Shown here: in pieces, positions 1 through 64,000 of the stretch | How positions within the stretch are numbered: position 1 is the first letter of the stretch | Layout: each line of letters begins with the position of its first letter | Source of the DNA: Sclerodactyla briareus | Lineage: Eukaryota > Echinodermata > Holothuroidea > Dendrochirotida > Sclerodactylidae | Length of the DNA stretch: 64,000 nucleotides | Direction: 5' to 3' | NCBI GenBank assembly: GCA_026419785.1 | Contig: JAODTK010000500.1 | Span: 360,455-424,454, forward strand | Translations under genes and position numbers: made by a program | Notes under the pieces: generated by a model | What the model was told of the DNA's origin: nothing | What the model saw: the letters and a program-made list of their open reading frames with translations, nothing else | Database searches by the model: none

Positions 1-785
1 TGATTCTGGAAAGTTTGAAATGGTCAAACCATGGTAACCAATGGTTGCACGAAATTGTATATGTCAACGAAACAATATTTCCCAAGAAACATGGCACATG
101 CCTGGGCTCCTGTCGGCATCAAACATTTTTTTCACAACGCCCGCCGTCTATGAGCATCGACCAGACATTGCTCTGATCCCTCCCACCTATGCAGTTGGAG
201 TGAATCATGACTGGACCTTTTCTTAGTCCATGACACTCATATGCCTAACGCATTTGCCTCTGTACTAAGTGTACTCACACGTTCACCGGATGTGACGCAT
301 ATTGTCTGCCCCGTAGTCAGAAATGATTCCTTCCTTTGGCCCCCTGGTAACTTTAAGAGAGAGGGGGCTATATATAACTGAGTCGATGTCTCTCCACCCG
401 CCAGCATTGGGGACGCTGTCTAAGAGCATGGTTGGTGGCCCTCGCTTGGGCTCAACACAGGCTGAGGGGCTGAGGGTCGTGAGATGTGCACCCATTGCTG
501 GGCCGATGTTCCAGCGCATGTAGCCAAATCATGTTTTTTCTAATAATATTTCGACGACAAACCACTTCGACGACAACCGACATATTGGGGCCTAATCATT
601 AACCTGTGCACATTACAGATCCAGTATACCCCAGGCATTGACATGAATAGCTGTTGATTTGATCGGTACCCGTTCCTCCGTTTCCATCTGGATTACTGTT
701 GCATTCGTTCATTTCTGCCAAAATAAAAACAACTTTCTGTTCTTCTCTGTGATAATAAGTTTGTTACTTCCGCTGTCACGTCATC
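1..785. repeat. Direct duplication, copy 1
   Basis: This segment matches 1798-2612 in the same orientation. Shared landmarks include a run ending in ATTTCCCAAGAAACATGGC, the phrase CATGCCTGGGCTCC (copy 2 has CATGCCTTGGCTCC) and CCAAAATAAAAACAACT near the end. The copies differ mostly by small gaps. No reading frame is conserved between them, so the segment is probably non-coding. The left edge is cut by the window. It could be a tandem segmental duplication, a dispersed repeat or two collapsed haplotypes. Confidence 0.85.
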
Positions 786-1797
786 GTGAAATTCGTTCAG
801 GCCTAGGCCTAGTGTGTTCAACTTGAATGACCGTTCTACCAAGGGCCCCCCTTTTTCCCCCCTCCGGTACTCCCTGTATTTTTTTCCTATCTGTGAGCAT
901 CACCCACCCACCCCAACTAGTTCCGAGGAGATGATCCTTTCGGGGCTCCACATACACTGGGGACTCCGCACAGTGTGTACCAACGTGAAGTGACAAATAC
1001 ACCCAAAACTAACGTTGAGCAATTCCAACCAAACATCTCTTTTTTCGTTTGCACCACGTTTTCGCATGTCTGTCCATCCATGCATCTGCACTCCATTTTC
1101 CTATTTATCAAGTACCATATGTAGGCCTGTCTGATCGAAGCAATCCTCTTATATTTCTCCTTGGTGTGTCTAACTTCTCTGAATGCATTGGGGGTTCCAA
1201 AGCCTCGAAGTCTATTAAATTTTGGGCTCACCCGACGTAAACACTACAACCGTCTTTGTCCTTAACGTTCTACACTGACAGGCGTCGGCGCAGTCCAGCG
1301 TTTTGATTTTCAGTGGATTATTTTCAAGGAATTATTTGGGCGGATCTGGATAGTAATGCTGAAGGATCGAGAGTACACTTGATATTAGTGTTTTTGTTTA
1401 TGATTGTTTTCGTCGAGCTCCCATCGTGGTTTTGGCCCGAGATATCACAAGGCCGACGTGCAGATCAATGGGCAAGGATAATGAGCTTTGGGCTCTTGTT
1501 TATGAGAAAACCCTCTAATATGTCTTAAATCATGTTACCTTGTCATGAACTGTCCCTGAAAAGTATTGGGACATGTGCCGTTTCACAATGTACATGACTG
1601 GCTTCAAATTCGTCTGCAAGCGGGCTGTTTGATTCAGTCAGTATGATGAAAATCAGATTCTACTCGCGGTCAAATCATTAATGTTTTTGGGGGAAGAAAC
1701 CTGAAGGAATCAACTTACTTTTCTTTTTTTATTTTTTCTTTTCATTCCCAGTAGAAAAGGGTTAATAGTTGCCGCGCAACTATCACAAGGCGGGTTT
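786..1797. other. Unique spacer between duplicated segments
   Basis: About 1 kb lies between the two copies. It contains an open frame of 104 codons on the minus strand (917-1231) with several cysteines. The frame has no recognisable domain, no clear splice signals and no second copy to test conservation. I do not treat it as a gene. A short palindrome, GTTGCCGCGCAAC, lies near 1768, just before copy 2 begins. Confidence 0.4.
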
Positions 1798-2612
1798 CAA
1801 TGATGCTGGACATTGAAATGGCAAACATGGTAAACAATGTTTCAAGAAATGTATCTTGTCACGAAACACGATTTCCCAAGAAACATGGCACATGCCTTGG
1901 CTCCTATCGCATCAAACATTTTATTTCAACTCACCGCCGTCTATGAGCAATCGACCAGACCTGCTCTGATCCATCCCCCCTATGCAGGGTGGATGTGAAT
2001 CTGACTGTACGCTTTCTTAGTCCATGACACCATAGGCTAACGCATTTGCCTCTGGTACTAAGTGTAACTCACGTTCACCGGATGGGGACGCATATTTTGC
2101 TGCCCCGTGAGCAGAAATATTCCCTTCCTGCCTCGTTACTTAAGAGAGGGGGGCTATACTGAGTCGTATGTCTCTCCACTCAAGCATTGGTCGACTGCCT
2201 GTCTAAGCAGTGGTTGTGGCCCTGCAGCTTGGGCGTCACAGCAGGCTGGAGGGGCGAGGTGGTCGGGAGATGTGCCATCCCCTTGCTGGGCGATGTTCCA
2301 TTCCACCAGCCCTGTAACTCCTACTATCATGATATTTTCCTAAATAATATTGTCGACGACAACCCCGACCTATTGGGCCTAATCTTACCCTTGTGCCCAT
2401 ACAGATCCAGTATATCCACCAGGGCATTTGACACTGAATAGCTGTTGATTTGGTTCGGTACAAACGTTCCCTCCTCCCTCCGTTCCAGCATGTTTTATAT
2501 TAACTGTTGGCATTCGTTCATTTCTGTTCTGCCAAAATAAAAACAACTGTTCTTGTCTTACGTGATATATAGTGTTACGTTCCTGCTGTCTACGCTCATC
2601 GTGAAAAATAAA
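1798..2612. repeat. Direct duplication, copy 2
   Basis: Second copy of the segment at 1-785, same orientation. Similarity stops abruptly near 2612, just before the inverted-repeat end of the GC-rich island (about 2640). Copy 1 continues instead into AGGCCTAGGCCTAG. The break therefore approximates the left junction of whatever was inserted at 2.64 kb. Confidence 0.85.
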
Positions 2613-2639
2613 TTCGTTTCCAGGGTATAACGGGTCTAT

Positions 2640-2885
2640 TAATGGTGCAATCATGACAAATAGTCGATTACCCCCACCTTCGTTAAGGTGGGGCTACGTC
2701 ACGAGGGGCAACTTCACCTCTGACTTACTACAACTTGCAAATCTTAACGGCCCAAAACGGCTCGCTTCAAAAACACATCTACCCTATACCACTAAAAAAG
2801 AGTTAGCACAGCGGCCGGTACCCCGAACGCAGGCCTGTCCCTAGCTGGGTGCGCAACGGTGCTGTACAATCATTCCAACTAGCAC
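2640..2885 (+). repeat. Left inverted end of the GC-rich element
   Basis: Pairs with 9430-9700 in inverted orientation, with interrupted matches over roughly 200-250 bases. The strongest stretch runs from ACTACAA through CTATACCACT to CGAACGCAG. It contains a perfect short hairpin, CCCCACCTT-CGTT-AAGGTGGGG, at about 2671-2692. Confidence 0.7.
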
Positions 2886-2965
2886 CCTATTCCCCGCTTA
2901 GTGGGGAGGACGTGCCGGGTGTCCCAAAGGTAGTTGCCCCTCGTAAGTAGCCCCTTACGAGGGGG
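2670..2965. repeat. Foldback nested in the left end
   Basis: The sequence around 2672-2730 reappears inverted at about 2905-2965. The common core includes GGGGCTAC, ACGAGGGGCAACT and CCTTACGAGGGG. This makes a roughly 300-base foldback with GC-rich stems. It may be a small non-autonomous (MITE-like) relative of the large element, or a complex subterminal structure of it. Confidence 0.6.
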
Positions 2966-3557
2966 GTTACTTACTTTCAGGACAGTGCCTACCTCTTCTG
3001 GCCTTACGACAAATTGCAACCTTCCCACCGCCATGGAGGTTGTAAGACCGGGAGCGAATTATCCAACTAATAAGAACCACTCACCGTAAAAGACGCTGAG
3101 TACCGCTCCTGGTTCACAAGGACACAGCCCAGACTCCAACATGCGCGAGCGGGCGACCCTCCCGTCACAGCAGGATGTCCCCCGATCCAGCCACAGCCCT
3201 GACACAACACCCAACGAGCCGGGCGCCGGGTGGGGAGGAGATGGGGCGCAAAGCGACGCTTACCTAGAGGCTATGTGCCCTGCCCCGGCGCGAGGGGCGC
3301 AACCTGCCAGACTGCGGATCCGAACCGCAACCCCCCGCGTGGGAGGAAAGCGGTGTCCATGCGGGATTCACTCCGCTGGGGGTCCCGAAGGTAGGCAGCG
3401 ATAAAGGTTTCTGAGATTATCCTCCTCGCAGCCGGAGAATCTCCTCCAACGGCACCCTTTATGAGCGCGAGGGAGGAAGGCCGACACCCCGCAACACGTT
3501 GAGCTCGCGGTCGAGACGGCCATTCCCGCCGGGGCCGCCCTGACGTGATCGCCACAC

Positions 3558-3848
3558 ATGACGATCCGCGAAGATTGTTTCCTCCTTGGTGGCGCGATGT
3601 ATAGAGGTCAGCAGTACAGCGCGATCAGCAACACGACGTACACGGACCACGGAGGACGGGTCCCGATCCTCTCGGTCTACCCGAAGGGCCCGGACGTGAC
3701 ACACATTGATATAAACACACCCTCAATCCCCTCCAACTCCGAGAACTCCCCAATTGCAGCGATACTGAAAAATCGAGTGCCGGTAGAAATGACCGTCTAC
3801 GGCTGTTTTAGAAGAAACGTCTGGTCCGGAACCAGGCGACCCCCGTGA
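3558..3848 (+). CDS. Unrecognised open frame in GC-rich island (96 codons)
   Basis: The frame starts at ATG and reads with ordinary protein composition, for example VTHIDINTPSIPSNSENSP followed by AAILKNRVPVEMTVYGCF. The opposite strand there gives arginine-rich, low-information frames, so the plus strand is the better coding candidate. I recognise no domain, signal peptide or membrane segment. It is the first of several plus-strand candidate segments inside the inverted-repeat island and may belong to one longer broken gene. A mobile-element protein is the default guess; no function is proposed. Confidence 0.35.
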   Translation: MTIREDCFLLGGAMYRGQQYSAISNTTYTDHGGRVPILSVYPKGPDVTHIDINTPSIPSNSENSPIAAILKNRVPVEMTVYGCFRRNVWSGTRRPP

Positions 3849-3882
3849 GGTCTCAAAACGCCTACGGCCGGATGGGTAGACA

Positions 3883-4257
3883 ATGCATGGCAGGGCACTA
3901 CGTAGGGGATCGCGACGAGCCGATGCCACCGCCGCAAGCAGGAACGCTGTCGATCAACTGACAACTGACTGCGTGGCAAGAAGCAGTCCGCTTATCTGCT
4001 CGCCAAAGGGAGGCTCCGCTAGTATCCCCGCAGACGTCCCCCATGTCCAATGGGCGGAAACGAGATTGCGAACTCTATGTCGTCGCAAGAACACTGAACT
4101 TACTGAAGCAGTAGGAGGGGGTCCGGGTGTCTTATCTCGCAGAAACACCCGGTTAGTCCATTCCTCGAATCCGCTATGTTATAAGGCCGCACAGCAAGCG
4201 GAAGCGGTACCCCGGATCTGTGTCTCACTTGCCCGCCACTATATACGAACAAAGTAG
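3883..4257 (+). CDS. Unrecognised open frame in GC-rich island (124 codons)
   Basis: A 124-codon frame downstream of the 3.56 kb frame on the same strand. Its C-terminal part (YKAAQQAEAVPRICVSLARH) looks protein-like. A second plus frame across the same DNA also reads plausibly, so the true frame is uncertain. No family is recognised. Position and base composition place it in the interior of the inverted-repeat element. Confidence 0.25.
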   Translation: MHGRALRRGSRRADATAASRNAVDQLTTDCVARSSPLICSPKGGSASIPADVPHVQWAETRLRTLCRRKNTELTEAVGGGPGVLSRRNTRLVHSSNPLCYKAAQQAEAVPRICVSLARHYIRTK

Positions 4258-5219
4258 AGGAGGAAATTCGGCCACCTCCCCGACAGCGGTCGCGGCCGGA
4301 GAACCTGGATGCCACAGCCACCCTCGGTACATCCGAGTACTGCGACTCATACAGGCGTAGGGTGGAATCTCCTCCGACCCCTTGCCTCCCATCTCGTCGG
4401 CAGCCTTCCTCCAAAGGCCCCGACCTGGAGGAATCCCGGACCGGGCCACGAAACCATGCGTAGCTTCTGGTGCGGTTGGCGCGTTCCCAGACCGGGAGCA
4501 CCAGGAAGGGTTCGGGACAGGGGAGTCCGCGGCGGCGCCCCCGCCAGCAAACGCCAGGAGTGGCCGGAAGAACCACGCTTGGGGGTCGGGCCACCAACCG
4601 GCGCTTGCAAGTAGGTCTCGCCACTCTACCCGTGCTCCCTGTCGATTACCCTCGTCGACCACCAATCTAGTCGACTAGACTGAACGGCGGGAAGGAGTAC
4701 GCGTCGAGAAAGGCCTCCATCCAGGGCCAATCCATACGACTCCCGCCAGTGCGACGCTCCCTCGACGGGACTCGTTGGTCAGAAGAGAGGAGCTTCCGCG
4801 ATGTGAGGAGGCGAGGCGAACATGTCCACCTCCGGACGATGAAACGGTCCCTCCGAACCACGCCTCACAACTCCGACCTGACGTGATGAGACCACTCCGT
4901 CGGAGCCTGACTGATGCGAGAGAGCGCTGTCTGCATTGAGTTTCTCTGACCCGGAAGTCTGACCGCTGAAGGCGCCACTCCGTCGCGCGCACCCACTGCG
5001 AGAACAGGTTCCGGGAGGTCACGGACCAGAGCCTCCGCGACGCGTCCCGCCCTGTCCGTTTATGTACAACAACCATACCTGCCGCTGTACTGTCGCCACG
5101 GACAGTACGAGGCGGCCCTGCCACTCTCGTGGCGCATATTATTTCAAAGCCCCGGAACCCCGCCCAGCACTGAGCACGTTATATGTTGTCGTCCCCCGTA
5201 ACAGCCGAATTCCCATCAC

Positions 5220-5654
5220 GTGAGCCAACGCGTTCACTCCGGAGGTGTGAGCCCCCCAGCCCTCCAGGTCCGAGGGCCCCCCGTCCGCCGTTTAGGCAAA
5301 AAGTGGACGGAAGGCGGGAACCTACCCTTCTCCCTCTGCATGACGGTGTCCCTGTTTCAGTTTCCACCACCGGATTACTCGGTCCAGGTGTGGCTTGCCT
5401 ACCACGGCACGGTCGTCGACAGATTCCCCTTAGCCGCCGGACGAAAAAACGCCAGAGGGTGGACTCTGGAGCGTTGGGCGCATGTACAGCTCGCAATATG
5501 GTATCCAGATGCCACTAGGCTCGCCATGAAGCCGAGGGAGCACCAGCCACTCCCTCGCAGGGAGAGTTCTGCCCTGAAGTCAGCCGACACCACGTCCCGC
5601 TTGCAGGGCCTTCCAGTTTCCAGGGTTGGCGTGTGGGCCCACACCGACCGCTAG
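5220..5654 (+). CDS. Unrecognised open frame in GC-rich island (144 codons)
   Basis: One of the more convincing protein-like stretches in the island. The middle reads DYSVQVWLAYHGTVVDRFPL, then GWTLERWAHVQLAIWYPDA, with normal spacing of aromatic and hydrophobic residues and a third-position GC bias. The antisense frame over 5399-5644 is also open but less natural. I see no catalytic signature of a known transposase, reverse transcriptase, polymerase or integrase. It probably encodes part of a mobile-element protein. The true ends are unknown. Confidence 0.4.
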   Translation: MSQRVHSGGVSPPALQVRGPPVRRLGKKWTEGGNLPFSLCMTVSLFQFPPPDYSVQVWLAYHGTVVDRFPLAAGRKNARGWTLERWAHVQLAIWYPDATRLAMKPREHQPLPRRESSALKSADTTSRLQGLPVSRVGVWAHTDR

Positions 5655-6223
5655 ATCGTATCCTGCGCACACCAAAAACGATACCGCGGGGACGGTCGTC
5701 AGGTCGACTGTGGCAATACTTACACGACAGCCATCCCAGACAGGACACGTACGGCAGTCTTCGGTCACACGGGTCTCCACCCGGGCAGCGTCCTGTTTTC
5801 CAGGACCGGGAAACACCTCCGAGAGAGGTGTCGGGGCTCAAAAAGGGGCGGCTCTTAGTTTCGCCCGCGAGCGGAGAGAGGCTTCAACAGTCCGGCAGGA
5901 AACATCTCCGCCGCAAAGACTTTGCCTTGACGGGCAATGCTGCAAAACTGATTTCGTGGCAGCCACAGTCTAGTAACGCCGACTGGACTTTCGCCATCAC
6001 CTCCCGCAGGAGGGGTCTGGCCACGGCGTCCCACCAACAATGGGCGAACCACTCTGCGAAGAAGAGCTGGATAGCCGAGACAGACCTTGATACCGATTCT
6101 CGCCGCACGGTCAAAAAACTGGAGATCGGCGTCTCGGTCCGCTGGGGCGATCTTCACGACGGAAGTAGGGCCTATCCCCCCTCCTTGCCGGGAGAACCGA
6201 CGCGGCCCCTCCCGACAAGGTAA
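5633..6223 (+). CDS. Longest open frame of the window (196 codons), strand uncertain
   Basis: A 196-codon plus-strand frame rich in Arg, Ser and Pro. Its centre (LISWQPQSSNADWTF and KKLEIGVSVRWGDLHDG) looks protein-like. A minus-strand frame through the same DNA (5884-6114) also reads well (FFAEWFAHCWWDAVARPLL). Both frames show GC-rich third positions, as expected when one is a mirror of the other in GC-rich DNA. Neither matches a family I know. Coding in this stretch is likely, but the strand cannot be settled by eye. Confidence 0.3.
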   Translation: MGPHRPLDRILRTPKTIPRGRSSGRLWQYLHDSHPRQDTYGSLRSHGSPPGQRPVFQDRETPPREVSGLKKGRLLVSPASGERLQQSGRKHLRRKDFALTGNAAKLISWQPQSSNADWTFAITSRRRGLATASHQQWANHSAKKSWIAETDLDTDSRRTVKKLEIGVSVRWGDLHDGSRAYPPSLPGEPTRPLPTR

Positions 6224-6421
6224 CCAGCACTGTTCCACAATCCGTGGTTAAACTGTGGGGAGGGGAACGAGAATACCATCGTACTGCCGCCTGGGGGAAC
6301 TCGAATTGAGCGGTCCTCCCGCGTTCGGGACCTCGACGGACTCCCCGTGCCCTAGCCTGAAAATCTGGAACACGGCCAGCGGCATAGGAGGGTAGAGCGG
6401 GCGGAGGCGGGATCCCGGCGC

Positions 6422-6781
6422 TTGGTCCAAACGCGCCCATCCTGTCGGATCCTCTGTTCGCGGCCTCCTGGGTCTTACACAAGTCAAGGGAGAAAGCCCC
6501 GAGCCAATTCCGTCACCAACCCAGCGTGTCTGTCTCAACGAGGCCCGTACGGGTGGCTCTTTCCGTCGACTGAAGGACCTCCTGGCCCGAAGGGCCCCCC
6601 TCCACGGAGGGTCCGAGATTCCGCAGGCGAGGACGAAGCGTCCGACCCGGAACCAACGTCGGAACGTCACGTCGATCTCCGGTTTCCGAGACCGGGCGGT
6701 GAATCGCTGTCTGTCTCCCCTCGACGGCTTCGTCGCCTGAGCCACAGCGGAGAACGTACGGGGGGAACAACCGGACACTGA
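6422..6781 (+). CDS. Unrecognised Pro/Ser/Arg-rich open frame
   Basis: A 119-codon frame with a collagen-like GPPGPKGPPP patch, an acidic GEDEASDPEPTSE patch and a basic Ser-rich tail, which looks like a disordered protein tail. The minus strand offers competing frames (6248-6778), so assignment is weak. It lies in the same island and possibly continues the preceding frame. Confidence 0.2.
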   Translation: MVQTRPSCRILCSRPPGSYTSQGRKPRANSVTNPACLSQRGPYGWLFPSTEGPPGPKGPPPRRVRDSAGEDEASDPEPTSERHVDLRFPRPGGESLSVSPRRLRRLSHSGERTGGTTGH

Positions 6782-7210
6782 AAACCATCCCGGCTCGCGG
6801 AGTGTCCGTTGTTGTCGATGAGGGGGGAGGTGGACCAGCGACCCCCCGGCCCCGGGCGGAGGCTCGTCAACTCCGGTCGTGACAGCCTTGAGCCAACACC
6901 GCCGTCCGGGACTGAAAAGCTTCCAACGTGGAAGCTAATTGCCCGCGTGAAGCATCGCGCTTCTTCTTAGGCTACGGACTTATACGAGGCTGGTTTGCTC
7001 CTCTTCTTCCTCAATCCGAGGACGACTGCAGGGGGGTGGGGGCGTTACCCGTCCACGGACGGGACCTAGGCAGTCCTGGGGGGCGAGATAGAGAGGGAAC
7101 AAAACAAACTCCGACCCGTCCTGGCGAAGTCTCTACCGAGGTTTCCCAGGCATCGCCAGGGGGATTGGGAATCCCCGAAGGAGACCCAAGCGTAGAACCG
7201 TCCTCGATGT

Positions 7211-7396
7211 TTGTATGGGCTGCAGCCCAGGGGGCATCGCCCCCAAAAACCCCGGCTTGCGCCCATTGACGGTGCCCTACAGGAACACCTACGTGAAGAT
7301 CTCCAACGGGTTGGGCGCATAACACTAGTTGACAACGTCACCCCGACAGCCCCTGTGGACGGCCGTTCCCTGAACCGTTCCCTACCAGGGTCCTGA
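7211..7396 (+). CDS. Unrecognised short open frame, GC-rich island
   Basis: A 61-codon frame whose centre (APIDGALQEHLREDLQRVGR, then ITLVDNVTPTAPVDGRS) reads like folded protein and ends in a stop. The DNA between it and the basic-tail frame at 8.9 kb is extremely G/C-biased and gives no convincing frame. No homology is recognised. Confidence 0.25.
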   Translation: MYGLQPRGHRPQKPRLAPIDGALQEHLREDLQRVGRITLVDNVTPTAPVDGRSLNRSLPGS

Positions 7397-8899
7397 CGGT
7401 ACCGACGGATCGGGAGACCGCCTAAACCCATATGGCTGTGGATGCTCCAGGATCCCGGTCTCCCCCCACCCCACAGGGGAACGATTTCCCTGCCCCTGCA
7501 CCCCCGGCGCAGGGGTCGTTCCACCCCCATGCAGAGCAACGGTCCTTGTGGGCTGGGGGGCTGCGGCCGGAACCCGAAACGACGAAGGCCTGTCCCTAAC
7601 CCGGTTTAGGGATGGAGCGACGGAAAGGGGTGACTGCAGACGGGCCGACCTACAGTTTGTATGCTGGTCTAAAACAGGCGGTCCCCGCATGGACCTAGCT
7701 CATTCCCCCCCAACCCACTAGGCCGACGCGGCACGGGCGCCTGAGGTGGGGGGAGAGTGGAGGGGGGACTGATCAGCAACACCCGAGTGCCCAGAGGAGA
7801 TCGCAATGGGTCCCTGAAGACCCGTTGGTGTACGAGGTATTAAGCCATTTGGCCCTTCAACGAAGAGACCGGCACCACCAAGACTCGTCCCCTTTTTCGC
7901 GGGCCGTCATTCTCCTTCGCCTTTGTCTCCTCCTTGCTCTCTCATTCTTTCCTCCGCCCCATGTACTGGCGGACGCCACAAGGGACCACAGTGGAGGGAA
8001 AGGAAGGACAGGACTCAAGGTCCAGACGCCGCCGTAGAACTGGGAGTACCCGGAGGGATCCCCACCAAGCGTGGGGTTTGAGCGCACGCGAGCGGGGGCC
8101 GACTCCGCATAAAAAAGGGAAGGAACCTCTGATCCGTTGCGGGGTGCGCTGGCTCGGGACATTGTAACGTAATGTTCGTCTTACAGATCGGTAAAAAAGC
8201 AAACAACCAGAGTTAGTAAATCAGTATGTACTCAACTAAGTATCTCTAACAAGATACAATGTACCGAAATGTGGTAAAGACGCCTTGAAGAAGCGCCCGA
8301 GGGGTCCAACAATGGACCTGCCTCTGCAGCCCTACTCTAAACGTCAAAGTTTGCAACTTTGGACCCCCTAGGCTTACCGTTTACGAGATTTAATAGTGCA
8401 AAACGTGAAATGCACGAAACGGTAAAGGCCCACCTCCCCCCCTTACCGAGGAGGGTGGGGAGGAAAAGCTGACCGGTCAGAGTGCCCCTTATGGAAACCC
8501 AAAACAAAACCACCCACACCCCTGGGTCTAACGGCCCCCAAGGCCCACCTAGGGAGGGGAGGGGTGAAGGAATCCCCCCGAACGTGGTGAACATAAGATG
8601 GCCGCCCAAGCTACTTGCGGTGAACCGTCACCGCTCGAAAGACGCTCATCTGAAAGAGGAACAAAATCTACAGTCCATGACGTGAAAAGAAATTTTTGCC
8701 CCATCCCGCTCTAGCCCGACTTACTGCGGGCGCCATATGCGTGAACGTGTGCCACTATATAATAAAATAGGACTATAAGACGCACAACAATCTGGCACCC
8801 CAAGGCATTCCGTAGCGAATGCTAAAAAAAGAACGTTAGGATGCCCGAATTGGTATGCAAATTAGGCAACGGTCTGAGAGCCAAGCGCTCTGAGCGCCT

Positions 8900-9154
8900 G
8901 TGGGCCTAATAAGCCACACATACACCGACTACTGGAAAACACCACTGACACAAGTCAACGTACGGAAACTACCCCCATACGCCACAGTGGGTAAACTCCT
9001 GTGCAAGCAACGCGATAGCGGAAGAGTCAGGGGGGAAAAACCGCCTACGAACAGTGGGGAAAAATCCCCCTCCCGGAGCCCAAGGGGGCGGACAGAGCCC
9101 AGAAAGGGCACAACGAACCGTACCCAGATAGCGGGAAAGGCGAAACGCACCTAG
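8900..9154 (+). CDS. Basic, disordered-looking open frame, partly conserved in duplicate
   Basis: The C-terminal half is Lys/Arg/Ser/Pro-rich (EKSPSRSPRGRTEPRKG) and ends KAKRT-stop just inside the right end of the GC-rich element. The tandem copy has an open frame at 13155-13340 with a similar tail (TPSRSTSGRTERGEGG, ending GKRT-stop). The shared tail supports real coding on the plus strand. No domain is recognised; the basic composition suggests nucleic-acid binding, which is inference only. Confidence 0.35.
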   Translation: MGLISHTYTDYWKTPLTQVNVRKLPPYATVGKLLCKQRDSGRVRGEKPPTNSGEKSPSRSPRGRTEPRKGTTNRTQIAGKAKRT

Positions 9155-9429
9155 CCCGGCGGGAGGGAGAAACCCAGCCCCCCGGCAAGAAATGAACGTC
9201 CGGCCAAACGAAGCCCAAACAAAGACCCGGAGGCACACACACAAGACCGCACTGGCCCCCTAACATAGCCTACGATCCCAAGAATTTGGGTCAGGAATGA
9301 GTGAATTAGATACAGAAAAAACACCCCAACCCCAAAATGCATTATAAATCACCTGATAATGGTTGGAAAGTGGCAGAAATGGCGTGAGAAGCGTCGAAAT
9401 GAGAAGCTCGCGATTAGAAAACAGTAGCC

Positions 9430-9700
9430 GAGTGTTGGCTATGCAACACACACCGAAAAGACTTGATAAGTACACCACCTGGCCCGCACCCAACTAGTTA
9501 CGGCTGCGTTCGGTACCGTCGCTGTGCTTAACTCTTTTCCAGTGGTATAGGTGTGTTGAAGCGGGGCGGGCCTGTTTGGGCCGAAAATGCAATTTGTAGT
9601 GAGTCCCGAAGGTAAGTGCCCTGAGTCATGTACAGTTGTTTCTGAACATAACTCGACTATTAAACTGAATATTTCACCGCTTACCTTCAGGTAATGGTGA
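9430..9700 (-). repeat. Right inverted end of the GC-rich element
   Basis: Reverse complement of the left end (2640-2885). It contains CTAGTTACGGCTGCGTTCGG, CGGTACC and GGCCGAAAATGCAA. The same sequence recurs at about 13650-13870 in the tandem duplicate, so three copies of this end are in the window. Confidence 0.7.
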
Positions 9701-10464
9701 GTAATATTCCAATATTATCCGTTCAAAACGTCAAATCGTCGAAAGGGCCAGATCGTGTTCTCTAATCATTGCTACTGTTATACTTTTTTTTTTCAAATTC
9801 ATAATCTTCAATTGTTGGAACTCTATGAGTTCAGCTTTTTAAGTTTTCTTTGAATGTAGAACGATTTAGTGTGACAAAGAGTCTCTTGAATCAATGTTCT
9901 CCTATGCTATTGACTATTTTTGAACCCCCATTGCCATATCCTTCAGATCGGATGTCATCCTTCGTCTCCTCGGAGCTCGCCAGCTGATTAGGTGGCGATT
10001 TAGCACTCGGGCCAATGTTAGCAGCCTGAGTGTTTCGCAGAGTAGCAATGACTACCCGGAGGCCATCAAGTAGCAATATATGGCCAGTTATGACTGCAAC
10101 GTCTAAAAAATGCCATCGAATAATTCCAACCGATTGCTATTGGTGAAGTGTCCTTCCTATGCACCTGAACTATCATACAATTTTTCGGTGCACATGCTAC
10201 TGATCACTATCACATTCAAGTCAATGGTAATCATCATGCCAACAACATGCATGAATGGGCGTGTCCACGTTCTAGTCTCCACGTCGATCTCCCCCCCTCC
10301 CAAGAAGTGACACTGCCGGTGTGTGAATTGCCTTTGCAGGTAATCTGTTTGGTCATGAGATCTGCTGGGCCCTATTGCGGCGGCCATTTAGGGGGGGTGT
10401 TGACCACAGTTGGACTCACATCAATAATCTGGTTTACGGTCTATAACTCCTTCTCAATCCTATC

Positions 10465-10585
10465 TATATATATAGCTACTATATATGATATATATTTATA
10501 TATAAGGGTATAAATATATTCTATATATATCTCTATATATATTATATATATTAGATATATTATATATATTAATAATAGAGATAAT
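10465..10585. repeat. TA-rich microsatellite
   Basis: About 120 bases of imperfect (TA)n. Its counterpart in the second tandem unit lies near 14559-14683. Confidence 0.9.
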
Positions 10586-10937
10586 ATATGAAAAAATATA
10601 CAAGCATCGTACTCCTTCAGGTTCACTTTGATGCTGCCACCAACGTCAAGACTGCAGGGGCAACGCAGGCGTTCCGGATTTTAACTGGTGCTCTCTCTCT
10701 GCAACATGTAGGGTGACAAAAGAATTGTGAGAACTGATATTTCATTCAAACCCAGAGAACAAGAACTATCCAGAAGACTCTCATTTACGCGTATCGTAGG
10801 CTATCCTAACTTTGACGTTTACGATTTGTTATCCTTTGTTTGGCCATTCTTTTTTAGGATTTTTAGGGTTTTTTCCTGCATAACTTCCTGCCTCACGTTG
10901 TCTGTACTTGTTGCACGTGCCGCGCTAGCTCAACATA

Positions 10938-11022
10938 GGGGGGGGGGGGGGGGGGTGGGGGGGGAGATGACAACTTGCGTGAATTTGGTGGGCTAAATGT
11001 TGTCGGAGGGGGGGGGGGGGGG
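10938..11022. repeat. Paired G homopolymer runs
   Basis: Two G runs (10938-10964, interrupted once by T, and 11008-11022) have counterparts at about 15118-15133 and 15176-15187 in the second unit. Confidence 0.9.
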
Positions 11023-11219
11023 TGTTCATATTCCTGAGGTCCGTGGCGTCCCTTCACACCCTTTCAAATCTGCATTTTACCACTGGAGGGATCTTCACAT
11101 ATCGTTATTGAAAACCACACTATTGTTTCGTTCCGCAACTAAGAAATACTATAAGAACAGAACTATCAAAACGCATTCTGGGCTCTTAAGGGTCAGAGTC
11201 GGTGGGTGTACAGAATAGG

Positions 11220-11537
11220 AATGGAGAGTACTGAAGCAATCGGACACACACCAGCGCGAATCACGATCTGCAACACCTGTGCATTCCTCTTGCTAAGCAC
11301 TGGCTATACAAGATCTTGACAGACAGTCGCATCAACAAAATATCCGAGTGTTATCACATCACTGTCCGCCAGCGAAACCGTAACACCACTCACCGTTTAC
11401 GTCCAAGCCGAGATAGGCTCCGTCAGTCAGGAGGGGCCATCCGCCTGAAGATCGGTGCGCAGTGCATATATATACACTTCAGAGTGGCGCTAAAAGACTA
11501 TACGCTAGTTGCATACTATGTGTGTATATTAAATTAG
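11220..11537 (+). other. Possible conserved coding piece in tandem units
   Basis: Both tandem units contain similar plus-strand peptides here. Unit 1 reads TDSRINKIS in an open frame at 11316-11537. Unit 2 (15372-15656) reads ESTEAIGHTPARN and then TDSRINKRSELL. Peptide similarity might simply reflect DNA similarity of a recent duplication, so coding is unproven. No domain is recognised. Confidence 0.2.
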
Positions 11538-12008
11538 TCAAGCTGTCATTATTGCCACAGGGACATACCTCCTAATGACGAGGAAACAAGAGACGCAACA
11601 TCTTGGTAGACTACCCAATTACTGACAACGGTTATAGGGTATTACGGCCTATATGTCGTGCTATAAGCCTCGTTAAGTTCCGTATGTTTTTGCACTTATG
11701 CGAGATATATTTTTCAACAAAAACATGATGAAACACACACTAAAGACAACAAATGAAAGTGTAGTGACCACTCATTGCGTCGAGAGCTTCCTTGTATTTT
11801 TTCCGTCCGGTGCCATAGGCTTTTATTCATTTTTTGTTCAATGTCTACATACATTTTCGCCTGTTACCTCGTAGTGCGGTTTATTTAGTCATTTTGTGAG
11901 TCTGTGATCAGAGAGGCCAGTTTGTCTCATTTGGACAGGGAGCTGGGGCCGTCTTTATGTACTCGCCCTATATGTTGTGTCGGATTGATTGCTTTCTCAT
12001 CCTTTGTT

Positions 12009-12136
12009 CTATATATATATATATATATATTATATAATATATATATATATATTATATATATATATATATATATATTAATATATAGATATATATAATATAT
12101 AGTATATATATATATATATATAAATTATCTATATAT
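12009..12136. repeat. TA-rich microsatellite near unit boundary
   Basis: About 130 bases of imperfect (TA)n at the end of tandem unit 1. Its counterpart is at 16100-16229 at the end of unit 2. Confidence 0.9.
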
Positions 12137-12232
12137 GAATAACAACATGGGCTTTTTATCCATGGGCCGCAGTGTACGCCCACTATGGTCATAATGGTGG
12201 CGTCAGCATGTTCTCCTCCGCTCATGACGCAA

Positions 12233-15200
12233 GGTCCGACGCGCCGTAGAACGGGAGAAACGGAGGGATCCCCACCAAGCGTGGGTTTTGAGCGTACGCC
12301 CGAGCGCCGACGCCGCAGTAAAACGGGAGGACCTTGATCCTTGCGGAGTGCGCTGGCTCGAGGACATTGTAACGTTGCATGCTCTTCGTCTTACAGACTG
12401 GACTAAAAAGCAAACAAACCGAGTAGTAAATCAGGTAATGTACTAAAAACTAAGGACTCTACATAGGCAATGTACTCGAAATAGGTCAACCCCCCCCGGA
12501 CCCGGAGAGCCGCGAGGGTCAACAATGCCCCCTGCCGCCCTACTCTAAAGTCAAAGTTGCAACTTGGACCCCCTAGGTTTACCGTGTGACGAGATCTAAG
12601 GCAAAACGTGAAAATTGCACGAAACGGTAACGGCCCACCCCCCCCCCTTACCGAGGGGGGTGGGGAGGGAAAAGCATGACGTAGAGGGGCCCTAGGGGGA
12701 ACCCAAAGACACCCAAACCCTGGGTCTACGGACCCCAGCGCCACCAGGGCAGGGGGGGGGCGGGGAAACGACGACGGGTGAAAATAAAGAGGCCGCCACA
12801 GCTAAGCGGTGACGTCACCGCTCGAAAGACGGCTCATCTGAATAAGAGGAACAAAAATGCTAAAGGTCAGGGACGTGAAATAGGAAAATTTTTGACCCTA
12901 TCCCAGCTATAGCCAAGCTAGCGGGCGACAATGCGTGAAGGACATATTAATAAAAATAGGACTATAGACCAAAACAAATGGAACCCAAGGCAGCAGTAGA
13001 GAATGCTAAAAAAAGGAACGTGAGGCTGCCCTATTGATATGCAATTAGGCAACGGCCTGAGAGCAAGCGATCTGAGAGCCTGAGTGCCTAGCCACACCGA
13101 CTACGGGGAAAAACACACACAAAAGGTCAACGGAGGAAAAAACCACTAGCCACAGTGTGTAAAAGCCTAGTGCAAGCAAGCGATAGGCGAAGGAGGGGGG
13201 AAAACCGCTACGAACTAGTGAGGAAAAATACCCCCTCCAGGAGCACAAGCGGGCGGACAGAGCGGGGGGAGGGGGGACCAGAAGGGCTCAAACGAACCGG
13301 CCATTTAAAACAAGATAGCTGGAAGGGAAAACGCACCTAGCCCGGGCGCGGGAGGGACGAAAACCCAGCCCCCACGGAAGAACGGTCGCCCAAAACGAAG
13401 ACCAAAACAAAAGACAGGGCACACAAACAAGACGCCGCACTGGCCGCTAACGAAAGTTACGATCCCAAGAACTGGGCCAGGAATGAGGGAATAATACAAA
13501 AAAACCCACCCACAACCCAAAACAAGGAATTATATCACCTGATAATGGTTGGAAAAGTGGCAAAGTGGCGTGTAGAAGCGTCGAAATGAGAAGCCGCGAG
13601 GAGAAAACAGTAGCCGAGTGTGCTATGCAACACACACCGAAAAAGAATGATAGTACAGCACCGCTGCCGCACCCAACTAGTTACGGCTGCGTTCGGTACC
13701 GGCGCTGTGCTTAATCTTTTAGGGTATTAGGGTGTGTTGAAGCGGGCCGTGTGGCCGAAAATGCAATTTGAGTAAGTCCAGAAGGAAGTGCCCGAAGTAA
13801 GCTTACAGTTGTTAGTGCACATAACTCGACTAATGAACTGAATATTGCACCGCTTATCCTCAGGTAAGTGGTAATATTCCAATATTATCCGTTCAAAACG
13901 CCAAATCGTCGGAAGGGCAGATCGGTTTATTTAGTACGGTTATACTTTTTTTTTGTAAATTAAATTCATAATTCTGCAATTGTTGGAAACTATATGCGTC
14001 AGCTTCTTTGAATGTAGACGATTAGTGTCAAAGAGGTATCGAATCAATTCCCTATGCTATTGAGCTAGTTGAACCCCCATTGCCATACCTGCAGACGGAT
14101 GCATTAATGTCGTCTCCGCGGAGATCGCCAGTGTTACGATATTAGCCACTCGGGCCACATGAGTAGGCAGTGAGCTTCGCGCATAGTAGCAATTATACCG
14201 GAGCCATCAAGTATCAATATTATTGCCAATGACTGCAACGTCTAAAAAGCACGATAATTCCAACCGATTGCTATTGGTGAACGGGTCCTTCATATGCACT
14301 GCAACTATCATACAATTTTCGGTCACAAGTGAAACTGATCACATCAAGCAATGTATATCAGTCATGCAAAAAATCATGCATGAGGGGTTTGCATCCACGT
14401 TCGTCCCCTCCCCCCCCCCCCAAGAAGGGACAACTCGGTGTGGGAATGCATTCAGGTATCTGTTGATCAATTGAGATCTGCGGAGCTCTATTACTCAGTT
14501 TGTTGGCCACAGTGGGATCAATAATATGTTTATCGTCTCATAACTCCGTTCAATCCATCTATAACTATATAGAGATATATATTATATTCTATATATATAA
14601 TATATATATATATACTTAACTATTATATAATAGTATATATATATATTATATAATATCTATATATATATATATATAGATATATCAATATCGTACTCCTCCT
14701 GTTCTTACTTTGATGCTTCAACCCACTTCAAGGACTTCGTGTAAAAGTCCACTGCTTCCATGATTTTTAACTGCTCTCTTCAAAACATGAGTGGTGACGA
14801 AAGAATTGTTGATAAAAATTATTTCACCAGAGAGAACAAGAAATTAACCTAGTAAGAACGGCTCATTTACGCGTATCGTAGGCTATCCTTAACAATCGCT
14901 TACGTTTGTATCCTTTGTTTGTCATTCTTTTTAGGATTTTTAGGGGTTTTCCGGCATTAACTGCCTCACGTGTCGTACTTGTTGCACTGGCCCCCCCCCC
15001 CCCCCCCCCCTCCTCTTCCCCCTTCCCCCCCCCCCCCCCCCCCCCCGCCCCCCCCCCCCCCCCGTTTTTTTTTTTTTTTTTTTTTTCTCTCCGCTCTTAG
15101 GCCGCCTCAAACATAGGTGGGGGGGGGGGGGGGAGAGAAACATTGCGAAATTTGGAGGGCTAAAATTTGGTAGGAGGGGGGGGGGGTGGTTCATATTCCT

Positions 15201-16187
15201 GAGGTCGTGGCGCCCTTCACCTTCAATATGCATCTTTACACTGGAGGGGATTCCAAATTATAGGTATTGAAACCACACAGTCGTTCCGCAACAAGAAAAT
15301 AATCGATAAAGAAACGAACTACAAAAACGCATCTGGGCTATGAAGGGCAGAGGGGTGGAGTACAGAATTTAATGGAGAGTACTGAAGCAATCGGACACAC
15401 ACCAGCGCGAAATCGGCATCTTGCAACATATGATGCTAGGCTAAGATGGCTAGTCAGATTGACAGACAGTCGCATCAACAAAAGATCCGAGCTGTTATAC
15501 ACTCTGTCGGACATAGAAAACCGAAACCCACACGTCGCAAGCCGAGATAGGCTCCGTGATCGGAAATCCGCTGAAGATCGGTGCGAAGTGCATATTATGA
15601 ACTCAGAGTGGGGCGAAACGGAGATAAGTTTAGTTGCCATACTATTTGTATATTAATTAGTCAAGCGTCATTATGCCCCAGGGATATTATCTTCTAATGA
15701 AGAGGAAACAAGAACGCAAACATCGATGGGTAGACTACCCAATTACTGACAACGGTTATAGGGTATAGCTATATGTCGTGCTATAAGACTCGTTAATAAG
15801 TATGTTTGTCAATTGGAAATTTTCAGACAAAAAACATGCGTGACACACAATAAAGACAAAAGAATGAAAGTGAGTGACCACTCTGCCGTCGAGAGCTTCC
15901 TTGTATTTTTCCGTCAGTGCATAAAGGCGGTATTGATTTTTTGCTCAAAGTCTGTGTGCTTTTTCGCTGTGTACTCGTAGTGCGGTTAGTAGTCATGGTG
16001 AATTCTGGATCAAGAGGCCAGTTGGTTCATCTGAATATGGAGTCCGTCTTTATGTACTGACTATATGTTGTGTCGGATGTGTGCTTCATCATCTTTGTTC
16101 GATATATATAGATATATAATATATATATATATAGATATATATATATATATAATATATATATATATATTATATATATAGTAATTATAT

Positions 16188-16218
<31 letters not shown>

Positions 16219-16310
16219 GATATATATACATGGGTGTTTTATCCATGGTCGCAGTGTACGCTCACTAGTGTCAGTAATGGTGGCGACGAGTCATGTCTCC
16301 TCCCGCATGG
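12233..16310. repeat. Tandem segmental duplication, unit 2
   Basis: Second copy of 8010-12232, slightly shorter, same orientation. It starts near AAGGTCCGAC and ends just past TTTATCCATGG and GTGTACGCTCACTA. It includes a second copy of the right inverted end of the GC-rich element (about 13650-13870). It carries a C/T homopolymer block (14991-15090) that unit 1 lacks. Confidence 0.9.
14991..15090. repeat. C/T homopolymer block specific to unit 2
   Basis: About 70 bases of nearly pure C, broken by a few T and one G, followed by about 25 T. The equivalent place in unit 1 (near 10920) reads TGCACGTGCCGCGCTAGC with no such block. A G run follows 30 bases later, so C-rich and G-rich tracts face each other. 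This is either a strand-slippage expansion or an assembly artefact. Confidence 0.9.
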
Positions 16311-16638
16311 ATCTGGAGACGTGAAGATAGAAGTCTTGGCGGGATTCCATGAGCGTATGCGTACCGGGCTCGATGTGAAAATAACATATCTACGAAAAAA
16401 GAATGTGTTTCAGAGAGAAAACACTATAAGTGTATGCGAAAAGACCATTAAAAAGGCAGAGCTGCATATTGTCGGTGCTTGGCTTTTTGAGGAAGTTATT
16501 CAAATTAAATTCATTGCGGTGATACGCATCCGCATCCGCATTGGTAACATGTGCTTATTTCGCTTATTCAGCGTTGGTTTGCCTTCCTTCATGAATTTTT
16601 GGCTTCTGTGGACCCAATATCTATCCTTGGCAAACTAA
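16234..16638 (+). CDS. Unrecognised 134-codon open frame, doubtful
   Basis: Starts at the edge of tandem unit 2. It has a run of alternating Ile/Arg from CGCATC repeats near residue 110 and no domain I know. Its first part overlaps the duplicated segment, but the frame is not kept open in unit 1. Probably chance. Confidence 0.12.
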   Translation: MFYPWSQCTLTSVSNGGDESCLLPHGSGDVKIEVLAGFHERMRTGLDVKITYLRKKNVFQRENTISVCEKTIKKAELHIVGAWLFEEVIQIKFIAVIRIRIRIGNMCLFRLFSVGLPSFMNFWLLWTQYLSLAN

Positions 16639-16639
16639 A

Positions 16640-19330
16640 TAAGACCATATTCAAACATTAGCCCCCGCTCAGTTTACGTAAATTGGCGATTTTTTCACAT
16701 ACGCATACGATCTATGGAATACTAGCCTTAGGCTACTTGATGCGGGGTCAAGCGTCTCCGGAAGTCAGGTAAGGCAACTGGCAACGAGTGACTCGTAAAC
16801 CTTCCAAGCACAAAGCGATTAAGAGACTCCGCAACTAGGCCTGTGGTGCGGGGCCCAGCTGTCAACGCAAAAGACTGGCAGGACTCGACCGCGAAATTCG
16901 ATGTAAGGGGCCCATTGGGTTGGGTTTTTGAGGATTTGTACAAGGATGAGCCCCTTACCCGAAATTCGTATGATATCATTTGAAAGGAGGGAAGGCTGCC
17001 CCGGGGTCCCTTGCAGGAGAGCTACTCTTGCTGGTGGCCAGGCTGCCCTCGAGCTGTTGCATGCCTCTACTGATCTTATTGGGAGCATTGTGCATCACAA
17101 CTGACCGGGGAAGGGCCATTCTAGTTCCAGTCCGGAATGGAAGAGTGGACTTGGTTGGCAATAACCATAAGGGGTCACTCCTCTCAGTACGTGACAAAAT
17201 CTTCGCAAGGACATCCTGACAGGATTGGTTCTGAAGTCATTGATCCAGATCCAATGAACACCGGCGATAATCGCCTTCCAGCCTGCTCTTGGACCACCAT
17301 TCACGGCCCCATCCGAAAGAACTATCGTGAACTCCAGGACCAGACCACTATCTCGGAACATGGAGGAGCAAATCGACAGACGGGACTTGCCAGGTTATCC
17401 CGTACAAACCCTGTACCCCTGGAGACCAGACCGCCCCCCGCAAATGCAAGTGCAGCCGTTAGAGCTGAAAGAGTCAGAAGAGACTCTGCACACTTCCACA
17501 GGCAGTTGTCACACACCTGCCCGTGATTCTCCAGGGAGAGCCTCCCTACACACAGTCTTGCAAGAGACGAGATTTTGCCACAATGAGGCCTCCAACAATC
17601 GGAACCCCACCCCCCCCCCCCCCGACGGACCGGCAGCGACACGGTTCACCTACGTCACCATTATATTGTTCATCCAGAACTATTGAATTGCCATTTCATT
17701 TGCATTGCATCAGATATCGTTGCAGTTCATATTTCTACTTGCCATTTATCCGCCCCTATGCGAAGACGGCAGGACTGAAGAAAGAGAACGTCGTTGGTGT
17801 GGAGTTCCGTAAAACCGCTCGTTTAATTTAACTACCCGTTAGTGTGGGGTTTTTGCTATTTTATGGTCATTTCCGACAGTCTTTTATGCCAAACGTTATA
17901 GGTTTAGATAGTTGGTTGGAAGGGGTAACTTTCATTTTTCCTTCTACCTCTTGTCCCTTCAAGGTACTGTCACTAATTTCCCAGCTTTGAACATTCGTAA
18001 CAACATTTTTAACATTATGTGGGTGATGGCCGAGTACACATTACTCCCGTCTAAACCATACTCGATCGCTCCATATCACCATCCAGTATATCTTCCACTC
18101 CTTAAGTTCTTCTAAAAAACCTTGCACGACTCTCAACCAACTTAAAGATCAACATACACTGCTTGCTATGCCAATGGTTTGTGCCCAGGTGATACTGTTC
18201 ATTCCGTGTTTCTCATTATATAGGTTACCGGTGGAGAGAATTACACGCTAAAACCTACGGATTGACGATGTCCAAAGTGTCTCTATTGTCCAGTTCCGAG
18301 CAATTTAGGGTAAGATTTGGAACACTCAAGGTATTTACTGTGTGTGATTTGCATAGTTCATTAATTTCTCCCCTCGACTAGAGTCCTCAATCAAACTCAA
18401 GCTATACTCTGTCACTGGTTAGCCTGATTGTGTGTAAATATTTGACGCGATAGCAAACTCAGTACAGCCTCTCGATTCGTGAGATGTTCTGACCTCAAAC
18501 AAGTGAATCCCTGATTGCGAATGCCAACAATGCGATTAGTGGGGAAAAAACTTGCTAGTCACATCTTAATCGAGGCCGATATTTCGTACAACATGAGACA
18601 AGTCAATATGTCACAGCTTGCCCATGAGTGTGTTCCAATACGTATAGTGTCCAATTATTGGGGAATCATTACCCATTATGGTAATTGGATCAGTCCCTCG
18701 ATGCGTTTAGGTTAGGTATACTTTTCGATATGTTACATTGTTAACATTTTGCTTAACAGGTTGGTGCTTACACAAGAGAACTTCCACCTAGAAAGCTTTT
18801 CAACTGCTCGCTAAAACTCTCTGATCATAGCTTCACTGGAAACTCAGAATAACCGACGTGGGGCAGGTCTGGAAAAACTTTATCTTTAATCAGTTTTCAG
18901 TTTTTCTCATTTTTCAATCAAGGAAATACCGTCCTATACTCGATCCAGAAGCTAAAGGCTTACCTGGTTCCTTGGACCCATTCCCTACAACCTTTTGGCC
19001 GAACATGGATCCTACGGCACATGGACCAGCTCACTATAGGCAACATAGAGATGTCTGACAAACTCATTTCCAAAAATGACGCTTGATCTTGATTCAAGCA
19101 ACAGGGTTCCTGTACCTTCAATAAGAAAGCTACGCACTAAACTCCAACATCATACAAATTATTAAATTTACTAAATTATTATTCCCCTCTGTTGGCTCTC
19201 CACCTGACCCAAAACTATAGCTCTCATGTCCTCATCATTGTGACATACATACTGAGTATGTACTTCATCCCTCATCCAAAATATTACTTTTCACAACTGC
19301 CTTACACAGGGTACCTTTTGCTCTTGATAA
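16640..19330. other. Unassigned DNA with a moderately GC-rich, possibly coding core
   Basis: 16.75-17.68 kb is more GC-rich than its surroundings and reads protein-like in shifting plus-strand frames (for example RNMEEQIDRRDLPGYPVQTL near 17.36 kb). It might be a decayed retroelement coding region, but no diagnostic motif was found. 17.7-19.3 kb is AT-rich with nothing recognisable apart from scattered short frames. Confidence 0.3.
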
Positions 19331-20330
19331 GGAAGCCACACACCGTGTTAGCTCAGACAAACGCATTTTTTTTTCCTACCTGCAATCTTTCGAATTTGAG
19401 GTGATATATCGTCCAGGGTTGGTTCCATCCCAATGCAGATGCCTTAAGTCGGCGTGTGTACGACGCGAACCTGACAAGCGTGTTGAGTCCCAGTCCACCC
19501 GTGGCCAAAACACTAACGCTTCTGCTCACGAAAAAAAGGGGTGGGGTGAAAAGGCGGCCAAAAAAGAGCGGAAAGAGGTGATGTCACTGGATATGGTGAT
19601 TGACTAATTGGGAGAGGAATTTTGCCAAAAGACCAGAACGAATGTCGTACCTTCTTTTTGAATGCCCCATAATTTTGTTGATGTCGCACGTTTTGTACCA
19701 TGTTGCCGAGGCGAGAACGAACGACGCAAAACTAAGCCAATCGTGTCATTCAATTGTTGTACCTCGGGCCTTGTAAACCCATTGCCTAACAGAGGTCCCA
19801 CGATTCGTCAGTTACAGGGGGGCACTTTGGCATATCTCGGACCATCGAGAAAGCAAGATAGCGGTTATTTCTTGAAGGAACGTACAAAGATATCGTGAAT
19901 GGGAAAAATGGTGTTACCGGTGTCAATCAACGCATCGCCCAATGTATCCTTAACAGGCACATCTCACCCCTACCCGTACAGGACCATTCAACGTGTAAGC
20001 ACAGATCTTTTAGGACCACGCCCTATTTAACCTATGGATCAGGTAAATCAATGACCTAGTCTTTTCGACTCATTACTAAATACGCGATTGGTCGCAATCC
20101 CCGATAATACGGCCCGTACATTGCCAGGGCTTTACATAGGTAATTTGCCGCTACGGTTCCCCGAGTCTGCCCATTCAGATAGAGGGCAAACTTTCTTTCC
20201 AAAATCGTGCTTGAGGTGTGCAGGTTGTTCGAGTTACTAACTACTAACCTAATTAAACGAGCGATTGTTCGCCCCGCCATTGGACCCGAGTCCAAACCCC
20301 CTGTATTGGACTCGTAACCTCCCTCTCTAA
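19330..20330 (+). mobile_element. Ty3/Gypsy LTR-retrotransposon pol remnant (RNase H end to integrase)
   Basis: Old, broken copy, plus strand. Parts in order: the tail of the RNase H domain (the LQSFEFEVIYRPG signature near 19.38-19.43 kb), a linker, the zinc-binding head of integrase (near 19.87-19.95 kb, with the WCYRCQ-type block) and the integrase core (PFNVVSTDLLGP-like block near 20.0 kb and a HSDRGQTF-type block near 20.18 kb). Order and spacing match Ty3/Gypsy pol. Upstream reverse transcriptase, gag and LTRs were not identified. Many breaks are present, so the copy is a fossil, though some may be consensus errors. Confidence 0.8.
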
Positions 20331-22469
20331 CTCAAACATGGGAGATTCCGAGGGAGACTCCGTTCCTTCTGAGAAGCCACTTTACTCGCCTCGGAGAGTA
20401 CATGACGTAAAATATTGTAAAGGTGCTTTGCACTAGGATGTGTTGACGTTCGGTAAATGATCATGTTTGCCTCGTTGCAATTCGTAGGTTACATTAATGA
20501 TTTGAACCATTAATCCAGATTTGTGCAGAAATTCTAATTATCAATACCGACGTACAAAAGATCTCGTTTTCCCAGGGGGGTTGGAAAAAAAAAATGTTTA
20601 ATGTGTAATGTATGAGTTGTCTCGATCAAACTAATATTACTTATGCGCCGATTTTATTTTTTATTAGATGTTTTGTAGACACAACAGCCGTATGTAATTT
20701 TTGTTTTGAATAACATTCATTTTCTTTTTGTTCAATCGATGTTCAGCGGAAATCGCTTTTTTTGAGGGGCGGGTGCATGTCAACTTGACTGATGCTGGTT
20801 GGCTCCATTGGTCTCGCTTTGATCGAGCAGCTTCCCGGGCGTACAGCGAGCGGAGGATTCATCTACTTTGTATTCGGGTATTATTGTTCGGTTGTTGGGT
20901 GATTGTCTTGCAGATCTAATGTAAGTGTAGTTTCTTGGTTTACTGTTTTGTGTTGGTTGTAGGGAGACATTTTTATCGGTGCGGCGAAGGGAAGCAGATG
21001 AACCAATAAAGAGCATACTGTTATCGGCGTTTAACTCTGAGTTTTGCTTTGTACGTGTCGTCACTCCCGTAACACTGGCAGACATGCATTTTAAGCGCTG
21101 GCGACTAATGACCATTGTCCCCAGCTCAATTCAGACGAACTGCACTAAACTTAAATACTGCACCGCTTCACAGGACAAAACAATTTATTTGTTATTATTA
21201 GTACTTAGTTCATGGTCGACTGCCGTGTTATCCTATCTGTTCGACACATAGTTCCAGTTTTGTGGTGAATGTGTTGCTCATATAGTAAACGTATGAAAGC
21301 CCCTCACTAAACCATCCTTACTGTCGCATAGATGACCGATCTTCACAAAATGACAAGTTGAAATATACTGCCCTCACACTAGATTTTTATCTCGAGAAAT
21401 ATTAGATGCTACGACGTCAAGGAGGGAGAGATTCCAGACAATTGTTCCACAATTCGAACTGTCGTCTACCCTTTCGATGGAAGAACACATTTTGGAGGTT
21501 TGGCCAAAAATGTCGAGGGGTTAACAATACAGGCAAAACCTCATTTCCCCCCACCCCCCCCCCCAAGGAGGAGCGCTTCTTGGCAGACGTTCGTGAACAA
21601 AGGCAGCCGTCGTATCGCTAATATTGCATACTTTCATGGTTAGCCAGTGCAAAGAGAGAACTTATTCGAAAGAGAATCCAGGATAAGTAAAATTGCCTGT
21701 TGAAGCTCGGGGGAATATAACTAGAAATTACATGAAATACGATTGGCGGGTTTTGTGTCGTGTAACTCGAAATAAGTTAGGATCAAGAAGACCTGTTGAA
21801 CTCTAGTGAAGGTAAGTTCTTATTATTTCAAATTCTTCGAAGATGAATGAAGCGAGTTCTGTATACTTGTGAAAATACTAATATACCACTACCAATTCAT
21901 TGCGCATCCAGTTGTTAGACTCAGTATGTTAGACATAGCACTGGGACCGTTAGTCAGGAGAGTCGATGTTCGAAGGGTTGCTATTCCGAACCGAGCAATA
22001 GGATCACTATTTCAGATGATTGTTATTCCGAATGGACATTGAGGCTCGTTATTTCGGACGATCGCTATTCCAGTGCGGTTCTCCTACGAGTAATGGCGCC
22101 GGCGATACAACATTTCACGGGGGTGTCTGCTATCTGGGTAGTGATCCACGGCCAACATGTTATTCTGATGCAATCGGGGACGAGTGACCTTGGAATAGCA
22201 ACCATGATATTCAAGCCGCAGATGCTGACCCTCCATCAGATATGTAGCTCCCTCTGTGGATGCGACAATTGGGGCTGCACGGAGACTTTAGCCCCGCCCA
22301 TTAATGTTGTAATATTTTGATTGTTCAGACTAGTCGGGAGGAAATTAGCAGGCAGCCTATCGAATAATTCAAGCCCCCTCCCCCCCCCCTCCCCCCCCTC
22401 CCAGGTCATTATCACGATTATCACCACTGCAAATTAGGCATGTTAGGCGGGTAAACTGCGAAGAGTATA

Positions 22470-22545
22470 TTCGCGCAGAAATAACCTTTGTGGACCTCAT
22501 TCTATATTCACACAGAAATTACCTTTGCGGACCTCACTCAGGGGA
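22470..22545. repeat. Short adjacent direct repeat (~35 bases)
   Basis: Two near-identical copies of CAGAAATAACCTTTGTGG / CAGAAATTACCTTTGCGG, each followed by ACCTCA, lie next to each other. Function unknown. Confidence 0.7.
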
Positions 22546-23268
22546 AGAACATTTATTACACCCATTGGACCTCTCCAGTTGTCTTTGAATTGCATACATT
22601 TTTTATTCAAGACAAACTGTAGTCCCCATTCTCCAAGTTCCGTTTGAATGCGTACAAGACAAACAACATTGCCACATCCACAAAGTTTCGCTCAAATCCG
22701 ACAAATTTAGGAACATTGACCTCCGGTTAACCTGAAATCACCTTGTGTTTTTTCGGGATCAACTTCCGTCCCCACCCACCAGGTTTCGTGAAAGGGGTTG
22801 GAATTGAGTTTGAAAAAGACCAGTTTATCCTCTTTGGCCAATAAGGCAGTGGAATAATCTTGGGTCAAATTAGTTATTGACTATCACGAATTTGCAATCG
22901 CAAAGCAATCGGGAACCTTTGTCTTTTTTCAGGACTGTGGTGCGTCAGAAAGGGTTCATTGCCCCATTCTGGAGGAATCAACAACACCTTTTTTAATCGT
23001 GGATCATTGTGTTGTTCTCCTAAATTTTCGAACAGAAGCATAAAAAACTTGGGCACCCAAATCACCCAGAGAGGCAGTCGGTATATTTCGCCCGATTTCC
23101 TGACCACCCGACCTTCATACCATACCTAAATGTTTCCGTACGATCCAGTATGCCACAAAACATGACCAGAACTTGCCCGCCATTGCCCTCCAGTTTCCGG
23201 GCCTTTTTTTCTCACGCTTTTTTCTTCATTTGTTTCCCTCATGTTATCTGGTGGAAGCCAACGCACCA

Positions 23269-23308
23269 CTCCCCCCGCCCCCCCCCCCCGCCCCCCCCCC
23301 CCCCCATA
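23269..23308. repeat. C-rich homopolymer tract
   Basis: About 40 bases of almost pure C, broken by two single G. Confidence 0.95.
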
Positions 23309-24570
23309 CCGTCATGGTCGCGCTAATATTGTATATTTCAAACTAAAACTCGTTGTTTTTGTTGCAATTTGTAATTCGCTACGTATGGCAACATTATTAC
23401 CGAGCGGCTAATCACCGCGGTCTTTCCTTCCTGGATACACACCCCCAATACATCCATCCAAACCTCTCGTTTTATTATCAGAACTCACTTCGCATGCAAA
23501 TGGCCGCAATAGCACTTTGGCTCCTTATCTCCGCCCAATTGCGAAATTTTTATCACTTCATTGCGCAATTTATCGGCATTCGATGAACTATCGTCGATAA
23601 AAGTTGAATAAAATTCACCTTGACGTCCGATAAAATATCGTATTTTTTTTGTATCGTTACCGCGTGAGTAACAGCCCTTACTTCTGTGTTTTCCGTAGTA
23701 CTGTAAAACAGACAGTAATTCGGCACTTTCGAATCCATCCGGATGTTAGTAAGGGCGGGCATGTGTACTATTTTCAGATCAATCCGATAACACCCATTGA
23801 ACATTATTGAGTTAACGCCTGAAGTTTTCAGCGACGGTTGGCGGCGGAGACGATGGCGGCGGACACAGCCTGACAACCATCATATCCCCGAACAACTTAC
23901 ACACGTGGCGTGGATATATTTATCTATTATTATCAGTCAGTGCAAATATCCTATCCTATATACTATCTTATCCACATCAAATTTTTGTGAATAATCCAGT
24001 TGTCAATTATTACAAGGGTGTCGAATTCTGCCCATCCACTCGCCATGTGCCTAAAACCCGTTACTGAAAGATCGTATAAGGTTGCATATACCGTGTTTGG
24101 CTGACACTCTCTGGAGTCGCTGTTATCCTCCCCTGTCCCAAATACACTTTCAAACTTTCAAATTTTTGTGAACAAAAGGGTTTTCGTTGGCAATGGTGAA
24201 ACGCCAATTTAGGGCAGCTTCCTATCCGAATTTGAGCAGACGAAGCTTCATATACGGATCGATTCTGTGGAAAATTGTAGTAGCTTCGTTCGACGATAGT
24301 AAATCGCGAGTAACGACGGCGTCATTGCTTGTTGTTACGATGCAAAACCTCTCCCTACGTTCCGTTTCGCTGGGGGTTTTCAACAAATTACAACAATTTG
24401 ATACCCCGTCGGACGTATATTTGTTCGACTAGAAGAACGGTATGTACAAGTGCCTCGTCCAAGGTGTGTGGAACTGTTGAAGCGTCGTCCCCCTGCACTG
24501 TGTAGCACGGATGTTTTTTTCACCCTCCCTAAAAATGACTTCCTGATTACCCACGAAGTGTTTAAGTCTG

Positions 24571-24690
24571 GTGGTCTGGACCGCAACGTCAAGGTTGGCT
24601 AAACCGTAAGGGCATATTTTAACATAACCCCCATCATTTATGGCACTGAGATGTTTGTAATCGCGAGATTATTAGGAGATAAGCACAATC
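24571..24690 (-). pseudogene. Second EGF-like piece, unit A (copies in B 26861-26993, C 29171-29309)
   Basis: Within each unit a second segment resembles the EGF-like exon (internal duplication). In unit B the minus strand reads SQCHHIDGGYVKICPYGLAN, parallel to the SQCQNIDGV part of the better exon. The expected second Cys pair is poorly kept and no GT donor is visible at the end corresponding to the donor of the better exon. It is therefore probably a decayed exon copy, or an exon whose boundary I cannot place. Confidence 0.3.
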
Positions 24691-24871
24691 TTCTCGGTTC
24701 AATCTCTCACCATACTGATGATACCTCCAAATACTATAGGTGGAAAAAATAAGACAAAGCTTAGACATCCTTTGACTGGTTAGCATGGGAAAGGATCTCG
24801 TCCAGCTTGTACATCAAATTTGTTGCAGAACTTAGACTAATGGAAGAATTAACCTAAATACTATACTCGAC

Positions 24872-25020
24872 CCGTGCAGGTCGCCGCATTCCAGTTGAGT
24901 TCACTCCATTTATAGCTTTTTTCCTGCCTTACACATCACTGAGAACTCCATCGATATTTTGGCACTGGGATGTTTTGTAAGTCCCGAAATGGGTATAAAA
25001 GGAAGCCATTCGGTTGATAT
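24872..25020 (-). CDS. EGF-like exon candidate, unit A
   Basis: About 149 bases between an acceptor-like ACGCAG and the position of the donor seen in the other units. Here the donor reads GTCGAG rather than GTGAG, possibly a base error. One frame reads DINRMASFYTHF and then SQCQNIDGVL; in the other units the rest reads C-x-C-KAGYNG. The pattern C-x-N-x-x-G ... C-x-C-x-x-G-Y-x-G is that of an EGF-like domain, and exon size fits. EGF repeats are extracellular modules. Neighbouring units carry the same exon, as in genes with many EGF repeats. The frame breaks once relative to the other copies. Confidence 0.45.
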
Positions 25021-25469
25021 CTGCGTAATGGGTGGATAAAGTATTATTGATCTCGTCATTCATCACCATACGGTAATCTTTTCAAATACGCAGGTAGAAG
25101 AAACAGAACACAGATTGGACATACCCTGACTGTTTAGCAATGGGAGAAAATGACCCTGCTAAGATTGGTCTATATCTCCCCAAGCTTATGCCCATATGTA
25201 ATGAATGCCACATGGTCATTTCATTCGATTCATCTATCAAATTTTATGTATAAGTGAATGAGGGTTTTTGCTCTGTCATTTCCTCAGCACCAAAGGGCCT
25301 GGTGAGACTGCACCCAATTTGCCATTTCACCTTTACTGTTGCTGGTTGCGATAGCCACGACGCTAAAGTAACCATATTAGTGGTTAAGACTATCCACTAA
25401 GGGCTACCCTATGGTAGATACCATTGGTGCTTGGTTGATCTAGCAATTGGGTGCACTCGCGAAAATTCT

Positions 25470-25580
25470 GTGTGTGCATGTGTTGTGCGTTTGCGTGGGT
25501 GTGGGTGTGTTTGCGTGGTGTGTGAGTGGGTATGTGTGTGTTGTGGTGTTTGTGGTCGTGCGTTTGCGTGTCTGTCAAAT
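25470..25580. repeat. TG-rich low-complexity stretch, unit A
   Basis: Imperfect (TG)n with CGTTTGCGTG variants. The counterpart in unit B is at about 27805-27890. It lies in the intron-like part of the unit. Confidence 0.8.
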
Positions 25581-25936
25581 TTTTAATTCTCGCAAATAAC
25601 TCCACTTCGGATTCAACAAATAGCACAGATTTTGCAGTTTTTATTTCGGAAATATTCCGTCTTATTATGACTCTGATTTTTTTTTTTCGGGGCGGTTGTT
25701 TTCAGACATATTTGTGTATAAATTCCGTCCATTGGCAACTTGCAAAACATTTTTTTGCAGATAAACGACAGAATAGTTCCACATTTTCCAGTAATTACCT
25801 CAGCGCAGTTGTTGTACTGCTTACCCATTTGACTGAGGTTCTGGTGCCCATGCTTATCAAGGATTAGCCCTGCATTTCACTTTGCTCCGCCTTCCCCACC
25901 GTTAATACTTACTGAGCTGCTGATTTTGCGAAACCT

Positions 25937-26179
25937 TCAGAAACAGACGTCGTCTGAATACCAAGCGTCCGAGTTGTGAGTGCAGTTATATAGGCCACAA
26001 CTATAGCGTTGGTGTTTATGGTCATGTTTGAGCCTTCCCACTAGCCCGTGTCCTGTCGCACACCTGCACTTGCAACTTGTACCACACCAACATGAAATGC
26101 CCTTTTGGACAACAGTCGGTATTTTCTCTTCTAAATTATTTTCCATATGTATGAATGTCATCTTGTTCATTCCATCCAT
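25937..26179 (-). CDS. Cys-rich minus-strand frame in unit A, possible further exon
   Basis: The frame reads ISCWCGTSCKCRCATGHGL, then HDHKHQRYSCGLYNCTHNS, with nine cysteines in about 50 residues and one N-glycosylation motif (NCT). That fits a secreted or extracellular module on the same strand as the EGF-like exons. In unit B (28210-28420) only part of the cysteine pattern is kept (HDHKHQ, NCTH), so conservation is ambiguous. No family assigned. Confidence 0.25.
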   Translation of the reverse strand: MDGMNKMTFIHMENNLEEKIPTVVQKGISCWCGTSCKCRCATGHGLVGRLKHDHKHQRYSCGLYNCTHNSDAWYSDDVCF

Positions 26180-26359
26180 TCACTTATCAAAGCTGTTGTA
26201 TGAATTAACTAGGGGTCTTCGCTTGTTTTCATTTGGAGTATCGTGTGGTATTTGTTGGGCTTATCCGACAAGCCGTACTCAGTATTGTTACCTTTCCGGC
26301 TCTCATAGAAGACAGGAATTACCCTACACGAGTCTTGTACTGGCTGACCCATTTTGGCA

Positions 26360-28680
26360 GACGCGCCCTGAAACACTCTCTGGATTCGATGGTGCTCCTC
26401 CCCCTGTCCCAAAAACCAGACACCCTCAAATTTTTGACAAAGGGTTTTTTTTTTTTTTTCCCGGGCCGTTGGCAAATGGTGAAACGCAATTAGCATCCTT
26501 TCCTATCCGAATTTGAAGCAGACGAGCTTCATATACGGATCGATGTCTGTAGAAATTTGTAGACTTTGTCAACTGATAGTAAATCGCGAGATAGCGACGG
26601 CGTCATTTGCTTTTGAATTACATTCAAGACCCCTCCAATACATTTTCATTTTGCTTGGGGTTTTCAACAAATTACGACGAATTTTAATATCATCGGACGT
26701 ATATTTGTTCGGACGTCAAAGAAAAACTTTATCTACAAGGGCCTCGTCCAAGGTGTGTGAATGAAATGTTGAAGCGTCGCACCCATGCTCTGTTTAGCTA
26801 CGGGAGTTTTCACCCTCCCTAAAATGACTTCCTTTAAGTACCCGGCAAAGTGTTTAAGTTTTGCAGGTCTGGACCGCAACGTCAAGGTTGGCTAAACCGT
26901 AAGGGCAGATCTTAACATAACCCCCATCAATATGATGGCACTGAGATGTTGTATGATCGCCGAGATGAGAGGAGAGGAAGCATATTGTGGATATATGCAG
27001 TTGGCGCGAATAAAGTATAATCTATCGCTCATCTATCACCACACTAATAATACTTTCAAATATATAGGTGGAAAAAATAAGACAACAGGACTAGGACTGT
27101 GATGTTTGAATGTTAGCATGGGAAAAAGATTCCGTTCCAGCGTTGTACATCAAATGTATGTGAGGAACTTGAATATGAAGAAATAGACCTATACTATACT
27201 CACCCGTGCAGGTCGCCCGTATTCCAGTTGTAGTCTCCTTATAGCCTGCTTACACATGACAACGATAAACTCCAATCGATATTTTGGCACAGAAGATTTT
27301 TGTAAGTCGCAAGAAATGGTAAAAGAGAAGCAAATTCGTGATATCTGCGTATGGGTGAATAAGATTATTTTCGCGTCATTGATCACCATACGGTAATACT
27401 TTCGAATACACAGGTAGAAAAACAAGACATAGACTTGGGACATACCCTGGACTGTTACAGGGAGGGTAAATTGACTGCTCTGCTTAAGAGTTGGTCATAT
27501 CTCCCCAAGCTATATGCCCATATAGTAGGAATGCCACATGTTCATCTCAGTTCAATCATCTATCCAAATTTTATGTATAAATTAAATAGGGTTTTTGATC
27601 TGTCATTTCATCAGCACCAAAGGGCCTGTGAGAATTTGCACCCAATTTGCCATTTCACCTATAATTATTGTTTTGCTGGTTGCAATGCAACAACGCTTAA
27701 AGAACAATAGTAGTGGTTAGGAACTATCCACTAAGGGCTCCCCTATGGTGAGATACCAATTGGTGCTGGTTGATATAGCAATTGTGTGCACTCGCGAAAT
27801 TTATGTGCTTGTGCGTGGGCGGGGTGGTCGTGAGTGTGTGTGAGTGGTTGTATGTGTGTTTGTGTGTTTGTGTTCGTGCGTTGAGATGTCTGTCAGATGT
27901 TATTTCTCGCAAATAACTCCAATCGGAAATTTCGAACATAGCAAAGATTTGCATTTTTATTCGGAAATATTCTGTACTTATTATGAATATGATTTGGATT
28001 TCGGAGGCGGTGTTTTCAGACATATTTGGAGTAAATTCCGTCCATTGGCAACTTGCAAAACATTTTTTGCAGATAGAAACGACCGAATATTCCACATTTC
28101 AATAATTACCTCAAGCGCAGTTGTTGTACTGCTTACCCATTTGGCTGAGGTGTCTGGTGCCCATGCTTTCAAGGATAGCCCCAGCCTTTCACGTGCTCCG
28201 CCTTCCCCGACCGATTAACTTTAATGAGCTGCTGAGGAGCGAACCTTCAGAAACAGATAGCCGTCTGAATACAAAGCCAGTTCCAGGTCTGTGAGTGCAG
28301 TTATTATAGTGCACAACATTAGCTTGGTGTTTATGGTCATGCTTTGAGCCTTCCTCACTAGCCAGTGTTTAGCACACGGCACTTGCAAACTTGTACCACA
28401 CCAACACTGAAATGCCCCTTTCGTTACAAATTAGGTGGTTGCTTTATAAATTATATTTCCATATAGTATGAAGGTCAATGTTCATTCATCCTATTCACTA
28501 TTCAAAGTTGTGTATGAACATTAAATAGGGGTCTTAGCTTTTTCATTTGGAGTAGCGTTGTGTATTGTTAGGGCCTTACATGACATCATACCTCCGTATG
28601 TTTAGCTTTCCAGGGCTCTCATAGAAGAAAAGGAATTAACACTACACGTAGTTCTTGTACTGCTGAACCATGTGGGCAGA
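26360..28680. repeat. 2.3 kb tandem array, unit B
   Basis: Full-length second unit, aligned end to end with unit A with many small gaps. A local T run (about 26443-26460) with CCCGGGCC replaces the short TTTTCGTTGG seen in A and C. Confidence 0.85.
27204..27344 (-). CDS. EGF-like exon candidate, unit B
   Basis: About 141 bases between an ACGCAG acceptor and a perfect GTGAGTATA donor. DNA-level consensus with units A and C restores the pattern SQCQNIDG ... CKAGYNG ... PNW-x-AGDLHG, although this copy is broken by small gaps. The exact donor and exon-sized length are the best evidence for true splicing. The strand is minus, as for the other copies. Confidence 0.45.
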
Positions 28681-29840
28681 CACCGCCTGAACACTCTCTG
28701 GATTAGATGTTCTCCTCCCCCTGTCCAAAAACACAGACAACCCTCAAATTTGTGACAAAAGGGTTTTCGTTGGCAAATGGTGATTTGATGAAATGTGGTG
28801 AAACGCCAATTTAGCAGCTTTCCTATCCGAAATGAAGCAGACGAAGCTTCATATACGGATCGATGTCTGTAGAAAATTTGTAGGCGCTTGTCAAGATAGT
28901 AAAATCGCGGATAGCGACGGCGTCATTGCTTTTGGTTACGATGCAAGACCCCTCCAATACATTTTAATTTTGCGGACGGGTTTTCAACAAATTACGACGA
29001 ATTTTAATATCATCGGACGTATATTTGTTCGGAGTAAAAGAAACTGTATCTCAGTTGCCTGTCCAAGGCTTGTGTGAAATGTTGAAGCGTCGCCCCCCTG
29101 CTCTGTTTAGCTACGGAGTTTTGCACCCTCCCTAAAATAACTTCCTTAATTACCCGGCGAAGTGTTTAAGTTTTGCGGGTCTGGACCGCAACGTCAAGGT
29201 TGGCTAAACCGTAAGGGCAGATCTTAACATTAACCCCCATCAATATGATGGCACTGAGAGGTTTGTATATCGCCGAGAAGAGTAGGAGAGGAAGCATATT
29301 TGTTGATAATGCAGTATGGGACGAATAAAGTTGAATATATAATTCTCTCGGCTCATCTACACCCTACTAATGATACTTCAAATTACAGGTGAAAAAATAA
29401 GACAACGGAACTTAAGACATTCATTGACTGTGTAGGCATGGGAAAAAAAGATTCTCGTCCAGCGTTGTACATCAAAGGTGTTGAAGGACTAGACTAATTG
29501 AAGAATTAGACCTAAATACTATACTCACCCGTGCAGGTCGCCCGCATTCCAGTTGGGAGTCGTCACTCCATTATAGCCTGCCTTACACATGCACCGAGAA
29601 CTCCCACGATATTGGCAACAGAGATTTTGTAAGTCGAAGGGAAAGGATGAGTAACAGAAGAGGAAAGCACATTTCGTGTGAATCTGGGTTAGTGTTGAAT
29701 AAAGTATTATTATTACTCGTTCATTTATCACCATAAGGGTGAATACTTTCAAATACACAGGTAGAAAAACAAGACATAGATAGACAACCCTGACTGCATG
29801 GAGTTGCCGAACATAGCAAAGATTTTGCAGTTTTCGGATC
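28680..29840. repeat. 2.3 kb tandem array, unit C (first part)
   Basis: Partial third unit. It matches A and B up to the segment following the EGF-like exon, then skips about 450 bases and gives a short match (CGAACATAGCAAAGATTTTG) before being interrupted by satellite DNA. The rest resumes at 31265. Confidence 0.8.
29529..29683 (-). CDS. EGF-like exon candidate, unit C
   Basis: About 155 bases from an acceptor-like ACCCAG to a GTGAGTAT donor. The open minus frame reads CCQYRGSSRCMCKAGYNG and then VTTPNWNAGDLHG up to the donor. Cys spacing C-x5-GxxxC-x-C-x-x-G-Y-x-G is typical of the C-terminal half of an EGF module. It is the cleanest of the three copies. A Notch, fibrillin or scavenger-receptor style protein is possible, but the parent gene cannot be named. 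Confidence 0.5.
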
Positions 29841-29875
29841 CTTGACGAGGTCAGAGAATCTATGCAGTCATGACA

Positions 29876-29881
29876 GTGTGT

Positions 29882-29914
<33 letters not shown>
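29876..29914. repeat. (GT)n microsatellite
   Basis: About 17 perfect GT pairs at the start of the satellite insertion. Confidence 0.98.
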
Positions 29915-31240
29915 CGCCTACCTCGTTAACACGATAACTCCTCAAACCCGCTTTATGGATCAAGTTCATAACTTTGTATATGGGTTCCCCATAATGAGTA
30001 CATAATCGCTATTGTTTTGGGGTCAGGTCAAAGGTCATCTGAGGTCAGGAGAGGTCAAATTTTGAAAAATCTTGTTAACGCGATATGTCCAAAATGCCTG
30101 GTCCGATCAGGTTGAAATCGGTATGCAGCTTTCTTATGTGGAGTACAAGAACCCATATCATTTTTGGTGTAAATCGAGGGTCATTTGGGGAAATTGGGGA
30201 AATATGGGAAAATTGATATTTGGCAAATTTTAATTCTTCCACCTACTGTAACCTCGACCCCACTTGGATGAATCGAGTTCATACTTGTTATATCGGTTCC
30301 CCATAATGAGTACATGATCCCCATTGTTTTGGGGTCAGGTCAAAGGTCATCTGAGGTCAGGAGAGGTCAAATTTTGAAAAATCTTGTTAACGCGATATGT
30401 CCAAAATGCCTGGTCCGATCAGGTTGAAATCGGTATGTCAGCTTCCTTATGAGGATACAGGACCCCTATCGTTTTTGGGTGTAAATCTGGGGTCAATTTG
30501 GATAAAATTGGGAAATTATGACAATTTATTAATTTGGCTAATTTTAGATCGTTAACACGATAACTCGACCCCACTATATGGGTTCTCCAGAATGAGTACA
30601 TAATCGCTATTGTTTTGGGGTCAGGTCAAAGGTCATCTGAGGTCAAAAGAGGTCGAAGTCTGAAAAATCTTGTTAACGCGATATGTCCAAAATGCCTGGT
30701 CCGATCAGGTGAAATTCCATATGCAGCTTTCTCACAAGGAGTACAGGAACCCTATTGTTTTTGGTGTAATCGGTGTGGGTACGATTCGTGGAATGAAAAT
30801 TGGGAAATTGTGAAAAATTGATACCTTGGCCACTTATGGCTTGTTAACCGATAAGTGTGAAAACCTTGTAAACATATATAAGTCCAGAATGTGTTCGGAG
30901 GTGAATTTTGGTTCAAAATTGAGAATTTGTGAATAGTCGATATTTTGCCCAATTTTGGCTGTAAACATGATAAGTCAACTTCATCACTTGGATTGATGAG
31001 GCCCATACATGGTATGTGTGTTCCCCACGATGAGTACATGAGCCCATTGTTTTGGGGTCAGGTCAAAGTCATCTGAGGTCACCATAAGTCAAGTCTGAAA
31101 AATCTTGAAATTCAGTGTGTAACTTCTTATCAAGAGTATAGGAACCTATTGGTTGGTTGGCGATGGCAATGTCAGATGTTATGTTGCCGATAATGAGCTG
31201 TAGCAATCTCCCATTTGTCCTTTGTGTCTAGCTATGGGTT
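29915..31240. repeat. Satellite of ~0.3 kb period with AGGTCA clusters
   Basis: Three clear units and partial ones. Shared blocks: CCATAATGAGTACAT, TTGTTTTGGGGTCAGG, AAAATCTTGTTAACGCGATA, TGTCCAAAATGCCTGGTCCG and GGAAATT. Periods are about 311 and 288 bases, then longer. Each unit carries a cluster of AGGTCA half-sites (30025-30057, 30337-30369, 30623-30655, degenerate near 31060). The array sits inside unit C of the 2.3 kb array. No coding capacity. Confidence 0.9.
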
Positions 31241-31264
31241 GTCAGGAAGAGTCAAGGGAATACT

Positions 31265-31650
31265 AAGCCTTTTGGCAACTTGCAAAACATTTTTTGCAGA
31301 TATAACGGACTGAATAGTTCCACATTTCACAGGAATTACCCTCAAGAGCAGGTGTTTGTACTGCTACCATTTGGTGAGGTGTCGCTAAAAGGTCCACTTT
31401 GTAAATACGCCACGAGTCCCCCCCCCCCCCATTCCTTGCCCAAAAGCTTTGAAAATCTATAAATAAAAAAATAAAAAACTGGATTTCGGTGGCATATGGT
31501 AAGTCGCCATTTAGCCAATTAGGCGTTCTCCTTATCCATAAGTCGAAACAGGCAAAAGTTTCCATTACGGATCATTCCCGTGAGAAAATTAAGGGATATT
31601 GTCGTCGAAATAAATTTATATGTTTGCAGACTTTCAGCGTCTATGAAGCC
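31265..31650. repeat. Resumed end of unit C and partial fourth unit
   Basis: 31265-31390 matches the TTGCAAAACATTTTTTGCAG region of units A and B. 31480-31620 matches the start of a unit (TTCGGTGGCATATGGTAAG, ACGGATCATT) in more diverged form. This shows that the satellite DNA interrupted a pre-existing array. Confidence 0.7.
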
Positions 31651-34600
31651 TTGCCATCTCTTGAGAGGTAAAGCAGCATGGTCAAAGTGACTTTCATAAT
31701 AACAAATCATCATAGAAATCTGTGGGAAGTTTGCTTGGTCGGCGTGGTTCAACAATGACCACCGAGCGGCCCATGGTATGCATCCGCAACCTTCGCAGAT
31801 ATGAGAACCTCGTGCAGACCAGTAGGTGGTACAAGAGTTCAATTCCCGTTTCTTACCAGGTGCCTCAATGAAGTGTTTGTGTGACTCGTCTTTTATTTAG
31901 ATGTATGTAATCTCATGTATTTGTTATAAATCTATAAATATTTTAATTGTAATCTTCATGCAATTAAGTTTTAGCTGTGAAATGAATAAAATCAATAAAC
32001 AACGCAGACATCGTCGCACTTTGTTCAGCATAAGAACAATTAGCCCATTATGTTAGGTATACGATAGATCTTCTTTCGTGATAATTGACCAAATAACAGA
32101 AACGGTATTTAGTAGTATATGTAGACAATCTTGCCCCTAAATATCCTTAACTGATAACAGAGTGAAAGGAGTCGCGTCATGTACGTAGTCCCAAACAAGT
32201 TTGTGCTTACGTATTGTGATCACGTTATGAACGCACTCAGCGTTTAGCGACTCGTAGGCATGCAGGGGCTAAGTGTCACCCAGCTTTTTGCAATTCAGCT
32301 CCAGCTCAAATATGTTGTGCATTCGGACAGGGTTTTTCAACTAGCCACTGTGGGGGCTTTGACTGTCTCAGCTTTCTTTTCTTTCTCCCCTTCCCTTTGC
32401 CCTCTGCCTCTGGCATACGTTGCGTATCTGAGGAGAAAGTTGCTAGGCCTCCTCAGATTGTCTTTGGCCTATTTTTTTTTTTACTTTGGCAAGTTTGATC
32501 TATGGCTTTTCTCCAATGTTGCGGTAATCCGCTGATCATCCTTCCACTCATTGGTCGTGGAGGCTGGCTTCCTTACTCTGAAAGTCCCACTGCTCATTGT
32601 TCTTGCTCCTTGCAACCCTCTTAACGTTGTTCTTTTCTCAATTCTCCCAACTGAATAGCGTACAGAAGTACGCTACTCAGATGAAATGAAAGGGAAGAAA
32701 GAAAAAAAACGTGGAGCAAATCAGCCGATAGTTCTGGCAGAGGAAAATGCGTAGAACACGGAGGGGGCCCCTGATTTTTGACCCGCTATTCTGAAGCGGG
32801 GTCCCCGATTCTATTATATTATATATATATAAATATCTAGTTCAAACATTCTTACTCATAATTTCCAAGCAGATTGTATTTTCTTTCTGCTACGGAATCT
32901 TTGACGAATGACTCAAATTGACCCAATGTTACCAAATGTGCACGTACTCCCATTCCTCAATGCCGGTTGCCAGTGCATTGTACTGTATGAAATGACACAG
33001 GTTCATGCAATCTGGTGTAACTAGACAAACCGGGAAACGGCAATTTATGACGATCACCCTACATTCCGATGAGATGAATATTTATCCTGGATAGAATATA
33101 CTATGGATAAAAGAAACCATATCCTTTTTATTTAGGTGAAGAGGATAATTGTAGGATTGTGAATTGTTTAAACGAATCGGAGCACACACTGAAGCCATAA
33201 GGATGTCGAAAGTTATTCGTACGTGGCGGGCGTTGACAAATAGAGCAACAAGCTATGAGTTTTATATATATTTTCTGGCACCTGGCCCGTATAATGTTTA
33301 TTTCTATTTCTCAGCACCTTGACCTAAATGCCCGTCGAAGAAATTCTTAGCTCCCATTAGCCATATGAGCACCCGGGTTTGGACAGGCAAGCATATCCAA
33401 CAATTGATTTCTTGCCCTATTTGCTCCCATTACAAACCAAATACACTTTGGATAGTGCCAATATCCAGAGAACCAATGCTTAGTGGCGCTCGTGCTTCAT
33501 AGAAACATCTAAGAAGATAGATTATTTATCTTATGGTGTGATAATGGTGTATGTACGTACAAATGTGTGGTCTGCGTGTGTGAGTGTGTGGGGTTAACGT
33601 GGACAGCATATACTGTAACAGTGATATACACGGGGCCTTACAATTGAAGCATTTTAATGTACAGTCCTCATTCCTTGTTATAATTCAAATACAAGTTATA
33701 TCCAGTCACAAACTGACATGATCATTGAACACAACTGGTCTTCAAACAAACATTTTATTTTATTATCGCTAATCGAGTGGAGATAACACAACCGGTGACT
33801 GCTCTGAAACGACAATACTATACATGGTTGAATTTTATTCTCAACGAAACGATTATATCGCGTTTAACTATACCTTCACTCATTAGGTTGATTTATCCCG
33901 AAACATCATCTCAGTTTCGCCTGACACAACGCTGTGCAGAAATCCCGACTTGCAATCCACCATGGTAAGCTTCCTGGTGTGGTTCTTTTCTGCAATCGGT
34001 GTCCGACTCATGACTGTGGTTTGCCTCAGTTTCGCACTCGTCCGATATCTGTTCAAATATGAAACAGAATATTAACACACGTTTACTAATACACGTTCAC
34101 TGGTCTATTACCGAAGAGTATTCGTTGGTGAAAGCAGTATGATTACAATTATTGAAGCACCGAACCTTTATTCAACCATTAAATTCTAACACCAATAGTT
34201 TTTCGCACTGGACCAGACTTCATCCGACCAATCATTCGGAATGCATCTTGTTCATATTGTTTACCTCAATTTACTTAAGATAAAATCTGAACCTTGCAGT
34301 ATGTCGACACAGTTGGTTGCACATTGGACACTGGGTTATAACGCGACCTACTAACCCATGTTTTATTGAATATTCGAACAAATCCCAAAAGATCCAACGC
34401 TGATTTCAATCGTCGTCTTCCTCTGGTTCATTGACGAAAACCCTTGGCCTTATCCATAACCAACTCATAGTACCCTAACGAGTACCCCCCCGCTTACAGT
34501 GGACTGGATCGTCCTGGGATGGCATGCCATGCAAACAACGGATCGTAATTGACGGTAACGAATCGGCAGCTAAACCACTATTCGGCATCTTCGTTGGCAC

Positions 34601-34660
34601 ACTACGCTGTCCAAACGTACTCTCAGCCCCAAAGTGGAGCGATGTGGGGTTTTCCCCACA
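31651..34660. other. AT-rich DNA, no supported gene
   Basis: AATAAA-like signals near 31.98-32.0 kb, a T run near 32.47 kb, short TA and TG stretches (32.81, 33.55 kb). Open frames are under 95 codons without recognisable domains. Confidence 0.5.
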
Positions 34661-37360
34661 ATGATTCCCTGCTCTATATTTTTCTGTGGGTCGAATGTCA
34701 TCTGAGGTTGACAGTCTGAAAAGTCTTAAAGACTTGTTTACATGGTAAGTCCAGAATTACTGGTCCAATCAGCCTGGCATTTGGTATATCGCTTTCTCCT
34801 GAAATAATCCGTAGTGATTTGAGAGAAGACCAGGATTCCTTTTCCCTTGGAAAAAAAAAAAAAAAAAAAAAAAACATAAGGAACTTGTGCATTCATATCA
34901 AATTATATGGAATCGAGTCTCATACTCGGTATGTGTATTTCCATAATTGAGTACATTTTTTGGTTCAGGTCATAGGTCCACCAATGTACATTGATCAAAA
35001 CTCGAAAGCCTTGCTCACATGTTTGAGGCCCAGACTGCCTGGTCAGCTCTAATTGCGTATATACTCACTCATAAAATTCAGAACTGACTAGTGATTAAAT
35101 GTAGACAAGGGTGCGTTTCTGTGAAAATGAGAAATGCACTAATTCATATTTCCGCCAATTTGTGCTTGTCAACACAATAACACGATACCACCCCGCTGGA
35201 TCGAACAAATGCTTGGTATGTGAGTCTTCTTCTCTTTTAAAACACGATAACTTAGCCTCTATTTGGATGATGAACAGTGTTCCAAGTTTAGAAAGAAAAA
35301 AAAGAAAAAAAATGAATTCATAATGAGCTAGATGAGTACATTACCCTATTGGGTTTTTGGGTCAGGTCGCAGTCAGCTGACGTCACAGAGCTAAGTTGGA
35401 AACTTTGTGACACAAAAGTCCAAAATGCTTAGTCCTGATCAAACTGAATATAGTTGTAGGTTTCTTATTGTTTCTTTCAGAATGGTGTCATTTTGGTGGG
35501 GAAAAATTGGAGATTTGTGAAAAGCATTGTTTGCCAATAATGAGCTGGACAGTTTATCATTTATTCTTGGTTGGACCAGCTAGGTCCGATCATCTAATTT
35601 TCGCGTGTGGCTTTCATATGGGAAGGACAAAGCCCCGTAGTTTTGGTGTGGATTGGGATAAATATTTGGGTATAAGAAAGAATTTTGGTTAAAGCAGTTG
35701 TGATCCTTTGTGATATTTTGCCTAATTTTGGCTTTAGGCCGTGGTAACACTTGACCCCACCTGCCTGGATGAGGCTCCTACTGGTATGGGTGTTCCCCAT
35801 GATGAGTACATGAACTGTTTTTGTTTTCGGTCAAGTTGGTGTCACGGGTGGGTCGAAAGTGTTAAATCCTTGTAAACACCATAAACTTGGTATGTAGCTT
35901 TCATTATAGGAATTTCGAGGATAGAGTATAGGTTTTGGTACAATCAGTGTCATTTGTAGCCAAAAATAGCATATTTGTGAGATATTTTACTTATTTTTCA
36001 AACTAATTCCAGCTTGTACAGCCAGTAACTCTACCCCCAGGTATAGCTTGATGAGGCCCATACTTGGTATGCGTGATCCCCATAATGAGATTATAGCCCT
36101 AAGTTTTGTATCAAAGGCTTCCTCAGGTCAACAGAAGTCAAGTTACAACTTTTTTGAACACCGTACGTCCATTATGCTTCGTCCACTAAGTGGAAATACA
36201 TTGTGTAGTTTGTATGGGCCGTACAAAAATCATAGTCCTGGGTGTGTAACCGGGAGGGGTGGCATTTCTGATGAAATTGGAATGTGTGAAAACATTTCTC
36301 ATTTTCGACTTCGTATGTGTCTTTTCGCTATAATGGTTCAAAGGTCACTCATTTTGGTAAAATGTAAATTTGCAGTATTATTTTGTTTAAGGTTGAAAGG
36401 TCATCTGTGACAGTCCAGAATCACTAAGACATACTTGATGTGTATGTCTCTAACCGCATTGTCTTGGGGACCTTGTTCAGATCCACCGAGGTAAACGTTA
36501 GAGCCTCCTTGTATATGGTCAGATCCGAATCTCATCATATCCCGCGCGGCTGGATGTGTTTCCGTGATTATAGGTTTTTGGTGTGTAGCGCCACCGTCCC
36601 AGCAACGCCGACCCGCCGGAAACTTATATGCGAGCACAATAACTCTTCAACGCTTTAATAGCCGATTGATCTGAACTTGGTATCACATGTGCGCCCTGTG
36701 TAATCTCGGATTAGTTGAAGTTATTGAAAACTGCATGCTGGGGCCGCTTCATTTCTAATTTACGCGAAATTTCCAGTTCGTCTGATTTGCACTTGGGTGG
36801 GAACTTGTGGGTTGGGTTAGTTGATCTAGGGAAAAATGTGGAATCATTTTAAGGTCATCGGAGGTCAAAGTCGAAAATCCTTGTACCCAGAATCAAAGTC
36901 CAGAATTCACGGTCTGAATCGAGCTGGCATTTCGTTGGTGGTTTTCTTGTGGTGAGTACAAGAACCCTAATTTCTTCCTACGTACCTACGTCAAAGAATT
37001 CATTTCTTTTCCTAAATCTTCCTCAGTAGTATAGGTAATATTAGTAATATGTGAGCATAGAAAACAAAACAAAATGACAATACGGATATTTTTTTCAGGA
37101 CAAATTGCCCGAGCGAGGTATGTACCACCCTCTGCTCAGTGGTATATAAACCATTTCTTATTTTCGAAAAATTGGGAATTGTGAAAACTCAAATATCGGG
37201 GCACATTTCGGCTTGTAAACACGATACTGTCCACCCCACATAAAAAAAACTTGGTATGCGTGCCCCTGGTGAGTTCTATTAATCATCATATCACCTGGAG
37301 TCAGGTCAGGGGTCACCAGAGGTCGAAGTCAGAATATTCTATTCTGTAATCTATGAATCC
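34660..37360. repeat. Diverged copies of the AGGTCA satellite family
   Basis: Multiple degraded units of the 29.9-31.2 kb family. Traces are GTCATCTGAGGT (34.69 kb), GGGTCAGGTC (35.36 kb), CCCATGATGAGTACATGA (35.80 kb), CCCATAATGAGA (36.08 kb), AAGGTCATCGGAGGTCAAAG (36.85 kb) and GTCAGGTCAGGGGTCACC (37.30 kb). They are separated by unrelated or highly diverged DNA and a 24-base A run (34.85 kb). Confidence 0.7.
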
Positions 37361-37364
37361 GAAT

Positions 37365-39250
37365 ATTACCCTGCAGCATCATACCTCTGATAGATCCACA
37401 CCTCTAAATACAAAACCGAACATTATCTACTCTGCAGGAACCCACCATGCCTGTTAGTCTTATCACATGAATTTTGATGTTCAGCTTTCCGTAATCTATT
37501 TTGCATATAATCTATTCTTGTGTTTATCATCGGTTATCAGAATTGATGCAAGGAATCACTAAGCCGAGTCAGGCTGCTAAAGTCGTCCTCTTATAAGAAA
37601 AAGAGTGTAGGACAGATTGTGCAAAATAAATTTTTTATCGTCCGATAAAGTGTCTTGTGCATCATTTCTAAAAATCCTGGAGAGGGTTGTCTTTGTTACA
37701 ACATGAAAACTACCTTGATCGTAACAACTGCTCTATGAATATCAGTCTGGCGTCAGTTGGAATTTTTACGCTGATAATGCCTGATTGATTGTATGATACA
37801 TCAAAATCAACAAGGGAGGGTCTTCTCCTGGGTATGTAATGATGGACTTAAGTAGGCTTTGACACAGTTGATCCAGGCATTTTGTGTAAAAACAACAAAA
37901 ATTGTTAAACCCAAAAAAAAAAAAAAAAAAGTTAATGAGGAGGTGAGAAGCCACTGGCTGGTTTTTTTTTTTATCTATCTATTTTTTTTTTTTTTCTATC
38001 ATATCTCAAGTTTACAGGTCTACGGATGCCTCTCCGGTTCTATGGGGGTCCACTATGGTGTTTCCCAGGAAGCATTTTATGTCTTTTGCTCTTTTTGTGT
38101 TAATATTTTATATAATGACCTGTGGCATTGAAAATGTATGCAGAAAACTTTGTTGATGCCACGATCGTGCGATATTTTTCATCTCTCAAGACTCGGAGAG
38201 GATATGGAATTGTGCAATGATTGGTATTGACCAAAAAAAGTCTCTAATGTTGAGCGAACGAATTAATTCTACTTGGTGAAACAAATCGCCAAACTTAATA
38301 AACATTGATGAATTCAAGATAATACCTGCAGGAACCACACTATATCTGGCTATTAAGGTTTGTTAATAAAGAGCATGTTCGGAACGTCATAAAAAAAAAA
38401 AGGCTAAATCAAGAGTGCCTCTGTACATCGCCAAAGCCATTTGTCTCAGCGGACAGTTTCGCGAAATGACTTGGACGGCATCACGGCTTTAGTTTGATTA
38501 CTCATTCATATTGGTTACTGTCTCAACAACCACTCAAAGTTAAGCTTCAAACTACCCCAAAAACCAAAAGGGTCGTTTTATGCTAATGCAAGGCCCATAT
38601 GCATCCATTTAAAGAACAGGGGGAGGAAATTGCTAGTCTCGGTATGCTGATAGTTGAGAACAGGGCTAAATTTATTCGGTTAAACCATACACACAAAAAT
38701 TCGATGGGTCTAGTTCCACCTTACTTAACTCTAGTTTTACGAGAAACGTCCTGCATTTCATAATTTATGGCACCCGTGCGAGAGCATATATATTCCACGT
38801 TCCTGTGACGAACGAACCTGGTGCCACCTTTTTTGGTCCCACTGCTGTAGGTGATTGAAACCGCTCTTCCTGAGGGCAATAGTCGATTGAATCTGTCATA
38901 CGTTCAAGGTTACAATGAAGGTAACTCATCATTTAATGTTTATTGCCTTATTCTCACCTCAGCGGACCTGGAGTTTGCTGAAAAATTTTGCTGGGTGTTT
39001 TGATAGGGTGGGGAGAGGTGATGATGGTCTTGTATTTTTGTATAATGTTTAGCTGTGTTCATGATTGTGCAATTTTTGTATGTGGTACCCCAGGGATACG
39101 CGGCCAGATTTTTGCCTAATGGATGTCGCCCCGGGACATCTATTGTTCGATCTGCCTTTTGTTTGTCTCTAGTATTTATTTGTCACTTGTGTTTTTGTAC
39201 ATATAATAAAGCCACGAATAAACAATGCAAACAAACAAACAAAGTTAGGA
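37365..39250. other. AT-rich DNA, no supported gene
   Basis: A and T homopolymers near 37.91, 37.96 and 37.98 kb. A polyadenylation-type ATAATAAAGCC and (CAAA)n at 39.20-39.24 kb could mark the 3' end of a transcript or retroelement on the plus strand, but no coding sequence upstream supports it. Confidence 0.4.
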
Positions 39251-39259
39251 AACATGTAT

Positions 39260-39550
39260 CAACACATTAGCCAGGATTACTAGTCTGATCAGGCTGCTGA
39301 AATTCCATGAGAAGGATAAAAAAAAAAATATTGTCTATGACGTGGACCGGGTCAGTTTTTGTGGAAAATGAGGGAATTGTGAGAAATCGATATTTCAGCT
39401 AGTTTAACTTGTCAACCGATATAACTCAACAGAACATCAAGCTCATTATACTCGGTATATGGGTTGCTTGTAATTAGTACATGATCCCTATATAGGAGTC
39501 AGGCAATGTCATTTGAACTTTTGATAACTCGTGTAACTTGAGTTTAGGTA
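39260..39550. repeat. Outlying diverged satellite unit
   Basis: Contains TAGTCTGATCAGGCTG, AATTGTGAGAAATCGATATT, TATATGGGTTGC and AATTAGTACATGATCCCTAT in the family's order. It is a single degraded unit of the satellite at 29.9 kb. Confidence 0.65.
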
Positions 39551-42500
39551 TACCTAGTTCTTTGGCAGTTGTGTTTGTTCATCGTTCTCACAACTCGCTT
39601 CTTTTCCATAAAGTTAACAAAGTTTCCGGCAAGGATAGAAACCATCACTGGTGATACCAGGACATTTCTTGGTCTAATGATAGTAGAGGTAGGCATGGTT
39701 CCGAGTTTTTCAATGTTTCCCAGAACCATTCCCTCTCTCAGCATGTACATTTTCCTATATTGGCTTTATAATTGAGTAGCAATCCTGATTCAGTGGACAA
39801 TGAAAGGTATCGGTAAGCTTGGTGCAAGTGATCACGATGTTGTAGTTTTGTTATGTGTTTCGTTGCGTCGCTATCTCACGGAATTCAGAACTGTCGCGGT
39901 CGAGGGGTCAGGGCCTTGCGCGATGTGAAGTAGGCCTATTCAGGTCTGGTATGTTGTGTGGGAATAAGCTCCATGAGCAGCGTGAATGAAAAGCGGGGGG
40001 AAGGAATTTGTGTATTGTGGTAACGGCTAGCTAGGCTGCAAGCGTGTGTGCATGCTGCTATTAGCTACGTTGGCCCATGAAGTCGGCTGAGGAGTTTGGC
40101 TAGGTGCTAGTACAACATTACGGCCCCCCGTCGTTGTATAAGTGGGGATCGGGCGGTGGCATTTCCAGGCCAACGCCAAATCCTGAAACTCTGGACCAGG
40201 TCAGACATGTTACAACACACTCGACAGCGAACTGCGTTTATGTGATGGTCGCCATTCGGTTATTCCCAGACAGGGGCACGTCTTGTAACACCAGGGACAC
40301 GATCCCATTGCAGACCTGTATGCCCTGTGTACAAGTATGGCTCGACATCGGTTAGGGAATTCAGGGCGAATAGTAGGAAGGACGCAAATGTCGAGACGCA
40401 GTAGGATGCACTCATTATGCGGAGGCCACAGTCCGAGAGACGGGAGGCGGATTTGCTTTGTGTCAAGGACACTAACCTCATTTTATTGGAGACGAACTGT
40501 AATAATTTAGTCACCCGTTATCCAGGAATGGCATTTATTTGATCAAGACAAATAATTATTTGATTGATGAACGTTATTATACCATCGTGTTCGAGGGACC
40601 CCACGAATAGCGATGCATCAAACCAGTTCGAGTAGTAATGCTTATTCTATACGTCATTAGGCATTAGGCACAATACGTTTTGATGAATAAACACGTGGTA
40701 TCATCAGCCCTATTGTAAATGCACAAAACGTTCCATTGTATACTGTGAGACATTTTCGTTATCGACACCGAGCATCCTATATTCCTACACACGAAAAGGT
40801 GTAAAGGAACTAAACTCGGAACAAAACCATACTACGATGGCTGTTTAGATTGTTTCTGTGCACTACACATATGGAAGACTCATTTCACTCTTTTTCGTTA
40901 ATCAGAAATTAGAAATGGAGTTCTTAACGCAAAACACTTTTTTTTCCACGAAGTAGATCAACTTTTTTGGCATTTTCACTGTAAGGCGGCAAATGTTACG
41001 AACAATCATAGTTTAACGTTTTATTTCAAGCTTTCAGACTTATCCTTGTTGATCTGGGCACACATACTACCACTAACAAAACACACACCACACGACACAC
41101 GACGCACGCAACCACCACCCACAAACTCACACACATGTACACCAACATTATGGTACATGAACTTATTTGCTCTAGCAGTCATTGGTAACAGCAGTATTCT
41201 CATTGTTTATTTTTTTAACTGAATATCGCATTAACGTATTATACCCATCTACTACTGCAAACTGATTACCGATTTTGTTCGGTAGCAATCTATTCCTTTC
41301 AAGAGCATTAGGGCCACCCAAGTGTTCACTGCCAGTGAGGAACGTTCGCACAACTGTCCTTTTGGGCGATCCCTCCCCCCCACCCCCCCCATGGTGGGCT
41401 ACAGCAGTTGGTCAAAGTTTAAAATCTATGTTTCCACCTCCGATTACCTCTTACCTGACCCTCTATAACCCATACAACAATGTTCATTTACTCATAATGG
41501 GGAGATTTACATACCATTATAGGAGCTAAACTCGCCTATTCTTTTTCTCCTGCTTTTTTTTTTTCGTTTCTTGGGAAAATGAGGAAATATGAACCGGATC
41601 AAAGTTCTGAAACTGACCGGTTCCTGCAACACCTCATAAGCAAGCTGTAGATCCTATATCTTGATCACACATACTACCCCGCATGATCTTTATCAACGCT
41701 TTTATATTGACCTTCCGTTGTTTAGAAACAGAATTGCCAAGCAATACTATCAACGGATTTCGAGTAAGGACTGCCGCCCCCTCCTAAAAAAAGGGCAAAG
41801 TCGAGAAGAAAGGGAGAGGGGCCGTATAGGCCTCGATTAGTTCCTGGGTCAGGATACTTACAACACATCGGCTGCCGTGGTCGTCGTGTTATTTGGCAAA
41901 TTATCAAATAGATACAGCATTTACTAAGTAAAGAATTGGAAAACCGAAAATCATAAATTGGTTAATACAAGTGGACAAATTTTCTTCGACAGCCATCATC
42001 GACCGCTAACTACCGGTACTTATTTGACCGAGTAAAATTTCAAACATTCTTCCCATTCCTCCAATTTCGCCCATCATTGGACACTGGCATTGCCTAGATG
42101 TACTGGCAATTGGAGAGGCTACATTGCTGTTATAGAAAACCTGAACGTATTTGGACCAAGAAAAATCAAACCATTTTGGTCAGATAATTCCTGTGTATTC
42201 ACTGACAGCTGCATGTTACCGGAGGCACGAGAGCACGGATTGTAGTTGCAATCAAAACCTCACAGATAACTGAAAAATCGAAAGTGAAACCGTGCGACTG
42301 TTATCATTCATATTCACTAAATGGATGGAAATGTATAATATCTTGAAGTCCTGTACGCTAAATTAAACAACATGTATGACTTGATCCATGTTTTCAAAAC
42401 CAAAATACGGCATGAGTTCTACCCACCTCAATCATCTGCGTTCTGCTTTGAACTAAAGACAACAGAAGGCCTTCAAAATTAGTGTTTAGGACCACAACAA

Positions 42501-43370
42501 AATCCTTGAACCCAAAATCAATGTTTATAGTGGATGCTGGAAGATTCATGGCTTTAGGTTATTTAGTATAAGTGTCTTTTCAATAGAATGGAACTAATTG
42601 AAAATTACCAGGCACTCAACTTTTCTTAATCCTATTTGGCCACACTCGCTTAATTCAATTCAGTAATCTACAGAAGGCATTATGCCGGACTGAATGTTCC
42701 CCCTTGGACTCCCGTAATACGACAAAGTTAACCGACATTTCGCAGTTCTTGCGACAGGCAGGTCATCCATTCATCTAGGTAGTTTGAAAAAAGAATCCTA
42801 CAATCGTATCCAACCAGCTGGTACCAAGTGATCCCGTTAGGGCGCGTAATTGTAGGATACGATCGCGGTTCAGAAAAGAGTTCACCACGTTTTTTTTTTC
42901 TGACTCAATCTATGTGGCTTTTTAAAATCAATCCGCTATATATACTACTATAGCAAACTCGGATTAATTTGTACCGTGTTAGCTACTTGTTTTTGAAGTG
43001 AAATAGTGTGCCATCTATATTCAGACAGAAATTGAATGCAATACACTGTATAAAAAACCTTATTACGTTATGGACGCAAGAACGTGTAATTGTAGATCTG
43101 CCGTTCGGCTTTTTGTTAAACACAATATCCTCTTTTTTTCATTGCTCAAATACATTTGGTTCCTTTTCTGCTCCTGACATCGAATTACAATTGTACCTCT
43201 ATGAACTTGCTGCTGATCGCATCTTTATTCTGTTATTTTTCTTCTAATACCATTTGAAAATTGATAATCCAGAAACAGCCTATGTCAACTGACCTGTCTT
43301 TCCACATTACAAACAATATGCAATTAAGTGAATGCGGGTTTTCATTTCATCGACGCTTTTATGTGTAGAG
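39551..43370. other. AT-rich DNA, no supported gene
   Basis: Only short frames without recognisable domains, an AC-rich stretch (41.06-41.14 kb), a C run near 41.38 kb and T runs near 40.94 and 42.89 kb. Confidence 0.5.
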
Positions 43371-43431
43371 TTATAGTTTTACAATATCTTACAGCCCGAA
43401 TGTGAAGGTGATGGGTAATATGGATACATAC

Positions 43432-43545
43432 CTGCAAAGAACATGGGGCTGCCCTTCCTCCTACTCCAGGTTGCAGGTGGTCCTGTCTCCGTTGAGGGCA
43501 ACATGAATTCCCACTGGGGGTCAACCTTCCTCCAATACAGACGAC
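43432..43545 (-). CDS. Candidate internal exon, weakly kelch-like
   Basis: The minus-strand frame reads YWRKVDPQWEFMLPSTETGP, then PATWSRRKGSPMFFAG, and runs exactly into a consensus donor GTATGTATCC. An acceptor-like GAAGTGCAG lies upstream at the other end. Trp spacing, a Gly-Pro-Pro turn, an Arg-rich strand and a hydrophobic MFFAG end are loosely reminiscent of a kelch blade, which is inference. The composition (CCTCCTAC, GGAGACAGGACC) is unlike the surrounding AT-rich DNA, as expected for an isolated exon. Other exons were not found nearby. Confidence 0.4.
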
Positions 43546-43570
43546 TGCACTTCAGCATCAATCGGAACAA

Positions 43571-44260
43571 TCGTATACGAAGCGGAGGAAACCGCTAAAT
43601 TTAATCTGCCCCAATCTGCGATTGCCCTGGTGGATTCAAGCTATTTCCATTTCAATTTTTCTCAATTCAATGACCAGAGACAATATATATATTTTATTTA
43701 TTCAACGAGTTAGTATGAGTTAAATAACCTCCCTGAAAATGCATGTGTTTTTGTTCCGAGATGGATGCCTTCCGTAAAGCCTTTCCGTTCCTTTTTTTGT
43801 GCTTTTTGCGTGCATGAAGATTTTATATTTCTTTTGGACCCTTCCAGATCAAACTCAAATTGGCCTAAGAGAATTATCGATATATAGCTAACCACCGTAC
43901 ACGCTGAGTCCTGATTTTGAAAGTGATCACAACCGTATGCAACGCCGCGTTTAGTTACTACTTTAGGCCCTTGTTAGCCCTCCCCCTTCCCATGGAAAAA
44001 AAATCGAATAGGATTTAATAGCGCATGTGCAACCTGTTGTTGTGCCTCCTATCAGCGTCCACTATTCAGAAGACCAGAAGCCACCCATTGAAAATTCACG
44101 GGGGTCTCTCGGACAGTACTCTGACAAAATATACACGTATTTTGTTTATCGGGTGAAGGCCTGCTCGCACTGTTCACTAGTCGCTCAAATATTCTCGAAT
44201 TGTGTAGGAGTGGGACCGTCATAATTATATCCCCGCGACACGGGAAGTGTCCGGTATATT
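43571..44260. other. AT-rich DNA, nothing recognised
   Basis: No supported gene or repeat apart from short homopolymers. Confidence 0.4.
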
Positions 44261-44261
44261 G

Positions 44262-44425
44262 TGGCTTTGGGTAGGTAGGCCAGCCGCCGGGAGCCGCGGG
44301 CCGCCGCGTCCCAGGCTTCCGCCGCCACCGAACAATGTTAGGCGTTAGCGCAATAACTCTTAAACGCTCCATCCGATTCATCTGAAATTTGGTACACCTT
44401 CCGCCCTATGAAGTCTCGGGATGAG
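44262..44425. repeat. GC-rich patch plus dispersed-repeat fragment
   Basis: A GC-rich patch (about 44278-44332, CCGCC/GCCGC-rich) is followed by GCGCAATAACTCTTAAACGC, TCCGATTCATCTGAA and TTTGGTACACC. A related fragment lies at about 36.62-36.71 kb (AATAACTCTTCAACGC, GATCTGAACTTGGTATCAC, GCGCCCTGTG), so these are two diverged copies of one dispersed repeat. Confidence 0.6.
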
Positions 44426-44533
44426 TTTTCGGAAGTGGTCCTCACTGCATGTGGGGCCCGCTAATGTTACGACGTTATATCAGATTGAACGAAACTCGGT
44501 GGGTAGCGATTATAGTCGATCCAAACAAACAAA

Positions 44534-44656
44534 ACCACCCCCCCAAAAAAACAAAAAACCCCCCCCCCCCCCAAAAAAAAAAAAAAAAAACCCCCCCCCA
44601 ACACCCCCCCCCAAAAAAAAAAAAAAAAACCCCCCCCCCCCCCCCCACCCCCGCCT
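44534..44656. repeat. Alternating C and A homopolymer block
   Basis: About 120 bases made almost only of runs of C (6-17) and A (6-18) in alternation. The long frames through it are low-complexity artefacts. Confidence 0.97.
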
Positions 44657-44699
44657 AAAAATGTGGAGGTTCCTTTCACAAGGTCACAGGAGGGTCAAA

Positions 44700-47600
44700 T
44701 TTGCCTAATCCATGCGGTTTCCAAACTTTGTCAAGATTTGGAACGAAACATTATGCAGGCTATCTTGGAATGATGGTTCCTTATGATTGTGAGACACTCC
44801 TTCCCATGGATTTTCATGCACAAAAGCGGGGGATATATACGTGAGCGGTTTACCCGCCTACACTGATCGGTTGCAGAGTGATTTATGATCATCTGGCTAG
44901 AAGATGTATTGCATCAGACACAGTATGGCCAACGCTGTCTGTTTTCAAGATATTTGTTCCCTTCTTGGCCTGAAATTCCTATCACTCTTTACCTTGATTT
45001 TGCTAGTTGGATTTCTGCTGCATTCGGTTAGAATAGAAGACTGTGTAAAACTGTTTGTCACTTGGCCAAAGAGGTTCGACTAGTGGATCAATTGACGTTG
45101 ATAGATTTCGCGAATTGGAAACTCACGTCGTTTCATTTGTCATGCGTCCATCACGACAGTTTGTTTGAACGTATAAAAGGCTCTGATCACACCAATATAT
45201 GAATAATTTGGGATCTTTGAGCGCTCCTCCCCTCCGCCTCCTCCCCTCCTAGTACTCTATTGGCTGGCTCTCTAAATATCATTCGCTCTATTGATGTTAT
45301 TATTCGATGCCATATACTAGATGTCTTTTGGGCTCCACATAACAGCGCCAATATATTTTTATTTATTACGTCCGGTTTATTACATTTGGGTAAAGCGAAT
45401 CAAACATTCGACGGAAAATGTCCTATGTCGCTCGATCCCCCTTTTTTATTATTGTAGTCCCAAGGGCGGCGATCAGTGGGGGGCGGGAGGTGGAGGACGC
45501 CCCCAATGTCTGGTTGTTTGGGGACGCACCCATGCATTTTTGTCGCCCTTGCCATATTTGAGCCCGACTGCTATTTTCGCTGACCACTGTATCCGACCAT
45601 CCCAGCAGCCCCTGGGTTTAAAGCAAATGTAATGACCTAAATCGTCAAGTTGAGTGAATTCTGCCTGCTTTCCGAATTTTTTTAATGTTAGATTTTTTCC
45701 GGTAGTGTTTCCACAATGAGTGTCACTTATTAACATATGAATGTCCCTTAAATTTATTCTGGGTTGGTTCTAAATGATCAGGGGGTGAAGAATTAAGTGT
45801 TCTCTTCAATCCCCTATTCGTTTGAATAAGACTGGCTTTATCACTTGGTGTGTTGTTTCCTTCATTCCCAGTCCATTGACGTCGATTCCCTGCCAGGTGA
45901 CCGTTAGTTAAACTCAAACTAACTAACATACAAATCGCTATCCTGCGGCATAGGGGGTTGAGCATCCGGTGCGTAGGATCTACGACCGGCGGGATGTCTT
46001 GATTCTTCAGATATTTGATTTATGAGTGCGAACACTTGTTAAAAGTTGGGTGCGCGGTGCACAATACTATCACGATGAGGGCATACAGTGCGGCACGAAC
46101 ATGCTGCCGAGAGCGCCATCAGAAGATTCAATTCCCGGTGAAGGAAAAGGGGCCACACATTGCCTAAATTTTAATGATGGATGCCAAAAGTGTGAACTCT
46201 GTTTGGTTTTTTAAGAAAGGTCGAGGCGCGGCGTAATGGGCGACAGGGTAAGTCCACCACATGGCGGGACCGGTGTGCTGATTTTTTGGCATATATGGTT
46301 ATTTTCAAATTTAAAATATTCAGTCAGCTCTCAATTATGGGTGTCGAAAATGGTTGGGTGCGTGCACTGGGCACATATAAGGAGCAGGCACACGTTTGCG
46401 GGTGAAACCCCCTCAGATAGCTTTCGAAGATCCGGCCAGGGAACGCCCACAAATTCGTTGCAAATCCATGATGCACAATTCAGGGTTGCGATAGTTCATA
46501 TCCAAATATTGCAGATTTTCGATGGAATGTCCCAAAGTGTAAAAATGGTCACGGGCGCTACGCGCGATTTATAGACGTGATCGCGCTGGGTGCATTGGCG
46601 GGACATCCCCAATATATGATTTGGGAGTGGGGATGGCCTATGTATGTGTCCCCCCCCTCCTCCATTGATCCAGGCATGCATCTCCCAAAATAGTTAAATG
46701 GGGCAGTACAGCACGGCCATAACACCAAGACCTGACACATATTTCAAATAAGATTGCTTAAATTGTAAGTTGAGAAGACCAAAATGCTAAATATTTCGCG
46801 CTGCTCGCGCTGTTTTTCTACTTTTCTTCTTTTCCCCATTACCTACATATATAATACTAGGCCTGTTAACGGACAAGGAGGGACCTTTAGTTGAGGGCGC
46901 TACTGCATCTATTGGCCTCTCATATTGCATACGTGTCCTAATGTCATTCCGTCACACGATAAGCCGTTGCATACACGTCACCATTTATTTTCACTGGAGT
47001 GATCGTCCGCTTTTGTTTGTTTTTTTGTCGTTATTTTGTCACGGAATTTGTAAGAAGGCCCAAGTTTAAGTATTATTATCCTAATATAACCAGCATTAAA
47101 GGATTCAATCATCTCTAATTAATGCATTTTTCTTATAGAATTTGATTTTCCACTAGGCGCATGTCAACCACTATCTGAATGGTCCACGGGAAGGGCATGT
47201 CCATGGGTTGCGGAAACCGGCCGAAGTATACTAATGGTACTACGTGTCGTGCCGTCTTGACCTATTAATATATAACACCGACATATAGCGCTTATTTCGT
47301 ATACCAATATTGTAGGCGTAATACGAAAGATATAAGGATAAGATTGTTAATTAGGTATTAGTTTGGTGTTTTATGACGGCCTAGAAGATCTTATACCTGC
47401 AGCGTTACCTCCTACTTCCGCATTGTTAATAAAGCGGTATATATAATATGGTCAGCCCAGCCCCGAGCCATCAGAGGTGGCTCTTGGTTTGCTCTAAAAT
47501 GGCACCTTTTCGATGGAATTTATTAGTATGTCTATAAATATTTCACACTGCTTAAGTCATGAATATAACAATGTTATTGGTGTAATATTGTTGACATTCT

Positions 47601-49440
47601 TTTTACTGATTTATAGGGTTCTTTTGCGTGTTTTTGCAGATTGACACTTCTACCGCCACTTCGCCATACTCTGTTGTTACGTCATTTTTCCACCAGGCAC
47701 GACAACGAACCCGAGAGCTCACAATAACCCCCATGGACAAAAAAAAAAAGGGGCACTACCGTGTTGACTTTTAATTGCGCCACCCGGCCACCGTAATGTC
47801 CGTATCGGAGGTGTTGATGGTGAGCACCTACAGGCCATTGACGAACTTTGTCAGTCGTGGCAAAAATGTTTTTTTTCTCCAGCGTGTCATCTACAGTGCG
47901 GTGTGAACCTGGGAAAGCAGGAAAGGCTACAAGAAGAATTGATTTGAGACACGAGTTTCATGTTGCCCCAATCAATGTTGGATTCCAAAAAACTTGGGGA
48001 ATTTTACTAACACGGCAAAAAATAATCGCTAGAGTTCAGTCAATTTCTAATCTATTGTTTATAACAGCTGACGTGATGCTCTTAGATGAAAGCTACATGT
48101 AACGAGAAACGACAGGGCAGGGGAGGGTAGTGCATATCAGTAGGGAGATTTACGTTATTGAGGTTGGCACTATCTATGGGCGCGGAGGCGGACAAAACAA
48201 TTCTGGGACATGTTAAATTTGGAAAAAAAATTTGAACGGAAACAAATCTAAAAAAAAATCGACAGTTTTTCTCACTGACTGACTCGAGGTTCTCTAAATC
48301 GAGGCCCGGAAAATGCACATATTTTCCAGGGCAGTTGTTCGAAACAAATTCAAGATCGCGGGCAACCTCTAACCCAATTGGAAAGGGTCTATGGGGAAGC
48401 GCAATACCTCTAAAAATAGCGGTATGGTAGGAATGAAGGCCACGATGAAGAATTGTAAGGATATAATAAACATGATAAAGTTTCGAGAATTTATTTCAAT
48501 TATTGTCAAAAATTTAGTGATGTTGCCTCATTGCCCTTTCCGAATCTGGGGGGTCTGTGAACGATTTTGTCTGATGTACGCCGCTAATTAATGACGGCGC
48601 TCGACTCAGATGATAATAATCACGTATGTCCCCCTCCCATATTAACACCAATCGCTGCCCCGAATTCGACGACGATGTCACAGTTTTCGCAAATCAGTAC
48701 GGTGTACTATGATTTCAAATTACGACGGTTGGGACATGTAGGCCTATTTGGCATGCGCTGAGGAAAACGTAACTTGCGATATGGAGGGTCAGTATGGACA
48801 CTTGCAGCAGGAATGAATGTCGGAGGAGCATTTAGGATGATTCCTGCGCATCTCGGATTAATTAGGTAGGTATCAACATTTCTATAGACTGATGTTTCTC
48901 ATCAAATTGGAATTACCGCATACAGGCATGCGTTTCAAATTCCACCGACTTTTCAATGCGCTCAAAAACACCCGGCAAGTGCCTTTCTGCCATCTGAAGG
49001 GTCTAAACCACAAATTTCATGGTTCGTTCCGAGCCAACACCGGTGGCGCCCGCTAGATAGTACCCGCAATCCCCACCCCCCCCAGCCCCAATGCCAAACA
49101 AAATCTACGACACTGCGGGCAGTTGCGGGGGTTACTAATTTGGCCACATGTCTGGCCCCAGTTGGAAGTGTCCTTCCCATGCGCTGTGGTCCGCAAAGAA
49201 GATGGAAATGGTGGCCGCAATCTTTGAGTAAAAAAACTCAGCTCTGCCTAATGATAGGTTGCTGAGCGGGTCATGCAATGTCGTTTAGTCGAATGGTACC
49301 TGGTAAATCTCGCCCGCGCGAACGCATGGTTGTTGCCCTTGCCCATTGTCATTGCATTTCCATGACCGTAACCTCACTTGCCATCGTATTTTGGCATACC
49401 ACCAGCACCCAACGCAAAACTTGAAGTTTGTGTGCATAAA
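44700..49440. other. Gene-poor AT-rich DNA
   Basis: No supported gene. A palindrome GCGCTGCTCGCGC-type lies near 46.80 kb and an A run near 47.74 kb. Open frames up to about 110 codons (45.3-45.6, 46.2-46.6 kb) show no domain. Confidence 0.5.
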
Positions 49441-49478
49441 GCCGGTGTTTCCATGCCCGCGTGCGGACAAGTGAGTAA

Positions 49479-50230
49479 CCCGTTTACATGCACGCGGGCG
49501 GGCGGGCGTTTCTCGAAATCAGCACTTTAGCAGTTATTGTGTATATGGCTATATCAGCAAGGGTATTCTTATGCTAATTTTTTATGATATTATTATTATG
49601 ATATCGTCCAGCACCGCACTGGCGTACAGACGTCAAATGCTATGTACTATTACCGGTACTATTACCGGTATTATTATTATTTATTATCATGTTATTATTA
49701 CTTATTTTAATTATTATTATTATTATATTATTATTATTATATTATTATTTTATTATCAAACACCGGACCCATAGGCCCCCTAGTGTTTTAAACGTGAACC
49801 TAAACACGTGTTTAGTTTCTTAGAACCATTGTTCAAACTGTCAACGATTACGGCCCAATATTAAAACTTCACAATATTATAATTGACTGGTTTTTGGAGA
49901 TTTAATTAAGCAAATCACGTTGACACGTCAAAGGTTTAAACATGCAAATAATGTGTTCAAAAAATAGGGTTTCCCGGTCGTTAAAGATGGAATGAATTTT
50001 TATAGATTCTCATTACGAGTGGTTGAAACAGTTTAGAGGATGCTGGCTTTGGAACTGATTTAAACATAACCATGTGTTCTCCTATCTGCACTATCGGGCT
50101 ACAAAGCAGTGAGATTTGCAGGTGAATCCCCCCGCCGGAAATCGATACAAATACCACGCGGGGCACGCGGGCGGGCGGAAAAATCTCTACTTGACCGATT
50201 CGAGAAAACGCCCGCAAGCCGGACACGTCT
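49479..50230. mobile_element. MITE-like unit 1 with GC-rich inverted ends
   Basis: Left end CATGCACGCGGGCGGGCGG then GCGTTTCTCGA (49487-49516). The right end contains the inverted form TCGAGAAAACGCCCGC (about 50200-50217). The interior is AT-rich with an (ATT)n tract, and it aligns with unit 2 through CAACGATTACGGC, TTTTGGAGATTTAATTA and CACGCGGGCGGGCGGAA. No coding capacity. Size and structure fit a non-autonomous DNA transposon; the family is not identified. Confidence 0.6.
49666..49757. repeat. (ATT)n-rich tract
   Basis: About 90 bases of imperfect ATT/TTA repeats inside MITE-like unit 1. A shorter version lies in unit 2 (about 50.68-50.73 kb). Confidence 0.9.
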
Positions 50231-50569
50231 AAAATCGCTCATCGCTTCACCGTTTATCCTCCCATGGATCCTTTTTCATGCCCGCGGGCGGGTCGGCGTT
50301 TCTCGACTCGGCATGTAGCAGTATTTTCCGCCCGATAGCTTGTAATCCCGATAGTGCCGAGAGAGAACAAGGTATTTTCAAATCTTGTTTTCCAAGCAAC
50401 ACTCCTAATGTTTTCAGACACTTCTGATAAATCGATAATTTACATAATAACGAAAAATAACCATAATAATAGTAGGCGACCCGGTTCTAATATAGCGCAT
50501 CTACACACTAAGGGTGAGAGGTGCTTGATGTGGGCGGGCGAGCGGGCGGTGCGGGCACGCGGACACGCG

Positions 50570-51180
50570 AGTTACGCCGTTTCCATGCACGCGCGTGGGC
50601 GGGCGGGCGTTTTCTCGAATCACGCACTCTTCTCACTTTCCGTGTGTATATGCGCTCTAAAAGAACCCGATGAAAGACTACTATTTTTTATGATATTATT
50701 TTATATTATTATTGTCATTATTATTCAACACCGACGCATACTAGCTAGTGTTTAAAAACCTAAACACCGGGTTCATTTTGGAAAACCATTGCATTCTAAA
50801 TGTATGTCAACGATTACGGCTCACTATTAAAACTTAACAATTGACAGGTTTTGGAGATTTAATTATCGAATACTTGACATATCAATTGGTTTAAACATGT
50901 AAATATGTGTTCAAATAGGTTCTGAATGAACCGTTAAAAATAGAGACAATCTTTATAAATCTCATCCCTATGTTGAAACAGTTATGACTGGTTGTTTGGA
51001 ACATTATTTGGAACATAAATTGTCCTCTACTCTCCATTATTGGGCTACAATCCGGTAAGATTGCAGGAAATCCCCGGAAATCGATTATACGAACTCCACG
51101 CGGCACGCGGGCGGGCGGAAAAAATCGCTACATGACGCACTCGAGGACCCCGCCCGCCCGCCTGCATGTAGACGGCTCAG
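50570..51180. mobile_element. MITE-like unit 2 with GC-rich inverted ends
   Basis: Left end CCATGCACGCGCGTGGGCGG and then GCGTTTTCTCGA. Right end TCGAGGACCCCGCCCGCCC and then GCCTGCATGTA. It is homologous to unit 1 along its length but about 150 bases shorter. A further inverted end (GCCGCCCGCCCGCGTGCATG, about 51208-51228) and a further direct end (near 50277) flank it, so additional partial copies are present. Confidence 0.6.
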
Positions 51181-51244
51181 TTGAAAATAACGATGAGCGA
51201 TTTTAGACGCCGCCCGCCCGCGTGCATGGGATAACGCGGCCTTT

Positions 51245-53230
51245 AGAGGCAATAACGTTTTTGGAGAATCATTTCCTCAAATAAAGAGTCGGTATCAATT
51301 TTAGGAATGCTGGGCTTATTGGGCCATTAGGCACGGGAAGTGCTGTTTCCTGCAATCTAGGGGTTCTTTCAAGCAAAAAAAATCTGGTACGCTACGCGTA
51401 TCCTGTAGTGGCGCTCCGCTCATCGTATTCGACTTGTCCGTCCCCCCCCCCCTCCCGCCCCCATCCCCACACAAATCGCCCCCCTTGATTTAGTTTCGTG
51501 TATCTCATGGGGACTAATATATGAACGCGGAAATTTTTTTTTGTCACACACACCGGTTATGGCGTCTAACCAGAAGGGAAGCGTCTGGCATGTTCGAATC
51601 CACTGGGGGCGAGTGCCGGAAAGCATCACGGAACGCAATGATGATAAGTATTCGAGGCACTTAACCTTTTAACAAATCGTACACATTTCCCCCGACAGCC
51701 ACAGATGGACAATCGCATTTTTTACGACCCCCGCTATTCATTCACGACCGCTATCTTGAAATAAATAAAAGTGTTTTAGTAATTAATTTGAGAACTTTCG
51801 GAAGGAGAATTTTCGGTTCTTTCTGGTTATATACTGCCTACTATTCTGATGCTCCTAGGAGACCCTCCCCCCCCCCCCCGACCCCCCCCCGACCACCCCA
51901 CACCCCCACCCCACCCCGTTAATGTGGACAAGCTGGCACAAACTGGCATTATGTGCAAACTATTATTGAAAAAACAACTCCCATTAAAAAGTTATCGGCG
52001 TGTGATGGTGGATGTAATCTGAGTAGCTGTACAACTTTAATCTTCGATACTGAATGACTGACCTAATTCCACCCGCATCTGCCTGACTGATAGTGGATGG
52101 AAGGGGTAGTTCTTCCACTCGTATCCTGAAGTCAGTTTGTTTAGCACGTACGCGAGTTGATGTACACTAGGCATAAACTCTACTATATACGATAATCTAC
52201 ACAACTCCTTCTCGACTGCATTCCTGCCATGTCAAATGCGTACTTGCAGCATTAGAGAGGAAAAAATAATGAGAAAGGGAAAACGAAACTCCGTATGAAC
52301 TGTAACAGAAATTGCCTTCGGATGCTACACTGCCGATGCAGTGCCGATGATCTACCTTGTGATTTGCGCGCCCGACGGAGCTTGTATGCTACATGTCAAG
52401 CAGAAGGACATAATTGGGGACAGCCTCTTATCGAACGTTATTTTGTGGGTGAGTTGTCATTTACAATTTTGCGATGGGTATGTCCGCTTATCACCCTGCG
52501 CATGGTATCGACCGCGCATGTCGAGACTGACAATGACTTGCTTTGCGCCTCGTCAATCGTCCGGAATCTGTACTGATCATCTGTTTCCGATGTGTGGTAA
52601 TGGACTGGGCACTGCAAACATGCTCAAAATATTGATGCGAAAAAATCACAACTCACAAATTATTACATCCGTAAAATTACAGTACTTGTGACTCTCTGAC
52701 ATCTATTGCATTCGATAGATTAGAACCCCATCCAAAACTGTTAACGATGTGCGAGGGATCCGTAAGTTGTGCAATTCTGGTTTGGTAGGAATCCATCAGA
52801 TCGGAAGAAATAGGAAATACTCGACCAAGCCTAAGCAGAGAAATGAAGAAACTGGTTCATGCCTTCGTCCATGGGCGTCAACAGGTGGGGGAGGGGGGAC
52901 TGTCCTACCCCACTTCAAAAAAAAGTGGGGGGATATCATACGTTTCCACCCCCCCCCATCTCCGCACCGTAATAAAAAATAATAGGCACATGCCCAAGGT
53001 TTGTATCACTCTAAACTGATTCAATTGTTGTCTAAACAAACAATAATCGCGCTGGAAATTGTCTTCAGTCCACTAATTACAGGTGCGAACCCCAGTATCA
53101 TCTGGACCCGACTAGGCCGAAGTGGAAGGATTACCATGTGTCATACCGAGTCTCGAATTATAATCGAATAGCCAAAAAGTGCGCATAATTTTTCAAGTGT
53201 TTCGCGCGCATGGCGTTTTTCTTCCAGCGG
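51245..53230. other. AT-rich DNA, no supported gene
   Basis: C-rich runs near 51.44 and 51.87 kb. Two overlapping frames at 52.30-52.69 kb have no recognised domain. A short inverted motif of CCCCACTTCAAAA type lies near 52.91 kb. Confidence 0.4.
51540..51620 (+). repeat. tRNA-like (SINE head) sequence, Leu/Ser-type
   Basis: D-arm-like GGTTATGGCGTCT, then after about 25 bases TGTTCGAATCCACTGGGG, which matches the internal B-box (T-arm) of tRNAs. Arms cannot be closed into a full cloverleaf. A tRNA-derived SINE or tRNA pseudogene is more likely than an active tRNA gene. Confidence 0.35.
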
Positions 53231-53311
53231 TAGGACTAATATGCGTTGTAATGCTTCTAATCATTTTGTTCACCGAATAATTTCAGAATCCTCGGGGCAG
53301 ACTGCCGCCAC

Positions 53312-53333
53312 CTCCCCCCCCCCCCCCCCCCCC
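53312..53333. repeat. C homopolymer
   Basis: A run of about 20 C, followed after 130 bases by the GC palindrome region GCGCGCTTTGCGCGCGCC near 53.48 kb. Confidence 0.95.
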
Positions 53334-53899
53334 AGTTTTCTTGAGATGGAAAATTCCGGGCGAAAATTTCGTGGGAAAATTTTGGGAAGGTGAAAAAGAG
53401 CAAAGTGAAAAAAAGCCGGATTTTTTGCAGACTTTTTCGATTAAAAAATGCCCGGAAACCATGCAATTTTTTTTCCAGCGCGCTTTGCGCGCGCCGGTAG
53501 TTTCCGATGACTGACTTGTCAAATTCGGGTAAAAATTCTTGCTCCAAATTTGAGTGGTCCAGTACGCCTATTGCTGTCCCTTTCTCCCCACCAGGGGACC
53601 GTTCGGTAGACCCTGGATCCCACGCAAAACAAAGCAGAGTATTGTAGAAAAGTAATAAAAAAAAAAAAAAACCATGGGTGATAGTCGGTAAATCATCTTA
53701 GTATGCACAATGGAAAACCTTTTGTCTGTCTTTTACTAAATCCACATGTAGATGGGTTGTGCTATTGAGCCTGGCAGATGCCGTTTCCGTCGATCTTGAG
53801 GTTATGAAAATCTAAAATTTCTTTGTAAGCTTCGAGCCAACTAATGGTGGCGCTCCGCTCAGTTGGTAATTTGCATTCGATTATTTATATATAGTGTTA

Positions 53900-54575
53900 T
53901 TATTATGTTTTTATAAATTTCACAGCTTAGAACGGGTGTCTGTTTTTTGCTGAATCCACAGGGTAATACCCGGACCCTTGAAGGTCCTGCACCTTCCGGA
54001 TGAGTGAGCGCTTCCATTGAGGGCATGTTCATCAGCGGGGATCTTTTTTATGGTTCTGAGATTCTTTCTAGATGTTTATCCAGGTCGTTACTGATGCCCA
54101 AGTGCTTCTAACTACGACGGGACAACCCTCGGCGAGTAGTCTTCCCCACAGTTCTGGATTTCTAGCCTAAGTTCCTGATATTTCAGTGGTCTCTCCTGTT
54201 TCTCTCTGTTATTGTATGTCGAGGCTACGTCTATTTTTGTGGCCTTCTTTCGTCTTTGTAGATTCTGGCCGTTGATGATTTCGGTCAGTTGTTAATCTAA
54301 GGCCCACTAGTTATTTTTGCCTCACTGTTTCGGAGGAATTCCTCGGGGTTGTGCTGCCATGATCTCTCGGGCGAGGTGGTGTGTGGTAGTGTTGCAGACC
54401 AGGCCCAGGCAGTTACGGCCTCGATATTGTTATGACGCTTTAGGTATTCATTGCGCTAGTTTCTGGCACCATGAAATGATAAGTGGTTGATCACTCAAAT
54501 TCTTGCCCGGCACATCTGATTAGCTATTCTAAGAGCTTTTGTCACGTTGGCTGGTGATTCTCTATTCAAGTCCGT
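53900..54575 (-). mobile_element. LINE fragment, restriction-like-endonuclease type (R2/R4/NeSL-like), C-terminal part
   Basis: On the minus strand the order of blocks is that of the C-terminus of REL-bearing non-LTR retrotransposons. A Cys-containing pre-HN segment (ANQMCRAR) comes first, then the K/RHN motif (YLKRHNNIEAV, near 54.43 kb), HNPEEF, an RPE block in place of RPD (near 54.27 kb), IDVAS (near 54.23 kb), EKQERPLKYQELRLEIQN (near 54.18 kb) and PRVVP (near 54.13 kb). The RPD-x(12-14)-D pair forms the endonuclease centre in this group; here D is replaced by E or shifted. Reading moves between frames and meets stops. The reverse transcriptase domain upstream is absent, consistent with internal loss or a rearranged fragment. 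Confidence 0.72.
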
Positions 54576-54699
54576 TTTGTGCCGCCCGAGATGGGTGCCT
54601 CCTCCTAATCATTGCCCCACATATATACCATAGTGAATGATAAATAAAATAAATATTGAATTCCAATCTGTGCTCACTCACTTCATGGAGCGCTTGCCG

Positions 54700-54990
54700 G
54701 GAAGGCCACCCAGCGCATCCACCCGCCGTTTCCAATCGCACGGTTTCAGTCTCTCAGTCGTATAGAGCATCCACTGTGATCGAAAAATGGTGAGTTCGAA
54801 TCCACAGACGATTCTCAGCTTTCCCGTGGGTCCTGGCAAGACGAGACCTATGCCAGCCCCTCCCTACCCAGATGCTAAATGGACCTGTGAGGAACTTGAG
54901 TACAACCGGCGCGTTGTTAGCTGCTGCCACATACTTCTGAGATTGTGGGAGTGCCGTAAACAGTGCCTATCATCAGGTCACTATCTGTAA
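54700..54990 (+). mobile_element. tRNA-derived SINE candidate
   Basis: TCTCAGTCGTATAGAGCATC resembles a tRNA D-arm/A-box region (CTCAGT-GGTAGAGC type). About 25 bases on, GAGTTCGAATCC (54792-54803) matches the B-box. A non-tRNA body follows (CGTGGGTCCTGGCAAGACGA) and the copy may end near 54990. It lies 125 bases beyond the REL LINE fragment in the opposite orientation. An intact tRNA gene is unlikely because the acceptor stem does not pair. Confidence 0.55.
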
Positions 54991-54999
54991 CAGCGATTG

Positions 55000-56860
55000 A
55001 GCACGACAGTAGAAATGACGCTATATACGTACCCATATATATGCTACGTGGCCGGCAGCGTCAGGTAAATTTCCGCGGACGAACACAACTATGTGAAATC
55101 TCGACAGGTTATTTGGCGATGGAAGGAAAGTGGAGGGGTGCCAACACCCACCTTCTCTGTTAAAGCCGAATTCGGGAGGTGTTTTGTGTTTCTTTGTTTT
55201 TTTCTTTGGTTAGGATACCAACCCCTGGACGGAGGACCCGAACGGGAAAACCGGACTCTTGCTACCAATTTATAGGGAGAACTTTAAAAAGGAGCAAGTA
55301 AACTCCATCCCAACGTCATGACAGACCAACATAATCGGTAGGAGGAGAGGCACTCTTGTTGTTTACATAAAGACTAACTGTGCCATTCAATTACGTTAGC
55401 CTGAAGTCTGAAAAGCGTTCGATGGTTCAATATTGAAAAAAGAGTAATCTGTGATGTTAACTTCGATATTGGGAAGAACAGGTAGCACCTGTATACGGAG
55501 ATGTGAAGTCATGGATCTCAATTTGCATTGAGTTACACTTCTCTTTCATTCAAATATGGTGGGCTCAACCAAGAGGCATGATAGCCAGCAGGTGCAGGGG
55601 AAAACCAAAAAACACAGACAGGTACTAAGACTATCTGCAACGGATACACTGCTGCCTTAAAGCATTTACTGAAGGAGATTACAATCAGTCAGAAGTGGTT
55701 CCACTCCTTAATAGTCCATGAAAAAAAAGATTCCTTGAAAATTCAAACGACCCATACGGGATACGGAAAATTGAGTATGCGTGGCGAAGAGGGTCGCGTA
55801 AGCGTTCCCAGGGAGATCTACAAGATTATTGCTGACTTTATAAAGTAATGTGAGGCGAAGCTACGTTGCCGGCGATTGTGAAGGGGAACCCGTGTAATTG
55901 ACGAGAGAAGGATTCGTAAAACAGTACCGGGGGTGCGCGATATAATTGTTTTTGAGAAAACTAGAACTACTGATCTTTGTACTTTCTCATAGAAATCAAT
56001 ATGGGTTGGCGTGTGTGGGGTCCAGACAACAGAGCAGTTACACCATTAATATAGTTACACTTTTCATCGGGTTAAGATCCTCAAGATCTCTTGTTGATAA
56101 CGTCAGCATGGTGTATTTAACACTAGTTACTAGCTAAACTCACACCCGAGTTTACATTACCCCCCACCCCTTTTTTTTTCCAACTCCAGAGGGACAAAAC
56201 CACCCAATCAGTACAAACCCAAACATATTGCTCGAAGACAGTTTTCTCCATGTTTTATCACTAGCGTGTCCGCTACTGCCTCTATGCCAATATTCTGCTT
56301 CTAACAGTGCCCATCTGCAGACTGACAATATCTGAACAGAGGAAACTGTCATCAATAATGTCTGGTAACCATCGCCTGCCACTGCCAGTGTACAAACCTA
56401 GGGCCCTTCGACCGGTCAATTCAGACCGAATGTAAAAAGAAAATGTGGGATTATTGAATCACCCCCCCCCCCCCCCCTCCTCAACCCGCTCTTCCAGTTA
56501 TTGATGGCAGGTAAAACGAATGGAATATATGACCACATGCAGCCATCCATCATTCTATAGTACATCTAAATCTTTACCAATTTAAATTTTGACTGCTAGT
56601 GTTGCCAGTTTACACTTTTTTTCTTGTTCCATGAAGGCTGCCATATATCAAATATTCACTTGGAAGTTGAACCACTGATCTCTCGAGGAGTGGGTTATTA
56701 TTCGAACTATCTACCAACGAGACTAATTCTATTTTAATTTTTTCAATATTCCTCGTATTCATCAGCCGCCGGCCCGCAAGTACTTTATTTTCTGGTGACA
56801 TACCCACCCTTATAAAGCACCGTGACTGAAGAAACACCATCTTTCCAGTGAAGTTTATGT
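55000..56860. other. AT-rich DNA, no supported gene
   Basis: Weakly protein-like pieces (for example MRGEEGRVSVPREIYKIIAD near 55.78-55.84 kb, plus strand) without family match. C run at 56.46 kb and T run at 56.17 kb. Confidence 0.35.
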
Positions 56861-56871
56861 AAGTTTCTCAT

Positions 56872-57075
56872 CTAGACAAGATAATAACACTCCTTGGAAA
56901 TCTTGAGCATCTCTTGATCATTGCATGAATTCCATTCTGACGGGCAAACTGGACGGGGGCAATCCCCCAATACCGGAACGTGAAACAATCCACATCTTTC
57001 AGGATAATCACAGCGCTCAAGGGCTGCTTTGCGGTAGAGTAATGACATAAACATAGGAGCGTACACTTCCTTCAA
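56872..57075 (-). CDS. Cys-rich open frame, possible terminal exon
   Basis: The 67-codon minus frame reads RCDYPERCGLFHVPVLGDCP, then RPVCPSEWNSCNDQEMLK and KECYYLV-stop. It has six cysteines with regular spacing, which looks like an extracellular Cys-rich module at a protein C-terminus. The AG before the frame and the stop after it would suit a last exon, but no polypyrimidine tract or upstream exon is convincing. No family named. Confidence 0.3.
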   Translation of the reverse strand: MKEVYAPMFMSLLYRKAALERCDYPERCGLFHVPVLGDCPRPVCPSEWNSCNDQEMLKISKECYYLV

Positions 57076-57079
57076 AGGA

Positions 57080-59400
57080 GTATTTTTTTTCAGTATCGGA
57101 CCCTAACAATCTGTTTGATGCAATGAATACAGAAATTTACCTCCGATCAAACACGCACTGTCCAGAGTTCAACGATTGCATTCTGTACTTTTATTCCTTA
57201 GCACTGGGAGGAAAAAATGTTTGGACAAGTGTTTACTCATATTACTAAATTGATCGTATAACCTTGAATTTCAAAACACTCAGAGGTACCACAGTTCATG
57301 ATAACACTGGTCAATTATCATTGCATCCAACCTAACTGGTTGAGAGTAATCCCACAGTTGTTTCTGAAATTGTTCGTCATAATAGCTCAGTGCAATATTC
57401 CAATGACCCTGACTCATGTTCCCAAGACCCGTCATAATTACTCAAAGACATTAGTTCAATGATCATTGAGTGAGTACCATGGTAATCCAACCTAATTTGT
57501 AGAAGACTAGAAGGTGTTATCAGTATAGGACGATGTCAACATACTACAGTGCATGTAAACCAACAGGACTAAGGAACATATGTAGCCACTGGCATTGGTT
57601 TCGCTTCAGCTTAATTCCAGCCTTTACATTAATGTGGCGAGATCGGTCTGTCCGGCCAGCACACATGAGAAAGTTAGCCGTCCTTTCATGCAGGCATTCA
57701 AATAAAATAACTGAACTAGGACATCCTCTGGCGGGGGTTTGCAGGAAAAACCAATAGAATCCTCACTTTCAAAAAACGGGAAGGCGATAATGAGTATTGA
57801 GCGCATGAATATATCGAAATACGACATTCAATAGCCAAAGGAAGAGGGGGGTTCCTTTCAATCAAGTAACCTTCACTCTTGTAAATGGAAAAACGACTGT
57901 AATCTACATTCATTTTGCAGTTTTCGAAAATCAGCAACACTTTGCAACTTGTCCTCTGGTGAATTGGCACCATGACAAATTCTCGGAACCATCTAACGTC
58001 ACGTTCACAAGTTCCGTGTGAGTTCGGACAAAATTTATTGTCACGTTTAAAACGGCCTAAATAGAGGGCAGCGGTCATGGCACATGTCCACTTTCGAACT
58101 CGGTCCAAATTTCATGAGCGTGACGATAGCACAGTGTTTAGTTACACTAAGTATATGAGGTTCAGGAGGGTGTGACGATGTTGTACACTTCACGGAACCC
58201 CAGACTTTCTGGACTTACACGTGTACTTTCTGTGACGCCATTCATTAATGCAAGAGCGGACATGTGTGCCAAGTTTCAGTTCCTCGGGTGAATGTGAGAC
58301 TTATTGCGCCTAACAAGGCAAAATCTCCGGAGGCGGACGCGGACGCGGGGGCATTGGACTCGGCCCGATGAGGCGGGTACGACGAAGGCAAAACCATAAT
58401 AATCACCCCGGAGTGGGGAAATAATGAATGTGAAAAGAGAACAAAATTGGAGGAAGACCTCGCGATAAAATAATACGGAGAGCAACACTGATAGGAGTTT
58501 ACAACGAACGCGTTTAGTTATATAGTTGATTACACGGTGGTGGACCATACAGAGGTATACGCGAAGATTTACATGAATGATATATTGGCCCAAGAAGCGC
58601 GTGGACGATCACGAATCAGGCAGCTGACCCACCATCCCCGCCTCCCTGGAAATCCTGTCGTTGAACACTCAAACTATCCAAGGATACATGACGAAATGAA
58701 GTTAAGCCAAGGACATTAAGCATTTCAGTCTACGCCTCAGTCAATAGTGATATCCCCACTCAGTAGGTATAGGACGACGGAGGCACGATTGAAAAGACGG
58801 AGCTTGGTCCCGCTGCTCAAAAAACAGCTGTATAAAAATGACCTGCGGCGCCATCTGTGAACATTGCTACTTTCCTCACTAAATACTAGACACTATTAAA
58901 CAGAGGTTAAGTAGATACTCCCCCCCCCCTTTAGCTTATAAACGTTGATTCCTCGTTCTTTTTTCCCCGCCTTTTTTCAACCAACTGGTTGGGGGTCAGG
59001 GTGAAAGTTCCCATCAAAACATTAGGCAAAGGAATCGTCCCTCTCCGAGAAACTTCCGTACACCTCCCATTCTAAGAAATTAGACCTCCTACCCTGCCAT
59101 CTCAAAACGGCCAAAACGGCCCACCTCACTACCACCGCATGTCTTCTGCCATTGCATGTTACATGATACCTGGTGGACGCCGAAGCAAACACCCCTCCCC
59201 AGCCCTCGATGGTCACCCGCTTAATATTTTATAGGAGGAGGGCATTATGAATTCAAACTCAAATAGTGCAGTGTTAATTCTAATGATGGTGTCAGATTGG
59301 CAGTGATGGTAGTCATGTTTAGGGCCACAGGCTTTCCATCTTAGTCAACACCATTGAAGAGGAAATTCGTGATCTGATATCGATCTCCTAACGAAATGTG
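57080..59400. other. AT-rich DNA with one 130-codon frame
   Basis: A minus-strand frame at 57716-58108 (CPNSHGTCERDVRWFREFVM, then VPIHQRTSCKVLLIFENC) is the longest frame outside the GC-rich island apart from the 16.2 kb one. It has plausible composition but no known domain. GC-rich GGAGGCGGACGCGGACGCGG repeats lie near 58.33 kb. Otherwise nothing is recognised. Confidence 0.3.
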
Positions 59401-59439
59401 AGTTAGGACCCCATTTCATGTTGGCTTCCAAGTCAGCAC

Positions 59440-60730
59440 TGACGAATACTAAACTATACTCAAGCTATTATCAATGCCTTCCTAGCTCACATGTCCCAGG
59501 CACTTTCTTAAGAAAACTAGTCTTGATGTTAATCAAGTTAATCAGGCAACACTTTATCGGCCTGTTTTCAATCCGCAATATTTACCAACTTACGTCGAGA
59601 GTGTGGTTGCCAACGTATTGAGGATCATAGCAGACCTAGGTATGAATGACCATTCCGGGTCGGCTTATACTGATAATAAGGCCACTCCCAATGAGACTGT
59701 TCTAATTAAAGCTCCGATGACATCACGCGAGATTACCACAATAAACAAATTGCTTCGCTATGGTGTTGGCCCTCCATATAACGCGCTGCTTTTGACCACT
59801 ATTGATCACACTACTTTGCTGCAGCGCCCACATCAGCATATTGGATTATCGTCAAGCGCATTGAAATGCTATAGTCTTTCTCAGTGAAAGATTTCAAGAT
59901 TGTGGGTCGTTGAGATGATGTTATTCATAAACGCCCAGTTTGTTACGGCGTTCCGCAGGGGCTCTGGTACGTGGACACAATTGATTCTAGTGTCTATGTT
60001 GGCGACATTCATTAGAGGTGATAATTTGTGTATCATGTTATGCCTGCGATACTCTAATAGCATTAAGTTTATGATACTGTGACACCTCTATCAATCATAG
60101 GTTTGCAATCAATCGTTAGAAGCATGCGTCTTGTGACGTTGAGACTTGGATGTATGAGATTATGCTTGAGCTCACCCGTGGCAAAATTGAAGATTGTCCT
60201 TAATACGACCTGTTGATGAAGACCCTAGTATCTCGACTTTTGGTGACAATGTGCAACCTGTTTGAAGTGTTAGAAACCTATGAGTCTTTGTGACAGCAAA
60301 TTCGGCCCCATGATAGGCAGGGTGATTTTGTGTAAGAGTTGTTATCACTGCAATAAGAAATATTGGTCGTATTAGGAGGAAATAACTGGTGATGCTCAGG
60401 AAGTTGGTTGTTTACAATCCCACTGTATATCCGAGTTTGGAATATGTAACATTTGTTCTTTAAACCACGACCACAGTCACCCCTTGGTAGTCTTAGCGTT
60501 GTTCAGAACACTGCAGCACGACTTGTCACTAAAACCCAAACGACTGCCCTGACCCCCACATTCACACCCATTCTTGAGATGTACACTGGTTACCTCTAAC
60601 CAAGACCCAACTGACTACCAAGCCCAATATGTCTTTCGAGTAGCTGTAGAATGGTGTTGTGATCACAGTTCGGCAGCAGATCGGAGCTAATGAACATGTT
60701 CAGTCAGTAGCATAAGAACAGCCTGCCATT
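59440..60730 (+). mobile_element. LINE reverse transcriptase, CR1/L2-like, truncated and decayed
   Basis: Plus strand, the usual CR1/L2 order: FLKKTSLDVNQ and LYRPVFNPQYL (fingers, 59.50-59.58 kb), VESVVANVLR, SAYTDN, a degenerate motif A ending TIDHTTLLQR (59.80 kb), GLSSSALKCYSLS, YGVPQG (motif B, 59.95 kb), RLEAC and a WMYE-type helix (60.11-60.16 kb), VQPV (60.26 kb), then the C-terminal VQNTAARLVTKTQT with TPTFTPILEM (60.50-60.58 kb). One frame stays open from about 59487 to 59887. After that the homology steps between frames, with in-frame stops. The YADD box is not preserved. The apurinic endonuclease is absent, so this is a 5'-truncated, dead copy. Confidence 0.88.
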
Positions 60731-60734
60731 ATTC

Positions 60735-63700
60735 GTGATTGAAGAATATCGGTTTTTTTACCCAGAAGAGGGCAGTATCGGTACTATGGTTTTTCTTGCA
60801 GGCAGAATTGGACTGCTCCCAACGACCATTGCCATCCACATGTCCAGTAACTTGACGTGTCCCAGCCTTTTCTATCACTTGGATAAGAAAGGCATATCAG
60901 CCCCAGCGATTAACTCTTCGGGCGTAGTGTTCACACCTGTCTTCCTTGATGACGGTGTATAAAATTAAATTGTTTTCAAGGTGGACGGGAAGGCGCCGGA
61001 GTAAACAGGAGCAAATCAATTCGGTGCTATAGGGAGAGGTGTTTGTAAGTTTTATCTATCCGAACACAGTGGCAGAGTGTCCAAATAGGCACGATTGCTA
61101 GAGAATTTCATAAGAATTGTTTGGCCTCCTCGTTAGTTGAGTAACTTCGAAGGTACAAAATACCAAACACCGGCATCGATCCGTATCAGCTTAGACATTA
61201 CCAACATCAAGAGAAACTGCGTGGATCGCGAAAAGTTTGCACGGTAGTCTCACACTTTCTCAATGGAGAAGACAAGAATCTATATGCCAGCTTCCTGTCC
61301 GAGTTACACTAGGGAAGGACAGAGTGGGGTTGTTAGGTACATTGCCGGTTTTATTAAATGACTTTAATGGACGAATTTGACACTCCTTGGAAGTAATCAG
61401 TTTATCCTTCGTTGTCGGCTCACAGACAGTATCTTTTTGCGCCCTGAAAAACAGATAACTCTCGCCTACGGGTTCTTCTTCAACTGGCGCTCTAGACGAC
61501 GGTGTTTGCTGTGGGTTTGACCTTCAGCACGGAGAGTATTATCATTTCGGGGGAGCTTACAGAGTGAGCTTTGGTAACAGAAGGACAGGCCTCATAAGGG
61601 CCGAAAATGTGATCCTTCCCTTCCGGGAATATCTGCCCGATGTCCGTAACAGGGGAAGTGAGGCGATGTGATCCAAATGTATTAAACTACACGAGAAGTG
61701 TCAGGACTTTAGCAGGGGAGGTTTCACGAGTGCGTTCTGCATGGTACAACATGAGGTTGGAGGTAGGGTAGTGGAGTAGGGAAGCTTGCCATCGGAACGT
61801 CATGAACAAGATTATCATCGGGCGCGAAATCAAGGGTCAAGTGTATGGTCCCAGTCCATGAGTTGGGCCGGGGGACAAAACTGATAGAGTAATAATTATG
61901 TTGTTGTAAGGTCATCAATGTCTACACGAAGTCCACCCAACAGCGCAGCTTACCTTAGTGTAACACATATCTCGTCCATTAAAACTGTTCAAACTGCAGC
62001 TATGATGAATTAAAAAATGCAACGCATGGGATATTTATATTCATCATATATTGTTTGAAGGTTAGGATGGGTAAGACTCGATGGTAACCGATAGAGACTC
62101 ATGAGTTTTAACAATATACCAATCCCCACTCATATGTTGCGGTAACCCTGAGGTTACGGTAGTTGAGAAATTCGAACACGCGAGGGTATGTTCCAATAAT
62201 CCACCATGTCAATCTGCACTAACAGTCTTTGGCCAGAACGTGTTCAATCAATGGGCGTTTGTAGAAGTAGGAGGAAGTGAGCATCTCCACAGATGGACCG
62301 ATACATTTGACATTTTCGTTAGGTTTGAGTGTCAACACCTCATTGGGGTTCCCTTGAGGGGTTCATTAGTATAGTAGTACGAATACAGTCTACCTTCAAG
62401 TTCTCCAGTCGTTCCCACCGCTGTGTTGGACTGCCTCCGAGATCCCCAGTGACCTTACAGTTGACCATGTTTCCTTTGGGACTCCCGTATGAGTGCTATT
62501 GAGTTCAATTAAGCTGATTATCAATATACCTATTGTGATATATGCCCCCCCCCCACCCCGTGTGACCACTAATTGATCCCTGGCAATGATCAGAATTTCC
62601 TGTGCGTGAGTGTGTGACCAGTACAGTATTACCGCCAACCATCGTACATACACGGGAGTAGTATACTCAGCCAAAAGAGTTCCAGTATAAACGATAACAG
62701 ACGAAACTTCAGAAAGGATGACAAACACTCACCAAAACACTACAAATGATGACAAAACTGATCCAATGATGGAATAAGTAGTTGGTACAACGGAAAACGA
62801 AAGAAAAACGGGGGCAGTTTTTGCGCCTATTAAGACGCACAAGTAACTTCTTCAATAATCTTAAATAATTCGCCTATTTTACGCTGAAAAATCTAATCAG
62901 TCAACATCAGCGAATTCCGTAATCAACTATAAGGTTCGTCAGTTATCTTGCTAACGGCCTCAAAACAATAAAGAATATCAACAAAGGATCAACTACTCAT
63001 TGACTAGTGACTACGCGCCAAAAATCTAATTCTAATAAGATCGCGTTCACCCAACTCTGAATCGGAGAAATCCTTTTTTAATGAGAATGCGCGACACAAA
63101 CACACATGCGCGCGAAAGTACATATAACATACAAACGCACCAGCACAAGTAATCGTGAGAGTTTTTCTGAACTATTTTTAGGAGAGATAAAAAGGTCACA
63201 AATACAAGTCAAGATGGGTGGGCGAGCATGGGTATGCATTCAAGCAGGTTACAAAGTACGAATGACAAAAGAACATTGAAACCGGTCATTTACCAGTGGG
63301 AGGCGGGTGGTGGGAGGGGGGGGGGGGATTTATCTGGTTGCACTATCGGTAGATGAACAGGACACTAATTGCGTGGCTGGTTTGATAGAGAGCGATCATC
63401 TTTTCGCCTACACGGCAGGTGGCCATCTTACCATGACGATATAGACTAAAAAAATAAATTACCGTGGTCTATCGGTATCAGATTTATATTGCCATATCAT
63501 TGTGACGATTATGCGTTCCAATAAATGATGCAGTGGACGATATTCTTTTTATCGATGAGGCCGTTGAAAGAGAACAATCTTTTAATTAGTGCTAACCTGA
63601 CCGTTCAAGCCTCTCCAACTACAACAATTCAACAACTTTAAAGGGCCCAGTTCGAAAAACTTCGGGTGATTTCGGCGCAAGGGGGTGGATGGATCTAGAT

Positions 63701-64000
63701 AGACACTTTTTGTGAAGGCCGGCAGTTTACCAGGTGGGCGCCCATGCAGTCACCGTTAGGACAGTTGGAACGCCACAATGGCGGTACAACCATGTAGGAC
63801 TCATCGGATTGAAGGGTGTGATAATTAGTTAAAGTGGCTCGACTGACTATCTGAGCGGATCGCCACCATTCAGTTGGAACTTGAGCCTGAAAGACCCCTA
63901 GATACAGGGAAATGGCACTTATGGGCCATTTGAGGCTGTTCTATATCGGTTATAATGATCCGGAAATTGTCTACCGAGGAAATTCTTGCCCACCGAACAG
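60735..64000. other. AT-rich DNA to window end, no supported gene
   Basis: A 75-codon plus frame at 60735-60962 and a 110-codon minus frame at 62396-62728 have no recognisable domain. C run at 62.55 kb and G run at 63.32 kb. No RT or transposase motif was seen. Confidence 0.4.

What the first reader, a model, noticed from the sequence alone, without database searches (positions are those of the whole stretch)
2640..9700. GC-rich inverted-repeat island encoding no recognisable family
Related inverted ends of about 200-250 bases enclose roughly 7 kb of strikingly GC-rich DNA in an AT-rich locus. Several interior frames read like real protein (around 3.6, 5.3 and 7.3 kb), yet I see no transposase, integrase, polymerase, helicase or capsid motif. 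This could be an undescribed large DNA transposon or TIR element.
Basis: partly seen in the sequence, partly recalled or inferred. Interest (0 to 1): 0.7.

Follow-up and report, generated by a model that had tools for sequence, protein, structure and literature searches.

The report
A DIRS1-like retrotransposon, read backwards
The GC-rich island is one damaged copy of a multi-copy DIRS1-like retrotransposon, a known kind of jumping element, in an animal genome assembly so full of sequencing errors that its genes could not be recognised.

Summary
The inverted ends and GC-rich interior are real; the reading as an undescribed DNA transposon is not supported. The island (2667 to about 9631) recurs at 40 or more places in its 319 Mb genome. 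Copies are about 75% identical, with differences that look mostly like raw long-read errors, so frames break and profile searches fail. The coding strand is minus. Proteins of three DIRS-type elements, apparently host DNA in bacterial assemblies, match 15 of 17 element sequences: 72 hits, 72 on the minus strand, 0 in a reversed control. They cover reverse transcriptase (15), RNase H (9) and tyrosine recombinase (5), in DIRS order. The termini fit DIRS1 too: inverted repeats, a one-sided extension, internal complementary regions (16 of 17 each), no detectable target duplication. The window's own copy gives no protein hit; it lacks about 0.95 kb including most of the reverse transcriptase. New member of a known kind; 11 of 17 measured copies span 7.1-7.8 kb, longer than the 28 elements of a published table. 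Interest is low.

The parts
2667..9631 (-). DIRS1-like retrotransposon copy, sense strand = minus, internally deleted
   Evidence: common borders of copies; protein matches of copies all on this strand
9470..9631 (-). left terminus in sense orientation (lITR), ending ...CCCTGAAGTAAGT on the plus strand in most copies
   Evidence: alignment with 2722-2867; matches of other copies mostly stop at about 9624 and the flanks show a few shared bases more
2667..2880 (-). right terminus in sense orientation (rITR)
2667..2693 (.). hairpin-forming right extension (rE-like): in copies about TTAACCCCCCTTCGTTAAGGGGGG, not seen at the other terminus
   Evidence: repeated inverted at the ICR
2932..2966 (-). 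right internal complementary region (rICR), complementary to the rTer end
   Evidence: 2690-2713 vs 2954-2932, 92% over 24; beats shuffles in 16 of 17 sequences
2967..3018 (-). left internal complementary region (lICR), complementary to the lTer start
   Evidence: 2995-3018 vs 9611-9588, 83% over 24; beats shuffles in 16 of 17 sequences
3399..4518 (-). tyrosine recombinase region (mapped from copies)
   Evidence: YR ORF of L061, aa 666-1018, matches L021, L022, L030, L034, L037 at positions mapping here
4437..5272 (-). RNase H region and the following DLFAS-containing region (mapped from copies); window piece 4868-5059 matches the L024 RNase H piece, 59%, E 6e-6
5273..5716 (-). remaining 3' part of the reverse transcriptase and the stretch up to RNase H (mapped from copies)
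   Evidence: L061 pol aa 195-374 in L033, L023, L034, L039 maps here
5716..5773 (.). site where other copies carry about 0.95 kb more, including most of the reverse transcriptase
5773..9469 (-). sense 5' region, expected place of gag; no homology found
   Evidence: multi-copy; no protein match
12223..13801 (-). second partial copy of the sense 5' end, part of a 4.2 kb tandem duplication that includes flank (8009-12219 / 12223-16303)

Best explanation
The island is one internally deleted copy of a DIRS1-like tyrosine-recombinase retrotransposon lying on the minus strand. Shown here: many copies with common borders; inverted terminal repeats; a hairpin extension on one terminus only; internal complementary regions that reproduce, inverted, the join of the two ends; RT, RNase H and YR coding pieces in the copies, in DIRS order on one strand; no detectable target duplication. 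Inferred from the published DIRS model: the element is copied through RNA; the complementary regions bring the two ends together into a circle; the recombinase inserts the circle by crossing over at a short (3-bp) junction, which leaves no target duplication. This copy should be dead on its own, because about 0.95 kb including most of the RT is missing (inference; an assembly error there is not excluded).
For: Left end, interior and right end gave 50, 51 and 41 matching rows, with 40 of 184, 280 and 253 candidates scored. Raw RT and RNase H pieces of the copies match reference contigs: RT of L033 to L063 E 2e-10, to L061 E 2e-7; RNase H of L024 to L063 E 5e-8. The reference elements L061, L063, L050 carry RVT_1 (E 1.4e-22, 2.8e-23, 1e-18); RNase H families in L063 (one above cut-off) and L061 (below cut-off); Phage_integrase in L061 (1.5e-4) and L050 (6.4e-5), both below the curated cut-off. 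Their translated ORFs give 72 tblastn hits at E<=1e-3 (low-complexity filter and composition correction off) in 15 of 17 element sequences, 72 of 72 on the minus strand, 0 in the same sequences reversed, 0 in the rest of the window outside 2601-16400. RT in 15, RNase H in 9, YR in 5, all three in L034 and L037. ICR complementarity exceeds 30 shuffles in 16 of 17 for each ICR. No TSD: mean longest shared word 4.36 in 14 own pairs vs 4.01 in 182 mismatched pairs. Reference L061 has the same end-to-ICR arrangement, 26 nt at 100%. Published DIRS1 anatomy agrees: ITRs, two ICRs, rE of 9-75 bp, no TSD; DLFAS, given as DIRS1-specific, and YLDD, shared with LTR elements, occur in raw pieces.
Against: The window's own copy and L036 give no protein hit at E<=1e-3. 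Direct Pfam scans of the six window frames and of 35 frames of 10 copies (not all six frames of each) found nothing convincing; a lone Dimer_Tnp_hAT, E 0.017, in 1 of 20 frames of A2 was not backed by a recalled-motif search, and I did not find out which frame it was. Profiles of raw RT pieces found only two envelope glycoproteins at E 0.44 and 0.87 in the PDB, and RNase H pieces nothing. Gag and methyltransferase were not found. L063 gave no Phage_integrase hit.
Confidence: 0.94

Rival explanations
1. An undescribed DNA transposon with terminal inverted repeats, moved by a transposase.
For: Inverted ends, many copies; a weak Dimer_Tnp_hAT match, E 0.017, in 1 of 20 frames; two of 14 copies share 6-bp words across the element (L031, L032).
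Against: RT pieces in 15, RNase H in 9 and YR in 5 of 17 element sequences; no target duplication above chance; ICRs, which to my knowledge (recalled) are not a feature of DNA transposons.
Confidence: 0.02
2. Another tyrosine-recombinase retrotransposon (PAT- or Ngaro-like) rather than DIRS1-like.
For: RT/RNase H/YR alone do not separate these groups; no tree was built.
Against: The ends are inverted with ICRs, not split direct repeats; the paper names split direct repeats for PAT (passage).
Confidence: 0.03
3. An endogenous virus with hairpin ends.
For: Hairpin at one terminus; considered before the coding pieces were read.
Against: DIRS-type pol and YR, and termini explained by DIRS anatomy. 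Pfam scans gave no credible viral family, but with this noise that is weak; no library of animal viruses was searched.
Confidence: 0.01

Closest known systems
DIRS1-like retrotransposons (28 annotated in PMC3266345, Table 3, section 10 read)
   Same: RT-RNase H-YR, inverted terminal repeats, one-sided right extension (published 9-75 bp, here about 24-27), two ICRs of about 40-60 nt near the sense 3' end, no target duplication
   Different: Mostly 7.1-7.8 kb (11 of 17 measured) against 3.8-6.3 kb in that table; GC 0.58-0.61 in 16 copies; about 4.1 kb from the 5' end to the first pol match in L021, against about 2.3 kb in L061
L061, DIRS-type element in the Bathymodiolus brooksi gill symbiont assembly (probably host DNA)
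   Same: RT/RNase H ORF overlapping a YR ORF; terminus starting ACTTACCT... repeated inverted near the sense 3' end
   Different: 5.4 kb contig, GC 0.40; protein identity of hits about 25-45%
PAT-like and Ngaro-like YR retrotransposons
   Same: Tyrosine recombinase and reverse transcriptase
   Different: Split direct repeats instead of inverted repeats with ICRs (for PAT; for Ngaro recalled)

Membership tests
DIRS1-like retrotransposon | Reverse transcriptase of the DIRS/Ty3 kind (YLDD) | tested here: met
   15 of 17 element sequences match the reference RTs; YLDD in L031, L032, L033, L036. Not in the window's own copy, where most of it is missing
DIRS1-like retrotransposon | RNase H after the RT | tested here: met
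   9 of 17; window piece 4868-5059 matches the L024 piece
DIRS1-like retrotransposon | Tyrosine recombinase at the 3' end | tested here: met
   5 of 17 match the YR ORF of L061 or L063; catalytic residues not all verified in one copy
DIRS1-like retrotransposon | Inverted terminal repeats | tested here: met
DIRS1-like retrotransposon | Two adjacent ICRs at the 3' end, complementary to the two termini | tested here: met
   16 of 17 sequences for each ICR beat 30 shuffles; L040 fails for the first, L028 for the second
DIRS1-like retrotransposon | No target site duplication | tested here: met
   14 copies vs 182 mismatched pairs; 6 of the 19 copies left out for unclear or cut ends; noise limits the test
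DIRS1-like retrotransposon | Common 3-bp end motif and circular junction | tested here: inconclusive
   Window-left borders often read ATT or GTT; the ICR reads about TTAAC/TTAAAC, but noise blurs the junction
DIRS1-like retrotransposon | GAG ORF and methyltransferase domain | tested here: inconclusive
   The upstream ORF of L061 gave no match; no MT family hit even in the references
TIR DNA transposon | Constant target site duplication | tested here: not met
TIR DNA transposon | Transposase gene | tested here: inconclusive
   no credible match, but noise makes this weak; RT/YR found instead
LTR retrotransposon | Direct terminal repeats | tested here: not met
   End-to-end matches within the element are inverted

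The most novel reading that the evidence does not exclude
The family is an enlarged, GC-rich DIRS1-like lineage with roughly 1.8 kb of extra sequence 5' of pol (against L061) that could hold an additional gene, and a terminus carrying its own hairpin. The evidence shows the extra length but not its content.
Probability: 0.3. Interest if true: 0.3.

Novelty: new member of a known kind. Interest (0 to 1): 0.14.

Why it matters
Mostly as a caution: in an unpolished long-read assembly, 'no recognisable family' says little, because an indel every 30 or so bases hides even a well-conserved polymerase. Comparing the copies and their termini settles the question. It adds one large DIRS1-like family whose copies are still close to each other, and shows the ICR/ITR anatomy preserved across many copies.

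Tried and rejected
Profile scans of the window frames, of raw copies and of raw pieces found nothing convincing; three frames of another part of the window gave Integrase_H2C2, E 4.8e-5, 23.8 bits against a cut-off of 25.5, so detection is possible but weak. Three-base periodicity and ORF length by strand (slight excess on both strands, mean z 1.4 and 1.6) did not settle coding; the highest 300-nt periodicity value of the island sits at the plus frame near 3.6 kb, which I cannot explain beyond chance or the coding strand opposite. DNA search of phages and plasmids with the island, and protein search with one frame or piece each: no match. IMG/VR by peptides of plus-strand frames: no usable locus; TIR pattern: none. 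A piggyBac-like (TTAA) or hAT reading of the ends was considered and dropped: no matching duplication. Profiles of raw RT and RNase H pieces against the PDB: nothing credible. Of 20 fetched stretches, 16 were kept as oriented copies; L026/L027 (one element split over two stretches), L035 (cut by the contig end) and L038 (two elements, unclear left end) were left out of the counts of 17, which are these 16 plus the window copy. The TSD test used 13 of the 19 copies plus the window; L025, L026, L029, L033, L035 and L040 were left out for unclear or cut ends.
Full report
What is there. GC rises to 0.60-0.63 over 3001-8000 in a window otherwise mostly at 0.37-0.50. The ends are related in inverted orientation: 72.5% over 153 columns (E 1.3e-15), and 76.3% over 173 columns against a second right end (E 1.6e-20).

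The DNA is noisy. Tandem copies inside the window are about 73-80% identical over their main alignments, with many gaps; transversions outnumber transitions in the larger pairs (for example 9:59 and 57:139 ts:tv), though not in the 29.9-30.8 kb repeats (37:39 and 16:13). Element copies aligned to L021 show 12% mismatches, ts 4769 and tv 8506, and one gap opening per 16 columns. That is the pattern of unpolished long reads more than of ageing copies, and it breaks a frame about every 30 bases per copy (inference). So failed profile scans are weak evidence of novelty.

It is a repeat family. The window lies in a 319 Mb assembly of 3171 contigs. Searches gave 50, 51 and 41 matching rows for the left end, interior and right end, with only 40 of 184, 280 and 253 candidates scored, so these are lower bounds; some rows are arms or pieces of the same copy. 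Copies share the borders, about 2667 and about 9631. Of 17 copies whose span could be measured, 11 lie at 7.1-7.8 kb, four are shorter and two longer. The window copy lacks about 0.95 kb at 5716/5773 relative to L021, L024, L025, L036, L037 and L040.

What it encodes. Raw minus-strand pieces of the copies read as RT (FGLSTAP, YLDDWL) and RNase H with its following region (VDLFASPLNAKLP, APFWPTQ); that I took these for DIRS signatures was first from recall. A degenerate pattern for the DLFAS motif found 6 stretches in IMG/VR and 17 in bacterial and archaeal assemblies. Of these 23, three match the raw RT and RNase H pieces well: L050 and L061 (bivalve gill symbiont assemblies) and L063 (a Proteobacteria MAG). 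They carry long overlapping ORFs and are probably host DNA (inference). Pfam gives RVT_1 at 1e-18 to 2.8e-23 in all three, RNase H families in L063 and, below cut-off, in L061, and Phage_integrase in L061 and L050, below its cut-off. Their proteins give 72 hits at E<=1e-3 in 15 of 17 element sequences, 72 of 72 on the minus strand; the same sequences reversed give 0, and the window outside 2601-16400 gives none. The two sequences without a hit are the window copy and L036. Mapped to the window, the order from right to left is RT remnant (up to 5716), RNase H (about 4.9-5.27 kb), DLFAS region, YR (4518-3399). Most of the RT falls into the stretch missing from the window copy. The window itself keeps a recognisable RNase H piece at 4868-5059 (59% to L024, E 6e-6).

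The termini. In the copies the window-left terminus begins with a hairpin, about TTAACCCCCCTTCGTTAAGGGGGG, that the other terminus lacks, followed by the inverted repeat. At 2932-3018 lie two adjacent stretches, one complementary to each terminus; each beats 30 shuffles in 16 of 17 sequences (L040 fails for the first, where its left border was set differently, and L028 for the second). Flanks show no target duplication above chance: mean longest shared word 4.36 in 14 own pairs, 4.01 in 182 mismatched pairs; the longest own matches are 6 bp, in L031 and L032. This is the published DIRS1 anatomy: ITRs, a right extension, two ICRs overlapping at a 3-bp circular junction, integration without target duplication (PMC3266345: passages, section 10). 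DLFAS as a DIRS1-specific motif, and YLDD as one shared with LTR elements, were seen in passages of PMC2685390. The reference L061 has the same end-to-ICR arrangement (26 nt, 100%).

Mechanism, inferred from the published model: reverse transcription of the transcript, circle formation guided by the ICRs, insertion by the tyrosine recombinase at a short shared motif. Nothing here tests activity.

Novelty. A new member of a known kind. Its usual length exceeds all 28 elements in the table read (3793-6283 bp). In L021 about 4.1 kb lies between the 5' end and the first pol match, against about 2.3 kb in L061 (positions), so about 1.8 kb is extra; its content is unknown. I make no claim that the family is unpublished: Repbase could not be searched.

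Limits. 

Noticed in passing
8009-12219 and 12223-16303: A 4.2 kb head-to-tail duplication, 74-78% identical in its main pieces, that includes the element's 5' part and its flank; with a long C/T/G homopolymer run near 14990-15130. Could be real or an assembly artefact.
   Followed up: partly
1-791 and 1801-2606: Direct duplication with a period of about 1.8 kb ending just left of the element; differences are 9 transitions to 59 transversions.
   Followed up: partly
24104-27433 and 26373-29780: Tandem repeat of about 2.3 kb period, about 80% identical, not examined.
   Followed up: no
19790-19897, plus strand: Integrase_H2C2 match (E 4.8e-5, below the curated cut-off) in a read-through frame: probably remains of a gypsy-type LTR retrotransposon.
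   Followed up: no
L050, L061, L063: Contigs filed under bacterial species carry DIRS-type retrotransposon ORFs, probably host contamination of symbiont or metagenome assemblies.
   Followed up: partly
3558-3845, plus strand: A scan of IMG/VR reported two stretches encoding a relative of this antisense frame but returned no locus.
   Followed up: no
G000:C1338:210616-214922: Three successive partial copies of the element's interior in tandem.
   Followed up: no
L032 3257-4801: About 1.5 kb inserted in one element copy relative to the window; not identified.
   Followed up: no
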